A DNA stretch of 64,000 nucleotides from assembly GCA_963971425.1 (NCBI GenBank), contig OZ020517.1, positions 22,144,462 to 22,208,461 on the forward strand, written 5' to 3'. Below the pieces are notes generated by a model. The model was not told the DNA's origin. It worked only from the letters and a program-made list of their open reading frames with translations, and ran no database searches. A program made the translations under genes and the position numbers. The DNA is from Bryoerythrophyllum caledonicum (taxonomy: Eukaryota; Streptophyta; Bryopsida; Pottiales; Pottiaceae). Numbering within the stretch: position 1 is the first letter of the stretch; each line of letters starts with the position of its first letter. Shown here piece after piece: positions 1-64,000 of this stretch.

Positions 1-1032
1 TATGGTTCTTTTGAAAACAATTGAATTCTTATGATTGTCAATGAGGTGCCATCATTTGTTAAATTGGTGAAAAACCTTGAATATCATGTAGGTTGTAAAG
101 TCTTTTTCATGGTGTTCTTTGTTACAAATATCAAACGAGCTACTGAGATCATTTCAAAGAAGGATGTTCCCTCTGTAAATGAATTATCAAATGAAGAGAA
201 GCTTTGTATTGTCATCACTTTGAATATTTTGTCGTCTTGTGCCTCTTGCCCCGTGCTATAATTTTGATAGAACTATTGAATACCTTGTAAAACGCAATTT
301 TCCATTCAAATTATTACGGTGAATACATTGATATGCTTGGATGCCATATTTAATTAAATCTTGATTTTCATGTTAACTTTGGACTTTGATTTGTATGTAT
401 CATATGAAAATCTCCAGCTGAATATCACTAAAATTCATTGAAATTATCAAGAGATTTCCTAAATAATTGTGAGATTTTAACAACACTCTTTATTACTGAA
501 CTTTGCATAGTCCATGTTTAGTTAAAGATGGAATTTGGTATAAGTATGTTAATGTTAATGTTTATCCATATATCTTATTTGAGCAAATTTGTGCATTTGT
601 GAGTTGCCATGCTTACTAGCACAATCACATAGAAGAGGGGCAATACAATAAATTAAAGAAAGAAGGCCTTGTTTCATTCTCTATTTGGGGTTATGACCTC
701 AAATGATACTAGAAGTGAAGGAATGATGTGATTGTGGTGCTACCTTTGGTGGTCTACGGATTGCTATTTGGTTCATCTACGACTATGAAGAAATTGTTTC
801 ATGTAAGGTGGTTTTTTGGAGAATTCAAAATATAAAAGTTGAGTGATTTATTTTCAAAATGTAGTAGAAGGAATGCAATTATGTACATGTTAGATTCTTC
901 CAAGTGTAGTGCCCTCTACATGGATGTGTGGCATCTATGAATTGGGGCAAAGGGAACTAGCATCATAGAATTCATAGTGGTCATGAAGTAGACCATTATG
1001 ATTACAGGCATTTGACATTGTGGTAAGTCAAT

Positions 1033-1034
<2 letters not shown>
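1..1034. other. AT-rich stretch without a recognisable gene
   Basis: The stretch is AT-rich and short frames are interrupted. A 76-codon frame at 31-261 starts with ATG but shows no motif, signal peptide or splice context that I recognise, so I do not call it a gene. No repeat family seen elsewhere in the window was noticed here. Confidence 0.4.

Positions 1035-1121
<87 letters not shown>
1035..1121. repeat. (TA)n microsatellite
   Basis: About 43 uninterrupted TA dinucleotides are read directly. Such tracts are length-unstable and can extrude as hairpins, so the exact copy number in the assembly should not be trusted. Confidence 0.97.
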
Positions 1122-1123
<2 letters not shown>

Positions 1124-1450
1124 AGAGGATGTTTTTCCTAGAACACTTCCCACTTTACGATAATTTTATTTGTGCTTTCAATTTTTATGCTATTTTAAAA
1201 TCATTTTGCACCTCATAATACGGAGATTTATCATTTCTCTACATTCTCTTATTTTTACTAAAATATATATTATTCAACATGAATTTAAGAATCTCATGAT
1301 TCAAAACAAAAAATGAGGGAGTCAACTTATTAGAATTGTAGTTGACTTTACTAGAACCTTGCTAAAAGAAGATTTAGTCATTAGGCTTTGAGCCATATTG
1401 TAATTTTAAAAATTCTAATATGTTCTGCATTGAAAAAATCTTTGGATTAA

Positions 1451-2396
1451 CCCCTAAGGTACCGTGACAGTTTTACACCAAAAACACTTCAAAATTCTTG
1501 GATTCTAGTGCATTGAACAAAGAAGGAAACAAAAACTTTGATTTCTAGTTTTGACCGTGGGATCTCAATTAAGACTTATTAAGTAATATATAACCAAAGT
1601 TTCATAAAATTTGACCGCACGGATTGAAAGATTATAGTGTTTGAAGTCAAGCAAATGGTTCATTTTCTTCCCTGCGTTTAGTGGATCAGCAGACTTTGAC
1701 TTCACTTGGTGTCAAATTTTTGCACTGCACAAGGTTTAAATCCATTACCATCTTGTTAAGCATGATGTTATTTCCTTCCACACTAATTTTTAGAAGTAAA
1801 GGATGGGTGTAGCATGTTCAAAACAACTGTGCATGGAGTGGAGGTTTGAAATTTGCCAATTCACACTTTAATTTTTTGTGAACTAAAGATGTTTTAGTTT
1901 GATAATCCGAATGGTCGATAAGAAGGTTTACACCACATATTGTTGTGGAAAAAATAAAAAGTGGAAAATATTAAGATATCTAGGTTTAATGTGGAAAAGA
2001 AGAAGTTTGTTTGGTACCTTGCCCGACAATGAGTGACAATGTGTGAAAATGTTTGACTTGAGTTGGTATGCTATTTTTAACTATAGACAAGAACTTTTTT
2101 TTGACATTATTAAGGAGAACAATATTACTTGGAAGTATTGAAAATCTCACATTCAATAGAGTGTCCTAGCAAAAGTTTTTAGAGGTGCCCGAGGTGCCCG
2201 CCCTCTCCATTTGAAATTCAAAACCCTATAACTTTTTCATCAAATGTCCAATTTAGGAAAAAAAATGTTTTTCCACTAAGGTCTTGGTAATGCCTTTCTA
2301 CGGTAAGAATTTCAAAGAGTAATGTTGGAAATTGGCAGCATAGGAACATGACCAAACTTTCAAAAAGCCCATTTTTGACACTTGGTCCTTTAGGGA
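1451..2396 (+). mobile_element. TTAA-flanked ~0.95 kb repeat family, copy 1
   Basis: The element begins CCCCTAAGGTACC and ends as the reverse complement of a similar sequence, with TTAA on both sides (1447-1450 and 2397-2400). It carries no coding frame of note. It is near full length and closely matches the copies at 6718 and 11050 throughout, including the inner phrases GACCGCACGGATTG and GTGTTTGAAGTCAAGCAA. I interpret it as a non-autonomous DNA element with short terminal inverted repeats and a TTAA target. The superfamily is uncertain. Confidence 0.75.
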
Positions 2397-2486
2397 TTAA
2401 AGGCCAATATTGATTTGATATTGATGGAAGGTTTATGTAGATCAACATGATTATTCTTATGAGGTTTAACAAGATTTCATTATAGA

Positions 2487-2738
2487 CCCTGATCGAGCAT
2501 TGTTCCAAGCCTCAGGCTCAGGAGAGTGAGAGAGTGTAGGGACAAAACCTGCTCCTATTTGTGTGTTGGAGTGGGGTCCTGTTTGATCATAGGAGGGGCT
2601 CCGTAGAGTAATGTGAGGCTATAGGCCTCAATGTTGAAGAGTAAATATTTCAAAAAAAACCTCTAGAACCCTAAAACATGTGGGGCCATAAAATTTGACC
2701 CACCTCAGGCTGAGGTTTGGTGAAAAGTTGAACTAGAC
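2487..2738. mobile_element. ~250 bp MITE-like repeat (GTCGAGC family), copy a
   Basis: Left end GATCGAGCATTGTTCCAAGC and right end CAGGCTGAGGTTTGGTG form imperfect terminal inverted repeats. The interior matches the copies at 3653 and 15873 (GGGACAAAACC, a run of A, then TCTAGAACCCT). There is no coding capacity. This is the most diverged of the three copies. Confidence 0.6.
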
Positions 2739-3652
2739 TAAATAAAATGGATTTAGTTTAATGCATAAGATGAAATTTGTATGAAACTGGATTTTATAAA
2801 GATTCAGTTCATCTTGATACAACATTATATTTGTGATATTGAAAATTGCATCTTTTAAATTTCATCATGTCTAGTACATAAAATTAAATGGATGGGAGAT
2901 ATTTATCCTTTTCCAAGGAATCAAAAGCCAGTTTGACAAATGATTCTTTATCTTCAAAGAGTATCAGTTGGCACTTTAAAGAAATTGAGAGGAAAGGATA
3001 AGATAACATTCATGAAAAGCCATAAGGAAACCATAAAGCAACATATATTTATGACACATGTTTTATTTGAAAGAATTGCTTTTGAATTTGGCCTCACATT
3101 TGCACATTAATCATCATACGAGTATATCTTATCTTCTTCTTTCTTTTTATTAGTTTCTTCTGAGATTTCTTTTAAAGTCTTTTTCAATGTGAAATAGGTG
3201 AGTCTTAATACTAAAACCTAATGTTATGCAATGCATAATTAGTATGAAAACTATATATTCTAGGATCATGATTTCAATGGAGCAATCCCAAAAGTGTTGA
3301 GATGACCCCCTCTTGGCACCTCTTATCATAAGTGGTGAACGTGACTTGGCTTGAAAGAAGTGTGCAAAAACTATCATGAGCTCTCTGAGAACTTGAAGTC
3401 CTATATGGGACCTTTGGTTGGGATTGGATATGATCCAAGATCATTGATTGCCATTACTACTGATGCATTTCATTGGTGCAAAAAAAGAAAGCATGAAATA
3501 TACTCTTGCTAAAATCTATTTTCATACTGAAATCTTATGAGTCATGGTTGATATTGACTTTCAACCCAAAGACTTTCAGGCCTAGGTGTGATATTTGTAA
3601 TGTTGTGGTGCTCAACAATCCATCCCATTCCACCTTGGTGGATCTCATTATA
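2739..3652. other. AT-rich spacer, no gene recognised
   Basis: Only short frames with no recognised motif occur on either strand. Nothing repeated elsewhere in the window was identified. Confidence 0.4.
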
Positions 3653-3909
3653 GACCCAATCGAGCATTGCTCCAAGCCTAAGGCTTGATAGGGTGAGGTA
3701 GAGTAGGTATTAGGGACAAAATCTGCCCCTATTTTTCTGTTTGAGAGGGGGCCTATTTAATCAAAGGGGGAACCTCCTCTGGTAATGGGGCCATAGGCTT
3801 CATAAATAACAAAAATATTTCCAAAAGAAGCCTCTAGAATTCCCGTCCGGGGAGGGCTAGAAAGATGGACCCGTCCAAAGCTCAGGCTTGGTGCAATGCT
3901 CGACCAGGA
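3653..3909. mobile_element. ~255 bp MITE-like repeat (GTCGAGC family), copy b
   Basis: Both termini read CGAGCATTGC-CCAAGCCT in inverted orientation (left 3660-3680, right 3885-3906). The interior has the AGGGACAAAATCTGCCCC and CCTCTAGAATTCC landmarks of the other two copies. No open frame. Confidence 0.65.
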
Positions 3910-4069
3910 TTAATAAAGTCATCCTATCTTGATCAACCAGAATTATAGGTCCTTGTGGCACTCAATGCTCACAACTCCCAAAGCTTGGTCCAATTAGCCT
4001 CCTACATTCTCAAATGTTTCAAGACCCTTCTTTAATCTCTAAAGGCCCACACCATTTTTGAAGAATCTC

Positions 4070-4262
4070 TACTTCGTTCATTGAAAACTACTAATTTGAC
4101 TTTATTGAAATTGTGACCGTAGGATCTTTTTCTTAACTTATATGAGATGATGTGGTCAAAATTTCGGGAATTTTGACCGTACGGATTGAAAGATAATTGT
4201 GGTCAAAGTGTACATTTTTGTACCCCATAAGTACATTTGGGCCTTCAGGGGTTAATATCATC
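4070..4262 (+). repeat. Fragment related to the TTAA-flanked family
   Basis: The stretch contains GACCGTAGGATCTTTTTC, TTTTGACCGTACGGATTGAAAG and a terminal CAGGGGTTAA, all landmarks of the 0.95 kb family. The middle of the element is missing, and a similarly shortened copy lies at about 7985-8160. Confidence 0.5.
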
Positions 4263-4456
4263 AAACCCTTAATATCTGCAGCACACTCTCATAATTCTGA
4301 AGAGGTCACAAACATTCTAAATTAGGTCAAATAGGTCTTTATCACTTCACCTTCTTCATAATTTGGTTAATCTCGTGAGTCATGGTCTAGTATAAGCTTT
4401 ACCAATACATGTCTCATAGAATATGATGTAACAATGGAGAATAATTTGTGATCTTA

Positions 4457-5037
4457 GGGCCGCTTCACACTATGCCCAAGTCGAGAGGGCGACCGTCAAA
4501 ATGAGTGTCCAAACTATGGCAAGAGGCCAAACTTTTTTGCCAAAAAAATACATTATATAATATAGATTGAAGGTTTGGCCGGTCGTGGTGTGAAGCCCCA
4601 GAGGCCAAGTCCAAAGTCCAAACCCCATATCATTACGCCAAAAAAAATCAGCCCAAAAACATCAGCCAATCAAAATCAGCCAAAAAAATCAGCCCAAAAA
4701 AAATCAGCCAAAAAAAATCAGCCAAAAAAAATCAGCCCAAAAATTCGGTCTCTTTCATCTAACGGTCTAGATCTTGTCACTTTTTGATTATTTTAATAAA
4801 AAAAATCGACGGACTCTCGATTGTAGTTTGGGTCGAGCAAAATGGGCGACCCAAGTTTTGCTCGAGAGGCCGTCGCTTTGGCACCAAAACTACCCAAAAG
4901 TGTTGCCATGTAGGACGACGGCCTTTGGAGTTTGGGCACAAGTGTGAAGGCCCAAAGTCCGGACTTTGGCCATTCTAGCAATCTCATTGGTGGAAATCGA
5001 CGGCCTCTCGACTTGGCCACCAAGTGTGAAGCAGCCC
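4457..5037. mobile_element. 581 bp MITE with ~34 bp terminal inverted repeats
   Basis: The left end GGGCCGCTTCACACT, followed by CCCAAGTCGAGAGG, is mirrored at the right end by CCTCTCGACTTGG followed by AGTGTGAAGCAGCCC. TA lies on both sides (4455-4456, 5038-5039). The interior holds an A-rich direct repeat of the phrase AAAAAATCAGCC (about 4645-4745) and an internal palindrome around 4805-4880. The lysine-rich frame over the repeat is judged non-coding. Confidence 0.75.
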
Positions 5038-5146
5038 TAATATAGAATGTTTGTAACCCTCATCAATATATGGATTAAAGAACCTGTTTTTTTGTTATTT
5101 GGTACTGGTGAAATTATAGAAGGTGCAAAAAAAGAAGTTGGGAGTA

Positions 5147-5604
5147 CAGTCCACCCTCTTTAAATGTTACCTCCATAAGTGTTATTCCTCGATAAATGTT
5201 ATGAAAAATCTCGCTCCCGAAAAATTAACACTACTAAGTGTTATATGTTAAGTGTTATGACATTATCCGCTCCCTCCTTTGTTAATTTCACCTCTATAAA
5301 TGTTAAAGTTAGTAAAATTGGAGAAAGTACGGGGCAATAAATAGGAGCAAGGCTAGTAAAATGTAATGCAGGGTAGTAAAATTGGCCAAGTAAGATGCAA
5401 ATTAGGGTTTATGGTGATTCTTTAGGATGAAATTGTCTTAATGGATGAAAAAATGAATGTAAAATATATTGGTGGATGAAAAATTGATGAAAAATGAATG
5501 GAAAATGGCTTTAAAATTAGGTCAGAACTCGATATGTGTTATACCTCGATAAGTGTTATGCTTTTGACCGCTCCCGAGGAGTATCATTTAAAGAGGGTAG
5601 ACTG
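5147..5604. mobile_element. 458 bp Tc1/mariner-like (pogo-type) MITE
   Basis: The terminal inverted repeats read CAGTCCACCCTCTTTAAATG at the left and the mirror of CAGTCTACCCTCTTTAAATG at the right. Both are flanked by TA (5145-5146, 5605-5606), the target of Tc1/mariner elements. The CAGT start is usual for the pogo/Fot1 branch. Subterminal phrases (GTGTTAT, CTCGATAA) also repeat in inverted orientation. No transposase is present. Confidence 0.8.
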
Positions 5605-6152
5605 TATAGAGGTTTCGATACCCTACAAAGAAGGTAGTTTTGAGATATGGTAGAAAAATGTGAAGAAGTATAAAACTGTATGGCTCTCATGTATTATTAT
5701 GTGTTTTTCCCAACTTTAACACTCATGGAAGTGAAATCAACAAAGAAGGGAGCAAAGCATAACACTTGACATACAACACTTACTAGATTGTGTTAATTTG
5801 TAGGAAGTAAAATTTTCATTAGGTATATGAGATTATAACACTTGTAGAGGTAACACATATAGGTTCACCATAAATAAAAAATTCAAGTAGTTAAATGAAA
5901 AAAAAAAGGAAAACTACATAAGTCACTAAACAAAAATAGAGTATATTACAACTGGTTGAGAACCGAGAATAGTTAACACCATCCACTCAGTTATGGTAGA
6001 AAGTACTGATTCTTCTAATATAAAAGTTTGACACTACTAGAAGTAATACTAATCTTCTTTATCCATGGAAGCAAAGTACACTTTCTTTCCACTTCAAAAC
6101 CTACACTTTTTCAATCCATACAATTGACTTTTGTGAGCATGTTTTCTCTACC
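5605..6152. other. AT-rich spacer, nothing recognised
   Basis: No frame longer than a few dozen codons and no repeat shared with the rest of the window was seen. Confidence 0.4.
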
Positions 6153-6378
6153 ACACTAAAGATCACATTTAGTGTAGTGCCCAGTAAATGACTTGAAAAT
6201 GCTATAAGTTTTTACTTTAAGTGAATATTTTTACCAACTATGTTTATAATGATCATCTTATTTGAATACTGTGGAGAGTTATGCTCTTGGTAAAAATTGG
6301 CATCAAGAGTAAAAACTTATCGCATCTACAAGTCATTTACTAAGCACTACACTAAATGTGATCTTTAGTGTAGTATAC
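6153..6378. mobile_element. ~225 bp MITE-like palindrome (ACACTAAA family)
   Basis: The left arm (ACACTAAAGATCACATTTAG, then AAATGACTT and ATAAGTTTTTACTT) is mirrored by the right arm over roughly 65 bases. A related element sits at 26171-26393 and, through the duplication, at 46805-47027. Each arm is itself a small hairpin, because ACACTAAA is followed by TTTAGTGT. Confidence 0.7.
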
Positions 6379-6717
6379 ATTAAGACCTCATGATTAAAGA
6401 TGAAACTTGAACTTTTATTTTTCTTTACCACTCTCTATACTGATATGAGTTCTGGATTAAAAATAGCGGAGGATCTTAGGAATTAACCCTTCAATGAACA
6501 ACTATGCATCCGCATATTGGATCATGAACAAATCCTTTCATGTTTAATTTCTTGTCAAGAACTATTATTATCCAACCATTTCTTGAAGATCATTCATCTT
6601 ACCATAACTCACATGTTGAAGCAATTCAAATATCATAACATTTATCTGTAATTAGATATTGAATCTTTAAATCTTTACTCCATTGTTTAAATGAATTACA
6701 ATAAAGATAGTCATTAA

Positions 6718-7669
6718 CCCAAAAAGCCCCAAGGCGTTTTCGCACCAAAAACACTTCAAAATTACTCCGTTCTAGTACAATGGTTAAGAAGGGAGACAAA
6801 ACTTTTTATTTTCTACATCTAACCGTAGGATCCCAATAAAGACTTCTTTATTGATGTCTCCAAAAAAATTGATGAACTTTGACCGCACGGATTGAACGAT
6901 TATAGTGTTTGAAGTCAAGCAACTGGTTCATTTTCTTCCTTGCATTTGGTGGATCAGTAGACTTTTACTTTACATGGTGTCTAATTTTTGCACTACATAA
7001 GGTCTAAATCCGTTACCATTGTGTTTAGGATGATGTTAGTTCCTTATACACCAATTTTTAGAGGTAATTTTTAGAGGTAATTCCTAGCACAATTCAAATC
7101 AATTGTGCTAAGTAGTCGAGGTTCAAAAATTGCCAATTCAAGTTTTAGTATTTTACAAATTTAATATGTTTTAGATTGATAATCCAAACGGTCAATATGA
7201 AGGTTTACACCACATATTGTGGTGGAAAAAATTTAAAAGTAAAAAAATGAAAATCTCTTTGTTTTATGTGGAAAAGAAGGTTTTTTTTGGGTACCTTGCC
7301 TGACAACGTGTGGAGCAAGGTGGAAATCTTTGACTTGAGTTAATGCCCTATTTTTCACTAAAGACAAGGATTTTTTTTGAAAATATGAAAGGAAGTAATA
7401 TTACTTGCTAGTATTGAAAATCTCACATTCGATAGATTATAATAGCAAAAGTTTTTGGAGGTGCCCAATGTGCCTGCTCTCCCCATTGAAATTCAAATCC
7501 CTATAACTTTTTCATATGATTTCGGATTTAGAAAAAAATTATTTTCCCACTTAGGTTTTAGTAATACTCTTTACAATTCAAAATTTGAAGAAGAATGTTA
7601 GAAATTGACTCCATAGGAACCTGACCGATTTTTCAAATTGCCATTTCATGACAATTGGGTTTTTAGGGG
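6718..7669 (+). mobile_element. TTAA-flanked ~0.95 kb repeat family, copy 2
   Basis: A full-length but diverged copy. The left flank is TTAA (6714-6717). The right end GGGG is followed by TTAT, so the right TTAA is mutated. Inner landmarks match copies 1 and 3 in the same order. Confidence 0.7.
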
Positions 7670-7683
7670 TTATGTTATGGGAC

Positions 7684-7985
7684 CAATAGTGTAGTTACTA
7701 CTAGGGCCTCACTTTCACTATATGTCAATTTGTTTACAATTAGTGTTACCTAACTAACACTAAACATCAACATTTCACAATGTCACAATGATAAAAAAAT
7801 TATAGAAATTGTTACACAACTAACACTAAATGTCAACAATTTAAAATATATAACTAGTAAAAAGTAACAAAAATTGACACTTAGTGTTCAAAGTGACATT
7901 TAATGTTGTTACATTAGTAGGGTAATTGACATTTAGCGTTAGAGTTTGTAATTAGTGTTGCAAACACTAATGACCATCTTTAGTG
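7684..7985. repeat. AT-rich segment with repeated TTAGTGTT/AACACTAA motifs
   Basis: At least eight short motifs of the type AACACTAA or TTAGTGTT occur on both strands, producing many possible small hairpins. The motif resembles the ends of the ACACTAAA MITE family. I cannot define element borders. Confidence 0.4.
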
Positions 7986-8212
7986 TACCGAGATGAACTT
8001 TTGAGAATGTAACTATAGAATCTTCTAAACTTATATGAGATCATGTGGTAAAAAAAATGTGAATTTTGATCATATGGATTGAAAGATAATTGCGGTCAAA
8101 GTGAAAAAATTAGTCTCTCCATAAACTTAGTTGTTTAGGGATTGAGGATGAGCAAGGCCAAAAGTAGTCAATTTTGATCACACCATTATACGCTTGTCTT
8201 TAACCCCTAGAG

Positions 8213-9050
8213 GACCAATTGTCCCTATGGAGAAAAATTTGGATTTTTGGCATGTACGTAAAGTTTGACCAAAAATTCATTTTTTAAAATTAAAAATCTC
8301 ATCCTAAATTGCCTTGATAAGAGCTCCGCGGAGGTATTTTTATTATTATTTTTGGACTTGTGGTTTGAAAGTTAGTACCGCTCAAAGTCAAAATAGGGAC
8401 TCTAAGCAGGTTCAAAATTTTAGCTAGAAGTTTCTGTTGACATTGAGATTTTTCATACATGTAAAGGATATTATTATTTTTGGAAATTTTCAAAAAAAAT
8501 CTTGTCTTTAGTGTAAAGAAGCATTTTAACCCATGTCAAACAAATTCACCCATTCTTGGGCAAGGGGGCTTCATCTTTTCTACATATTATCTAGAGTACT
8601 TCATATTATTTACTATTTATTTTTCAACAACAATATGTGGTGAAAAATTTCTTATTGACGGTTTGGGTTATCATTTTGAAACATATTAAGTTCACAAAAA
8701 ATTAAAACGTGAAATGGCAGAATTTAAACCTCTATTCTTTGCACACTTGTTTTGAATATGTTACACCTCTTCACTACCTCTAAACATTGGTGTATAGAGA
8801 AATAACATCATGCTTAAGACAATGGGAAAAGATTTAGACCTTTGGGTAATGAAAAAATTTGATACAAAGTAAAGTCAAAGCCTATTGATCCAACTCGGCA
8901 CATGGAAGAAAATTATACCATTTTCTTGACTTCAAACACTATAATCAATCGATTTGTATGGTAAATTGCAACCAAAAAATCACTGTATGTTTATATAAAA
9001 ATCTATTTTAAGATTTTACGGTTGAAAACCCAAAATTTCACTTTTGAATG
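8213..9050 (-). mobile_element. TTAA-flanked repeat family, inverted and truncated copy
   Basis: The segment begins TTAACCCCTAGAGGACC, which is the mirror of the right end of copies 1 and 3, and then reads through the family in reverse. It ends near TTTTACGGTTGAAAACC. The far terminus (the GGGGTTAA equivalent) is missing. Confidence 0.6.
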
Positions 9051-9617
9051 TGTTTTTTATGCATCTTTTTTGACAGTGGCTACTTCCTTACTTCGATGGG
9101 CTCCAACATTCATGAAAGTTTTTTATGCATCTTTTTTGACGGTGCTTCCATTTTCATAGCAGGGGCCATGTTGCGGCAGTGGTGATTCTTCTGCCATGAT
9201 CGTTGTTACTTTGATGGCGCGTGTCGGTGGCGAAGTGGTGTCGCTACTTGTATAATTACGAAGGAGCTCCTTTTAGCAACCATATTTCATTCCTTTCCTG
9301 ATTTCTTTTATATTTTGTTTTAAATTTCAAAATCACCTATTCTACTTTGTTTCATTCTTTTCCTTTTAAAATAGTCAATCCAATTAATTAACTCTTGTTA
9401 GTGACACTAGTACCTTGATCAACAATTAGAATCAAGCAAGTGGCAATTAATCCATAAAAGACTAGGTGTCCGTTTGAGGGGCAAATCTTTTTGCTAATTG
9501 CAATAATTTTTTATCCATATGGTCAAAATTCACAAAGAATTTATCACATAATCTCATATATGTTTAGACGAAGGTCCTATGGTTCCATTCTCAAAAAGTT
9601 CATCTTGATAGTTTTAA

Positions 9618-10479
9618 CCCCTAAACTTCCTTGACAATTTCACACCAAAAACACTTCAAAACTACCTTTCTAAATTGCAATGTTGCAAGACTAATTGAAA
9701 CACTTTTCTACTACTTTCAACCGTAGGATCTTCATTTCAACTACTACAAGGTGACACTAAGAAAAATTCATTTGACCGCATGGATTATAAGATACATGCA
9801 TTTGAAAAATGCAGTGTGGTTTTTTTCTTCCATGTGCGGACAAGGTCAACGTACTTTGACTCAAGATATTGGCATAGTTTCCCACTACACATTGCATAAA
9901 TTTAATGTGTCTATGTTCTACCTTGTGTTAGGTCATTGCATGCAAAAAATCACAAGCAATGGAGGTGTTTAGAATAAGAAAAAATACTTGCAATGACAAG
10001 GGGTATAGAAAGTAGCCATTTACTTAGGAAAGCAATTTTATTTTTAAATAGAATTTTTTTTTGTGGATCTAAAATCCAAACGGTGGATAGAACTATCATA
10101 CCTTCTTCTACTAATAGAAAAAATATTTTTCAAACAAAGCGAAATCCTCCGTTTCTATGCATTTTAAAGTAAAAACAAAGAAGATTGCCAAGAACTTTCT
10201 TTCATTGCTACCCGCCACAACAAGGGGCATTGTTCAGCTCTACAATGGTACTATTCAACTTTGCAATACCTTGCCCGCCCTACCCGCACTCCCCATATCA
10301 AACTTTGAACCTCAATAACTTTAGTTTAGTAAAATTGTTTCAATTATTTTCCCATGAAGTTGTTACTCATACACATCTATGATAAAAATTTCAAAAACTC
10401 ATGATCTAAATTGACACTGGTGTAAGCAACCCAAGTGTAATCACTAGAAGCCCACCTCGAGACTTTTTGCATTCACGGG
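9618..10479 (+). mobile_element. TTAA-flanked repeat family, diverged copy
   Basis: CCCCTAAACTTCCTTGAC follows TTAA at 9614-9617, and the right end CACGGG precedes TTAA at 10480-10483. Landmarks such as CACACCAAAAACACTTCAAA and CAACCGTAGGATC are conserved while much of the middle has drifted. Small frames inside (9751-9972, 10185-10382) are not supported as genes. Confidence 0.6.
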
Positions 10480-10483
10480 TTAA

Positions 10484-11045
10484 ATCAGTGGAGTAGAGAT
10501 TCCTCTAAAATGCCTTGGTCCTTACAGGTTAAAATTTGAGGCAATCTTTTATCATTTAGAGTTGGACCACGTATGTTCGTACTTTGTGACTCTAGAATAT
10601 GCATCACCGGAATCACTGGCTCCACTCCTGAGCCGTTTATTATACCCAACAGAGCAAGTCACCGTCTGTAGTCAATACCTGACTCAGGATTCACAGTCCC
10701 CCACACCCAACAACTTTTGCGCACATGTTCAAATTCCTCACTTTGCTTAGCTTGTGCAAGTCCGTATTTCCATCGTACAGCTCAGTCTGACTTTGATAAA
10801 ATCATACCCTGTTCCACGCATAACATGATATAAACAAGAGATTTTTCCTGAAAGTACCCTGCATCGTGACCCTTGCTGTCATCCTAGTGAATAAGTAGAT
10901 GACATGAAAGGAAGAGGGGCCATGGCAAATAGCATGGTTGACATGACCCCATCATCTGAGGCCAGTGGCAGTGAGCATCAGTCACATCTTGGATGACTAA
11001 GGATGCTAATTTGGTATGTAAGGTAAGCCCCCTAAAATCGACAAG
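10484..11045. other. Spacer, no gene recognised
   Basis: A 62-codon frame at 10562-10750 shows no recognised domain. The stretch is slightly richer in GC than its surroundings, but no splice or promoter context makes a gene call credible. Confidence 0.35.
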
Positions 11046-11049
11046 TTAA

Positions 11050-11994
11050 CCCCTAAGGTACCAAGACAGTTTTACACCAAAAACACTTCAAAATTAATGG
11101 ATTCTAGTGCAATGAATAAAGAAGGTAACAAAAACTTTGATTTTTAGTTCTGACCGTAGGATCTCAATAAAGGCTTATTAAATAATACATGTACAAAATT
11201 TCGTAAACTTTGACCGCATGGATTGCAAGATTACAGTGTTTGAAGTCAAGCAAATGGTTGATTTTCTTCCCTGCGTTTAGTGGATCAGCAGACTTTGACT
11301 TCAGTTGGTGTCAAAAATTTTCACTACACAAGGTCTAAATCTATTACCATCTTATTAAGCATGATGTGAGCTCCTTACACACCAATTTTTAGAGGTAGAG
11401 ACAGGGTGTAGCATATTCAAAACAAGTGTGCAAGGAGTGGAGGCTCGAAATTTGTTAATTCACACTTTAATTTTTTTTGAATTTAATATGTTTTTGATTG
11501 ATAGTCCGAATGGTCAATAAGAAGGTTTACATTACATATTGTTGTGGAAAAAATAAAAAGTGAAAAATATGAAGATCTCTAGGTTTTATGTGGAAAAGAA
11601 GAAGTTTTTTTGGTACCTTGCCCAACAATGAGTGACAATATGTGAAAATGTTTGACTTGGGTTGGTATGCTATTTTTCACTAAAGACAAGAACTTTTTTT
11701 TGACAACATGAAGGGAAATAATATTACTTGCGAGTATTGAAAATCTCACTTTCAATAGAGTATCCTATCAAAAGTTTTTGGAGGTGCCCGAGGTGCCCGC
11801 CCTCCCCATTTCAAATTCAAAACCCTATAACTTTTTCATCAAATGTCCAATTTAGGAAAAAATTGTTTTCCCATTGAGCTCTTGGTAATGTCTTTCTATA
11901 GTAAAAATTTCAAAGTGGAATGTTGGAAATTGACACCATAGGAACCTAACCGATTTTTCAAAAAGCCAAATTTGGACACTTGGTCCTTTAGGGG
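11050..11994 (+). mobile_element. TTAA-flanked ~0.95 kb repeat family, copy 3 (best preserved)
   Basis: This copy has exact TTAA on both sides (11046-11049, 11995-11998). Its termini, CCCCTAAGGTACC and the mirror CCCCTAAAGGACC, give inverted repeats of about 13 bases. It matches copy 1 almost base for base over most of its length. No transposase frame is present. Confidence 0.8.
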
Positions 11995-12014
11995 TTAAGG
12001 AATGTGCAGACCGT

Positions 12015-12685
12015 AGGTAAACCTCTAGTTAGGCGTTTATTAATTAGAAAAATGCTTGCCGAATTAAGTGGGAAAATATTTTATGACATTGCTGAAACTA
12101 GAGAAACCATGTATTTACAGATTTTGTCATTCAGAAGACATCAAAGGGGAGTGGGCCTTGGAAAAGCCTCCCTTCAAGGATGTGCATGCATGGAGGCTTT
12201 GATTTAGAACCCCAAAGTTCAAATCCCATGGATGTCAAATGTGCTAAATATAGAAATGTCTAATTTCTTGCCAAAAATAAATTTTGTTTTGATTTTGGAT
12301 GCCGAATGGCCTTTAGTCACTTTAATTAATTATTTGGCATGGAGGTGCCGAACTTGAGGTTCACCTACCGTATATGGAGAGAGGAGATAATTATACTATT
12401 ATTTTTCAGTGATAGCCATTAGAATTACAATTCCAACCCAAGTGATTTCATATTTTCCAATGAAAATTGAATTAGTTATGAATTTTCAAACTGTGGAGCC
12501 ATGTTTAGTGGGTGGCCAACAGTAGGTAACCCCCCTAACCAACGACCAAAAGTAAGGGTCTTAACTAATAGCAAACCTCCATTTGGAGCTCAGCTGGTGG
12601 TACTGGGATGGAAGAGGGTTGGATATACCCCAATTTTACAGGTGTTGGCTATGGATTTTTGTTGGTTATGGAGAGGCTTACCTTA
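12015..12685. repeat. Dispersed repeat, also at 25825-26140
   Basis: The right half (12365-12690) matches 25825-26140 in order: GAGATAATTATAC, CAGTGATAGCCATTAGAATT, CCAAAAGTAAGGGTC, CCATTTGGAG, GGTACTGGGATGGAAG, ATACCCCAATTTTA. The outer ends GTAGGTAAACCTCTAG and GAGAGGCTTACCTTA are roughly inverted, suggesting a decayed DNA element. Two frames of about 60 codons inside are not supported. Confidence 0.55.
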
Positions 12686-12719
12686 GTATTTGGATGACTG
12701 GCAAGACAAATTAGGATTG

Positions 12720-13616
12720 GCACTAGTGATCACTAACACGACTTGGTTGCGGATACCGATTTCAGAAGGAGTAATGTGTGAGGGCCCACTACTGTGGCTT
12801 CCACTACCATTTTCAGGCTTCCAGCATATTGCGCGCATGAGGTCCAAGAAATAAGCAAGGTGAGATTTCTCACCCTGCTTCTGTGATTAGACAAAGACAC
12901 AGGGTCCTAAAAGGGTGTTGTAGCGGGTCTTTTTGGCTGACACAAGGTGGCCATCCTCTAAATTTCATACTTTCTGGAAAACACTAAGGTGTGACATATT
13001 TGATACTATCACATTTTACATGATTTGTTTATAGTGTGATAGTATGAAGGTCCGTAAATAAACATAAGTGGAAACAATAATAAAGGTGGAAATCATACAT
13101 GCCGGCTCCAATCCGTAAAACACACAATGCTTCTATAGTACGTCCATAGCACACTACATACGGCGTATCAACCAGCCAAACCCTAGAGGAGCTTCCCAAT
13201 CAAGGAATTCACTATACCTGGAAACAAGTAATCCGCTATTCACATGGGACCCCATAAGCGTGTAACGTCTGAAGCTGTTTGTCTGATGGTAATGAACATG
13301 TCTGTTTGGATGATTCGGAAATTCTTAATGGGATTAAATATTGCTAGAGGGGAGTGGTGTGTGGGCTTTAGTTGGGATTTCACCTCTTGTTATTGTCACA
13401 CTTACACTACAAGTTTTGAGGAAAAAATAGTGATATTATTGAAAGTGATAGGGATATAAAACAAGGGAGTTTTGAACTAGGGAAATTGGTTTGGAGGGTT
13501 TGTGTTATAATTTTCAAGGTGTGCTGGTAACGAGGGTGATACTTTCAAGGGTACTCTGCCAATGGGACCCCGTTATTTTAGTATCACAAGTTTATTATGG
13601 AAAGTGCGCCCTCATC
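12720..13616. other. Spacer, no gene recognised
   Basis: Small hairpins occur (for example GATACTATCACA near 12996 mirrored by TGTGATAGTAT near 13037). Frames are short and show no recognised motif. Confidence 0.35.
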
Positions 13617-13620
13617 TTAA

Positions 13621-14545
13621 CCCCTAAATGACAAAAGTCAAGAGTTGGGCTTTTGCAAATCCATGGTTGCAATTTATATTTACAATTCTAGAACTTTTGT
13701 ACAAAGATACAAGAAGACAAGAAGTACATGAAAATGTCATTTATATTCTCATCGAACCTATGGAAAGAAAGGTATGTCATCTTAAAGAAAAACTTCTCGA
13801 GAGAGGGCATGCCGGGCAACTCCAAAAACTTTTGCTAGGTCACTCTATAATATGTGAGGTTTTCAATACTAGCAAGTAATAATATTTCCTTTCATATTGT
13901 AAAGAATTTTTTTTGTCTTTAGCGAAGACAACATATTTGCCCAAGTGAATCATTTTCCCATATTGTCACACATTGTTGGGCAAGGTACCAAGAAAACTTC
14001 TTCTTTTCCACATAAAATTAGTAAGAGATCTTCATGATTTCTTCCTTTTTATATTTCTACCACAAGATGTGGTGTAATCCTTCTTATTGACCATTTGAAT
14101 TATCATCGTTAAACACATTAGATTTAAAAATAAAAGTAAACCTAAATTGGCACTTTTTGAACCTCTACCTCTTGCACAATTGTTTTGAATATGCTACACC
14201 CTTTCACTACCTCTACAAATTGGTGTACAAGGAACTAATATTGTGATCAACATGATGATAATAAAGTTAGACCCTGTTTAGTGCAAAAATGTGACACCAA
14301 ATGAAGTCAAAGTTTGCTCATCCATTTAATGCAACGAATAAGTGAACAATTTTCTCTACTTCAAACACTAAATTTATAATCATTCAATCCATGCGGTCAA
14401 AGTTAATGAAATTCTAGGAGCACGTTACCTCATAGTCATAATCAAGTCCCTATAGTTAGAATTGGAAATACAAGTTTTTGTTTTCTTCTCCACTTGTTAC
14501 ACTAGAATCAACATTTTTGAAGAAAAAGTTTGTGACATGGATCCC
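13621..14545 (-). mobile_element. TTAA-flanked repeat family, inverted copy
   Basis: TTAACCCCTAAATGACAAAAG opens the segment as the mirror of the family right end. The family is then read backwards through GGCAAGGTACCAAG, TTTTCCACATAAAA and TCAATCCATGCGGTCAAAG. The 83-codon frame at 13628-13879 lies inside and is considered chance. Confidence 0.6.
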
Positions 14546-15231
14546 TATGTAGTGTATTTAAGAAACTTCTCGCTTTAGCTCTAAATTTGAATTTGAGTCC
14601 AACTAATGAAATGAGGGTTATGAAGTCTAGTTTCCATTCCAATTTGAAATCTTGAAAAATACACAAAATTGGATAAGTTATTGCAATTCAAACTTAGGGC
14701 GTATAACCGATTTTTTAAATTTTACCCAAACACGGAATTTTCATTTACACCACAAATTTTGTTCCTACAATGTACACGTGAGATGGAATTCTCAAAATTT
14801 TGAAGCATACTTTGAATTTGATATGAAATTTCTTCACTTTCTCTTCAAAAAATCACAATAAATTCAAAATTTTCCAATTTTTTGGTCAAAATTTTTGACA
14901 TGAAAAAAACATGTGATCTCATCTCTGGAAAATGAAAATAAAATAAAATTCCACTTACATTTCAGAGATGAAAAATCAGAGCACACATTAGAATGGAAAT
15001 AGGGGTCGATTTCACGATCATAGGCTCCGTCCTTGAAGGGTCAATAAGCCTACCCTCTAAGCAGAGGCACATGACAACCATACGGGGCTTCATCTTCCAG
15101 ATATGGTCCCTAGAAGTCCGGGTTGGGCTCTCCATGCCCACACCAATTTCATGGTAAAATCTGATATGGTTCCTAACAGAACCAAGTTGGTTACCCTCTT
15201 CTGATTTACCTTTTTAATCATAATATTACCA

Positions 15232-15380
15232 CAACGTTCCCGTTGTGTTCCCAATGAGTTCCCATGTTGTTCTCCAAAGTTCCCAACGTGTTCTCAACTG
15301 TACCACAACGTTGCCATGTGTTCCCAATGCATTCCCCATGTTCCCAAAGAGCTCCCAATGTGTTTTCATTGGAAACCAAT
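15232..15380. repeat. Imperfect GTTCCCAA minisatellite
   Basis: The word GTTCCCAA or a one-base variant recurs about ten times with spacing of 12 to 25 bases, interspersed with CAACGTT and CATGTGT. Short frames on both strands result from the repeat. The same tract is at 32992-33140 in copy B. Confidence 0.6.
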
Positions 15381-15414
15381 TTTGATCTTTTGTTTAGTAG
15401 GACCAACCATCAAT

Positions 15415-15728
15415 CGTTGGGGCTCCAACAAAGGGAGCGCCCAGGGCGAATTGACCCCCTCGTTGGTACTTACCCGAGAGGGCCAAGAGGTGGTGGGACC
15501 AAACCTGGCCCCTATTTTGTTTTTGGATGGGGCCCAATTTATAACAAGGGAGGGTCCTCCACGATAGACAATGGCCAGAGGCCCCAAATTTGTCAATTTT
15601 TTTTTTCTTCCAAAAAAAGCCTTTGGACCCCCAAAATAAGAGGGCCAAAAAAATGACCCCATGCAATTAAGACGGGGCCCACCTTGGGTAAGTACCAACG
15701 AGGGGTTCAATTCGCCCTAGGCCCAACG
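15415..15728. mobile_element. 314 bp MITE upstream of the lectin gene (CGTTGGG family)
   Basis: Left CGTTGGGGCTCC with AGGGCGAATTGACCCCCTCG and TTGGTACTTACCC is mirrored at the right by GGGTAAGTACCAACGAGGGG, AATTCGCCCT and CCCAACG, giving arms of about 60 bases. It lies ~0.73 kb before the lectin ATG. Frames on both strands (up to 130 codons) simply run through the palindrome. Copy B: 33175-33488. Confidence 0.75.
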
Positions 15729-15872
15729 AAGCTCATCCGCGCACATGTGCATGAGCTTTCTGCCACTGCCACTGCCCACAATTCTACTACGCACGTGGAA
15801 TTATGTGGAACCAAACTAAGGCGATCACCCATCCCACGAGAAACGCAAGCATCCGTGGATTTGCCAAAATAC

Positions 15873-16118
15873 CCCGGTCGAGCGTTGCACCAAGCCTCAG
15901 GCTTGGAAGGACCGTGGGGGAGGGTAGGGACAAAACCCGATTTTATGTTGGAGGGGGGCCCTACATGATCCTAAGGGGCCCGGTGAGGGTAATTTGAGGC
16001 CACAGGTCCCAATTTTGTAAAAAGAAAAACCAAAAAAAGCTTCTAGAACCCTGAATTGGGCAGGGCCAGAAAAATGGACCCACCTCAGGCTGAGGTTTAG
16101 TGCAACGCTCGACCAGGG
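15873..16118. mobile_element. 246 bp MITE-like repeat (GTCGAGC family), copy c, upstream of the lectin gene
   Basis: Left end CCGGTCGAGCGTTGCACCAA and the mirror-image right end TTAGTGCAACGCTCGACCAG are nearly perfect inverted repeats. The interior matches the copies at 2487 and 3653. It ends ~340 bases before the lectin start codon, so it may lie in or near the promoter. Copy B: 33633-33878. Confidence 0.75.
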
Positions 16119-16302
16119 CCAATAAAGAGATCCAGCATCCGTATGTCAAACAATAAGAGTCATGAACACATACAGCTAGCCGTGCTGTACCTGGACCTCT
16201 GTTTATTTGGAGCTGATGTCATGTCAGTACGAAAATCAATGTTCCACTCTCACGAGCCTTGTGCATGGCTGAATCTGCTCCATGGTCTTTGCCACAGAAG
16301 GG

Positions 16303-16310
16303 TATACATA
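16303..16310 (+). promoter_or_regulatory. Possible TATA box of the lectin gene
   Basis: TATACATA lies 157 bases before the lectin ATG, between the upstream MITE and the coding region, at a distance that would give a 5' leader of about 120 bases. This rests on position and motif only. Copy B: 34063-34070. Confidence 0.3.
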
Positions 16311-16459
16311 TGCGCCTCATGGTGACACATTTCTCACCATTCGCAACTGAATCTCAGCTCGTCGACTTCACATCTGCGCTAGCTACTAGCTGTGTACAGT
16401 TTCAAGTCCACCTGATCCCTCTTCCGTCGTCCCCGCAGTAGCTAGTACTACTAGTCACC

Positions 16460-17131
16460 ATGTCTTACTCCATCAGCGTGAGGGTGATCCAGCAGAGCGA
16501 CCCCAGCCACCGGTTCAGCATCGTGGAGAAGACCAACTGGCACTACGCCCGTGGAGGCACCTGGGCCGAGTGCAACGGCGTGCACACGCTCACCATGGGC
16601 GGCAGCGGCACCTCGGGCATGCTGCGCTTCAAGAACCACTCGGGCGAGTACTTCCTGGTGGCGCTGGGCGTGCACAACTACAAGCGGTGGTGCGACATCG
16701 TGACGGACGCCAAGCGCACCGACAAGGGCGCGGTGGTGAACTCGACGTACTACGATGACAAGCCGGGCAGCCGCTACGGGATGCTGTGGAAGCAGCTGCC
16801 GCATCTGGAGAAGACGACGGGGAAAGGCGTGAAGGTGAAGGTGGACTTCTGCCAGGGGGAGGGCCACTGCCTCCAGGCCACCATCACCATCACCAACTTG
16901 TCCCCGACATGTCCTCAGCCTCATCACTGTCACCCTCATCCGAAGACATGTCCTCAGCCTCAGCACCCTCACTGTCACCCTCATCCGAAGACATGTCCTC
17001 AGCCTCAGCAGCCTCACTGTCACCCTCATCCGAAGACATGTCCTCAGCCTCAGCAGCCTCACTGTCACCCTCATCCGAAGACATGTCCTCAGCCGAGGAC
17101 ATCATGTCACCCTAAGCCGCATTGTAGGTGA
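16460..17131 (+). CDS. Fungal-fruit-body-type (ABL-like) lectin with Cys/His/Pro repeat tail, copy A
   Basis: A 223-residue protein in one exon, starting at the ATG in CACCATGTCT. Residues 1-147 match the fungal fruit body lectin family (Agaricus bisporus lectin type, a sugar-binding beta sandwich). The hallmarks WHYARGGTW (27-35), LTMGGSGTSG (44-53) and GVHNYKRWCDIVTD (70-83) contain the Ser-Gly, Asn and Asp-Ile-Thr positions that in that family contact T-antigen or GlcNAc. There is no signal peptide, as is usual for the family, so a cytosolic location is likely. Residues 148-223 form an unusual tail: about four units of the type HCHPHPKTCPQPQQP, rich in Cys, His and Pro and plausibly metal binding or disulfide forming. 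The coding part is far richer in GC than its surroundings. Plant homologues are known from liverworts and mosses. The family call is firm; the tail function is inference. Confidence 0.9.
   Translation: MSYSISVRVIQQSDPSHRFSIVEKTNWHYARGGTWAECNGVHTLTMGGSGTSGMLRFKNHSGEYFLVALGVHNYKRWCDIVTDAKRTDKGAVVNSTYYDDKPGSRYGMLWKQLPHLEKTTGKGVKVKVDFCQGEGHCLQATITITNLSPTCPQPHHCHPHPKTCPQPQHPHCHPHPKTCPQPQQPHCHPHPKTCPQPQQPHCHPHPKTCPQPRTSCHPKPHCR
16909..17110 (+). repeat. 45 bp coding minisatellite in the lectin tail
   Basis: One 39-base unit (16909-16947), three 45-base units (16948-16992, 16993-17037, 17038-17082) and a partial unit follow each other with few changes. Each unit begins ATGTCCTCAGCC and ends CATCCGAAGAC. 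Because 45 is a multiple of three, copy number can change without a frameshift. Copy B: 34669-34870. Confidence 0.95.
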
Positions 17132-17264
17132 CTGTTTGTCGGTGGAGTTGTGGATCCAGTCTGAGTATGTAATGTAGAGAACTTCAGATTATGCTTGTCT
17201 GTGGAGTTGCAGATCGAGTCTGAGTAAGTAGTAAAGAGTGTAGAGAGCTTCCGATCATCCTAAA
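17132..17264 (+). other. Lectin 3' flank with a duplicated ~65 bp segment
   Basis: Two related stretches follow the stop codon: one from CTGTTTGTCGGTGGAGTTG, the other from GCTTGTCTGTGGAGTTG. Each continues with AGTCTGAGTA and GTAGAGA-CTTC. This looks like a tandem duplication in the presumed 3' untranslated region. No terminator can be named for a plant gene. Confidence 0.5.
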
Positions 17265-17430
17265 AGCTACCTGTACATTTTCAATATAGAAAAATTCAAT
17301 ATACGAGATCAGTGTTTTAGATTTTCCGATCATGCACCATCAGAGAAACTCCTTAAAAAGGTTAAGATTTGAAGCTTGAAAACCACTTCAAACACGCAAT
17401 TAAGCAATTATGCACTTAGCCAAGTGCACT
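17265..17430 (+). repeat. Dispersed repeat family X, left-end fragment after the lectin gene
   Basis: The stretch CATTTTCAATATAGAAAAAT, ACGAGATCAGTG, CATGCACCATCAGAGAAACT and AGCTTGAAAACCACTT matches 29235-29385 downstream of the bestrophin gene. The last 45 bases (CACGCAATTAAGCAATTATG and on) match 23320-23375 in reverse. Copy B: 35025-35190. Confidence 0.7.
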
Positions 17431-18254
17431 GGTTGATGGTAGAAAGCCGCAAGTTTTTCGCTCCTAACTTTAAAAAAATCAAAATTTGGCAAGAGCTTAG
17501 TTTGTTTTTTGTCACAAAATTTTGGTGTTTGTCGTGTCAAACATTGACATCTTCATGTTCATATAAGTGATATATTTTTGATATTTGCTACCTTTTTTTA
17601 GAAAATATATGATTTCTAATCTAGTTTGAAAATCGTGCTACAAAATTTTAATCATGTGCCCAAAGAGATTATAAATGTGTTTTGAGTTATTATAGGATTT
17701 TAGAGTACTGCACTACAAATACAATGTGTAAGAGATACAAAAATATATATGCAATTTCCTAAGACAATGTAAAGTACCTCACTGTATTTTATATGCAAAA
17801 ACATACATAATCAAACAATTCCACACTATTGCTGAGAGATTCTAAAATCAAACATATCATATGGACCACCCAATATATAAATATATACCACCTACTAAAC
17901 GATAGACACATCTTAAACTGCATTATACTAACGTATTTGCCACCTAAACTGCGTGCATGCTCTACTATAGTATAAAGCTCCAAGGCTCAAAGCTCATCTT
18001 CTAGGGCAACGACTCCCTCCACGTGTCCAATGGCGCTACCTACCATAGCAGACAGTTTATGATCCTGCACTTGACGATCTTCCACGTCTTCAATGCTAAT
18101 GGACGGGAATAATCCGTCACCCACATAAAGGCGCTCGACTCATCCATTCCGCGATCCACCAGCTGTGGCTCTCCCAGATTCTGTCATTTTTTGGTGGTGC
18201 CATGACGCAACACTCAAAAAACCTGTAAATCATTACGAAACCATAGTCATTATT
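17431..18254. other. AT-rich spacer, no gene recognised
   Basis: Only short frames are present and no repeated family was identified. Copy B equivalent: 35191-36014. Confidence 0.4.
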
Positions 18255-18960
18255 AGTATGGAATAAGAATTTTTGAACCTCCACTCATTGCACAATTTTT
18301 TTGAATAGGCTACACCCCTTGTCTACCTCTAAAAGCTTTTGCACTACACAAGATCTAAATCCAATACCATTATGTTAAGCATGTTGTTAGTTCTTTGGTG
18401 AAATAGCGTATCAATCCAAATCAGTTATTTTCACACATTGTCACACATTTTTGGCGAAGGTACCAAAAAATCTTCTACCTTTCCACATAAAACTATGAGA
18501 TCTTTGTATGATCCACTTCTGATTTTTCCTACGACATTATGTGATGTAAACCTTCTTATTGACCATTTGGATTTTCATTTAAAACAATAGCAAGTTCACA
18601 AAAAAATATAACGTGAATTGAGAATTTTTGAACCTCCACTCATTGCACAATTTTTTTGAATATGCTACACTTCTTGTCTACCTCTAAAAATTGGTATACA
18701 GCAAACTAACGTCATGCTTAACATCATGGTAATTAATTGAGACCTTTTATAGTGCAAAAGTTGGACACCATTTGAAGTCAAAGTCTGCTGATCCAGAAAA
18801 CGCCGGGAAGAAAATGAGCCTTTTCACTACTTCAAACATTATAATCTTTCAATCCGTGCTGTTAGACTTTATGAAATTTTGTGAGTATATTACTTAATAA
18901 GTCGTAATTGAGATCCTACGGTTAAAACTACAAAAAAAATTCATTTTTTCTTCATTGCTA
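18255..18960 (-). mobile_element. TTAA-flanked repeat family, two overlapping inverted fragments
   Basis: Family landmarks in reverse orientation (TTTTTGAACCTCCACTCATTG, GGCTACACCCCTTGTCTACC, CCTTCTTATTGACCATTTGG) occur twice in part. A second fragment therefore interrupts or duplicates the first. Terminal sequences are missing. Copy B: 36015-36720. Confidence 0.55.
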
Positions 18961-19198
18961 ATTGCACTAAAACAAACATTATTAATGATTTTTGGATGAG
19001 ATATTCTCTAGATCATTCATGGACCAAGGTACTTGGGGTATCAATATGGAGGGTATCACCATTAGGGTATAAGTTCCTGGGTACCATTACCGATTATCAC
19101 CCAAGGTTTCAATTTGGGGTATCTATTTAGGGTTTGGATTAGGGTTTTGGAATTAGGGTATCAATTAAGGATATCAATTGCACCTTTTGGTAGTGTTA

Positions 19199-20980
19199 GG
19201 AGGGGTGTGCGCGCGCACACCCCTCGCAGTAGATGTGAAGAGGCTGTGAGTGTGAGCGTGTAGGGTTTGGAGGAGAGAGACAATGAAGGTGTGGGAGAGA
19301 GGGGCTAGTGAGGGCGGGGAAGGTGTGAGGGAGGAGAGGGAGATAAGTAGTGGGCGGCTAGGGTTTGGGAGAGAGAAGGAGAATAGGAGTGAGGATTAAG
19401 AAGTTTGTGATAGAGGCCGCACCTGCGTGCTCGTAGTCTGGGGTGATCCCGTGATCTTGCTCTTAGCTGCGGTGATTCCCTGCAAGGTCGCGCCACGCCT
19501 GCAACCTCGATGACCGAGTCCGCTGCTGAAAGAGAACGCGATCGCGGCGCATCAGGGTGATCCCGTCGGTGCTGCAGAGTCCGGGTGATCCGCCACTGCT
19601 GTTGAAGGTGATCTTACCGCTGCTCCGTGACGTCGGTCTTGATCGACCAACACGAGCAAGATGGCCATGACGAGCACGAGCACGAGCAAGATGGCCAGGA
19701 CGAGCACGAGCAAGATGGCCAGGACGAGCACGAGCAAGATGGCTGGACGAGCACGAGTAAGATCGCCAGCACGAGCAAAAGATCGTAAGATCGCCACGAG
19801 AGCATGAGATCAAGAGCAAGATCGCCTTAAACATTGTTGCCTCGAACTTGAGCAAGATCGCCTTAAACATTGTTGCCTCGAACTTGAGCAAGATCGCCTC
19901 GCACATTGATCGCCTCGATCAAGAGCAAAATCGTCTCAATTTGAGATCAAGACCACGATGCGCAAGGGCCGCGCCATTCAGATTAATGTTCGAGGCAGCA
20001 GAGATGCGGCGATCTTGATCGAGATGTTCGAGGCGCAAGATCTGTTCGAGGCGCAAGCTCAAACTGAGGCGAGGGCGACGCCATCCAGATCCTCCTCCTG
20101 GGCCTCAGGTAAGAGTATTCTCCTCGGACATCCAACATATTACACATTTCCAACCAGTTCTGTAGGATTTTCACGTCGTGGGTTCAGAGTATAGAGCTGA
20201 TTGGCAACACTCAAGTGTGGCACTACTGCTCCTGTAGCGGTGCTGTCTTCGAGAGCTGTAGTTGGAAGCCATGTTGCGCAGCTGGGTGCCGTCCGCTTGC
20301 CTGCAAGAAGCTGCTGCACTAGAAGCGGAGCAATCAGCACCAGCCATAAACCTCAGGTAAGAACATTCTCCACGAATATCCAACATATTGCACATTTTCA
20401 ACCAGTTCTGTAGGATTCTCACGTCATGTGTCCAGATTTGTGAAATGGAACCGGATGAGTGAATAACTCGTTCAGGGTTCAGAGATAAAGCTCTACCAAT
20501 CGAGGAGAGAGCTGGTTGAGAGTTTAGAGATGTCAGTTGAGTATAGAGCTGGTTTAGGATTTAGGGATGTCAATCGAAACCAGTTATGTAGAGAGGTGGT
20601 TTAGGGTCTTGAGCTGTAGAAGGAATCCAGCTAAGTTTGAGGTGTTGACCTTGGTTGCCAGAAAGGAAGCTCGGTGAGAAATTCCAAGGTTCTAGTGGCG
20701 CTAGTAGCAGCGGTCCATCCATCCTTGCCTGGAAGCATTGGTGAGACAACGACCATGGGGTTTTGGGAGAGGTTTTGGTGCTTGTGCAGATCTACGGTTA
20801 TAGAGGACATTTTGGAGATGTTGGGTGGAGGAGCAGTTGTTGGGGGTATGCGCGCGCACACCTCTAGTCTATGGAACTCCATTGGATCATTTAGGATCTC
20901 ATGGGAACGTGGCGGCTAGGGTTTAAGGATTTAGGGTTTGGGTTCCTACTGGCGGCGGCTAGGGTTTGGGTAGTGGGCTG
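19199..20980. other. GC-richer region with palindromes, minisatellite and duplicated splice-donor segment; no coding gene recognised
   Basis: The region starts with a perfect palindrome, AGGGGTGTGCGCGCGCACAC plus CCCT (19201-19224), and ends near a related one (GGTATGCGCGCGCACACCTC, about 20846). Between them lie G-rich TAGGGTTTGG words, a 24-base minisatellite (19650-19760), a 37-base direct repeat (19827-19900, TTGTTGCCTCGAACTTGAGC) and two ~80-base copies of a segment containing CCTCAGGTAAGA (20103-20180, 20348-20425). Frames of 60-147 codons on the minus strand follow the repeats and look non-coding. It could be a transcribed noncoding locus or a decayed gene. Copy B: 36959-38740. Confidence 0.45.
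19650..19760. repeat. 24 bp minisatellite (CACGAGCAAGATGGCCAGGA type)
   Basis: About four and a half units of 23 to 30 bases repeat CACGAGCAAGATGGCC and GACGAG. They create open frames on the minus strand (Leu/Val-rich or Ser/Cys-rich) that I reject as proteins. Copy B: 37410-37520. Confidence 0.85.
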
Positions 20981-20999
20981 ATTTGTGTAGCTGCACCCA

Positions 21000-21589
21000 C
21001 AGATTCACAGCTTCAATTGTGATTTTGATGTCACTCAGTAGTTGATGACTTCCATCATGTATAAACACTCAACTTTGCTTGAATTTGACGTTTTGAACAA
21101 ATATGAATTGTCTATTTCTAATTAGCAATGATTGAAAGTTAGGAAAGCTTACCTTGTTTACAAAAATTCTTTCTTAGCACAAATTTGCTGCTCCGGTGTG
21201 CACACCACACGCAAAGCCTACAAAAATTAGTACAAGAAATAAAAATTGACATAGCTTCAACATGTTTGCATGAGAGCTCACCTTCGAGAGTGGGAAGAGA
21301 AGAGACCTTTAGGGTTTGTAAGGAAACCTTACATGCAAGTTCAAACCTTGTACCTCAAGGTGATGTGTACGCCATCAAACAATGATGTCCCTACCGCTAA
21401 CACTTGCAACATACTTTGAGGTAATCAATTATTTCTATACATATTTCAGATTGATTCTTGATCGATCTTCTATACTGTGTTGTTTGTAGAATAACCTTTA
21501 TGTAGATGTACAATTCTTTTGTTTTTATTAGCAATTGTATCAAGTTCGAATGGTGTCAATAACAGTAAGTAATATTATTTGTTTTCGTA
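21000..21589. other. Spacer, no gene recognised
   Basis: Contains a 66-codon frame (21185-21385) without a recognised motif. Copy B equivalent: 38760-39349. Confidence 0.35.
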
Positions 21590-22111
21590 TCGATAAAATA
21601 CATTTGTTGTCTTTAGTGAAAATTTCTACATTAACCTAAGTCAATTGCACATACACATGGTCACACATTGTTAGGCAAGGTACAAACTAAACTTCTTCCT
21701 TTCCACATAAAGCTTAGAGATCTATATATTAATTTCATTTTATTTTCTTTATAAAAAGATCTGGTGTAAACCTTCTTATTGACCATTTGAATTCTCATTC
21801 TAAAACATGATGAGGTCATCAAAAAATAAAGCACAATTTGATAAATTTTAAATCTCCACTCGTTGTACAATTGTTTCGACTATGCTACACCCTTTGTCTA
21901 CCTTTCAAAATTCTTGTACAAAAAAATTACATCAAAATTAATAGGATGGCAATGAACTTAAACATTATGTAGTGCAAAAACAAAAACTCCAACTACAATC
22001 AAAGTTTGCTTATCAACACAACCTAGGAAAGAAAATTAACCGTGTTCTGTATTTTGAACACTATAATCTTTTAATCCGTGCGGTAAAAATTTACAAAATT
22101 TTGTGAGGACG
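21590..22111 (-). mobile_element. TTAA-flanked repeat family, inverted fragment
   Basis: Family landmarks in reverse (AGGCAAGGTACAAAC, TTTCCACATAAAG, CTTATTGACCATTTGAATT, CCGTGCGGTAAAAATTTAC) end where a forward copy begins at 22112. The two fragments are head to head. Copy B: 39350-39871. Confidence 0.55.
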
Positions 22112-22615
22112 TCCTTAACTCCTAAGGCATTGTGACAGTTCACATCGAAAACATTTCAAACTGTTCGATTCTAGTGCAATGTATAAAGAAGGAAACAAAA
22201 ATTGTTTATCTCTTCTTTTAACCGTATGATCTAAATGAAGACGTGGTAAATTACAGATTCACAAAATTTTATAAAGTTTGACCACACCAATCAGAAAATT
22301 ATGGTGTTTGAAGTCAAGCAAATGGTTCATTTTATTTCCTGCGTTTACCGAATCAACAGACTTTGACTTCACTTGATGTCAAATTATTGCACTACACAAT
22401 ATCTAAACCCAATACCATCGTGTTAAGCATGATGTTAGTTCCTTATACACGAATTTTTAGATGTAGAAGAGGGCAGTAGCATATTCAAACAACTATGCAA
22501 GAAGTCCAGGTTCAGAAATTCCCAATTATCGTTTTATTTTTTTGTGAACTTCAGATATTTTAGATTGACAATCCAAATGATCAACAGGAAGATTTACACT
22601 GCATTTTTTCATGGG
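22112..22615 (+). mobile_element. TTAA-flanked repeat family, forward fragment
   Basis: Begins CCTTAACTCCTAAGGCATTG (left end of the family) and runs through TTTGAAGTCAAGCAAATGG to about 22610, where unrelated sequence starts. The right half of the element is missing. Copy B: 39872-40375. Confidence 0.6.
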
Positions 22616-23319
22616 TAGACACACCGGAAAGAACCATGTCCGGAGCGAGCGGGTGGAGAAAGCGCATTGTATTTGGAGTGCAAGTTGAAAGTAGGATCCG
22701 CATTCTTCAATTGGCAAAGGCTCACATACTACAATATATTGCAATGCAAACCAAAGCTATCGATGATGACCGTTTGCAAGTAGCCCTAAATTCTATGGAG
22801 TAGATAGTGTCCTTTATGAGAGTATACTAGTTGTGTATGGTAATTGCTATATAGTGTATGTGTAAGAGTAGTATATTCTAAGGGTGATGTAAGACTTTTT
22901 GTCATTAATCCCAAAGGTGTAAAGGTGTTTTTACTATTGGTGCTAAGTCCATTTGTAGAAGCATCTATATTTAGTTTCCACCATTGTATGCATTATGTAC
23001 TACGTAGAATATCTTTTAATCAACTGCCAACCCTTTCATAAAGTATGTTTTTTGTGATTACGCCTATTTGTATACTACAATCCTTCAAATCTATCTTTGA
23101 AATATTGTGAAATTATATTAAATACACATTTATCTAGTATTAACGAGGGGCCACCAAAAATTAGTTGAAAATGCCAAAAAATTGCTTCCAATATTAACAA
23201 CTATGATTGTACGTAATATTGTTGCAGAAGCTCAATTTTTTTTCCTTTGGAAAACATTTTTTTTCTTTGAATTTTTTTTTTTTTTGCAATTTTGCCACTT
23301 TTGTTCGCAATGGCCGCCG
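22616..23319. other. Spacer, no gene recognised
   Basis: A modestly GC-richer patch (22620-22800) carries fragmentary frames on both strands with no motif that I recognise. A T-rich run follows at 23236-23286. Copy B equivalent: 40376-41079. Confidence 0.35.
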
Positions 23320-23581
23320 TTGTACCCAAGTGCACTTTTAAATGGCCAAGTGCATAATTGCTTAATTGCGTGTTTTCAATGTTCGTTTTGTTCCCAATAT
23401 CTGACTGGATGGATCCTAGTTGCGACGCACTGGCACCATGGATGTGCTCAGTAATTGTTAGTTATGAATTTAACAAAAATATGAATGTGTAGTGACTTAT
23501 CAATATGTAAATGAATGCAGTAAATTTGAACGCATCTTGTGTGACAAACATGGCACTTTATGAATGATAAACAAAGCTGCA
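23320..23581 (-). repeat. Dispersed repeat family X, right-end portion
   Basis: Read in reverse, this matches 31016-31120 (TTTGTTTAT-ATTCATAAAGTGCC, then TTTACTGCATTCATTT) and then continues into GGTGCCAGTGCGTCGCAA, the mirror of 29405-29440. This copy of family X therefore has inverted ends of about 200 bases and has been split by the Tc1-like element that starts at 23582. Copy B: 41080-41341. Confidence 0.7.
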
Positions 23582-24909
23582 TCAAGTTGGAGTTTTGGCG
23601 ATTCCAGGGATAGTGTTGTACACTGTTGCCATTTTTAACATCCTCTTGAGGGCTGAACAATTGTCATTTTACGAAGAAATTTTTAATACAAGATCATTTC
23701 TATGTTGGCAACATGCTTGCTAAATTTCAAGGCCAGAAGATGAATACAAGAAAAGATATTCAAAATCTACCAACATGTGTAGTTGTGAGCCATCCACAAC
23801 TGCCAACTTTGACACCCTCCCTAGGGCTGATTTTTTAATATTTATTTACCGTGAAATTTACGGCACAAGATCATCTCTGTGTTTATTACAAGTTTGCTAA
23901 ATTTCAAGGCCACATGATGAATAAAAAAAAAGATACTCAAAATTGTTTCTTGTAGTTGCTTATGTTGGTAGATTTTGAAGATGGTTTTTTGTATTCATCT
24001 TTTGGCTTAAAATTTGGCACACATTATTTCAACATAGAGATGTTCTTGTGCCAAAAATTTCATGGTCAATTAAGAATTTTGCAGACCTAAGGAGGGTGGC
24101 GAAGTTGGCAATAGTGACATGGTTTCCTTGATTGTTTCTAACAATTACACATGTTGGTAGATTTAGATTTTTTTCTTTTCATTTGTGGATCTTTTGGACT
24201 TGAAATTGAGCACACGTATAATCAATATAGAAATGGCCTCATGTCCAAAATCTCATGGGAAAAATAAAAAATTTAATCCTTGGGAGGGTGTCAAAGTGGG
24301 CAGCTGTGAAACTTTTCTCACAACTAACCTCCATGTTAGTAGATTTTGAATATCTTCTTTTGAATACATTTTTTGGCCTTGAAAATTTTCCCACATGTTA
24401 TCAACATAAAGGTTACCATGTGTCAAAAATTTCATGTTGAAATAACAAACCCTCAATCCTAGGGAGGGTGTCAAAGTTGGAAGTAGTAAAATGGTTTTTC
24501 CCTTTTTTTCTCACAATTACACATGTTGGTAGATTTGGGATGTGATTTTTTTTGTGCATTTTTTGGACTTGAAAATTTCCACACATGTAATCAACATAAA
24601 GGTGTTCTCACTCCAAAAATTCCATGGGCAAAAAAAATTTCCTCAATCCTTGGGATGGTGTCAAAGTTGGCGGTTGAGAAACTTTTCTCACAGCTACCCC
24701 ATGGTGGTTAATTTTTAATATCTTTTGTTTCATAAGTCCTCTAAACTTGAAATTTGGTATGCATGTTTTTAACATAGAGGTGATGTTGTTCCCAAAATTT
24801 CAGGGTAAAAGAACAACTTTTCAGCCCTGTGGAGGGCGTCAAAGTTGGCAGCAGTGTGGGACACCATCCTTGGAATGGCCCAAACGCCAATTTGAATGTC
24901 ACCCTACTG
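23582..24909. mobile_element. Tc1-like element, internally deleted (copy A)
   Basis: The right end is the mirror of CAGTAGGGTGACATTCAAAT and is followed by TA (24910-24911). The left end (TCAAGTTGGAGTTTTGGCGA) is the same terminus lacking its first ~15 bases. Between them are ~185-base units, two in one orientation then about five in the other. Each unit carries GGGAGGGTGTCAAAGTTGG, a word like ACATGTTGGTAGATTT, and CAAAAATTTCATGG. No transposase remains. Copy B at the same locus is longer by 2,874 bases and has the transposase. Confidence 0.8.
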
Positions 24910-25600
24910 TACACGATGAGTTTGATATAGGCACTACTTTGAAACATGCATGTGCTGGAGCTTTCAATTACTAATACGAAGTGGTTTGACATGCCATTGG
25001 AGGGGTGACATGTCAGTTATCTCTTAGGCCTTAGTGTAGAAAAGTGATTTCCCTCAAAAGGGGGAGTAGTTCTATTACAGGATCCTATATCCCGTGGTCA
25101 TGGGCTTATGCAAAGAGAAGGAAAAAACACTATTTTCACGCCGGCCCTTGATAGGGACTGGAGTTTTTTCTGTTTCTCTTTTTCATTTTTTTCATTTTTT
25201 TGACATACATAACATTCAAACAATCAAAAGAACTTTGGTCATGTCCAGGCTATGGTACCAGTGCATCGCAATTCAGATGGTGGAATCAAAATAAACAGAA
25301 GTGATTTTGAAGCTTTACATCTTGACCTCTTTTACAATTTGAATTAGGGCTTACGCAAAGGTACTCTGATGGTCCACGATTGGAAAATGATCTCGTAAAT
25401 TGTATTTTTCTATATTGAAAATGTATTCATATGTTCAGATTGGACAAAAATTGATGCAGATATTGAAAGAATAAAATTGTGATTCTACGAAGTTCAGCAA
25501 TGATCCAATTTTGGTGATTGAGTAATTATACTTCTATTTTCTTTTGAAACCAATTTCATGCACTCCTTGGCTTCAAAACTTTTCCAAAGGTGCCAAAAAT
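24910..25600 (-). repeat. Dispersed repeat family X, left portion (beyond the Tc1-like element)
   Basis: Read in reverse, 25600-25240 matches 29070-29440 downstream of the bestrophin gene. 25240-24910 matches 30830-30950, apart from a 207-base insertion at 24993-25199. With 23320-23581 it forms one element lacking the DUF26 gene. Copy B: 45544-46234. Confidence 0.7.
24993..25199 (+). mobile_element. 207 bp retroposon-like insertion with 7 bp target-site duplication
   Basis: TTGACAT flanks the insert on both sides (24986-24992, 25200-25206). The related empty site near 30870 has a single ATGTCAAT. The insert ends in a T/C-rich tail of ~36 bases. A diverged relative lies at about 60470-60663 and is followed by the long TTC tract. 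A SINE-like retroposon is the likeliest reading, although an LTR fragment is possible. Copy B: 45627-45833. Confidence 0.6.
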
Positions 25601-25824
25601 TCCTAAAACTCATTCATAATATTGAAGATCCCACATTGGCACACGAACAAAACAAAACACACACCTGATTTAACATTGAAGTTATGACCATTACATCCAC
25701 GTGAAGAACTTCAGAGGCCTTTATTTGAGCATGATTAAATTTTCAGTGCAATCTCAGCATTCGAGAAGAACAAGCGGCCGAAAACCCTGACCGGGGATTT
25801 TATGATAAACCCCCCACAAGCAAT

Positions 25825-26140
25825 GTGCATGAATGGAGAGAACAAATAATTATACATTTACTTTTCAGTAATAGCCAATAGAATTGCAATTTCAACTGAA
25901 GTGATTTCATTTTTCCCATCGGAATGTAAATTAGTTATGAATTTTTAGAGTGTGTTGTCATGTTTAGCATGTGGCCACCAATAGGTACCTTCTGTGAGCG
26001 CCAACCAAAAGTAAGGGGTCCTAACTAATATCAAACTTCCATTTGGAGTTGAATAGGTGGTAGTGGGATGGAAGCGGGTTGGACATACCCCAATTTTAGA
26101 ACTATTGGTTATAGGTTTTTGTTGGTTACTAGGGGGTTAC
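25825..26140. repeat. Dispersed repeat related to 12365-12690
   Basis: Same order of landmarks as the copy at 12 kb (TAATTATAC, AGTAATAGCCAATAGAATT, CCATTTGGAGTTG, ATACCCCAATTTTAG, TTTTTGTTGGTTA), with moderate divergence. Copy B: 46459-46774. Confidence 0.65.
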
Positions 26141-26170
26141 CGCAAATCAGTTCACATCTATGGGCACTTC

Positions 26171-26393
26171 TTGACTACACTAAATTTTATGTTTAGTGTC
26201 ATACACAATAAACGACTTGTAAATGCTATAAGTTTTTCCTTTTGATGAAGATTATTACCAACTGTGTCTACGATGATCCCCCTCTTTGAATAATACAAAT
26301 TTTTGTGCTTTTAGTAAAAATCTTCATCAAAAGTAAAAACTTATAACACTCACAAGTCGTTTAGTGTACATGACACTAAACATAGTGTAGCAC
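26171..26393. mobile_element. ~220 bp MITE-like palindrome (ACACTAAA family)
   Basis: ACACTAAATTTTATGTTTAG, AAACGACTTGTAAATGC and ATAAGTTTTTCCTTTTGATG at the left are mirrored at the right. It is related to the element at 6153. It lies about 0.7 kb upstream of the bestrophin start codon. Copy B: 46805-47027. Confidence 0.7.
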
Positions 26394-26399
26394 CTATGA

Positions 26400-27104
26400 A
26401 ATAAGAGGTGGATACTCAATTGATACCAATGTACACAAGAATACGACTTTGTGACCATGTGAAGGCTTCTTTGACATATAAGTTACCTTCAATGATTTAA
26501 TTTTAGTTCAACCCTTAACGACCAACGAGCTCTCAAGGCCAAGGAGAAACTAGATTATGCGTATCATCATCTACAACAGATACATTTCATTGCAACCCCA
26601 CTTCACAGAAATCACCAATGTTAGCATTGATTTTGGTGGCGCGGGTCGCAGGAGATGCTCATCTTGCTCCGCCTCTAAATTCTCCAAGGTGACATGAAGT
26701 GCTTGCTACAGGGATTAGTGTGCCCACATGACCCAAAAATGGTCGCTTTCGTCTTTCTGCTTTGCACATCGGAAAAGCACGGAAAGGCAAGTTTGCTGTC
26801 GAGCTCGGAAAGGAAGGAGAAAGATTGTACAGAAAGAGAGGTCACAATACATTCATCAACCAAGTTCAAGTTGTCCACTCGTCCGAGAAAGAGAAAAGAG
26901 CTGAATCCTTCGACAGAATTTGCCATCCTTTTGGCAAACAAACTTGCTGGCTATGGAGAGTGACATGACAAGATTTGCTACTGATCGGAGGAGTTTTCAG
27001 CTTTCTCAGGAAGTGTTCGCGTTGCGGAATCGGAGGAGCTGATGCGGTTCGAGAGGATGTTATCTTCTTCCTGTGAATGTATGGATTTGTGAGGAGGAGT
27101 TGTG
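26400..27104 (+). other. Upstream region of the bestrophin-like gene
   Basis: GC content rises from about 26600 toward the ATG. Frames at 26694-26968 on both strands overlap each other and have no recognised motif. They most likely represent promoter and 5' leader rather than a separate gene. Copy B: 47034-47738. Confidence 0.4.
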
Positions 27105-28884
27105 ATGCAAAGCCTGGCTCAGCTTCAGCGTGCGCGAGTTCCGGTGCGGCGGGTGGAGAGGTTGGAGAAGAGTTTCGGCGACAGAGAATGCAGGTCGCGT
27201 GTGGAGTTCGCCGGGAAGCGTTCGCCGTGGGATGGCGGGAGTTTGAGGACGCGAGTGTTGTGTATGGAGGATGACAGGGTTTCGAAGTCGGAGCTGAAGG
27301 AGATCACGGAGGTTGTGTTGACAGGGGAGGAGAAGGAAGTTCCCGGGAGCAGCTACTTTTCGGGGATTGAGAGCGATGAGGTTGCGGAGAGGTCAGGGGC
27401 GACGAGGTTTGATGCGCGGCACCCGTTCGACTTGCGGTGGATAGGCGAGTGGGCGGACGCGCTCACGGAGCGGGGGATGGTGAAGCGGAGGTCGTTCTAC
27501 AGCCACGACGACTGGCTGCGGCACCGGAGCTCCACGAGGCACTACCGGCATTTCCTCTCGAGCTTCTCCTCTCGGGCGATTCTTTCCCTGATTCCGCCTG
27601 TGGGCACCATGACCGCGATCTCGCTGTTCGTGGCCGTGTACAATAGCGTCGTGTCGACGGGATGGCTGCCGTCGTTCGTTCCTGTGCTGCACGCTTCGTC
27701 GCTTTCGTACCAGCTCACGGCCCCCGCGCTGGCTCTGCTGCTCGTGTTTCGAACGGAAGCGTCGTACTCTCGCTACGACGAAGCGCGCAAGACGTGGACC
27801 AAGGTTATCAGCAGCGCCAAGGACATGGCTCGCCAGTCGATGGCCTGGGCGCAGTGCCCTGGCGATTTCCCTCGGAAGAAGCTGCTGCTGGACTATATAC
27901 TGGCATTTCCTGTGGCTCTCAAGGTAAGACCTCTCATCTGTGCAGATCATGAACCCTAACACCACAACAAGTGATCGATATTCGAAGCTTTCCTGTAGAG
28001 CAGCCATGGTGAAAATGTTGCAGTCATGATCAATCCTGAATGCAAGACAGCCATTTGAAACTACCGCTTGAATTTTTAGTCATTTGCAATTAGGATGATA
28101 GGAGTGAGATCTTCGTTGGTTGCACATGTTCACTGACTGTCGCTCTCCCTTCGACAGTGTCACCTTCTCAATGGTTCCGACATAGTAGCGGAGCTGAGAG
28201 AGATTTGGAAGAAGATGACCTCGCGCTCGTCCTTCATGCAGAGCATCGGCCGAATTGCCTCATCCAGCTCATGACTCATTCTGTGAATTCTATCAAGTTA
28301 AAAGACGGGGATAGAAGCGCTCTGGTAAGATATCAGAGAATTCTTCCTTGATGTCATAATCCATTTTGCCTTTTTTAAGAAGAATAGTAGTTCACCATCT
28401 TTGCCTTCTATTGCAGGATGCAAATATCACCCAGTTTAATGAGAGTATAAGCGTGTGTGAGCGTCTGATTCGCACGCCCATTCCGCTTGCCTACACGCGG
28501 TTGACCTCTCGGATCCTGGTGCTGTGGCACCTTGCATTACCGGTGGTGCTATGGGATGATTGTCACTGGGTGGTTGTCCCCGCCACATTCATTAGTGCAG
28601 CTTCACTATTCTGCATTGAGGAAGTAAGCTCCCAGCTACCTCTTTTGATTGCACATGAAATTTCTGAGTGCAGTTGTATGAACGTACATTCCCATGTTTG
28701 TTTGCTGCAGGTCGGAGTGTTGATTGAGGAGCCATTTCCCATCCTGGCGTTGGATCGGATGTGTGCCAAAGCGCAGGAGAATATCCAGGAGTTGGCAGCT
28801 TTGCAAGTGCAAGCTCAAGAGCATCTGAGCAAGAAGATTATGAAGTTACAGAGTAAGGTTGTTTCAAATGGGGCAACCAGTTGA
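27105..28884 (+). CDS. Bestrophin-like chloroplast (VCCN-type) chloride channel, four exons, exon 2 frameshifted (copy A)
   Basis: Exons, all with GT-AG introns in phase 0: 27105-27923, 28158-28324, 28417-28623, 28711-28884. Conserved family stretches are SHDDWLRHRSSTRHYRHFLS and LIPPVGTMTAISLFVAVYNS (exon 1), CHLLNGSDIVAEL and DLALVLHAEHRP (exon 2), IPLAYTRLTSRILVLWHLAL, WDDCHWVVVPATFISAASLF and CIEEVGVLIEEPFP. Known members conduct chloride across the thylakoid membrane and adjust proton motive force in light. The Arg/Ser-rich first ~60 residues suit a chloroplast transit peptide. In exon 2 the frame switches at a GA repeat (28196-28203). As assembled, translation stops at 28272-28274 after 311 residues, and one GA fewer would give a continuous ~454-residue protein. 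The start is the ATG at 27105; the GTG before it is not used. The family call is strong. Whether the gene is intact is open. Confidence 0.88.
28196..28203 (+). other. (GA)4 frameshift site in bestrophin exon 2
   Basis: Upstream of this site the conserved frame reads CHLLNGSDIVAEL. Downstream the conserved frame DLEEDDLALVLHAEHRP is offset by two bases. An extra GA unit explains both. The same sequence is in copy B at 48830-48837, so it is either a real mutation or an error shared by both contigs. Confidence 0.8.
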
Positions 28885-29040
28885 TAACTGTATTTAGTAT
28901 GAAATGGGACGAATGAATATACGTTGAATTCCTACTGAGAAACAAGCAGCTGCAGTGCTGCTGTATTGGTTGTAGAATATTAGGAATCACCACAAGGTGG
29001 ATGACGTTCTCTTGCAGCTACTATATTCTCTGAAGCTGAC

Positions 29041-29620
29041 CATTGTACAGGAGATTCAGGATTTGTTCATCAACCTCTGGAAAAGTCTTGAAGCCAAGGA
29101 GTTCATGGAATTGGTTTCAAAAGAAAAAGAAGTTATTGAATTGCAAAGTATAATTACTCAATCTTCAAAATTGGATCATTTCTGATCTTTGTAGGATCAC
29201 AATTTTGTTCTTTCAATTAATCTCGATCAATTTTTTGTCCAAACTACATTTTCAATACAGAAAATTACAATTTACGAGATCAGTGTAAAAGATACTCCAA
29301 ACATGCACCATCAGAGAAACTTCACATTAACCCTAATTCAAATCAGAATTTTTTTTAAAGATTCAGAAGCTTCAAAACCACTTATTTTGTTTTCAACATC
29401 TGAATGGATGACTCCTAATTGCGATGCACTGGCACCATACACATTGTGCTCAATAAATGCTAGTTATGAATGAATTGAAGAAAAGAATATGAATGACATG
29501 TAGTATCTTTTTATTAAAAGCAGTGAATCTGAAAACACTGAAATTGGCACAAAAATATGAACAATAAACAAAATTGCAATGTGTGAGCAATCAAACCTGC
29601 ATGTTTGATGGTGGTTGTGA
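29041..29620 (+). repeat. Dispersed repeat family X, left arm before the DUF26 gene
   Basis: 29070-29440 matches 25600-25240 in reverse, and part (29235-29385) matches the lectin 3' flank at 17265. The last part (29495-29617, including GCAATGTGTGAGCAAT and ATGTTTGATGGTGGTT) is mirrored at 30981-31120. A 62-codon frame at 28997-29185 (ending KLDHF) lies here and is unassigned. Copy B: 49675-50254. Confidence 0.7.
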
Positions 29621-29634
29621 AGACTTAGGAAAGA

Positions 29635-30410
29635 ATGATGGTGACGTGGTTGGTGTTGGCGTGGCTGGTGCCCATCGCGGTGTCGGCCGACTACACATGC
29701 AGCAAGAACATGACGGTGTTGGAAGCCTTCCAATTCGACTTCTTGAGGACGTTTCAAAAAACGGGCCTGGAAGCGAAGAAGAGGATGTTCGACGAGCAAA
29801 GCAGGACGCTCAACTTCACCATGACCAGCAAGGATACGCACCGCAACGTTACTGTGTGGGCGGTTTGCAACCCGAATGTCACCAACAAAGCCATGTGCTC
29901 GGTGAGAATCCAACTTACAAAACATTGGCAGCAACCTTCACGTTGTTTTCTTATGTCATTACGAAATGAGCGCCTCCGTATGAACCAAGTACCAGAGGGT
30001 ATCAGACTAGTATCATGCATGCACAGTATCAACCGTGTATTCACACAGGTATCAGCTACAATTGCTAGCACTGTAACCAGGCTAGTTTTCTGGAGACTGC
30101 TCATTTCTTCTAGTGCATTGGCTCGCAGGGTTGTATTGGTATTTTGATGAATGGCATCTATGAGCTATGTTGTGAGCAAAGATCCTCTTGGGGCACCATC
30201 AACATGAGGGCGGAGTGTTCCATTGGCTACAGTGCCCTGGAGTATATGTATCAAGGGTGGACTGATCTTGGAGATTTGCCCAAGGACGTCTTGAAAGAGC
30301 CTGGACGGATTGATTTTGACGGTGGTCATTCCATTCTCCCAACTCGCAGACCCCATTTATTCTCCTTTCTAGTGTTGCTTTTCAGTAATTTCCTTGGCAT
30401 ACAGTTTTGA
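29635..30410 (+). CDS. Secreted single-DUF26 (Gnk2-type) cysteine-rich protein, two exons (copy A)
   Basis: Exon 1 is 29635-29901 and exon 2 is 30129-30410, with a GTGAG...GCAG intron in phase 0. The protein has about 182 residues. Residues 1-18 (MMVTWLVLAWLVPIAVSA) form a clear signal peptide. The mature part carries one stress-antifungal (DUF26) domain: TVWAVCNPNVTNKAMC, SGC across the splice junction, then GIYELCCEQR and INMRAECSIGYSALEY. The central motif here is C-X9-C-X2-C rather than the usual C-X8-C-X2-C. NFT, NVT and NMT sequons suggest glycosylation. A hydrophobic tail after PTRRPH (FSFLVLLFSNFLGI) may be a GPI-anchor signal or membrane segment. Relatives act outside the cell, with roles in defence or at plasmodesmata. 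The ATG lies 18 bases past an inverted repeat. Confidence 0.72.
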
Positions 30411-30829
30411 CAGGGCCTGAGGAAGAAAACCTCTAACCTTCAAATATGTCATGTGCACAATGTCCAGGCTCAACTTTGTCATGTTTTTATCCAATGCCAT
30501 GTGCACTCCATTTTCATCTCATTTTTCTTGCATACTATATCATCCACACTCACAAACTTGACTAGCGCACTGTTTTCAAGAGGATTAGACCATGAGATCT
30601 AGTAAGGGTGGCAACCATTAATGCTATTACATTGTGAAGGCATATGAACAAGGACTTGACTCTCCAAAAGAGGTTGATGTAAATGAAGTGTCTGGAGGTT
30701 TGTTCCACCATTGAGCCCATGCTTGGGTAAAGGAAAGATGCACTTTAGTCTGCCGAGGAGACCGGCATGAAGAGAGTGTGTGCTCCTTTCCTCCACTGTG
30801 CGCAAGGACATAAATTAGTGGAATAGAAG
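30411..30829 (+). other. DUF26 3' flank
   Basis: Follows the TGA with no further recognised coding exon. A 70-codon minus-strand frame (30599-30811) is unsupported. It probably includes the 3' untranslated region. Copy B: 51045-51463. Confidence 0.4.
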
Positions 30830-31120
30830 GGACATGACCAAAGTTCTTTTGATTGTTTGAATGTTATGTATGTCAATCCACTTCCTATCAGTAACTAAAA
30901 GCTTCAGTGCACGTTTGAAAGAAGTGCCTACATCAAACTCATCATGTACAAAGAAACGCAATTATACTTTGAAATTCAATAAACCACCATCAAACATGAT
31001 CTCATTGCTCACACATTGCAACTTTGTTTATTATTCATAAAGTGCCAAAATGGTCACACAAAATGCTTTCAAGTTTACTACATTCATTTGCATACTAACG
31101 AGAGGTCACTACACACTGTC
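30830..31120 (+). repeat. Dispersed repeat family X, right arm after the DUF26 gene
   Basis: 30830-30950 matches 25240-24910 in reverse. 30981-31120 is the mirror of 29495-29617 and matches 23590-23480 in reverse. It includes an uninterrupted version of the Tc1 target (CTTTGTACATGATGAG in reverse) and of the 207-base insertion site. Copy B: 51464-51754. Confidence 0.7.
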
Positions 31121-31673
31121 AGGATCGATACATGGAGGCGTTCTGTAGGTGGTTTCCGGTTAGAAATCACCTCAGGAGTTGTGGACTTACCAAAAGGCAT
31201 AGAACTTAGCCCTAGTAAGTGATTAGGGTTAGGGTTAGTGCTGCGTGACAACTAGATCAACGGTGGTGTCTTTTGACGCCTCATGGGACTTGGAGTCCAA
31301 ATGACCTCTACGTGTAGTTAAAGGAGATTCATCTTTCTTAAGTTGAGTCTCCCACATGATGAGGTGAGGGTGTGTGTGCACACCATTAGCTACATGGTGA
31401 TCATGCTATCACTCTTTAAGAGTGGCATGGACTTGACTCGTCATGTGGCATAAACAAGTTTTGCTTATTTGTTATTTGAGAAAGATCATGTTGTGGAAAT
31501 AGGTGTAACCGCGACATTATTGTACATCTAATGGGGTTTTGAGGACGTTGCTCAAAATTCCTGTTTCAAACATCAGGGTTCCGAGGTTTTGGAACTAAAG
31601 CGGAGGGCATCCGGACAAGTGCAAACTTGATATTTGGGATTCCTTTGTGCAGGCTTGGAGTTTTGGTGTGGAA
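31121..31673. other. Spacer, no gene recognised
   Basis: Contains a short TTAGGGTTAGGG run near 31228 that is too short to be telomeric. No conserved frame was found. Copy B: 51755-52307. Confidence 0.35.
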
Positions 31674-31860
31674 GAGATCAACATTGCATTGCTCTACAAG
31701 GATTGCACGATCTTGTGCGCAAATATTATTGTGTATAAATGTTTGCACCTCAGTAGCTACAACTCTTTGAAGCCGGTGCTGCTGACGGTGTTTTGTTGTT
31801 GAGATGGGCTATCACGATTGGAGCAAGTCTGGCATCGTACCCCATTGACATAGTAAGGCG
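31674..31860 (+). pseudogene. ADP/ATP carrier (mitochondrial carrier family) fragment, copy A
   Basis: Two frames together resemble the last third of mitochondrial ADP/ATP translocases. From 31674 the frame reads INIALLYKDCTIL-ANIIVYK then YNSLKPVLLT, like the segment after the fourth helix. It hits a TGA at about 31800. From 31799 a second frame gives LLRWAITIGASLASYPIDIVRR, including the carrier signature PxDxxRR. About ten residues between them are deleted and the sequence is unrelated after the signature, so it cannot encode a carrier. No intron interrupts the fragment, which would suit a retroposed copy. Confidence 0.75.
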
Positions 31861-32443
31861 TTTCCTTCTAGTAGAGCCAGCAATAAGCGGTGACCACCTT
31901 CATCGTGAAGCACGAAAAGTAGAAGAGTGAGGCGTTGGAGTCAAATGGCAGTAGGCTCGCACAAGTTCAAGTCGTGACTTTGGGCACGAGCTTCGCGAAT
32001 CAGCTATGGCATTAGCGCTAAGTAGAGCGTAACAAACAGGGCGAAGTGCGGAGTTGCACCCAGGAGGTGAGAATTGAGAGAAGATTTTCGCTACTCACTT
32101 GGGGTTGCAATCTGCTCGGTGTACCGTGGTACACGGTATTTGTGGTATTCAAGTTGTTGAAGGTCCGGCTGCAGGGCTTTGGCATCCTTGAGGTGGAGGT
32201 CGCCTCAAATAGATTTGTGTACTCAATAATCTGCAAAAGAAGCTTAGGATGTCAGTAAAGGTCTGCCTTTGACGAATGGTGGCAACGTGACAAGCGGAAG
32301 GCACCAATGAAGGGTTCACAGGACTGACATTGGAGGTACTCAGTCCTCATCTGCTCGACCTCATAGCCAACAACTTCAAGAAAACTCTACAAGCACTCAA
32401 CATTGTACTCCAACGCTACGCAACCTCCACAAGACCCATTGCC
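31861..32443. other. Unassigned sequence up to the contig end
   Basis: Moderate GC. Frames of 60 to 72 codons occur on both strands without a recognised motif. A frame starting with ATG near 32330 runs into the N gap; in copy B it continues to 53197 and remains unrecognisable. Copy B: 52495-53077. Confidence 0.35.
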
Positions 32444-32643
32444 NNNNNNNNNNNNNNNNNNNNNNNNNNNNNNNNNNNNNNNNNNNNNNNNNNNNNNNNN
32501 NNNNNNNNNNNNNNNNNNNNNNNNNNNNNNNNNNNNNNNNNNNNNNNNNNNNNNNNNNNNNNNNNNNNNNNNNNNNNNNNNNNNNNNNNNNNNNNNNNNN
32601 NNNNNNNNNNNNNNNNNNNNNNNNNNNNNNNNNNNNNNNNNNN
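32444..32643. other. Assembly gap of exactly 200 N
   Basis: The round number suggests a placeholder of unknown length. Sequence to its right repeats 14884 onward, and sequence to its left is found again at 53077, where it continues. The two contigs overlap rather than being separated. Confidence 0.98.
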
Positions 32644-34219
32644 GGTCAAAATTTTTGACATGAAAAAAACATGTGATCTCATCTCTGGAAAATGAAAATA
32701 AAATAAAATTCCACTTACATTTCAGAGATGAAAAATCAGAGCACACATTAGAATGGAAATAGGGGTCGATTTCACGATCATAGGCTCCGTCCTTGAAGGG
32801 TCAATAAGCCTACCCTCTAAGCAGAGGCACATGACAACCATACGGGGCTTCATCTTCCAGATATGGTCCCTAGAAGTCCGGGTTGGGCTCTCCATGCCCA
32901 CACCAATTTCATGGTAAAATCTGATATGGTTCCTAACAGAACCAAGTTGGTTACCCTCTTCTGATTTACCTTTTTAATCATAATATTACCACAACGTTCC
33001 CGTTGTGTTCCCAATGAGTTCCCATGTTGTTCTCCAAAGTTCCCAACGTGTTCTCAACTGTACCACAACGTTGCCATGTGTTCCCAATGCATTCCCCATG
33101 TTCCCAAAGAGCTCCCAATGTGTTTTCATTGGAAACCAATTTTGATCTTTTGTTTAGTAGGACCAACCATCAATCGTTGGGGCTCCAACAAAGGGAGCGC
33201 CCAGGGCGAATTGACCCCCTCGTTGGTACTTACCCGAGAGGGCCAAGAGGTGGTGGGACCAAACCTGGCCCCTATTTTGTTTTTGGATGGGGCCCAATTT
33301 ATAACAAGGGAGGGTCCTCCACGATAGACAATGGCCAGAGGCCCCAAATTTGTCAATTTTTTTTTTCTTCCAAAAAAAGCCTTTGGACCCCCAAAATAAG
33401 AGGGCCAAAAAAATGACCCCATGCAATTAAGACGGGGCCCACCTTGGGTAAGTACCAACGAGGGGTTCAATTCGCCCTAGGCCCAACGAAGCTCATCCGC
33501 GCACATGTGCATGAGCTTTCTGCCACTGCCACTGCCCACAATTCTACTACGCACGTGGAATTATGTGGAACCAAACTAAGGCGATCACCCATCCCACGAG
33601 AAACGCAAGCATCCGTGGATTTGCCAAAATACCCCGGTCGAGCGTTGCACCAAGCCTCAGGCTTGGAAGGACCGTGGGGGAGGGTAGGGACAAAACCCGA
33701 TTTTATGTTGGAGGGGGGCCCTACATGATCCTAAGGGGCCCGGTGAGGGTAATTTGAGGCCACAGGTCCCAATTTTGTAAAAAGAAAAACCAAAAAAAGC
33801 TTCTAGAACCCTGAATTGGGCAGGGCCAGAAAAATGGACCCACCTCAGGCTGAGGTTTAGTGCAACGCTCGACCAGGGCCAATAAAGAGATCCAGCATCC
33901 GTATGTCAAACAATAAGAGTCATGAACACATACAGCTAGCCGTGCTGTACCTGGACCTCTGTTTATTTGGAGCTGATGTCATGTCAGTACGAAAATCAAT
34001 GTTCCACTCTCACGAGCCTTGTGCATGGCTGAATCTGCTCCATGGTCTTTGCCACAGAAGGGTATACATATGCGCCTCATGGTGACACATTTCTCACCAT
34101 TCGCAACTGAATCTCAGCTCGTCGACTTCACATCTGCGCTAGCTACTAGCTGTGTACAGTTTCAAGTCCACCTGATCCCTCTTCCGTCGTCCCCGCAGTA
34201 GCTAGTACTACTAGTCACC

Positions 34220-34891
34220 ATGTCTTACTCCATCAGCGTGAGGGTGATCCAGCAGAGCGACCCCAGCCACCGGTTCAGCATCGTGGAGAAGACCAACTGG
34301 CACTACGCCCGTGGAGGCACCTGGGCCGAGTGCAACGGCGTGCACACGCTCACCATGGGCGGCAGCGGCACCTCGGGCATGCTGCGCTTCAAGAACCACT
34401 CGGGCGAGTACTTCCTGGTGGCGCTGGGCGTGCACAACTACAAGCGGTGGTGCGACATCGTGACGGACGCCAAGCGCACCGACAAGGGCGCGGTGGTGAA
34501 CTCGACGTACTACGATGACAAGCCGGGCAGCCGCTACGGGATGCTGTGGAAGCAGCTGCCGCATCTGGAGAAGACGACGGGGAAAGGCGTGAAGGTGAAG
34601 GTGGACTTCTGCCAGGGGGAGGGCCACTGCCTCCAGGCCACCATCACCATCACCAACTTGTCCCCGACATGTCCTCAGCCTCATCACTGTCACCCTCATC
34701 CGAAGACATGTCCTCAGCCTCAGCACCCTCACTGTCACCCTCATCCGAAGACATGTCCTCAGCCTCAGCAGCCTCACTGTCACCCTCATCCGAAGACATG
34801 TCCTCAGCCTCAGCAGCCTCACTGTCACCCTCATCCGAAGACATGTCCTCAGCCGAGGACATCATGTCACCCTAAGCCGCATTGTAGGTGA
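34220..34891 (+). CDS. ABL-like lectin with Cys/His/Pro repeat tail, copy B
   Basis: The 223-residue frame is identical to the one at 16460, including the number of 45-base repeats (34669-34870) and both upstream MITEs (33175-33488, 33633-33878). Identity extends far into noncoding sequence. This points to a second representation of one gene rather than a paralogue. Confidence 0.88.
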   Translation: MSYSISVRVIQQSDPSHRFSIVEKTNWHYARGGTWAECNGVHTLTMGGSGTSGMLRFKNHSGEYFLVALGVHNYKRWCDIVTDAKRTDKGAVVNSTYYDDKPGSRYGMLWKQLPHLEKTTGKGVKVKVDFCQGEGHCLQATITITNLSPTCPQPHHCHPHPKTCPQPQHPHCHPHPKTCPQPQQPHCHPHPKTCPQPQQPHCHPHPKTCPQPRTSCHPKPHCR

Positions 34892-37800
34892 CTGTTTGTC
34901 GGTGGAGTTGTGGATCCAGTCTGAGTATGTAATGTAGAGAACTTCAGATTATGCTTGTCTGTGGAGTTGCAGATCGAGTCTGAGTAAGTAGTAAAGAGTG
35001 TAGAGAGCTTCCGATCATCCTAAAAGCTACCTGTACATTTTCAATATAGAAAAATTCAATATACGAGATCAGTGTTTTAGATTTTCCGATCATGCACCAT
35101 CAGAGAAACTCCTTAAAAAGGTTAAGATTTGAAGCTTGAAAACCACTTCAAACACGCAATTAAGCAATTATGCACTTAGCCAAGTGCACTGGTTGATGGT
35201 AGAAAGCCGCAAGTTTTTCGCTCCTAACTTTAAAAAAATCAAAATTTGGCAAGAGCTTAGTTTGTTTTTTGTCACAAAATTTTGGTGTTTGTCGTGTCAA
35301 ACATTGACATCTTCATGTTCATATAAGTGATATATTTTTGATATTTGCTACCTTTTTTTAGAAAATATATGATTTCTAATCTAGTTTGAAAATCGTGCTA
35401 CAAAATTTTAATCATGTGCCCAAAGAGATTATAAATGTGTTTTGAGTTATTATAGGATTTTAGAGTACTGCACTACAAATACAATGTGTAAGAGATACAA
35501 AAATATATATGCAATTTCCTAAGACAATGTAAAGTACCTCACTGTATTTTATATGCAAAAACATACATAATCAAACAATTCCACACTATTGCTGAGAGAT
35601 TCTAAAATCAAACATATCATATGGACCACCCAATATATAAATATATACCACCTACTAAACGATAGACACATCTTAAACTGCATTATACTAACGTATTTGC
35701 CACCTAAACTGCGTGCATGCTCTACTATAGTATAAAGCTCCAAGGCTCAAAGCTCATCTTCTAGGGCAACGACTCCCTCCACGTGTCCAATGGCGCTACC
35801 TACCATAGCAGACAGTTTATGATCCTGCACTTGACGATCTTCCACGTCTTCAATGCTAATGGACGGGAATAATCCGTCACCCACATAAAGGCGCTCGACT
35901 CATCCATTCCGCGATCCACCAGCTGTGGCTCTCCCAGATTCTGTCATTTTTTGGTGGTGCCATGACGCAACACTCAAAAAACCTGTAAATCATTACGAAA
36001 CCATAGTCATTATTAGTATGGAATAAGAATTTTTGAACCTCCACTCATTGCACAATTTTTTTGAATAGGCTACACCCCTTGTCTACCTCTAAAAGCTTTT
36101 GCACTACACAAGATCTAAATCCAATACCATTATGTTAAGCATGTTGTTAGTTCTTTGGTGAAATAGCGTATCAATCCAAATCAGTTATTTTCACACATTG
36201 TCACACATTTTTGGCGAAGGTACCAAAAAATCTTCTACCTTTCCACATAAAACTATGAGATCTTTGTATGATCCACTTCTGATTTTTCCTACGACATTAT
36301 GTGATGTAAACCTTCTTATTGACCATTTGGATTTTCATTTAAAACAATAGCAAGTTCACAAAAAAATATAACGTGAATTGAGAATTTTTGAACCTCCACT
36401 CATTGCACAATTTTTTTGAATATGCTACACTTCTTGTCTACCTCTAAAAATTGGTATACAGCAAACTAACGTCATGCTTAACATCATGGTAATTAATTGA
36501 GACCTTTTATAGTGCAAAAGTTGGACACCATTTGAAGTCAAAGTCTGCTGATCCAGAAAACGCCGGGAAGAAAATGAGCCTTTTCACTACTTCAAACATT
36601 ATAATCTTTCAATCCGTGCTGTTAGACTTTATGAAATTTTGTGAGTATATTACTTAATAAGTCGTAATTGAGATCCTACGGTTAAAACTACAAAAAAAAT
36701 TCATTTTTTCTTCATTGCTAATTGCACTAAAACAAACATTATTAATGATTTTTGGATGAGATATTCTCTAGATCATTCATGGACCAAGGTACTTGGGGTA
36801 TCAATATGGAGGGTATCACCATTAGGGTATAAGTTCCTGGGTACCATTACCGATTATCACCCAAGGTTTCAATTTGGGGTATCTATTTAGGGTTTGGATT
36901 AGGGTTTTGGAATTAGGGTATCAATTAAGGATATCAATTGCACCTTTTGGTAGTGTTAGGAGGGGTGTGCGCGCGCACACCCCTCGCAGTAGATGTGAAG
37001 AGGCTGTGAGTGTGAGCGTGTAGGGTTTGGAGGAGAGAGACAATGAAGGTGTGGGAGAGAGGGGCTAGTGAGGGCGGGGAAGGTGTGAGGGAGGAGAGGG
37101 AGATAAGTAGTGGGCGGCTAGGGTTTGGGAGAGAGAAGGAGAATAGGAGTGAGGATTAAGAAGTTTGTGATAGAGGCCGCACCTGCGTGCTCGTAGTCTG
37201 GGGTGATCCCGTGATCTTGCTCTTAGCTGCGGTGATTCCCTGCAAGGTCGCGCCACGCCTGCAACCTCGATGACCGAGTCCGCTGCTGAAAGAGAACGCG
37301 ATCGCGGCGCATCAGGGTGATCCCGTCGGTGCTGCAGAGTCCGGGTGATCCGCCACTGCTGTTGAAGGTGATCTTACCGCTGCTCCGTGACGTCGGTCTT
37401 GATCGACCAACACGAGCAAGATGGCCATGACGAGCACGAGCACGAGCAAGATGGCCAGGACGAGCACGAGCAAGATGGCCAGGACGAGCACGAGCAAGAT
37501 GGCTGGACGAGCACGAGTAAGATCGCCAGCACGAGCAAAAGATCGTAAGATCGCCACGAGAGCATGAGATCAAGAGCAAGATCGCCTTAAACATTGTTGC
37601 CTCGAACTTGAGCAAGATCGCCTTAAACATTGTTGCCTCGAACTTGAGCAAGATCGCCTCGCACATTGATCGCCTCGATCAAGAGCAAAATCGTCTCAAT
37701 TTGAGATCAAGACCACGATGCGCAAGGGCCGCGCCATTCAGATTAATGTTCGAGGCAGCAGAGATGCGGCGATCTTGATCGAGATGTTCGAGGCGCAAGA

Positions 37801-40800
37801 TCTGTTCGAGGCGCAAGCTCAAACTGAGGCGAGGGCGACGCCATCCAGATCCTCCTCCTGGGCCTCAGGTAAGAGTATTCTCCTCGGACATCCAACATAT
37901 TACACATTTCCAACCAGTTCTGTAGGATTTTCACGTCGTGGGTTCAGAGTATAGAGCTGATTGGCAACACTCAAGTGTGGCACTACTGCTCCTGTAGCGG
38001 TGCTGTCTTCGAGAGCTGTAGTTGGAAGCCATGTTGCGCAGCTGGGTGCCGTCCGCTTGCCTGCAAGAAGCTGCTGCACTAGAAGCGGAGCAATCAGCAC
38101 CAGCCATAAACCTCAGGTAAGAACATTCTCCACGAATATCCAACATATTGCACATTTTCAACCAGTTCTGTAGGATTCTCACGTCATGTGTCCAGATTTG
38201 TGAAATGGAACCGGATGAGTGAATAACTCGTTCAGGGTTCAGAGATAAAGCTCTACCAATCGAGGAGAGAGCTGGTTGAGAGTTTAGAGATGTCAGTTGA
38301 GTATAGAGCTGGTTTAGGATTTAGGGATGTCAATCGAAACCAGTTATGTAGAGAGGTGGTTTAGGGTCTTGAGCTGTAGAAGGAATCCAGCTAAGTTTGA
38401 GGTGTTGACCTTGGTTGCCAGAAAGGAAGCTCGGTGAGAAATTCCAAGGTTCTAGTGGCGCTAGTAGCAGCGGTCCATCCATCCTTGCCTGGAAGCATTG
38501 GTGAGACAACGACCATGGGGTTTTGGGAGAGGTTTTGGTGCTTGTGCAGATCTACGGTTATAGAGGACATTTTGGAGATGTTGGGTGGAGGAGCAGTTGT
38601 TGGGGGTATGCGCGCGCACACCTCTAGTCTATGGAACTCCATTGGATCATTTAGGATCTCATGGGAACGTGGCGGCTAGGGTTTAAGGATTTAGGGTTTG
38701 GGTTCCTACTGGCGGCGGCTAGGGTTTGGGTAGTGGGCTGATTTGTGTAGCTGCACCCACAGATTCACAGCTTCAATTGTGATTTTGATGTCACTCAGTA
38801 GTTGATGACTTCCATCATGTATAAACACTCAACTTTGCTTGAATTTGACGTTTTGAACAAATATGAATTGTCTATTTCTAATTAGCAATGATTGAAAGTT
38901 AGGAAAGCTTACCTTGTTTACAAAAATTCTTTCTTAGCACAAATTTGCTGCTCCGGTGTGCACACCACACGCAAAGCCTACAAAAATTAGTACAAGAAAT
39001 AAAAATTGACATAGCTTCAACATGTTTGCATGAGAGCTCACCTTCGAGAGTGGGAAGAGAAGAGACCTTTAGGGTTTGTAAGGAAACCTTACATGCAAGT
39101 TCAAACCTTGTACCTCAAGGTGATGTGTACGCCATCAAACAATGATGTCCCTACCGCTAACACTTGCAACATACTTTGAGGTAATCAATTATTTCTATAC
39201 ATATTTCAGATTGATTCTTGATCGATCTTCTATACTGTGTTGTTTGTAGAATAACCTTTATGTAGATGTACAATTCTTTTGTTTTTATTAGCAATTGTAT
39301 CAAGTTCGAATGGTGTCAATAACAGTAAGTAATATTATTTGTTTTCGTATCGATAAAATACATTTGTTGTCTTTAGTGAAAATTTCTACATTAACCTAAG
39401 TCAATTGCACATACACATGGTCACACATTGTTAGGCAAGGTACAAACTAAACTTCTTCCTTTCCACATAAAGCTTAGAGATCTATATATTAATTTCATTT
39501 TATTTTCTTTATAAAAAGATCTGGTGTAAACCTTCTTATTGACCATTTGAATTCTCATTCTAAAACATGATGAGGTCATCAAAAAATAAAGCACAATTTG
39601 ATAAATTTTAAATCTCCACTCGTTGTACAATTGTTTCGACTATGCTACACCCTTTGTCTACCTTTCAAAATTCTTGTACAAAAAAATTACATCAAAATTA
39701 ATAGGATGGCAATGAACTTAAACATTATGTAGTGCAAAAACAAAAACTCCAACTACAATCAAAGTTTGCTTATCAACACAACCTAGGAAAGAAAATTAAC
39801 CGTGTTCTGTATTTTGAACACTATAATCTTTTAATCCGTGCGGTAAAAATTTACAAAATTTTGTGAGGACGTCCTTAACTCCTAAGGCATTGTGACAGTT
39901 CACATCGAAAACATTTCAAACTGTTCGATTCTAGTGCAATGTATAAAGAAGGAAACAAAAATTGTTTATCTCTTCTTTTAACCGTATGATCTAAATGAAG
40001 ACGTGGTAAATTACAGATTCACAAAATTTTATAAAGTTTGACCACACCAATCAGAAAATTATGGTGTTTGAAGTCAAGCAAATGGTTCATTTTATTTCCT
40101 GCGTTTACCGAATCAACAGACTTTGACTTCACTTGATGTCAAATTATTGCACTACACAATATCTAAACCCAATACCATCGTGTTAAGCATGATGTTAGTT
40201 CCTTATACACGAATTTTTAGATGTAGAAGAGGGCAGTAGCATATTCAAACAACTATGCAAGAAGTCCAGGTTCAGAAATTCCCAATTATCGTTTTATTTT
40301 TTTGTGAACTTCAGATATTTTAGATTGACAATCCAAATGATCAACAGGAAGATTTACACTGCATTTTTTCATGGGTAGACACACCGGAAAGAACCATGTC
40401 CGGAGCGAGCGGGTGGAGAAAGCGCATTGTATTTGGAGTGCAAGTTGAAAGTAGGATCCGCATTCTTCAATTGGCAAAGGCTCACATACTACAATATATT
40501 GCAATGCAAACCAAAGCTATCGATGATGACCGTTTGCAAGTAGCCCTAAATTCTATGGAGTAGATAGTGTCCTTTATGAGAGTATACTAGTTGTGTATGG
40601 TAATTGCTATATAGTGTATGTGTAAGAGTAGTATATTCTAAGGGTGATGTAAGACTTTTTGTCATTAATCCCAAAGGTGTAAAGGTGTTTTTACTATTGG
40701 TGCTAAGTCCATTTGTAGAAGCATCTATATTTAGTTTCCACCATTGTATGCATTATGTACTACGTAGAATATCTTTTAATCAACTGCCAACCCTTTCATA

Positions 40801-42298
40801 AAGTATGTTTTTTGTGATTACGCCTATTTGTATACTACAATCCTTCAAATCTATCTTTGAAATATTGTGAAATTATATTAAATACACATTTATCTAGTAT
40901 TAACGAGGGGCCACCAAAAATTAGTTGAAAATGCCAAAAAATTGCTTCCAATATTAACAACTATGATTGTACGTAATATTGTTGCAGAAGCTCAATTTTT
41001 TTTCCTTTGGAAAACATTTTTTTTCTTTGAATTTTTTTTTTTTTTGCAATTTTGCCACTTTTGTTCGCAATGGCCGCCGTTGTACCCAAGTGCACTTTTA
41101 AATGGCCAAGTGCATAATTGCTTAATTGCGTGTTTTCAATGTTCGTTTTGTTCCCAATATCTGACTGGATGGATCCTAGTTGCGACGCACTGGCACCATG
41201 GATGTGCTCAGTAATTGTTAGTTATGAATTTAACAAAAATATGAATGTGTAGTGACTTATCAATATGTAAATGAATGCAGTAAATTTGAACGCATCTTGT
41301 GTGACAAACATGGCACTTTATGAATGATAAACAAAGCTGCATCAAGTTGGAGTTTTGGCGATTCCAGGGATAGTGTTGTACACTGTTGCCATTTTTAACA
41401 TCCTCTTGAGGGCTGAACAATTGTCATTTTACGAAGAAATTTTTAATACAAGATCATTTCTATGTTGGCAACATGCTTGCTAAATTTCAAGGCCAGAAGA
41501 TGAATACAAGAAAAGATATTCAAAATCTACCAACATGTGTAGTTGTGAGCCATCCACAACTGCCAACTTTGACACCCTCCCTAGGGCTGATTTTTTAATA
41601 TTTATTTACCGTGAAATTTACGGCACAAGATCATCTCTGTGTTTATTACAAGTTTGCTAAATTTCAAGGCCACATGATGAATAAAAAAAAAGATACTCAA
41701 AATTGTTTCTTGTAGTTGCTTATGTTGGTAGATTTTGAAGATGGTTTTTTGTATTCATCTTTTGGCTTAAAATTTGGCACACATTATTTCAACATAGAGA
41801 TGTTCTTGTGCCAAAAATTTCATGGTCAATTAAGAATTTTGCAGACCTAAGGAGGGTGGCGAAGTTGGCAATAGTGACATGGTTTCCTTGATTGTTTCTA
41901 ACAATTACACATGTTGGTAGATTTAGATTTTTTTCTTTTCATTTGTGGATCTTTTGGACTTGAAATTGAGCACACGTATAATCAATATAGAAATGGCCTC
42001 ATGTCCAAAATCTCATGGGAAAAATAAAAAATTTAATCCTTGGGAGGGTGTCAAAGTTGGTAGCTGTGAAACTTCTCACAACCACCCCACGTTGGTAAAT
42101 CTTGCATAACTTTTATTGTATGAATCTCCTCCTCTTGAAATTTGGTATGCATGTTTTCAGCAAAAAGGTGATGTTTTCCCCAAAATTTCATGGAAAAACA
42201 ACAATTTTCCAGCCCTCACGAGGGTGTCAAAGTTGGCTGCAGTGTAGGACACTATCCCTGGAATCGCCAAAACGCCAATTTGAATGTCATCCTCCTGT

Positions 42299-42805
42299 AC
42301 ACCCTCCCTAGGATTGAGGGTTTGTTATTTCAACATGAAATTTTTGACACATGGTAACCTTTATGTTGATAACATGTGGGAAAATTTTCAAGGCCAAAAA
42401 ATGTATTCAAAAGAAGATATTCAAAATCTACTAACATGGAGGTTAGTTGTGAGAAAAGTTTCACAGCTGCCCACTTTGACACCCTCCCAAGAATTCAAAA
42501 AAATTTATTTGTCCATGAAATTTTGGGTATGAAGTCACCTTCACGTCAAATACAAGTTTGGAAAATTTCAAAATCCAAAAGATTTACACAAAAAAACATA
42601 TACCAAGTCTACCAACATGTATTGTTGTGACAAACAAAGGGGAAAGTTTACCACTACTTCCAACTTCAACACCCTTCCTAGGATTGAGTTTTTGTTGATA
42701 CATAATGAAATTTTGGCCACAAGATCATCTCTATATTGGTAACATATGAGATAGATTTCAAAGCCAAAAGATGTATATACAAAAAAAAATTATTCCATAT
42801 CTACC
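42299..42805 (-). repeat. Left 507 bp inverted arm of the Tc1-like element
   Basis: Each position p here pairs with 87404-p in the right arm (44599-45105). The arm holds nearly three ~185-base units with CCCTCCTAGG-type borders. The transposase stop codon (42801-42803) lies just inside its inner edge. Confidence 0.85.
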
Positions 42806-43808
42806 AACGTGTATGTCCTCCATTAGCATCAATCACCGCTTGTAACCTTGAGGGCTTAGAATGACATAGTTGAAGGAGCTTTGTACCACTAACCAAATTC
42901 CACTCTTTTTCAAGAACTACCTTCATCACTTCTAAGTTTCTAGGGCATTCCTTGCCATGTTGCACAACATCTTTTAGCATCCTCCAGACATTCTCGATTG
43001 GATTGAGATCGGGAGAGTTTGCAGGCCATTTGAGCTTTTCGAGTTGGTGGGTTTGTCTCCATTCTTCACATGTTTTGCCACGATGAACAGGTGCACCATC
43101 TTCCATTAGCACTCCTTCTGGAAGTCTACTCAAGAAATGAATCAATTCGCCATCGTAGACCACTTCAACAAAATCTTTAGCAGAACGTTGAGTTTTTGGC
43201 ATAAAGACAAGTTGTGACTTTTGTCCTCCAGCAAATGCACCCCAAATCATCAAAGATGTCTGTCCACTTTTAAAAGTAGGAACTATACAACTTGATGAAT
43301 AACGCTCATATGCACTTCTCCAAACATGAATTTGCCGAGAACTTTTTCCAATCTCAAAAGTAGATTCATCTGTCCAAACAATACGCTCCCACTCTTTTGG
43401 ACTCCATCCATGGTACTTCTGAGCAAAAGCTAACCATTGAGACATGTGATGGGATGTCAAGAAAGGTTTTTTGACTGCAATTCGATTAAAAATACCACTT
43501 TTATGTAATACCCTTTGAATAGTACGTCTACACACTTGAGTACGGCACATATTAGTAATCTCTGAGATCGAGGAACGACGATGAGTTTTTGCATAACGCA
43601 CAATATTATTCACATCTGTCTCACTAAGTTTTTTAGCGTGACTTCCACCGCAAGGTTTGCGCTCATAAGTTCCATCTTCTTTAAACGTTTTTACTAACCT
43701 CTGAACTGTTCTAACAGAAACTCCAATAATGGCTGCAATTTGAACTCCTGTATTTCCTCCCTCACTCAAATCTATAATGCGAGCACGGATTTCATCTGAA
43801 ATTGCCAT
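42801..43808 (-). CDS. Tc1-like DDE transposase, DD34E type, apparently intact
   Basis: A 335-residue single-frame protein, the usual length for Tc1 transposases, which cut and paste elements into TA sites. Residues 1-110 form a paired-type double helix-turn-helix DNA-binding region (VQIAAIIGVSVRTVQRLVK, then SISEITNMCRTQVCRRTIQR). The catalytic core shows Asp147 in VWTDESTFEI, Asp237 in LMEDGAPVH and Glu272 in WPANSPDLNPIENVWRMLK. The 34-residue spacing between the last Asp and Glu defines DD34E. The C terminus ends GGHTRW, as in Tc1 relatives. No stop or frameshift is visible and long inverted repeats flank the gene, so recent activity is plausible. The copy is absent from copy A. Plant Tc1/mariner elements are more often of the DD39D type, so this type is noteworthy here. 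Confidence 0.93.
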   Translation of the reverse strand: MAISDEIRARIIDLSEGGNTGVQIAAIIGVSVRTVQRLVKTFKEDGTYERKPCGGSHAKKLSETDVNNIVRYAKTHRRSSISEITNMCRTQVCRRTIQRVLHKSGIFNRIAVKKPFLTSHHMSQWLAFAQKYHGWSPKEWERIVWTDESTFEIGKSSRQIHVWRSAYERYSSSCIVPTFKSGQTSLMIWGAFAGGQKSQLVFMPKTQRSAKDFVEVVYDGELIHFLSRLPEGVLMEDGAPVHRGKTCEEWRQTHQLEKLKWPANSPDLNPIENVWRMLKDVVQHGKECPRNLEVMKVVLEKEWNLVSGTKLLQLCHSKPSRLQAVIDANGGHTRW

Positions 43809-44598
43809 TATAGACTATTTTTTGTGATGTTGATACAATACTAAATGTTCTTCAATAAGTAATCAATATAACACTCAACCTATGGCAATTGGATTATATA
43901 ATCCAATAAATACAAAGGACTCAGCTTATGGCATGTGCACTAAATAAATCAATCAACAACATAACACTCACATTGGCATGTGCATTAGGTGATAACCATG
44001 GCATGTGTATTAGATGATAACCATGGCATGTGCATCAATTGAGTGAACCAAAAAATACTCTTGGACATACTCATGCCACATGTGATTCGTCAACACTCAG
44101 TAAACTAGTCAACAACACTCAACAAAAAAAAAAAATATATATCCACTCAATAAATCACCCCATATGTGATATGCCCACTCAATGGATCAGCCCATATGTG
44201 ATTTGTCTACTCAATCAGTCAACAACACTCAGCCCATATCTAATATGTCCACTCAATACCATCTCAACATTCACTCTCAATACCATCTCAACATTCACTC
44301 TATTACAAATCACATGACAAAATACACACAACATTTCATTTACATAGTGCTCAACAGATATTTGGAGGAGAAAACTCGTCATACGTGCATAATGCACACC
44401 AAACCTTATGACAAGTGGGTTCTTCTACACAAAACAACTCTGCAATTCTACATGTAGATTTCATTGATCTTTTCAAGATGCATTTATGTTTGGTAGCTTA
44501 GTCACATGAATAAAATCAATGAAGAGTACGAGGTGTCAAAGATAATTTGACATTCTCAATATGCCCCTTCAATATAGTTTCTCATTGTTACAAACATC
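43809..44598. other. Noncoding interior of the Tc1-like element upstream of the transposase
   Basis: AT-rich, with short direct repeats: GGCATGTGCAT/GGCATGTGTAT three to four times (43930-44035), CACTCAAT-GATCAGCCCATATG (44140-44230), and AATACCATCTCAACATTCAC twice (44256-44300). It probably contains the transposase promoter. Frames of 60 to 95 codons are unsupported. Confidence 0.6.
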
Positions 44599-45105
44599 GG
44601 TAGATATGGAATAATTTTTTTTTGTATATACATCTTTTGGCTTTGAAATCTATCTCATATGTTACCAATATAGAGATGATCTTGTGGCCAAAATTTCATT
44701 ATGTATCAACAAAAACTCAATCCTAGGAAGGGTGTTGAAGTTGGAAGTAGTGGTAAACTTTCCCCTTTGTTTGTCACAACAATACATGTTGGTAGACTTG
44801 GTATATGTTTTTTTGTGTAAATCTTTTGGATTTTGAAATTTTCCAAACTTGTATTTGACGTGAAGGTGACTTCATACCCAAAATTTCATGGACAAATAAA
44901 TTTTTTTGAATTCTTGGGAGGGTGTCAAAGTGGGCAGCTGTGAAACTTTTCTCACAACTAACCTCCATGTTAGTAGATTTTGAATATCTTCTTTTGAATA
45001 CATTTTTTGGCCTTGAAAATTTTCCCACATGTTATCAACATAAAGGTTACCATGTGTCAAAAATTTCATGTTGAAATAACAAACCCTCAATCCTAGGGAG
45101 GGTGT
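44599..45105 (+). repeat. Right 507 bp inverted arm of the Tc1-like element
   Basis: Mirror of 42299-42805. Its outer part, together with the following units to 45543, is what remains in copy A after 24298. Confidence 0.85.
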
Positions 45106-47738
45106 CAAAGTTGGAAGTAGTAAAATGGTTTTTCCCTTTTTTTCTCACAATTACACATGTTGGTAGATTTGGGATGTGATTTTTTTTGTGCATTTTTTGG
45201 ACTTGAAAATTTCCACACATGTAATCAACATAAAGGTGTTCTCACTCCAAAAATTCCATGGGCAAAAAAAATTTCCTCAATCCTTGGGATGGTGTCAAAG
45301 TTGGCGGTTGAGAAACTTTTCTCACAGCTACCCCATGGTGGTTAATTTTTAATATCTTTTGTTTCATAAGTCCTCTAAACTTGAAATTTGGTATGCATGT
45401 TTTTAACATAGAGGTGATGTTGTTCCCAAAATTTCAGGGTAAAAGAACAACTTTTCAGCCCTGTGGAGGGCGTCAAAGTTGGCAGCAGTGTGGGACACCA
45501 TCCTTGGAATGGCCCAAACGCCAATTTGAATGTCACCCTACTGTACACGATGAGTTTGATATAGGCACTACTTTGAAACATGCATGTGCTGGAGCTTTCA
45601 ATTACTAATACGAAGTGGTTTGACATGCCATTGGAGGGGTGACATGTCAGTTATCTCTTAGGCCTTAGTGTAGAAAAGTGATTTCCCTCAAAAGGGGGAG
45701 TAGTTCTATTACAGGATCCTATATCCCGTGGTCATGGGCTTATGCAAAGAGAAGGAAAAAACACTATTTTCACGCCGGCCCTTGATAGGGACTGGAGTTT
45801 TTTCTGTTTCTCTTTTTCATTTTTTTCATTTTTTTGACATACATAACATTCAAACAATCAAAAGAACTTTGGTCATGTCCAGGCTATGGTACCAGTGCAT
45901 CGCAATTCAGATGGTGGAATCAAAATAAACAGAAGTGATTTTGAAGCTTTACATCTTGACCTCTTTTACAATTTGAATTAGGGCTTACGCAAAGGTACTC
46001 TGATGGTCCACGATTGGAAAATGATCTCGTAAATTGTATTTTTCTATATTGAAAATGTATTCATATGTTCAGATTGGACAAAAATTGATGCAGATATTGA
46101 AAGAATAAAATTGTGATTCTACGAAGTTCAGCAATGATCCAATTTTGGTGATTGAGTAATTATACTTCTATTTTCTTTTGAAACCAATTTCATGCACTCC
46201 TTGGCTTCAAAACTTTTCCAAAGGTGCCAAAAATTCCTAAAACTCATTCATAATATTGAAGATCCCACATTGGCACACGAACAAAACAAAACACACACCT
46301 GATTTAACATTGAAGTTATGACCATTACATCCACGTGAAGAACTTCAGAGGCCTTTATTTGAGCATGATTAAATTTTCAGTGCAATCTCAGCATTCGAGA
46401 AGAACAAGCGGCCGAAAACCCTGACCGGGGATTTTATGATAAACCCCCCACAAGCAATGTGCATGAATGGAGAGAACAAATAATTATACATTTACTTTTC
46501 AGTAATAGCCAATAGAATTGCAATTTCAACTGAAGTGATTTCATTTTTCCCATCGGAATGTAAATTAGTTATGAATTTTTAGAGTGTGTTGTCATGTTTA
46601 GCATGTGGCCACCAATAGGTACCTTCTGTGAGCGCCAACCAAAAGTAAGGGGTCCTAACTAATATCAAACTTCCATTTGGAGTTGAATAGGTGGTAGTGG
46701 GATGGAAGCGGGTTGGACATACCCCAATTTTAGAACTATTGGTTATAGGTTTTTGTTGGTTACTAGGGGGTTACCGCAAATCAGTTCACATCTATGGGCA
46801 CTTCTTGACTACACTAAATTTTATGTTTAGTGTCATACACAATAAACGACTTGTAAATGCTATAAGTTTTTCCTTTTGATGAAGATTATTACCAACTGTG
46901 TCTACGATGATCCCCCTCTTTGAATAATACAAATTTTTGTGCTTTTAGTAAAAATCTTCATCAAAAGTAAAAACTTATAACACTCACAAGTCGTTTAGTG
47001 TACATGACACTAAACATAGTGTAGCACCTATGAAATAAGAGGTGGATACTCAATTGATACCAATGTACACAAGAATACGACTTTGTGACCATGTGAAGGC
47101 TTCTTTGACATATAAGTTACCTTCAATGATTTAATTTTAGTTCAACCCTTAACGACCAACGAGCTCTCAAGGCCAAGGAGAAACTAGATTATGCGTATCA
47201 TCATCTACAACAGATACATTTCATTGCAACCCCACTTCACAGAAATCACCAATGTTAGCATTGATTTTGGTGGCGCGGGTCGCAGGAGATGCTCATCTTG
47301 CTCCGCCTCTAAATTCTCCAAGGTGACATGAAGTGCTTGCTACAGGGATTAGTGTGCCCACATGACCCAAAAATGGTCGCTTTCGTCTTTCTGCTTTGCA
47401 CATCGGAAAAGCACGGAAAGGCAAGTTTGCTGTCGAGCTCGGAAAGGAAGGAGAAAGATTGTACAGAAAGAGAGGTCACAATACATTCATCAACCAAGTT
47501 CAAGTTGTCCACTCGTCCGAGAAAGAGAAAAGAGCTGAATCCTTCGACAGAATTTGCCATCCTTTTGGCAAACAAACTTGCTGGCTATGGAGAGTGACAT
47601 GACAAGATTTGCTACTGATCGGAGGAGTTTTCAGCTTTCTCAGGAAGTGTTCGCGTTGCGGAATCGGAGGAGCTGATGCGGTTCGAGAGGATGTTATCTT
47701 CTTCCTGTGAATGTATGGATTTGTGAGGAGGAGTTGTG

Positions 47739-49518
47739 ATGCAAAGCCTGGCTCAGCTTCAGCGTGCGCGAGTTCCGGTGCGGCGGGTGGAGAGGTTGGA
47801 GAAGAGTTTCGGCGACAGAGAATGCAGGTCGCGTGTGGAGTTCGCCGGGAAGCGTTCGCCGTGGGATGGCGGGAGTTTGAGGACGCGAGTGTTGTGTATG
47901 GAGGATGACAGGGTTTCGAAGTCGGAGCTGAAGGAGATCACGGAGGTTGTGTTGACAGGGGAGGAGAAGGAAGTTCCCGGGAGCAGCTACTTTTCGGGGA
48001 TTGAGAGCGATGAGGTTGCGGAGAGGTCAGGGGCGACGAGGTTTGATGCGCGGCACCCGTTCGACTTGCGGTGGATAGGCGAGTGGGCGGACGCGCTCAC
48101 GGAGCGGGGGATGGTGAAGCGGAGGTCGTTCTACAGCCACGACGACTGGCTGCGGCACCGGAGCTCCACGAGGCACTACCGGCATTTCCTCTCGAGCTTC
48201 TCCTCTCGGGCGATTCTTTCCCTGATTCCGCCTGTGGGCACCATGACCGCGATCTCGCTGTTCGTGGCCGTGTACAATAGCGTCGTGTCGACGGGATGGC
48301 TGCCGTCGTTCGTTCCTGTGCTGCACGCTTCGTCGCTTTCGTACCAGCTCACGGCCCCCGCGCTGGCTCTGCTGCTCGTGTTTCGAACGGAAGCGTCGTA
48401 CTCTCGCTACGACGAAGCGCGCAAGACGTGGACCAAGGTTATCAGCAGCGCCAAGGACATGGCTCGCCAGTCGATGGCCTGGGCGCAGTGCCCTGGCGAT
48501 TTCCCTCGGAAGAAGCTGCTGCTGGACTATATACTGGCATTTCCTGTGGCTCTCAAGGTAAGACCTCTCATCTGTGCAGATCATGAACCCTAACACCACA
48601 ACAAGTGATCGATATTCGAAGCTTTCCTGTAGAGCAGCCATGGTGAAAATGTTGCAGTCATGATCAATCCTGAATGCAAGACAGCCATTTGAAACTACCG
48701 CTTGAATTTTTAGTCATTTGCAATTAGGATGATAGGAGTGAGATCTTCGTTGGTTGCACATGTTCACTGACTGTCGCTCTCCCTTCGACAGTGTCACCTT
48801 CTCAATGGTTCCGACATAGTAGCGGAGCTGAGAGAGATTTGGAAGAAGATGACCTCGCGCTCGTCCTTCATGCAGAGCATCGGCCGAATTGCCTCATCCA
48901 GCTCATGACTCATTCTGTGAATTCTATCAAGTTAAAAGACGGGGATAGAAGCGCTCTGGTAAGATATCAGAGAATTCTTCCTTGATGTCATAATCCATTT
49001 TGCCTTTTTTAAGAAGAATAGTAGTTCACCATCTTTGCCTTCTATTGCAGGATGCAAATATCACCCAGTTTAATGAGAGTATAAGCGTGTGTGAGCGTCT
49101 GATTCGCACGCCCATTCCGCTTGCCTACACGCGGTTGACCTCTCGGATCCTGGTGCTGTGGCACCTTGCATTACCGGTGGTGCTATGGGATGATTGTCAC
49201 TGGGTGGTTGTCCCCGCCACATTCATTAGTGCAGCTTCACTATTCTGCATTGAGGAAGTAAGCTCCCAGCTACCTCTTTTGATTGCACATGAAATTTCTG
49301 AGTGCAGTTGTATGAACGTACATTCCCATGTTTGTTTGCTGCAGGTCGGAGTGTTGATTGAGGAGCCATTTCCCATCCTGGCGTTGGATCGGATGTGTGC
49401 CAAAGCGCAGGAGAATATCCAGGAGTTGGCAGCTTTGCAAGTGCAAGCTCAAGAGCATCTGAGCAAGAAGATTATGAAGTTACAGAGTAAGGTTGTTTCA
49501 AATGGGGCAACCAGTTGA
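47739..49518 (+). CDS. Bestrophin-like chloroplast (VCCN-type) chloride channel, copy B
   Basis: Same structure as at 27105. Exons are 47739-48557, 48792-48958, 49051-49257 and 49345-49518. The GA frameshift is at 48830-48837 and the resulting stop at 48906-48908. All exon sequences read the same as copy A, so both annotations should be treated as one gene. Confidence 0.86.
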
Positions 49519-50268
49519 TAACTGTATTTAGTATGAAATGGGACGAATGAATATACGTTGAATTCCTACTGAGAAACAAGCAGCTGCAGTGCTGCTGTAT
49601 TGGTTGTAGAATATTAGGAATCACCACAAGGTGGATGACGTTCTCTTGCAGCTACTATATTCTCTGAAGCTGACCATTGTACAGGAGATTCAGGATTTGT
49701 TCATCAACCTCTGGAAAAGTCTTGAAGCCAAGGAGTTCATGGAATTGGTTTCAAAAGAAAAAGAAGTTATTGAATTGCAAAGTATAATTACTCAATCTTC
49801 AAAATTGGATCATTTCTGATCTTTGTAGGATCACAATTTTGTTCTTTCAATTAATCTCGATCAATTTTTTGTCCAAACTACATTTTCAATACAGAAAATT
49901 ACAATTTACGAGATCAGTGTAAAAGATACTCCAAACATGCACCATCAGAGAAACTTCACATTAACCCTAATTCAAATCAGAATTTTTTTTAAAGATTCAG
50001 AAGCTTCAAAACCACTTATTTTGTTTTCAACATCTGAATGGATGACTCCTAATTGCGATGCACTGGCACCATACACATTGTGCTCAATAAATGCTAGTTA
50101 TGAATGAATTGAAGAAAAGAATATGAATGACATGTAGTATCTTTTTATTAAAAGCAGTGAATCTGAAAACACTGAAATTGGCACAAAAATATGAACAATA
50201 AACAAAATTGCAATGTGTGAGCAATCAAACCTGCATGTTTGATGGTGGTTGTGAAGACTTAGGAAAGA

Positions 50269-51044
50269 ATGATGGTGACGTGGTTGGTGTTGGCGTGGCT
50301 GGTGCCCATCGCGGTGTCGGCCGACTACACATGCAGCAAGAACATGACGGTGTTGGAAGCCTTCCAATTCGACTTCTTGAGGACGTTTCAAAAAACGGGC
50401 CTGGAAGCGAAGAAGAGGATGTTCGACGAGCAAAGCAGGACGCTCAACTTCACCATGACCAGCAAGGATACGCACCGCAACGTTACTGTGTGGGCGGTTT
50501 GCAACCCGAATGTCACCAACAAAGCCATGTGCTCGGTGAGAATCCAACTTACAAAACATTGGCAGCAACCTTCACGTTGTTTTCTTATGTCATTACGAAA
50601 TGAGCGCCTCCGTATGAACCAAGTACCAGAGGGTATCAGACTAGTATCATGCATGCACAGTATCAACCGTGTATTCACACAGGTATCAGCTACAATTGCT
50701 AGCACTGTAACCAGGCTAGTTTTCTGGAGACTGCTCATTTCTTCTAGTGCATTGGCTCGCAGGGTTGTATTGGTATTTTGATGAATGGCATCTATGAGCT
50801 ATGTTGTGAGCAAAGATCCTCTTGGGGCACCATCAACATGAGGGCGGAGTGTTCCATTGGCTACAGTGCCCTGGAGTATATGTATCAAGGGTGGACTGAT
50901 CTTGGAGATTTGCCCAAGGACGTCTTGAAAGAGCCTGGACGGATTGATTTTGACGGTGGTCATTCCATTCTCCCAACTCGCAGACCCCATTTATTCTCCT
51001 TTCTAGTGTTGCTTTTCAGTAATTTCCTTGGCATACAGTTTTGA
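50269..51044 (+). CDS. Secreted single-DUF26 (Gnk2-type) protein, copy B
   Basis: Exons 50269-50535 and 50763-51044, identical to the gene at 29635. Inverted repeat arms flank it at 50129-50251 and 51615-51754. Confidence 0.7.
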
Positions 51045-52307
51045 CAGGGCCTGAGGAAGAAAACCTCTAACCTTCAAATATGTCATGTGCACAATGTCCA
51101 GGCTCAACTTTGTCATGTTTTTATCCAATGCCATGTGCACTCCATTTTCATCTCATTTTTCTTGCATACTATATCATCCACACTCACAAACTTGACTAGC
51201 GCACTGTTTTCAAGAGGATTAGACCATGAGATCTAGTAAGGGTGGCAACCATTAATGCTATTACATTGTGAAGGCATATGAACAAGGACTTGACTCTCCA
51301 AAAGAGGTTGATGTAAATGAAGTGTCTGGAGGTTTGTTCCACCATTGAGCCCATGCTTGGGTAAAGGAAAGATGCACTTTAGTCTGCCGAGGAGACCGGC
51401 ATGAAGAGAGTGTGTGCTCCTTTCCTCCACTGTGCGCAAGGACATAAATTAGTGGAATAGAAGGGACATGACCAAAGTTCTTTTGATTGTTTGAATGTTA
51501 TGTATGTCAATCCACTTCCTATCAGTAACTAAAAGCTTCAGTGCACGTTTGAAAGAAGTGCCTACATCAAACTCATCATGTACAAAGAAACGCAATTATA
51601 CTTTGAAATTCAATAAACCACCATCAAACATGATCTCATTGCTCACACATTGCAACTTTGTTTATTATTCATAAAGTGCCAAAATGGTCACACAAAATGC
51701 TTTCAAGTTTACTACATTCATTTGCATACTAACGAGAGGTCACTACACACTGTCAGGATCGATACATGGAGGCGTTCTGTAGGTGGTTTCCGGTTAGAAA
51801 TCACCTCAGGAGTTGTGGACTTACCAAAAGGCATAGAACTTAGCCCTAGTAAGTGATTAGGGTTAGGGTTAGTGCTGCGTGACAACTAGATCAACGGTGG
51901 TGTCTTTTGACGCCTCATGGGACTTGGAGTCCAAATGACCTCTACGTGTAGTTAAAGGAGATTCATCTTTCTTAAGTTGAGTCTCCCACATGATGAGGTG
52001 AGGGTGTGTGTGCACACCATTAGCTACATGGTGATCATGCTATCACTCTTTAAGAGTGGCATGGACTTGACTCGTCATGTGGCATAAACAAGTTTTGCTT
52101 ATTTGTTATTTGAGAAAGATCATGTTGTGGAAATAGGTGTAACCGCGACATTATTGTACATCTAATGGGGTTTTGAGGACGTTGCTCAAAATTCCTGTTT
52201 CAAACATCAGGGTTCCGAGGTTTTGGAACTAAAGCGGAGGGCATCCGGACAAGTGCAAACTTGATATTTGGGATTCCTTTGTGCAGGCTTGGAGTTTTGG
52301 TGTGGAA

Positions 52308-52494
52308 GAGATCAACATTGCATTGCTCTACAAGGATTGCACGATCTTGTGCGCAAATATTATTGTGTATAAATGTTTGCACCTCAGTAGCTACAACTCT
52401 TTGAAGCCGGTGCTGCTGACGGTGTTTTGTTGTTGAGATGGGCTATCACGATTGGAGCAAGTCTGGCATCGTACCCCATTGACATAGTAAGGCG
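52308..52494 (+). pseudogene. ADP/ATP carrier fragment, copy B
   Basis: Same broken sequence as 31674-31860, with the same frameshift and the same end after the PxDxxRR-type signature. Confidence 0.72.
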
Positions 52495-53077
52495 TTTCCT
52501 TCTAGTAGAGCCAGCAATAAGCGGTGACCACCTTCATCGTGAAGCACGAAAAGTAGAAGAGTGAGGCGTTGGAGTCAAATGGCAGTAGGCTCGCACAAGT
52601 TCAAGTCGTGACTTTGGGCACGAGCTTCGCGAATCAGCTATGGCATTAGCGCTAAGTAGAGCGTAACAAACAGGGCGAAGTGCGGAGTTGCACCCAGGAG
52701 GTGAGAATTGAGAGAAGATTTTCGCTACTCACTTGGGGTTGCAATCTGCTCGGTGTACCGTGGTACACGGTATTTGTGGTATTCAAGTTGTTGAAGGTCC
52801 GGCTGCAGGGCTTTGGCATCCTTGAGGTGGAGGTCGCCTCAAATAGATTTGTGTACTCAATAATCTGCAAAAGAAGCTTAGGATGTCAGTAAAGGTCTGC
52901 CTTTGACGAATGGTGGCAACGTGACAAGCGGAAGGCACCAATGAAGGGTTCACAGGACTGACATTGGAGGTACTCAGTCCTCATCTGCTCGACCTCATAG
53001 CCAACAACTTCAAGAAAACTCTACAAGCACTCAACATTGTACTCCAACGCTACGCAACCTCCACAAGACCCATTGCC

Positions 53078-53304
53078 GTTTGCAATCAAACTATCGTAGA
53101 ATTGCGTGACGCCAAAAATAGAGGACTTGTGGCGAGTGCTTCGAGGAACCTTATGGTGAGTGAGTTTCTGCTGTTTTGGAGGGAGAGTAGGCGTTGATCG
53201 ATGAGCGAGGTGTCGGAGATCGGAAGCAGGTGCTGACTCTTTACCTAGCCAGCTCCGTACTCGGCATTTTCCATGTAGTGTACAATTCTGGAGCTTGTTT
53301 GCAG
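53078..53304. other. Unique sequence after the duplicated block, no gene recognised
   Basis: The frame entering from 52964 ends at 53197 (77 codons) with no recognised motif. The sequence to the right enters the inverted repeat that begins at 53305. Confidence 0.4.
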
Positions 53305-53514
53305 GGTTTTCTACATAGACGGACAGGGGCCTAAAGCCAATGAACAAATGGAGAGATGGACGGACGAACAAGACAGACAACACTTTTTATCATACAGTTG
53401 CGTGTAAAAAAAGCTTTAAAAATCCTAAATCGAATTTACAACTTACTCCATGGTAAAACATGTATGATGACACGTCATACCACTTTCCACGTCACGTCCT
53501 AGGGTCGGCTCACT

Positions 53515-53895
53515 TGCAAGCGGGTCGAGCGCGCACCTTCAAGTTGCGCGCATAACATTTGGGGCCGCGCGCGCATAGGGGGCAGGACGCGCACGCTTGT
53601 AGGCTCGCGTGTGTGCGTGGAATGGATATTGGGTTCTTTTTGGACATGAACTTCACATCACTACCACCACTAAATGGATTGGGCGCGTACCTAAATGGGT
53701 CGGGCGCACGCATAGGAGGTTGAGCGTGCGCGCTTTAGAAGTTGGGTTCATTGTAAGCATAAGATTCACTCCACTTAACACCACTAAATAGGTCAGGCGC
53801 GTACTGATATGGATGGGGCACGTACAAATATGAGTCAGGCGCGTGCGCACATAGGGTTGGGCGTGCACGCTCATAGGGTTGAACTCGTGTAGGGG
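53515..53895. repeat. Left subterminal 21 bp satellite
   Basis: Degenerate units such as GGTCGGGCGCACGCATAGGAG and GATTGGGCGCGTACCTAAAT, rich in GCGCG, are mixed with two copies of a GGACATGAACTTCAC phrase. The units share the word GGGCGCGTAC with the right-hand array. Confidence 0.7.
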
Positions 53896-53896
53896 T

Positions 53897-55517
53897 TGGA
53901 AGTTGGATTCATTGTGGACATGAACTTCACACCACTATAAGCATGTCCGCCCCTCACACGCCAATCCAACGGAATTAAAAATTTCTTGAAGAATTCAAAT
54001 CCACAAATTTTATCATTTTGACTAATTTCATATATTATATATTTTCTAGGACAATAGAGATGATATGTAGAGTACTTATTAATCTGACGCGAGATCATCA
54101 TAAAACAAAAATATAAGATTCATGGAACATTTATACACATTTTTTCTTTAGGAATTTTGCGAAAATTGGTCTACTTTAAATGATTTTTTTGTAATTTCAT
54201 GATCTTTGGATCCCCAAGTGGCTCAATGGGGGCTCCAAGTGATTTTCTTGAGGTCCCCAAATGGCTCAACTGGGGCCCCAAGTGATCAAGGATTTAGGGT
54301 TTAGGGTTTCAAAGGTGCCTTAGGGTCTTGGGGTGATCTTTCGTTTTAAATTTTTAGCATTTTGAAATCATAGCCTTAGAGAATCTTGTAACCAACACTT
54401 CGTTTATAAATGGCTTGAGTTCCTTACAATCTTATATCTGATTTTGTTACCTATGTAGGAAAACCAATTAACAAAGGAAATAAAACGATCCAAAGAAGTA
54501 AATTGTAGAGTGCGTTGCCCTTTTCTTTATTTTGTACACTAAGTCCAAGACTTTAGTGATCCTAATCAATTCAAGAGCTGTGATTATTGTTTTTAATCCA
54601 AGTTGTTTATATTAATACATTGTTCAATGCTATCATTTATGATGTTTCAAAATTGTTATTAAATTTTCTTGCATATACTAAGTTTTGTTCAATGTCAATG
54701 TTTTATAGTCGGTCAATCACCAAGATTGCGTTGAAATGTGATAACTTGCTACCTTTGTTGGAGTTTATCGATGTTACTTCAAATATATTCTTAGAATTTA
54801 CATCATAGGTATGAATTAAAAAATTTCCAATTATTAAATTCTACAGTTTCTCACAACAAAACAAATATCTCATATTCCATTAACAATCACATTTATTAGT
54901 CTATGTCAACATCTTGTGGCAAACAATGATGTTATGTTTTTCATTTCCTCTTCTTTCACTCCCCCCCCAAAAGACAACTCTTCAATAATTTTACCGTGAA
55001 ATATTTGGGAAACTTTGGAATTTAAGCATTCTCTACGTGCATGAATTAAACAGATAAGAAAAGCATATTGTTTACTTATGATTGTGTTTGTAGAAAACTA
55101 GAAGTACTCTAAATCCTTGATCACTTGGGGCCCTACTTGAGCCACTTGGAGACCCCAACTTCAAAGTAGATGACTTGGGGCCCCCATTGAGCCACTTGGG
55201 GACCCCAAGTAGATCATAAAGTTACAAAAAATCATTTTGAATAGACTAATTTTCACGAAATTCCTAAAGAAAAGATGCGTATAAATGTTCCATTAATCTT
55301 ATATTTTTGTTTTGTGATGATCTTGCATCGGATTAATAAGTACTCTATATGTCATCTGTATTTTCCTAGAAAATATATAATATATGAAATTAGTCAAAAT
55401 GATGGAATTTGTGGATTTGAATTTTTCAAAAATAAATTTGTTGCACCGGGTTGGTGTACAAACGGCGGACATGCTTTTAGTGGTGTGAAGTTCATGTCCA
55501 CAATGAATCCAACTTCC
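53897..55517. mobile_element. Fold-back element with ~400 bp inverted arms
   Basis: Arms 53897-54297 and 55109-55517 are mirror images at high but imperfect identity, sharing GTGGACATGAACTTCACACC, CACAAATTTTATCATTTTGA, ATATATTTTCTAGG and GGCTCAATGGGG. The loop 54298-55108 has no recognised gene. Frames on opposite strands in the two arms resemble each other only because the arms are inverted copies. Confidence 0.75.
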
Positions 55518-55950
55518 AAGTTGTACACACGCGTGGTAGCCAAGCCCCCTATGTGCGCACGCCTGACCCCTTTTGGTACACAACCAACTTATATTTGTAT
55601 ACGCCCTATCTATATCGGTACGCGCCTGACCCATTTAGTGGTGTAAAATGGATTGAAGTTCATGTCCACAATGAACCTAACTTCTAAGCCACGCGCGTGC
55701 CGAGCCCTTGCTTCTTAATACGCGCCCAGCCTAGACAGTATGCGCCTGCCCCCTTCACCCGCTCGCCCCTTGTCTACACACGCGCAACCCTATTGTCTAC
55801 GTGTTAGCCACGTAGTTGTCTTCGTGGCAATAGGTAAATTGATTTATCTATTGTTGTGGTCAAAGTAGCGTTAATCCTTATTGGACGAACAACAACCTCT
55901 ATCAAACGGACAGTTGGATGGACGGAGGCCGGAACAACCCTACTTGTTTG
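55518..55950. repeat. GC-rich satellite, inverted relative to 53515-53895
   Basis: Words such as TACGCGCCTGACCCATTTAG and TATGCGCCTGCCCCC are the mirror of the left satellite. The palindrome around 54.7 kb therefore extends beyond the fold-back arms. It ends near 55930 with a GACGGA-rich patch reminiscent of the element terminus. Confidence 0.5.
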
Positions 55951-58200
55951 TAGAAGGAATTTTCGTCGTATGAAGGTTTTTGGTGTAGAGGTCCGCCCAG
56001 TTCAAATCACCCAAGTGCTTGAACTTTGAAGTGGTTGAGGTTGCCGTTTCAGGGACTTTGAATACCAACAATTTGGCTGGTGGATTTCTTGCAGAATTGA
56101 AGAGTTAGTGTCGTGGATTTGCGGCATATCCACCATGGATCTTTCGTCTAGGATTCACAGGAGTGCAACAAGTGCATTGTGGAGAAGATTGAAAGAAGTC
56201 GGGCGGTGACCGGAGAGGCATCAAGTCATTGGGAGGAGCTACGAAGGAGACGGAGTGATTGCATATCGTTGAGGCAAGGCAATGTATTTTGCTACAGATG
56301 TAGTCGTATTAATCGTTCAAATTAAATTTGTTGATCGTTCCTTGTGATTCTGACTCTCGGAGTTTCTGAGCTCTATTGTAGAATGCTCGACCATTGCTTC
56401 ATGGAGTAGGGATTTCGTCAGGTCGATGGTGGAGAGGGGGCTTCTGAAGAGGAAGTGCTCTGTAGTGACGGCGCAAGTAATTGCCCTGGCAAGAGTTGAC
56501 AAGTTTTATGCGTGGGGTTCAGCAATGTAGAATTCCATCGGAGGCTCCATCCAATTGAAGCATACAAGCTCTGGAAATTAGGTTTATGACTTGAATCTTG
56601 TCTCAAAGCTTGAAGAGCTCCAAGGGCCATAGAACGTATGTGTGTGCACATTTGTTATGTTTTCCACATGAAGTAGAACTTGTACGTGGGCACAATTAGG
56701 AGGTAGTGTTTCCTCTATGATGCATGGCATGTTTGTATTGCGTGGCATGTTTGCGTTGCTTGCGATGCTCACTAGCTTTCTCGTGGTTGAGTTGGGTCCT
56801 TTAAAGAAGAAAATTCTTGCCAATTAAAAAAGCTTTAAGGGATGAAAGTTCATCTTTCTAGCGTGGCTAGCTTTTAAAACGTGTTTAAAGGCAATTAGAA
56901 GATGACAAGTTCATCCTTCCGCATGGCTTAGAGCGTTAGCTTTCAGAGGATGACGAGCTCACCCTCTACTTGCTTGGCTTGAGAACTTCACTTCATACCA
57001 ATTTCAACTAGAGGATTATTCCAATAAAAGTTAATCTGGCTTGGATTTCCAAATTCTACCAAGAATTTGTTGACTGATTGGGAGATTTGATGATTGTGCA
57101 TTTTAGAAAGGAATGGTATAATTCTATCTACAACCACGTCACCTCTCTTCACTCTAGGGAGCTATTGGTTTGATAAAGGTAATGATGTTCGAAACTAATT
57201 TCATAGGCTTAGCTTAGACACACTCATTCTAAGCCCACTTGATACAACCATGTAAAAAGTGTGGATTGTATTGAGGAAATGGGGCATAAACAGTGGTGGT
57301 AGCAAGAAAAAATTAAATGAGTCTACTGAGTCTAAGGTAGAGATTAGCATTGAGACACTTGGTTATTTGATTTCATGCCTTGAAGACTTGCAGCTGAAAG
57401 CTTTACCTTCCAAGGCCAGCTCTAGTGGTAGAGGTTTTGAGCTATTCCCATGGCCAAGTCTCAAACCAGGCCGCAAGATTTGCGGAAGCCAGGCACAAAA
57501 GTGCTAAGTGTTGAGTCCGTGAAATATTGGACCTCACCAGCGGTGTACGCAAAATTGGGCCACATTGGATCGAAGAAGGTGTGCCAACACGTCTTTGCCG
57601 TGCTTGAGGGCAAGTAGAAGCTATGAATTTTGTTGCGGAAGATAAGGCATTTGTCTTGAACAACGCTCGGTCAAGACACGCCGTGGAGGTGGAGGATTTC
57701 CGCTCAGGAAATCGCTTGTCTATTTTCTCTCTCATCTTCACAAAGTTTGAAAGTGAGGGCTTTTTGTTTTACACTACGTGTCAGTCAGAAGTGGATACGT
57801 GGCGAGAGCATACCAGCAACACGTGGGACACCCTCACTATGGAATTGTTGGACTAACAGGTATCGGCGACCACCTATGCCCCAGAGATGAAGGGCACGCA
57901 TGAGGCGTGGCGCTTCTTTAAGTAAAAAGACCTGTTGAGAAATTGAAGGGGTGGTAGGGGTTTGTGTTCATTACAAGGAATATCTCTTTTGCTATAGGTA
58001 TTGGTAGACAAGTTTGGTCTACAAAAGAGGTTGAAAGCCAACCCGTGGAGGGAGAAGACACGATTTTGCCACCGTTAGCAGAAGAGAATGAATTTGTTGA
58101 TGCACCGGAGGTTTGCAATGCACATTCTCCACCAAAGAAGCCTTACCAATCATATTTCTGATTGAAGAGAGATGGCTTTACCGCAGGGTTGTCATAACGG
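55951..58200. other. Unassigned region with fragmented frames
   Basis: Moderate GC, with several frames of 60 to 99 codons on both strands (for example 57259-57507, 57623-57856, 57964-58161). None has a recognised motif and none joins its neighbour by obvious splice sites. It could be a decayed retrotransposon or a captured gene within the large element. Confidence 0.35.
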
Positions 58201-58434
58201 ACGGGTTGAGGTGATCCGACAGGACAAACGGACGGGTGGTTCGGACCGGATAGGGGGACGGTTCAGACATATTGCGTGAAGTGCGTCCAATAATTTTTTG
58301 CAAGTTGAAATTTATTACTATATTTTACAGGTCACATTCTGACGGGTCACGCCACGTTGGTGCTAGGGCGGGGACGTCCCCGCCCCTAAATGGTACGGGG
58401 AGAGACGTCCCCGCCCTAAAGAGGCACGACCAGG

Positions 58435-58823
58435 GATGTCCCCGCCTCTCCCCGCCCAATTTTGGAATCAACAATCTTTGAATGGCCATATCTCACTCAA
58501 AATAGTCCAAATTAAGCGTACATGAGATGGTTTTTGGCATCTACGGAAGATGTAAAACACACCTCAAATGTTTGATTTGGACTATTTTTGAGTGAGTTAT
58601 GCCCATTTAAAGTTTTCTGATTCCAAAATTAGGCGGGGAAGGGGCAGGGACGTTAGGACAGGGACGTGAGGGCGGGAACTCAACCCTTTGAAGGTAGTAG
58701 AGGAACAAAGTTGGACAAACTCCATTCTCGCCTTGGCAAAGGCCTTCCTCCTTCCCATGCGTTGGAGAAACCATATTTATATTGTAAATTTAGTTTTCCT
58801 TCCCACTTCTAGGGAAAGACATG
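58435..58823. repeat. Left inverted arm flanking the (GAA)n tract
   Basis: Mirrors 61085-61443, with ~30 extra bases here. Shared words are CCCAATTTTGGAATCAACAA, ATCTCACTCAAAATAGTCC, CATCTACGGAAGATGTAAAA and CCTTTGAAGGTAGTAGAGG. Just outside are several GGGACGTCCC-type palindromes (58371, 58404, 58434). Confidence 0.85.
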
Positions 58824-58911
58824 ATTGCCGTGATGAATGAGGAATGCAAAGATCTTGTTGGAACCAAATATAGCGGCTCTTTGCTTTAAATGGTTCCATT
58901 GGACTTGAATT

Positions 58912-58933
58912 AGAAGAAGAAGAAGAAGAAGAC

Positions 58934-58968
<35 letters not shown>

Positions 58969-59297
58969 AGAAGAAGAAGAAGAAGAAGAAGAAGAAGAAG
59001 AAGAAGAAGAAGAAGAAGAAGAAGAAGAAGAAGAAGAAGAAGAAGAAGAAGAAGAAGAAGAAGAAGAAGAAGAAGAAGAAGAAGAAGAAGAAGAAGAAGA
59101 AGAAGAAGAAGAAGAAGAAGAAGAAGAAGAAGAAGAAGAAGAAGAAGAAGAAGAAGAAGAAGAAGAAGAAGAAGAAGAAGAAGAAGAAGAAGAAGAAGAA
59201 GAAGAAGAAGAAGAAGAAGAAGAAGAAGAAGAAGAAGAAGAAGAAGAAGAAGAAGAAGAAGAAGAAGAAGAAGAAGAAGAAGAAGAAGAAGAAGAAG

Positions 59298-59327
<30 letters not shown>
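58912..59327. repeat. (GAA)n tract, ~416 bp
   Basis: Almost pure GAA with two early interruptions (GACGAAG near 58931 and GAGGAAG near 58943). It gives false poly-Ser and poly-Phe frames on the minus strand. The length is likely unreliable. Confidence 0.97.
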
Positions 59328-59328
<1 letters not shown>

Positions 59329-60429
59329 GTAGTTGCATCTTTTGTGTGTATACGTACCGTGTATAGTAATTGTATTCGTATTAAAATGGGATTCTACAAT
59401 TGAATCCAATGTTAAGAAGGGGCATGGGAAGATAAACAAAAAGATTAAGAAACCTATAAATAGTTTGCACTTGTTAGAGAACTAAAAGTGAAACCATTTA
59501 ACAATGATGTAAAAATAAATTCTCTATGTTCCAAATATAATACATATATGAAGAGCAACAAATATTAAAAAAGAAATGTAATAGTTTCCATTTGAACATA
59601 AAGAAATTGACATTTCCAATTTATAAATATGGCATATATATAGTACAAAACAACGTCAAAATTATATTTATTTAGGAAAAAAATTCATACAAACCATACA
59701 AAGTTCTATCGTTATTGTATATAGACATGAGTTCAAGAAAGAAGTTAATAGTTATGTTCTATATTGCTAGAAATTTTGCTAAAGCTTCTATTCACATTTA
59801 TATTTTTTGTACATCTATATGTATAATAAAAAACATTTGGTCGTGTGTCTCTCCCCTACATCCATTGCTTTCACAATAGACATGTTTAATGTGACCTTTT
59901 GAAGGTGTCACCCTTAGAAGCAAAGCCTTTTGACGTTTCATCTAACCTTTGAAAGGTTTAATCAATTTAAAGTTAAATTGACACCATTTCGTAAGAAGTG
60001 TTGTGAAGGAACCACTTTGACTTTGGAACATTGTGGCCTTTAGAGGATGCTTTTGAATGCACCATCATTCTTTAGGGTTGAATTAGGTGATAAATAATCA
60101 TAACCCCAACAATTTAAAGATATATATTTCAACCTTCCTATGGTTATGAGTAATTTGTGGATTGTTCCAAAGGGGTTGTTACACAAGGGATATATGGACA
60201 TTGGATGATTCGACATTATGCTTCATAAATTTGAATATGACCTTAAGATGAGTCATTTAAAAACACATCTTTACATTAAAACTACATTCCTCAATGGTAT
60301 TTGTCCGTCAATGACAAAGGAGGTTTCACTTGTGCAAAGAATATTACATTCTTTGAAAATGTCAAAAAGAATTTGTTGTTTATAGCGTAATACAACATTC
60401 TAATTCAAGTACCACCATAGTCCACCCAA
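59328..60429. other. AT-rich interior between the triplet tracts
   Basis: No frame or domain was recognised. Confidence 0.4.
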
Positions 60430-60469
60430 TTGTGGTGGGGGATCCCACGGCCTTGTTGTATGGGGACCC

Positions 60470-60663
60470 ACAAAGCCTTTGGGGGAGATGACATGTTGAT
60501 TGTCTCTAATGCAATTAATGTAGGGAAGCACTTAGTGTTGAAAAGTGTTTACCCTCAAGAAGGGGAAGTAGTTCTATATAAACTAGCCTATGTCCCGTGG
60601 CCATATGCTTAATGAAGAAAATGAACAAACTACATTCATGCCGGTCCAATTGGAAGACCGTAG
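60470..60663 (+). mobile_element. Retroposon-like sequence related to 24993-25199
   Basis: Shared blocks include GGGGGAGATGACATGTTGAT, TTAGTGTTGAAAAGTG, CCCTCAAGAAGGGGAAGTAG and ATGCCGGTCC. It also carries TATATAAA (60575-60582). The pyrimidine tract starts immediately after it, as in the 25 kb relative. Confidence 0.55.
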
Positions 60664-61084
60664 TTCTTCTTCTTCTTCTTCTTCTTCTTCTTCTTCTTCT
60701 TCTTCTTCTTCTTCTTCTTCTTCTTCTTCTTCTTCTTCTTCTTCTTCTTCTTCTTCTTCTTCTTCTTCTTCTTCTTCTTCTTCTTCTTCTTCTTCTTCTT
60801 CTTCTTCTTCTTCTTCTTCTTCTTCTTCTTCTTCTTCTTCTTCTTCTTCTTCTTCTTCTTCTTCTTCTTCTTCTTCTTCTTCTTCTTCTTCTTCTTCTTC
60901 TTCTTCTTCTTCTTCTTCTTCTTCTTCTTCTTCTTCTTCTTCTTCTTCTTCTTCTTCTTCTTCTTCTTCTTCTTCTTCTTCTTCTTCTTCTTCTTCTTCT
61001 TCTTCTTCTTCTTCTTCTTCTTCTTCTCTTCTTCTTCTTCTTCTTCTTCTTCTTCTTCTTCTTCTCTTCTTCTTCTTCTTCTTC
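60664..61084. repeat. (TTC)n tract, ~421 bp
   Basis: Nearly pure TTC, with a missing T near 61025 and again near 61065. It is the mirror counterpart of the GAA tract and gives false poly-Ser, poly-Leu, poly-Arg and poly-Glu frames. Confidence 0.97.
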
Positions 61085-61443
61085 ATGTCTTTCCCTAGAA
61101 GTGGGAAGGAAACTAAATTTACAATATAAATATGGTTTCTCCAACGCATGGGAAGGAGGAAGGCCTTTGCCAAGGCGAGAATGGAGTTTGTCCAACTTTG
61201 TTCCTCTACTACCTTCAAAGGGTTGAGTTCCCGCCCTCACGTCTAATTTTGGAATTAGAAAACTTTGGATGGGCATAACTCACTCAAAAATAGTCCAAAT
61301 CAAGCGTCTGAGGTGTGTTTTACATCTTCCGTAGATGCCAAAAAAACATCTCATGTACTCTTAATTTGGACTATTTTGAGTGAGATATGGCCATTCAAAG
61401 ATTGTTGATTCCAAAATTGGGCGGGGAGGGGCGGGGACGTCCC
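61085..61443. repeat. Right inverted arm flanking the (TTC)n tract
   Basis: Mirror of 58435-58823. It starts directly at the end of the TTC tract, whereas the left arm is separated from GAA by 88 bases. It ends in a GGGACGTCCC palindrome. Confidence 0.85.
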
Positions 61444-62569
61444 CACGCCTATTATACCATTTTATATAGTCAACTACCCATTTAAAGTAAGGACATTTAA
61501 ATACTTGAAATTCTAAAATAAATTATTTAAATTATGCTTACCATGCTTCAACTATAAATTGTGATTGAGATATATAATTAGATATATCAATGAAACCTTA
61601 GCAAGTTGAATAAAATATGAAGATGCATACACAACATTTACATTTACATTTGAATGCATCAACTTCTTCTTAGTATCATTACAATTAATTGCTTAAATAA
61701 AAAACCAAGAACACAAGACACATTCTACGGATAAAAAATAAATTAGAGTCTATAATTGCATTTACAATATTTGATTCAATTATTACATGAACAATTGTTG
61801 CAGTCCTTGTTAATTAAGAAGGCCATAGCCCATGGCCAACTTTAAATGATTTTGTGTACATGATTGCCAAAAGTAAATAAAATAATACACACACCTTAGC
61901 AGTCTTTGAAATCAATAATAGTTAATGACGACACTTTTAATCAAAGAAAGACAATAGATGATATAGGTAAAAAAGAATCAACATTGTACATATAAGAGGT
62001 GGGCAAGAGCTTAGGAATGGTGGGAGAAGGAGGAATTAGGCTTATACATGGTCCACATCTTCATTATGCCACTAGCAAGAATTCAACGAGATTTAGGAAT
62101 TTTAAAAACACAAAATAGTAGAGGACAAGTTGTATTGGTGTTGAGCATGGATATGTATGCAAAAGAGGTTGATAAGTGTGCAAGGAGGCATGCGACTATA
62201 TAAGAGGGGCGGGTGACTACAAAAGAAGAGCGGGCGGGTACACAAGGAGTGAGGGCAAGTCAGTGAAAAGGGAAGGGGGAAGAGGGGGGGATTATGGGGC
62301 AAGTGATTCAAAGAGGATTGCACACATGAAAGTCGAGTTCGCAAGTTGGAGGGTCGCGCACGTACAATGGAGGGTCGCGCATGCGGTAGAGGCGTTTATG
62401 CCCAAATATTATAAAAAATTAAATTAATAAATTCAAAAGATTGTGCGGCCCTCAAGAGCGTACACATGCGACCCTCCAAGTTGTGGGCTCGACCCTTTAA
62501 TGTGTAATCTTCCTTGGATTGCTTGACCCATAATCTCGGGCGCGTACCCATTGGATGGCGCGCGCACGT
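61444..62569. other. AT-rich then GA-rich spacer, no gene recognised
   Basis: 61444-62100 is AT-rich. 62160-62330 has irregular GGGCGGGT-ACA repeats. Frames at 62102-62427 follow this composition and are not supported. Confidence 0.4.
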
Positions 62570-63080
62570 TCGCTAAATGAGAGTCGGGCGAGTACTCAAA
62601 GGGGTCGAGCGAGTACCTAAAGGGGTCAGGCGAGTACCTAAAGGGGTTGGGCGAGTACCTATAGGGATTGGACGATTATCTAAAGGGGTCGGGCGCGTAC
62701 CCATTGGATCGCGCGCAGGCTAGGGGGTTCGCGCGTTCGCTAAATGGGGTCGGGCGCGTACTCAAATGTGTCGCGCGAGTACATAAAGGGGTCGAGCGCG
62801 AATTAAAAAGGGTCGCGAGCGTATTTGAAGGGGTCAAGCGCGTACTTAATGGGATTGGGCGCGTATATAAAGGGATCCTGCGTGTACCTAAAGGGGTCAC
62901 GCGAGTACTGAAAAGGGTCGGGCGCGTACTTAAAGGGGTTGGGCGCATGCCTGAAGGGATCGAGCGCATACTTAAAGGGGTCAGGCGCGTCTCTGAAAGG
63001 GTCGGGCGCGTTCCTAGAGGAGTCGAGCGCTTTCCTAAAAGGGTCGGGCGCGTACCTCAAGGGGCCGGGCACGTACGTAC
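62570..63080 (+). repeat. Right subterminal 21 bp satellite
   Basis: About 24 units of consensus GTCGGGCGCGTACCTAAAGG plus G stand head to tail, with the core GCGCGTAC best kept. Because 21 is a multiple of three, long frames stay open on both strands (heptads like GVGRVLK). From 63081 to 63415 the same words occur in mixed orientation. The frames are rejected as proteins. Confidence 0.9.
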
Positions 63081-63609
63081 AAGGACTGGACGCATACACA
63101 ATTTTTTTAAATTTTTTTTTGGAGGTACACGCCCAACCCTTGTTTGTACGCGCCCAACCCTTGATTGTATGCGCCTAGCCATTGTTCATACGCGCCCTGC
63201 CCTTGTATGTACGCGCCCAATCCTAAAGGTCGGGCGCATGCTTACAAGGGTTGGGCCCGTATACAATTTATTTTTTTATTTTTTATTTTTTCGACGTACG
63301 CGCGCGACCCTTTTAGGTACGTGCACAACCCTTTTAGGTATGCGTCCGGCCCTTTAGGTACGCGCCCGACCCGTTTTGATACGCGCGCAGCCCAAAGATG
63401 TGCGCCCGACTCTATGATATGACGTGGAAAGCGGTCTGATGTGTCGGCACACCTATTTTACTAGGGGATAAGTTGTAAATTTGATAGGTTTGTAAGTTTT
63501 TTACACGCTACTGTCCGCCAAAAAGTGTTGTCCGTCCTGTCCGTCCGTCCGACTGTCCGTCCGTTCGCTGTCTTTGGGCCCCTGTCCGTCTATGTAGACA
63601 ACCTTGGTA

Positions 63610-64000
63610 GCACTTGTACAACATCCTAGAGAAGGAGTTAAAAACCTTAGTTTGCAATGAAGCATTGTAATTGGGTGAGCCACCGACCTTGCAATTTGTA
63701 TTGGAGACTTCAGAACGAATTGAGATCAATTTTGCTGAAAGAGAAGGCGGTCATGTGATTTCTAATATGTGAATAGAAGGTTCTTGAGAAGGTCAAGGTG
63801 GCCAAGGCAAGCGTTCCTTTCTATGCCACTGACAATGAGCCCTTGTATTTCAAGTGTGGCAAGCCCGTACATTTGTGGAAGGATTGCAAGGACGTCAAGA
63901 CTTTTGCACCTCAAGCTAGAAGTTTTTGCTCTGGTTGTGGTGCGAAGAGACATGCTGAGACCAACTATTGGAAGCTTTATCCTGAGTTGAAACCTTTCAG
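63610..64000 (+). pseudogene. Retrotransposon gag fragment with degenerate zinc knuckles, runs off the window
   Basis: One frame (63615-63770) reads LYNILEKELKTLVCNEAL, a stop, then PPTLQFVLETSERIEINFAE, as in plant gag proteins. After a frame change, 63780-64000 reads YFKCGKPVHLWKDC and FCSGCGAKRHAETN, then YWKLYPELKP. These are two CCHC-type knuckles, the first lacking its first Cys and the second lacking its last. Stops and missing ligands show it is dead. The rest lies beyond the window, and its other half may be separated by the large element ending at 63603. Confidence 0.7.

Follow-up and report, generated by a model that had tools for sequence, protein, structure and literature searches.

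Among the closest described relatives of the protein analysed here are the fungal fruit-body lectins XCL, BEL, SRL and ABL, whose solved chains comprise 141 to 145 residues. According to the part of PMC6272482 used here, SRL (Sclerotium rolfsii lectin) is secreted and associated with the cell wall, and the residues that form hydrogen bonds in its GlcNAc site, together with three of its primary site, are named there. With regard to plants, the cited part of a survey of 38 genomes reports mushroom-type lectins from two species alone, Marchantia polymorpha and Sphagnum fallax (PMC6362431), and a review, in the section cited, considers transfer from fungi to the ancestor of land plants to be likely, with loss in angiosperms (PMC12448838). 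In the passages of PMC12890914 that we refer to, one Marchantia accession shows an enrichment of FB lectins when it responds to a fungus, and work is cited in which injection of a Marchantia lectin raised the mortality of the diamondback moth. FB_lectins are also numerous in one of the categories of genes altered in the Mparf3 and Mpmir160 mutants, and four of the FB_lectins in this category are found in tandem arrays (PMC6174852, in the portion cited).

The protein presented here resembles the mushroom-type lectins of plants (PMC6362431, PMC12448838, PMC12890914, as far as the cited parts go) in its domain and in its presence in a plant genome. Those parts do not mention a Cys/His/Pro tail like the one described here. 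A mushroom-type lectin in a bryophyte is already known, and the tail is the part for which no precedent was found in the literature. Among the literature matches listed, in a search whose scope was the literature rather than plant sequence collections, no title or opening of an abstract dealt with an FB lectin carrying a Cys/His tail. Where checked, literature matches to the letters CHPHP were part of a web address.

The lectin domain and its sugar-contact residues

The window, that is, the whole stretch of 64,000 nucleotides that was analysed, exhibits the following features around the lectin gene.

16303..16310, plus strand: TATA-like motif (match to the consensus only), lying 157 nt before the ATG
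16460..17131, plus strand: single open frame, lectin plus tail (223 aa, TGA included)
16460..16900, plus strand: FB_lectin (Agaricus bisporus agglutinin type) domain, residues 1-147 (GC3 141/147)
16901..17128, plus strand: Cys/His/Pro-rich tail, 76 aa (GC3 35/76)
16913..17094, plus strand: 45-bp tandem array (TRF: 4.0 copies, 97% matches, score 336), underlying most of the tail
17105..17119, plus strand: fifth, shortened TGTCACCC block (CHPKP), 87% identical, 42 nt after the fourth
17133..17238, plus strand: two 47-nt repeats, 81% alike, spacing 59 nt, just past the stop
32444..32643, no strand: 200-N gap separating the two copies of an overlap
34220..34891, plus strand: identical second gene copy, probably an assembly duplicate and not a separate locus

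The gene is a single uninterrupted frame of 223 codons plus stop, from the ATG at 16460 to the TGA at 17131. The sequence-only reading had proposed a lectin of fungal type fused to a Cys/His/Pro tail at these positions, and this architecture is borne out. We consider it highly probable that an FB_lectin domain and a minisatellite-encoded tail share one frame. The pair of 47-nt repeats past the stop likely belongs to the 3' UTR. An antisense frame of 216 codons (16451-17101, minus strand) spans nearly the whole lectin gene and is likely a by-product of the GC-rich third positions and of the repeat. A tblastn search of the window (E up to 1) returned only the two identical gene copies, with no diverged second lectin or tail, and the Rfam search of the window gave no family at or above its gathering score.

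Residues 1-142 match positions 1-140 of the 140-position Pfam profile FB_lectin (PF07367) with an E-value of 5e-46 and 156.6 bits, the curated cut-off being 25, so that the lectin domain is complete, as had been claimed. When the whole protein was compared with the PDB (E up to 1), all seven sequences found were fungal lectins of the FB_lectin family, from Xerocomus, Boletus, Sclerotium and Agaricus. With the lectin part alone (E up to 10), FB lectins made up seven of the ten sequences listed; the three others, TbpB (E 0.24) and two transthyretins (0.79 and 0.9), were set aside as reflecting composition. XCL, BEL, SRL and ABL match nearly the whole domain (E 1.5e-43 to 2.7e-31), and these fungal matches stop at residue 143 or 144, four or five residues before the tail of the window protein.

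The single-sequence AlphaFold2 model of the whole protein is poor, with a mean pLDDT of 49.4, and lectin residues 81-120 also fall under 50. With this low-confidence model, Foldseek listed 340 matches with E up to 10, nine of which were under 0.001. All nine are FB-type fungal lectins, with TM-scores by target of 0.47 to 0.55. In a collection of prokaryote genomes with one genome per species (84,980 species), 16 stretches matched a pattern of the lectin domain, none of them confirmed, and a degenerate pattern for GVHNYKRW gave no match. Viral contigs gave three pattern matches for the lectin and 11 for the tail, none confirmed, and none for the degenerate pattern; the whole protein exhibited no relatives in phages and plasmids. 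These prokaryote, virus and plasmid collections have no bearing on novelty among plants and fungi.

The contact residues were counted by hand on an alignment to SRL, the numbering of the paper (PMC6272482, cited part) being taken as chain index minus one. In the GlcNAc site, four of the five residues that form hydrogen bonds in SRL are kept, namely Asp77, Ile78, Thr80 and Arg101, which correspond to D79, I80, T82 and R105, and the position of Tyr112 is occupied by L116. Of the three primary-site residues compared, His70 and Tyr72 are retained as H72 and Y74, and Arg105 is replaced by L109. The earlier statement that the sugar-contact motifs are kept is thus correct for most residues, but not for this Tyr and this Arg. 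As these two C-terminal contact residues differ from SRL, sugar binding may be kept but altered.

The repeat-encoded tail and its origin

The tail (residues 148-223, 76 aa) comprises 24 Pro, 16 His, 11 Cys, 10 Gln, 6 Thr, 5 Lys, 2 Ser and 2 Arg. The sequence-only reading had counted some nine Cys and many His in 76 residues, which agrees with the length and with the 16 His and undercounts the Cys. Its description of a unit repeated about four times and of a C-terminal TSCHPKPHCR is accurate: HCHPHPKTCPQP is present four times, two of the units being the exact 15-mer HCHPHPKTCPQPQQP and the other two ending in QHP and RTS. In the AlphaFold2 model, the tail exhibits no secondary structure and its blocks have pLDDT values of 30 to 44. 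The tail gave no Pfam match with E up to 10. Its three PDB matches, which are carboxypeptidase inhibitors (E 0.3 to 0.96), were discarded as reflecting composition at chance level.

The repetition in the tail goes beyond chance, although it exists primarily at the level of the DNA. The full units differ at one substitution, which changes His to Gln. In the fifth block, 13 of the 15 nucleotides have stayed the same, and Lys takes the place of His; since these nucleotides are simply unchanged, the CHPxP kept in this block is no sign of selection at the protein level. The open frame of the tail is likewise weak evidence for coding, because 68% of 20,000 mononucleotide shuffles of the 45-bp unit remain open through four copies and the real array can be read without a stop in five of its six frames. 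The spacings in the array are 39, 45, 45, 45 and 45, 45, 45, 42, all multiples of three, and that of the repeat past the stop is 59. This is weak evidence for coding, as few of the events are independent.

The lectin part is strongly codon-biased. At the border with the tail, GC3 falls from 0.96 to 0.46 (141/147 vs 35/76; Fisher 1.5e-17), and with the repeat copies dropped the tail stands at 12/26 (Fisher 1.7e-9 vs the lectin). All 11 Cys codons of the tail are TGT, and all four of the lectin are TGC. The tail does not resemble long-standing coding sequence of the lectin gene and, given the drop in GC3, is probably a recent addition, which perhaps arose by loss of a stop codon into a minisatellite. 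In our view the frame is real and its tail recent, and the sequence tips the balance slightly towards translation of the tail in vivo.

The same observations bear on a reading in which an ordinary lectin gene lost its stop and a noncoding minisatellite became translated, giving a tail without a function of its own. The GC3 break at the border, the switch from TGC to TGT, the openness of the shuffled units and of most array frames, and a lectin profile that is already complete without the tail all fit this account, and the multiple-of-three spacings argue, weakly, against it. A neutral tail of this kind is quite possible and comes close in likelihood to a useful one.

Possible roles of the tail

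The best explanation, which we favour tentatively from the sequence, is a soluble lectin with a disordered tail that may bind soft metal ions or crosslink. A member of the plant FB_lectin family would have had its frame extended through the 45-bp minisatellite into a disordered tail of 76 aa, gained recently by stop loss or by an insertion, with subsequent tandem amplification. The protein would be made with this tail and would act as a soluble defence or stress lectin, its carbohydrate binding being expected from what is known of the family. The Cys and His of the tail could then bind soft metal ions (Zn, Cu, Cd). Alternatively, breakage of the cell and exposure to oxygen might crosslink the lectin, which would increase its avidity for the glycans of attackers.

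The composition of the tail, with its 11 Cys and 16 His, makes metal binding or crosslinking chemically plausible, although it is doubtful that metal binding is what the tail does. The tail resembles metallothioneins and His-rich metal-binding tails in its high Cys and His content over a short stretch. Metallothioneins exhibit Cys clusters of the CXC, CC or CXXC type, whereas the tail contains no CXC or CXXC motif, its Cys being separated by 5, 6 or 7 residues, and has no Pfam match. The window protein also resembles chimeric wall lectins, in that a lectin is joined to a Pro-rich stretch. Potato lectin, a hydroxyproline-rich chimeric wall lectin, nevertheless belongs to another lectin family, is secreted, and carries Ser-Hyp rather than Cys/His repeats.

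The protein starts with MSYSISVRVIQQSD, which corresponds to position 1 of the lectin profile, and no signal or transit peptide is apparent by eye. The N-terminus, read in this way, gives no support to the anchoring to wall or plastid surfaces that had been suggested. An extracellular location without a visible signal peptide is nonetheless possible, by analogy, since the fungal relative SRL is secreted and associated with the wall (PMC6272482, cited part). The same analogy counts against an intracellular location. An upstream exon encoding an N-terminal peptide is also possible.

Combining these elements, a fungus-derived lectin with a minisatellite-born tail might crosslink under metal or redox control, its clustering depending on metal or on cell breakage; we regard this as rather improbable. 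It is also rather improbable that pairs of Cys join the lectin subunits through disulfides into large arrays with proline-rich spacers, in the manner of chimeric wall lectins. The 11 Cys spaced 5 to 7 residues apart in a Pro-rich stretch, and the secretion and wall association of SRL (PMC6272482, cited part), are consistent with such a structure, but a protein without a visible signal peptide may sit in the reducing cytosol.

Integrity of the gene model and meaning of the tail

The positions 14884-32443 (17,560 bases, 17.56 kb) match 32644-53077. An identical prefix of 9,414 bases and an identical suffix of 8,165 bases together account for the whole of the first copy, and the homology stops at the last base before the 200-N gap and starts at the first base after it. 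Because the homology ends exactly at the gap edges, as it would for unmerged contig ends, the assembly has most likely placed a single locus twice, and we count one gene; the sequence-only reading had not mentioned the second copy. Both stretches agree on the tail, yet the second is no independent evidence for it. A true and very recent tandem duplication of the gene would be in line with the presence of both copies on one scaffold and with the 2,874 extra bases of the second, but the complete coverage of the first copy by identical prefix and suffix and the stop of the homology at the gap edges make it unlikely.

The extra 2,874 bases lie at 42039-44912 or up to 19 bases later, owing to a 19-base overlap, and the difference in length reflects either a recent insertion in the second copy or a repeat-mediated deletion in the first. 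They carry a Tc1-like DDE transposase ORF (42804-43814, minus strand). A perfect inverted repeat of 507 bases (42299-42805 and 44599-45105) has one arm inside the extra stretch and one across its end, and tandem repeats of about 370 bp are found nearby. Elsewhere in the window, two inverted AGA/TTC trinucleotide arrays of about 140 copies each are located at 58912-59327 and 60664-61084.

A bestrophin-like gene, in at least two pieces, is located at 27093-28884 and again at 47727-49518, with 7ek1-3 as the closest PDB entries; its N-terminal extension could be a transit peptide. The copy at 27093-28884 corresponds to Pfam Bestrophin_2, described as bacterial/fungal, and matches 7ek1 and 7ek3 at 4.4e-57, the other 19 of the 21 PDB matches listed being at 3.1e-6 or weaker. 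We take 7ek1-3 to be plant channels. Fungal contamination was judged unlikely, as this gene, closest to 7ek1 and 7ek3, lies on the same gap-free stretch as the lectin gene.

A splice scan with plant consensus frequencies revealed no strong donor that would remove the tail. The best donor within the lectin part (16835) scores 6.7, a value reached by 3.1% of the 3,629 GT sites on the plus strand, and a donor-like site at 17128 scores 5.0, reached by 9.9%. For comparison, a donor at 27924, where the first open frame of the bestrophin gene is close to its end, scores 10.8. Acceptor-like sites are found at 17213 (6.2), 17602 (7.5) and 17696 (8.9). Although such sites are present, removal or avoidance of the tail, by a splice in or just after the lectin or by a transcript end before the array, is very improbable, as the donor scores do not stand out from those of other GT sites in the window, a splice at 16835 would cut the end of the lectin domain, and one at 17128 would leave the tail whole.

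With regard to the biology of the family, a neutral tail would make this case merely an example of stop loss. A repeat-born tail on a natural variant of the lectin would show that a transferred gene was remodelled after it had settled. If the tail does respond to metal or redox state, the moss would possess a small soluble lectin whose grip on the glycans of attackers depends on metal or on cell breakage.
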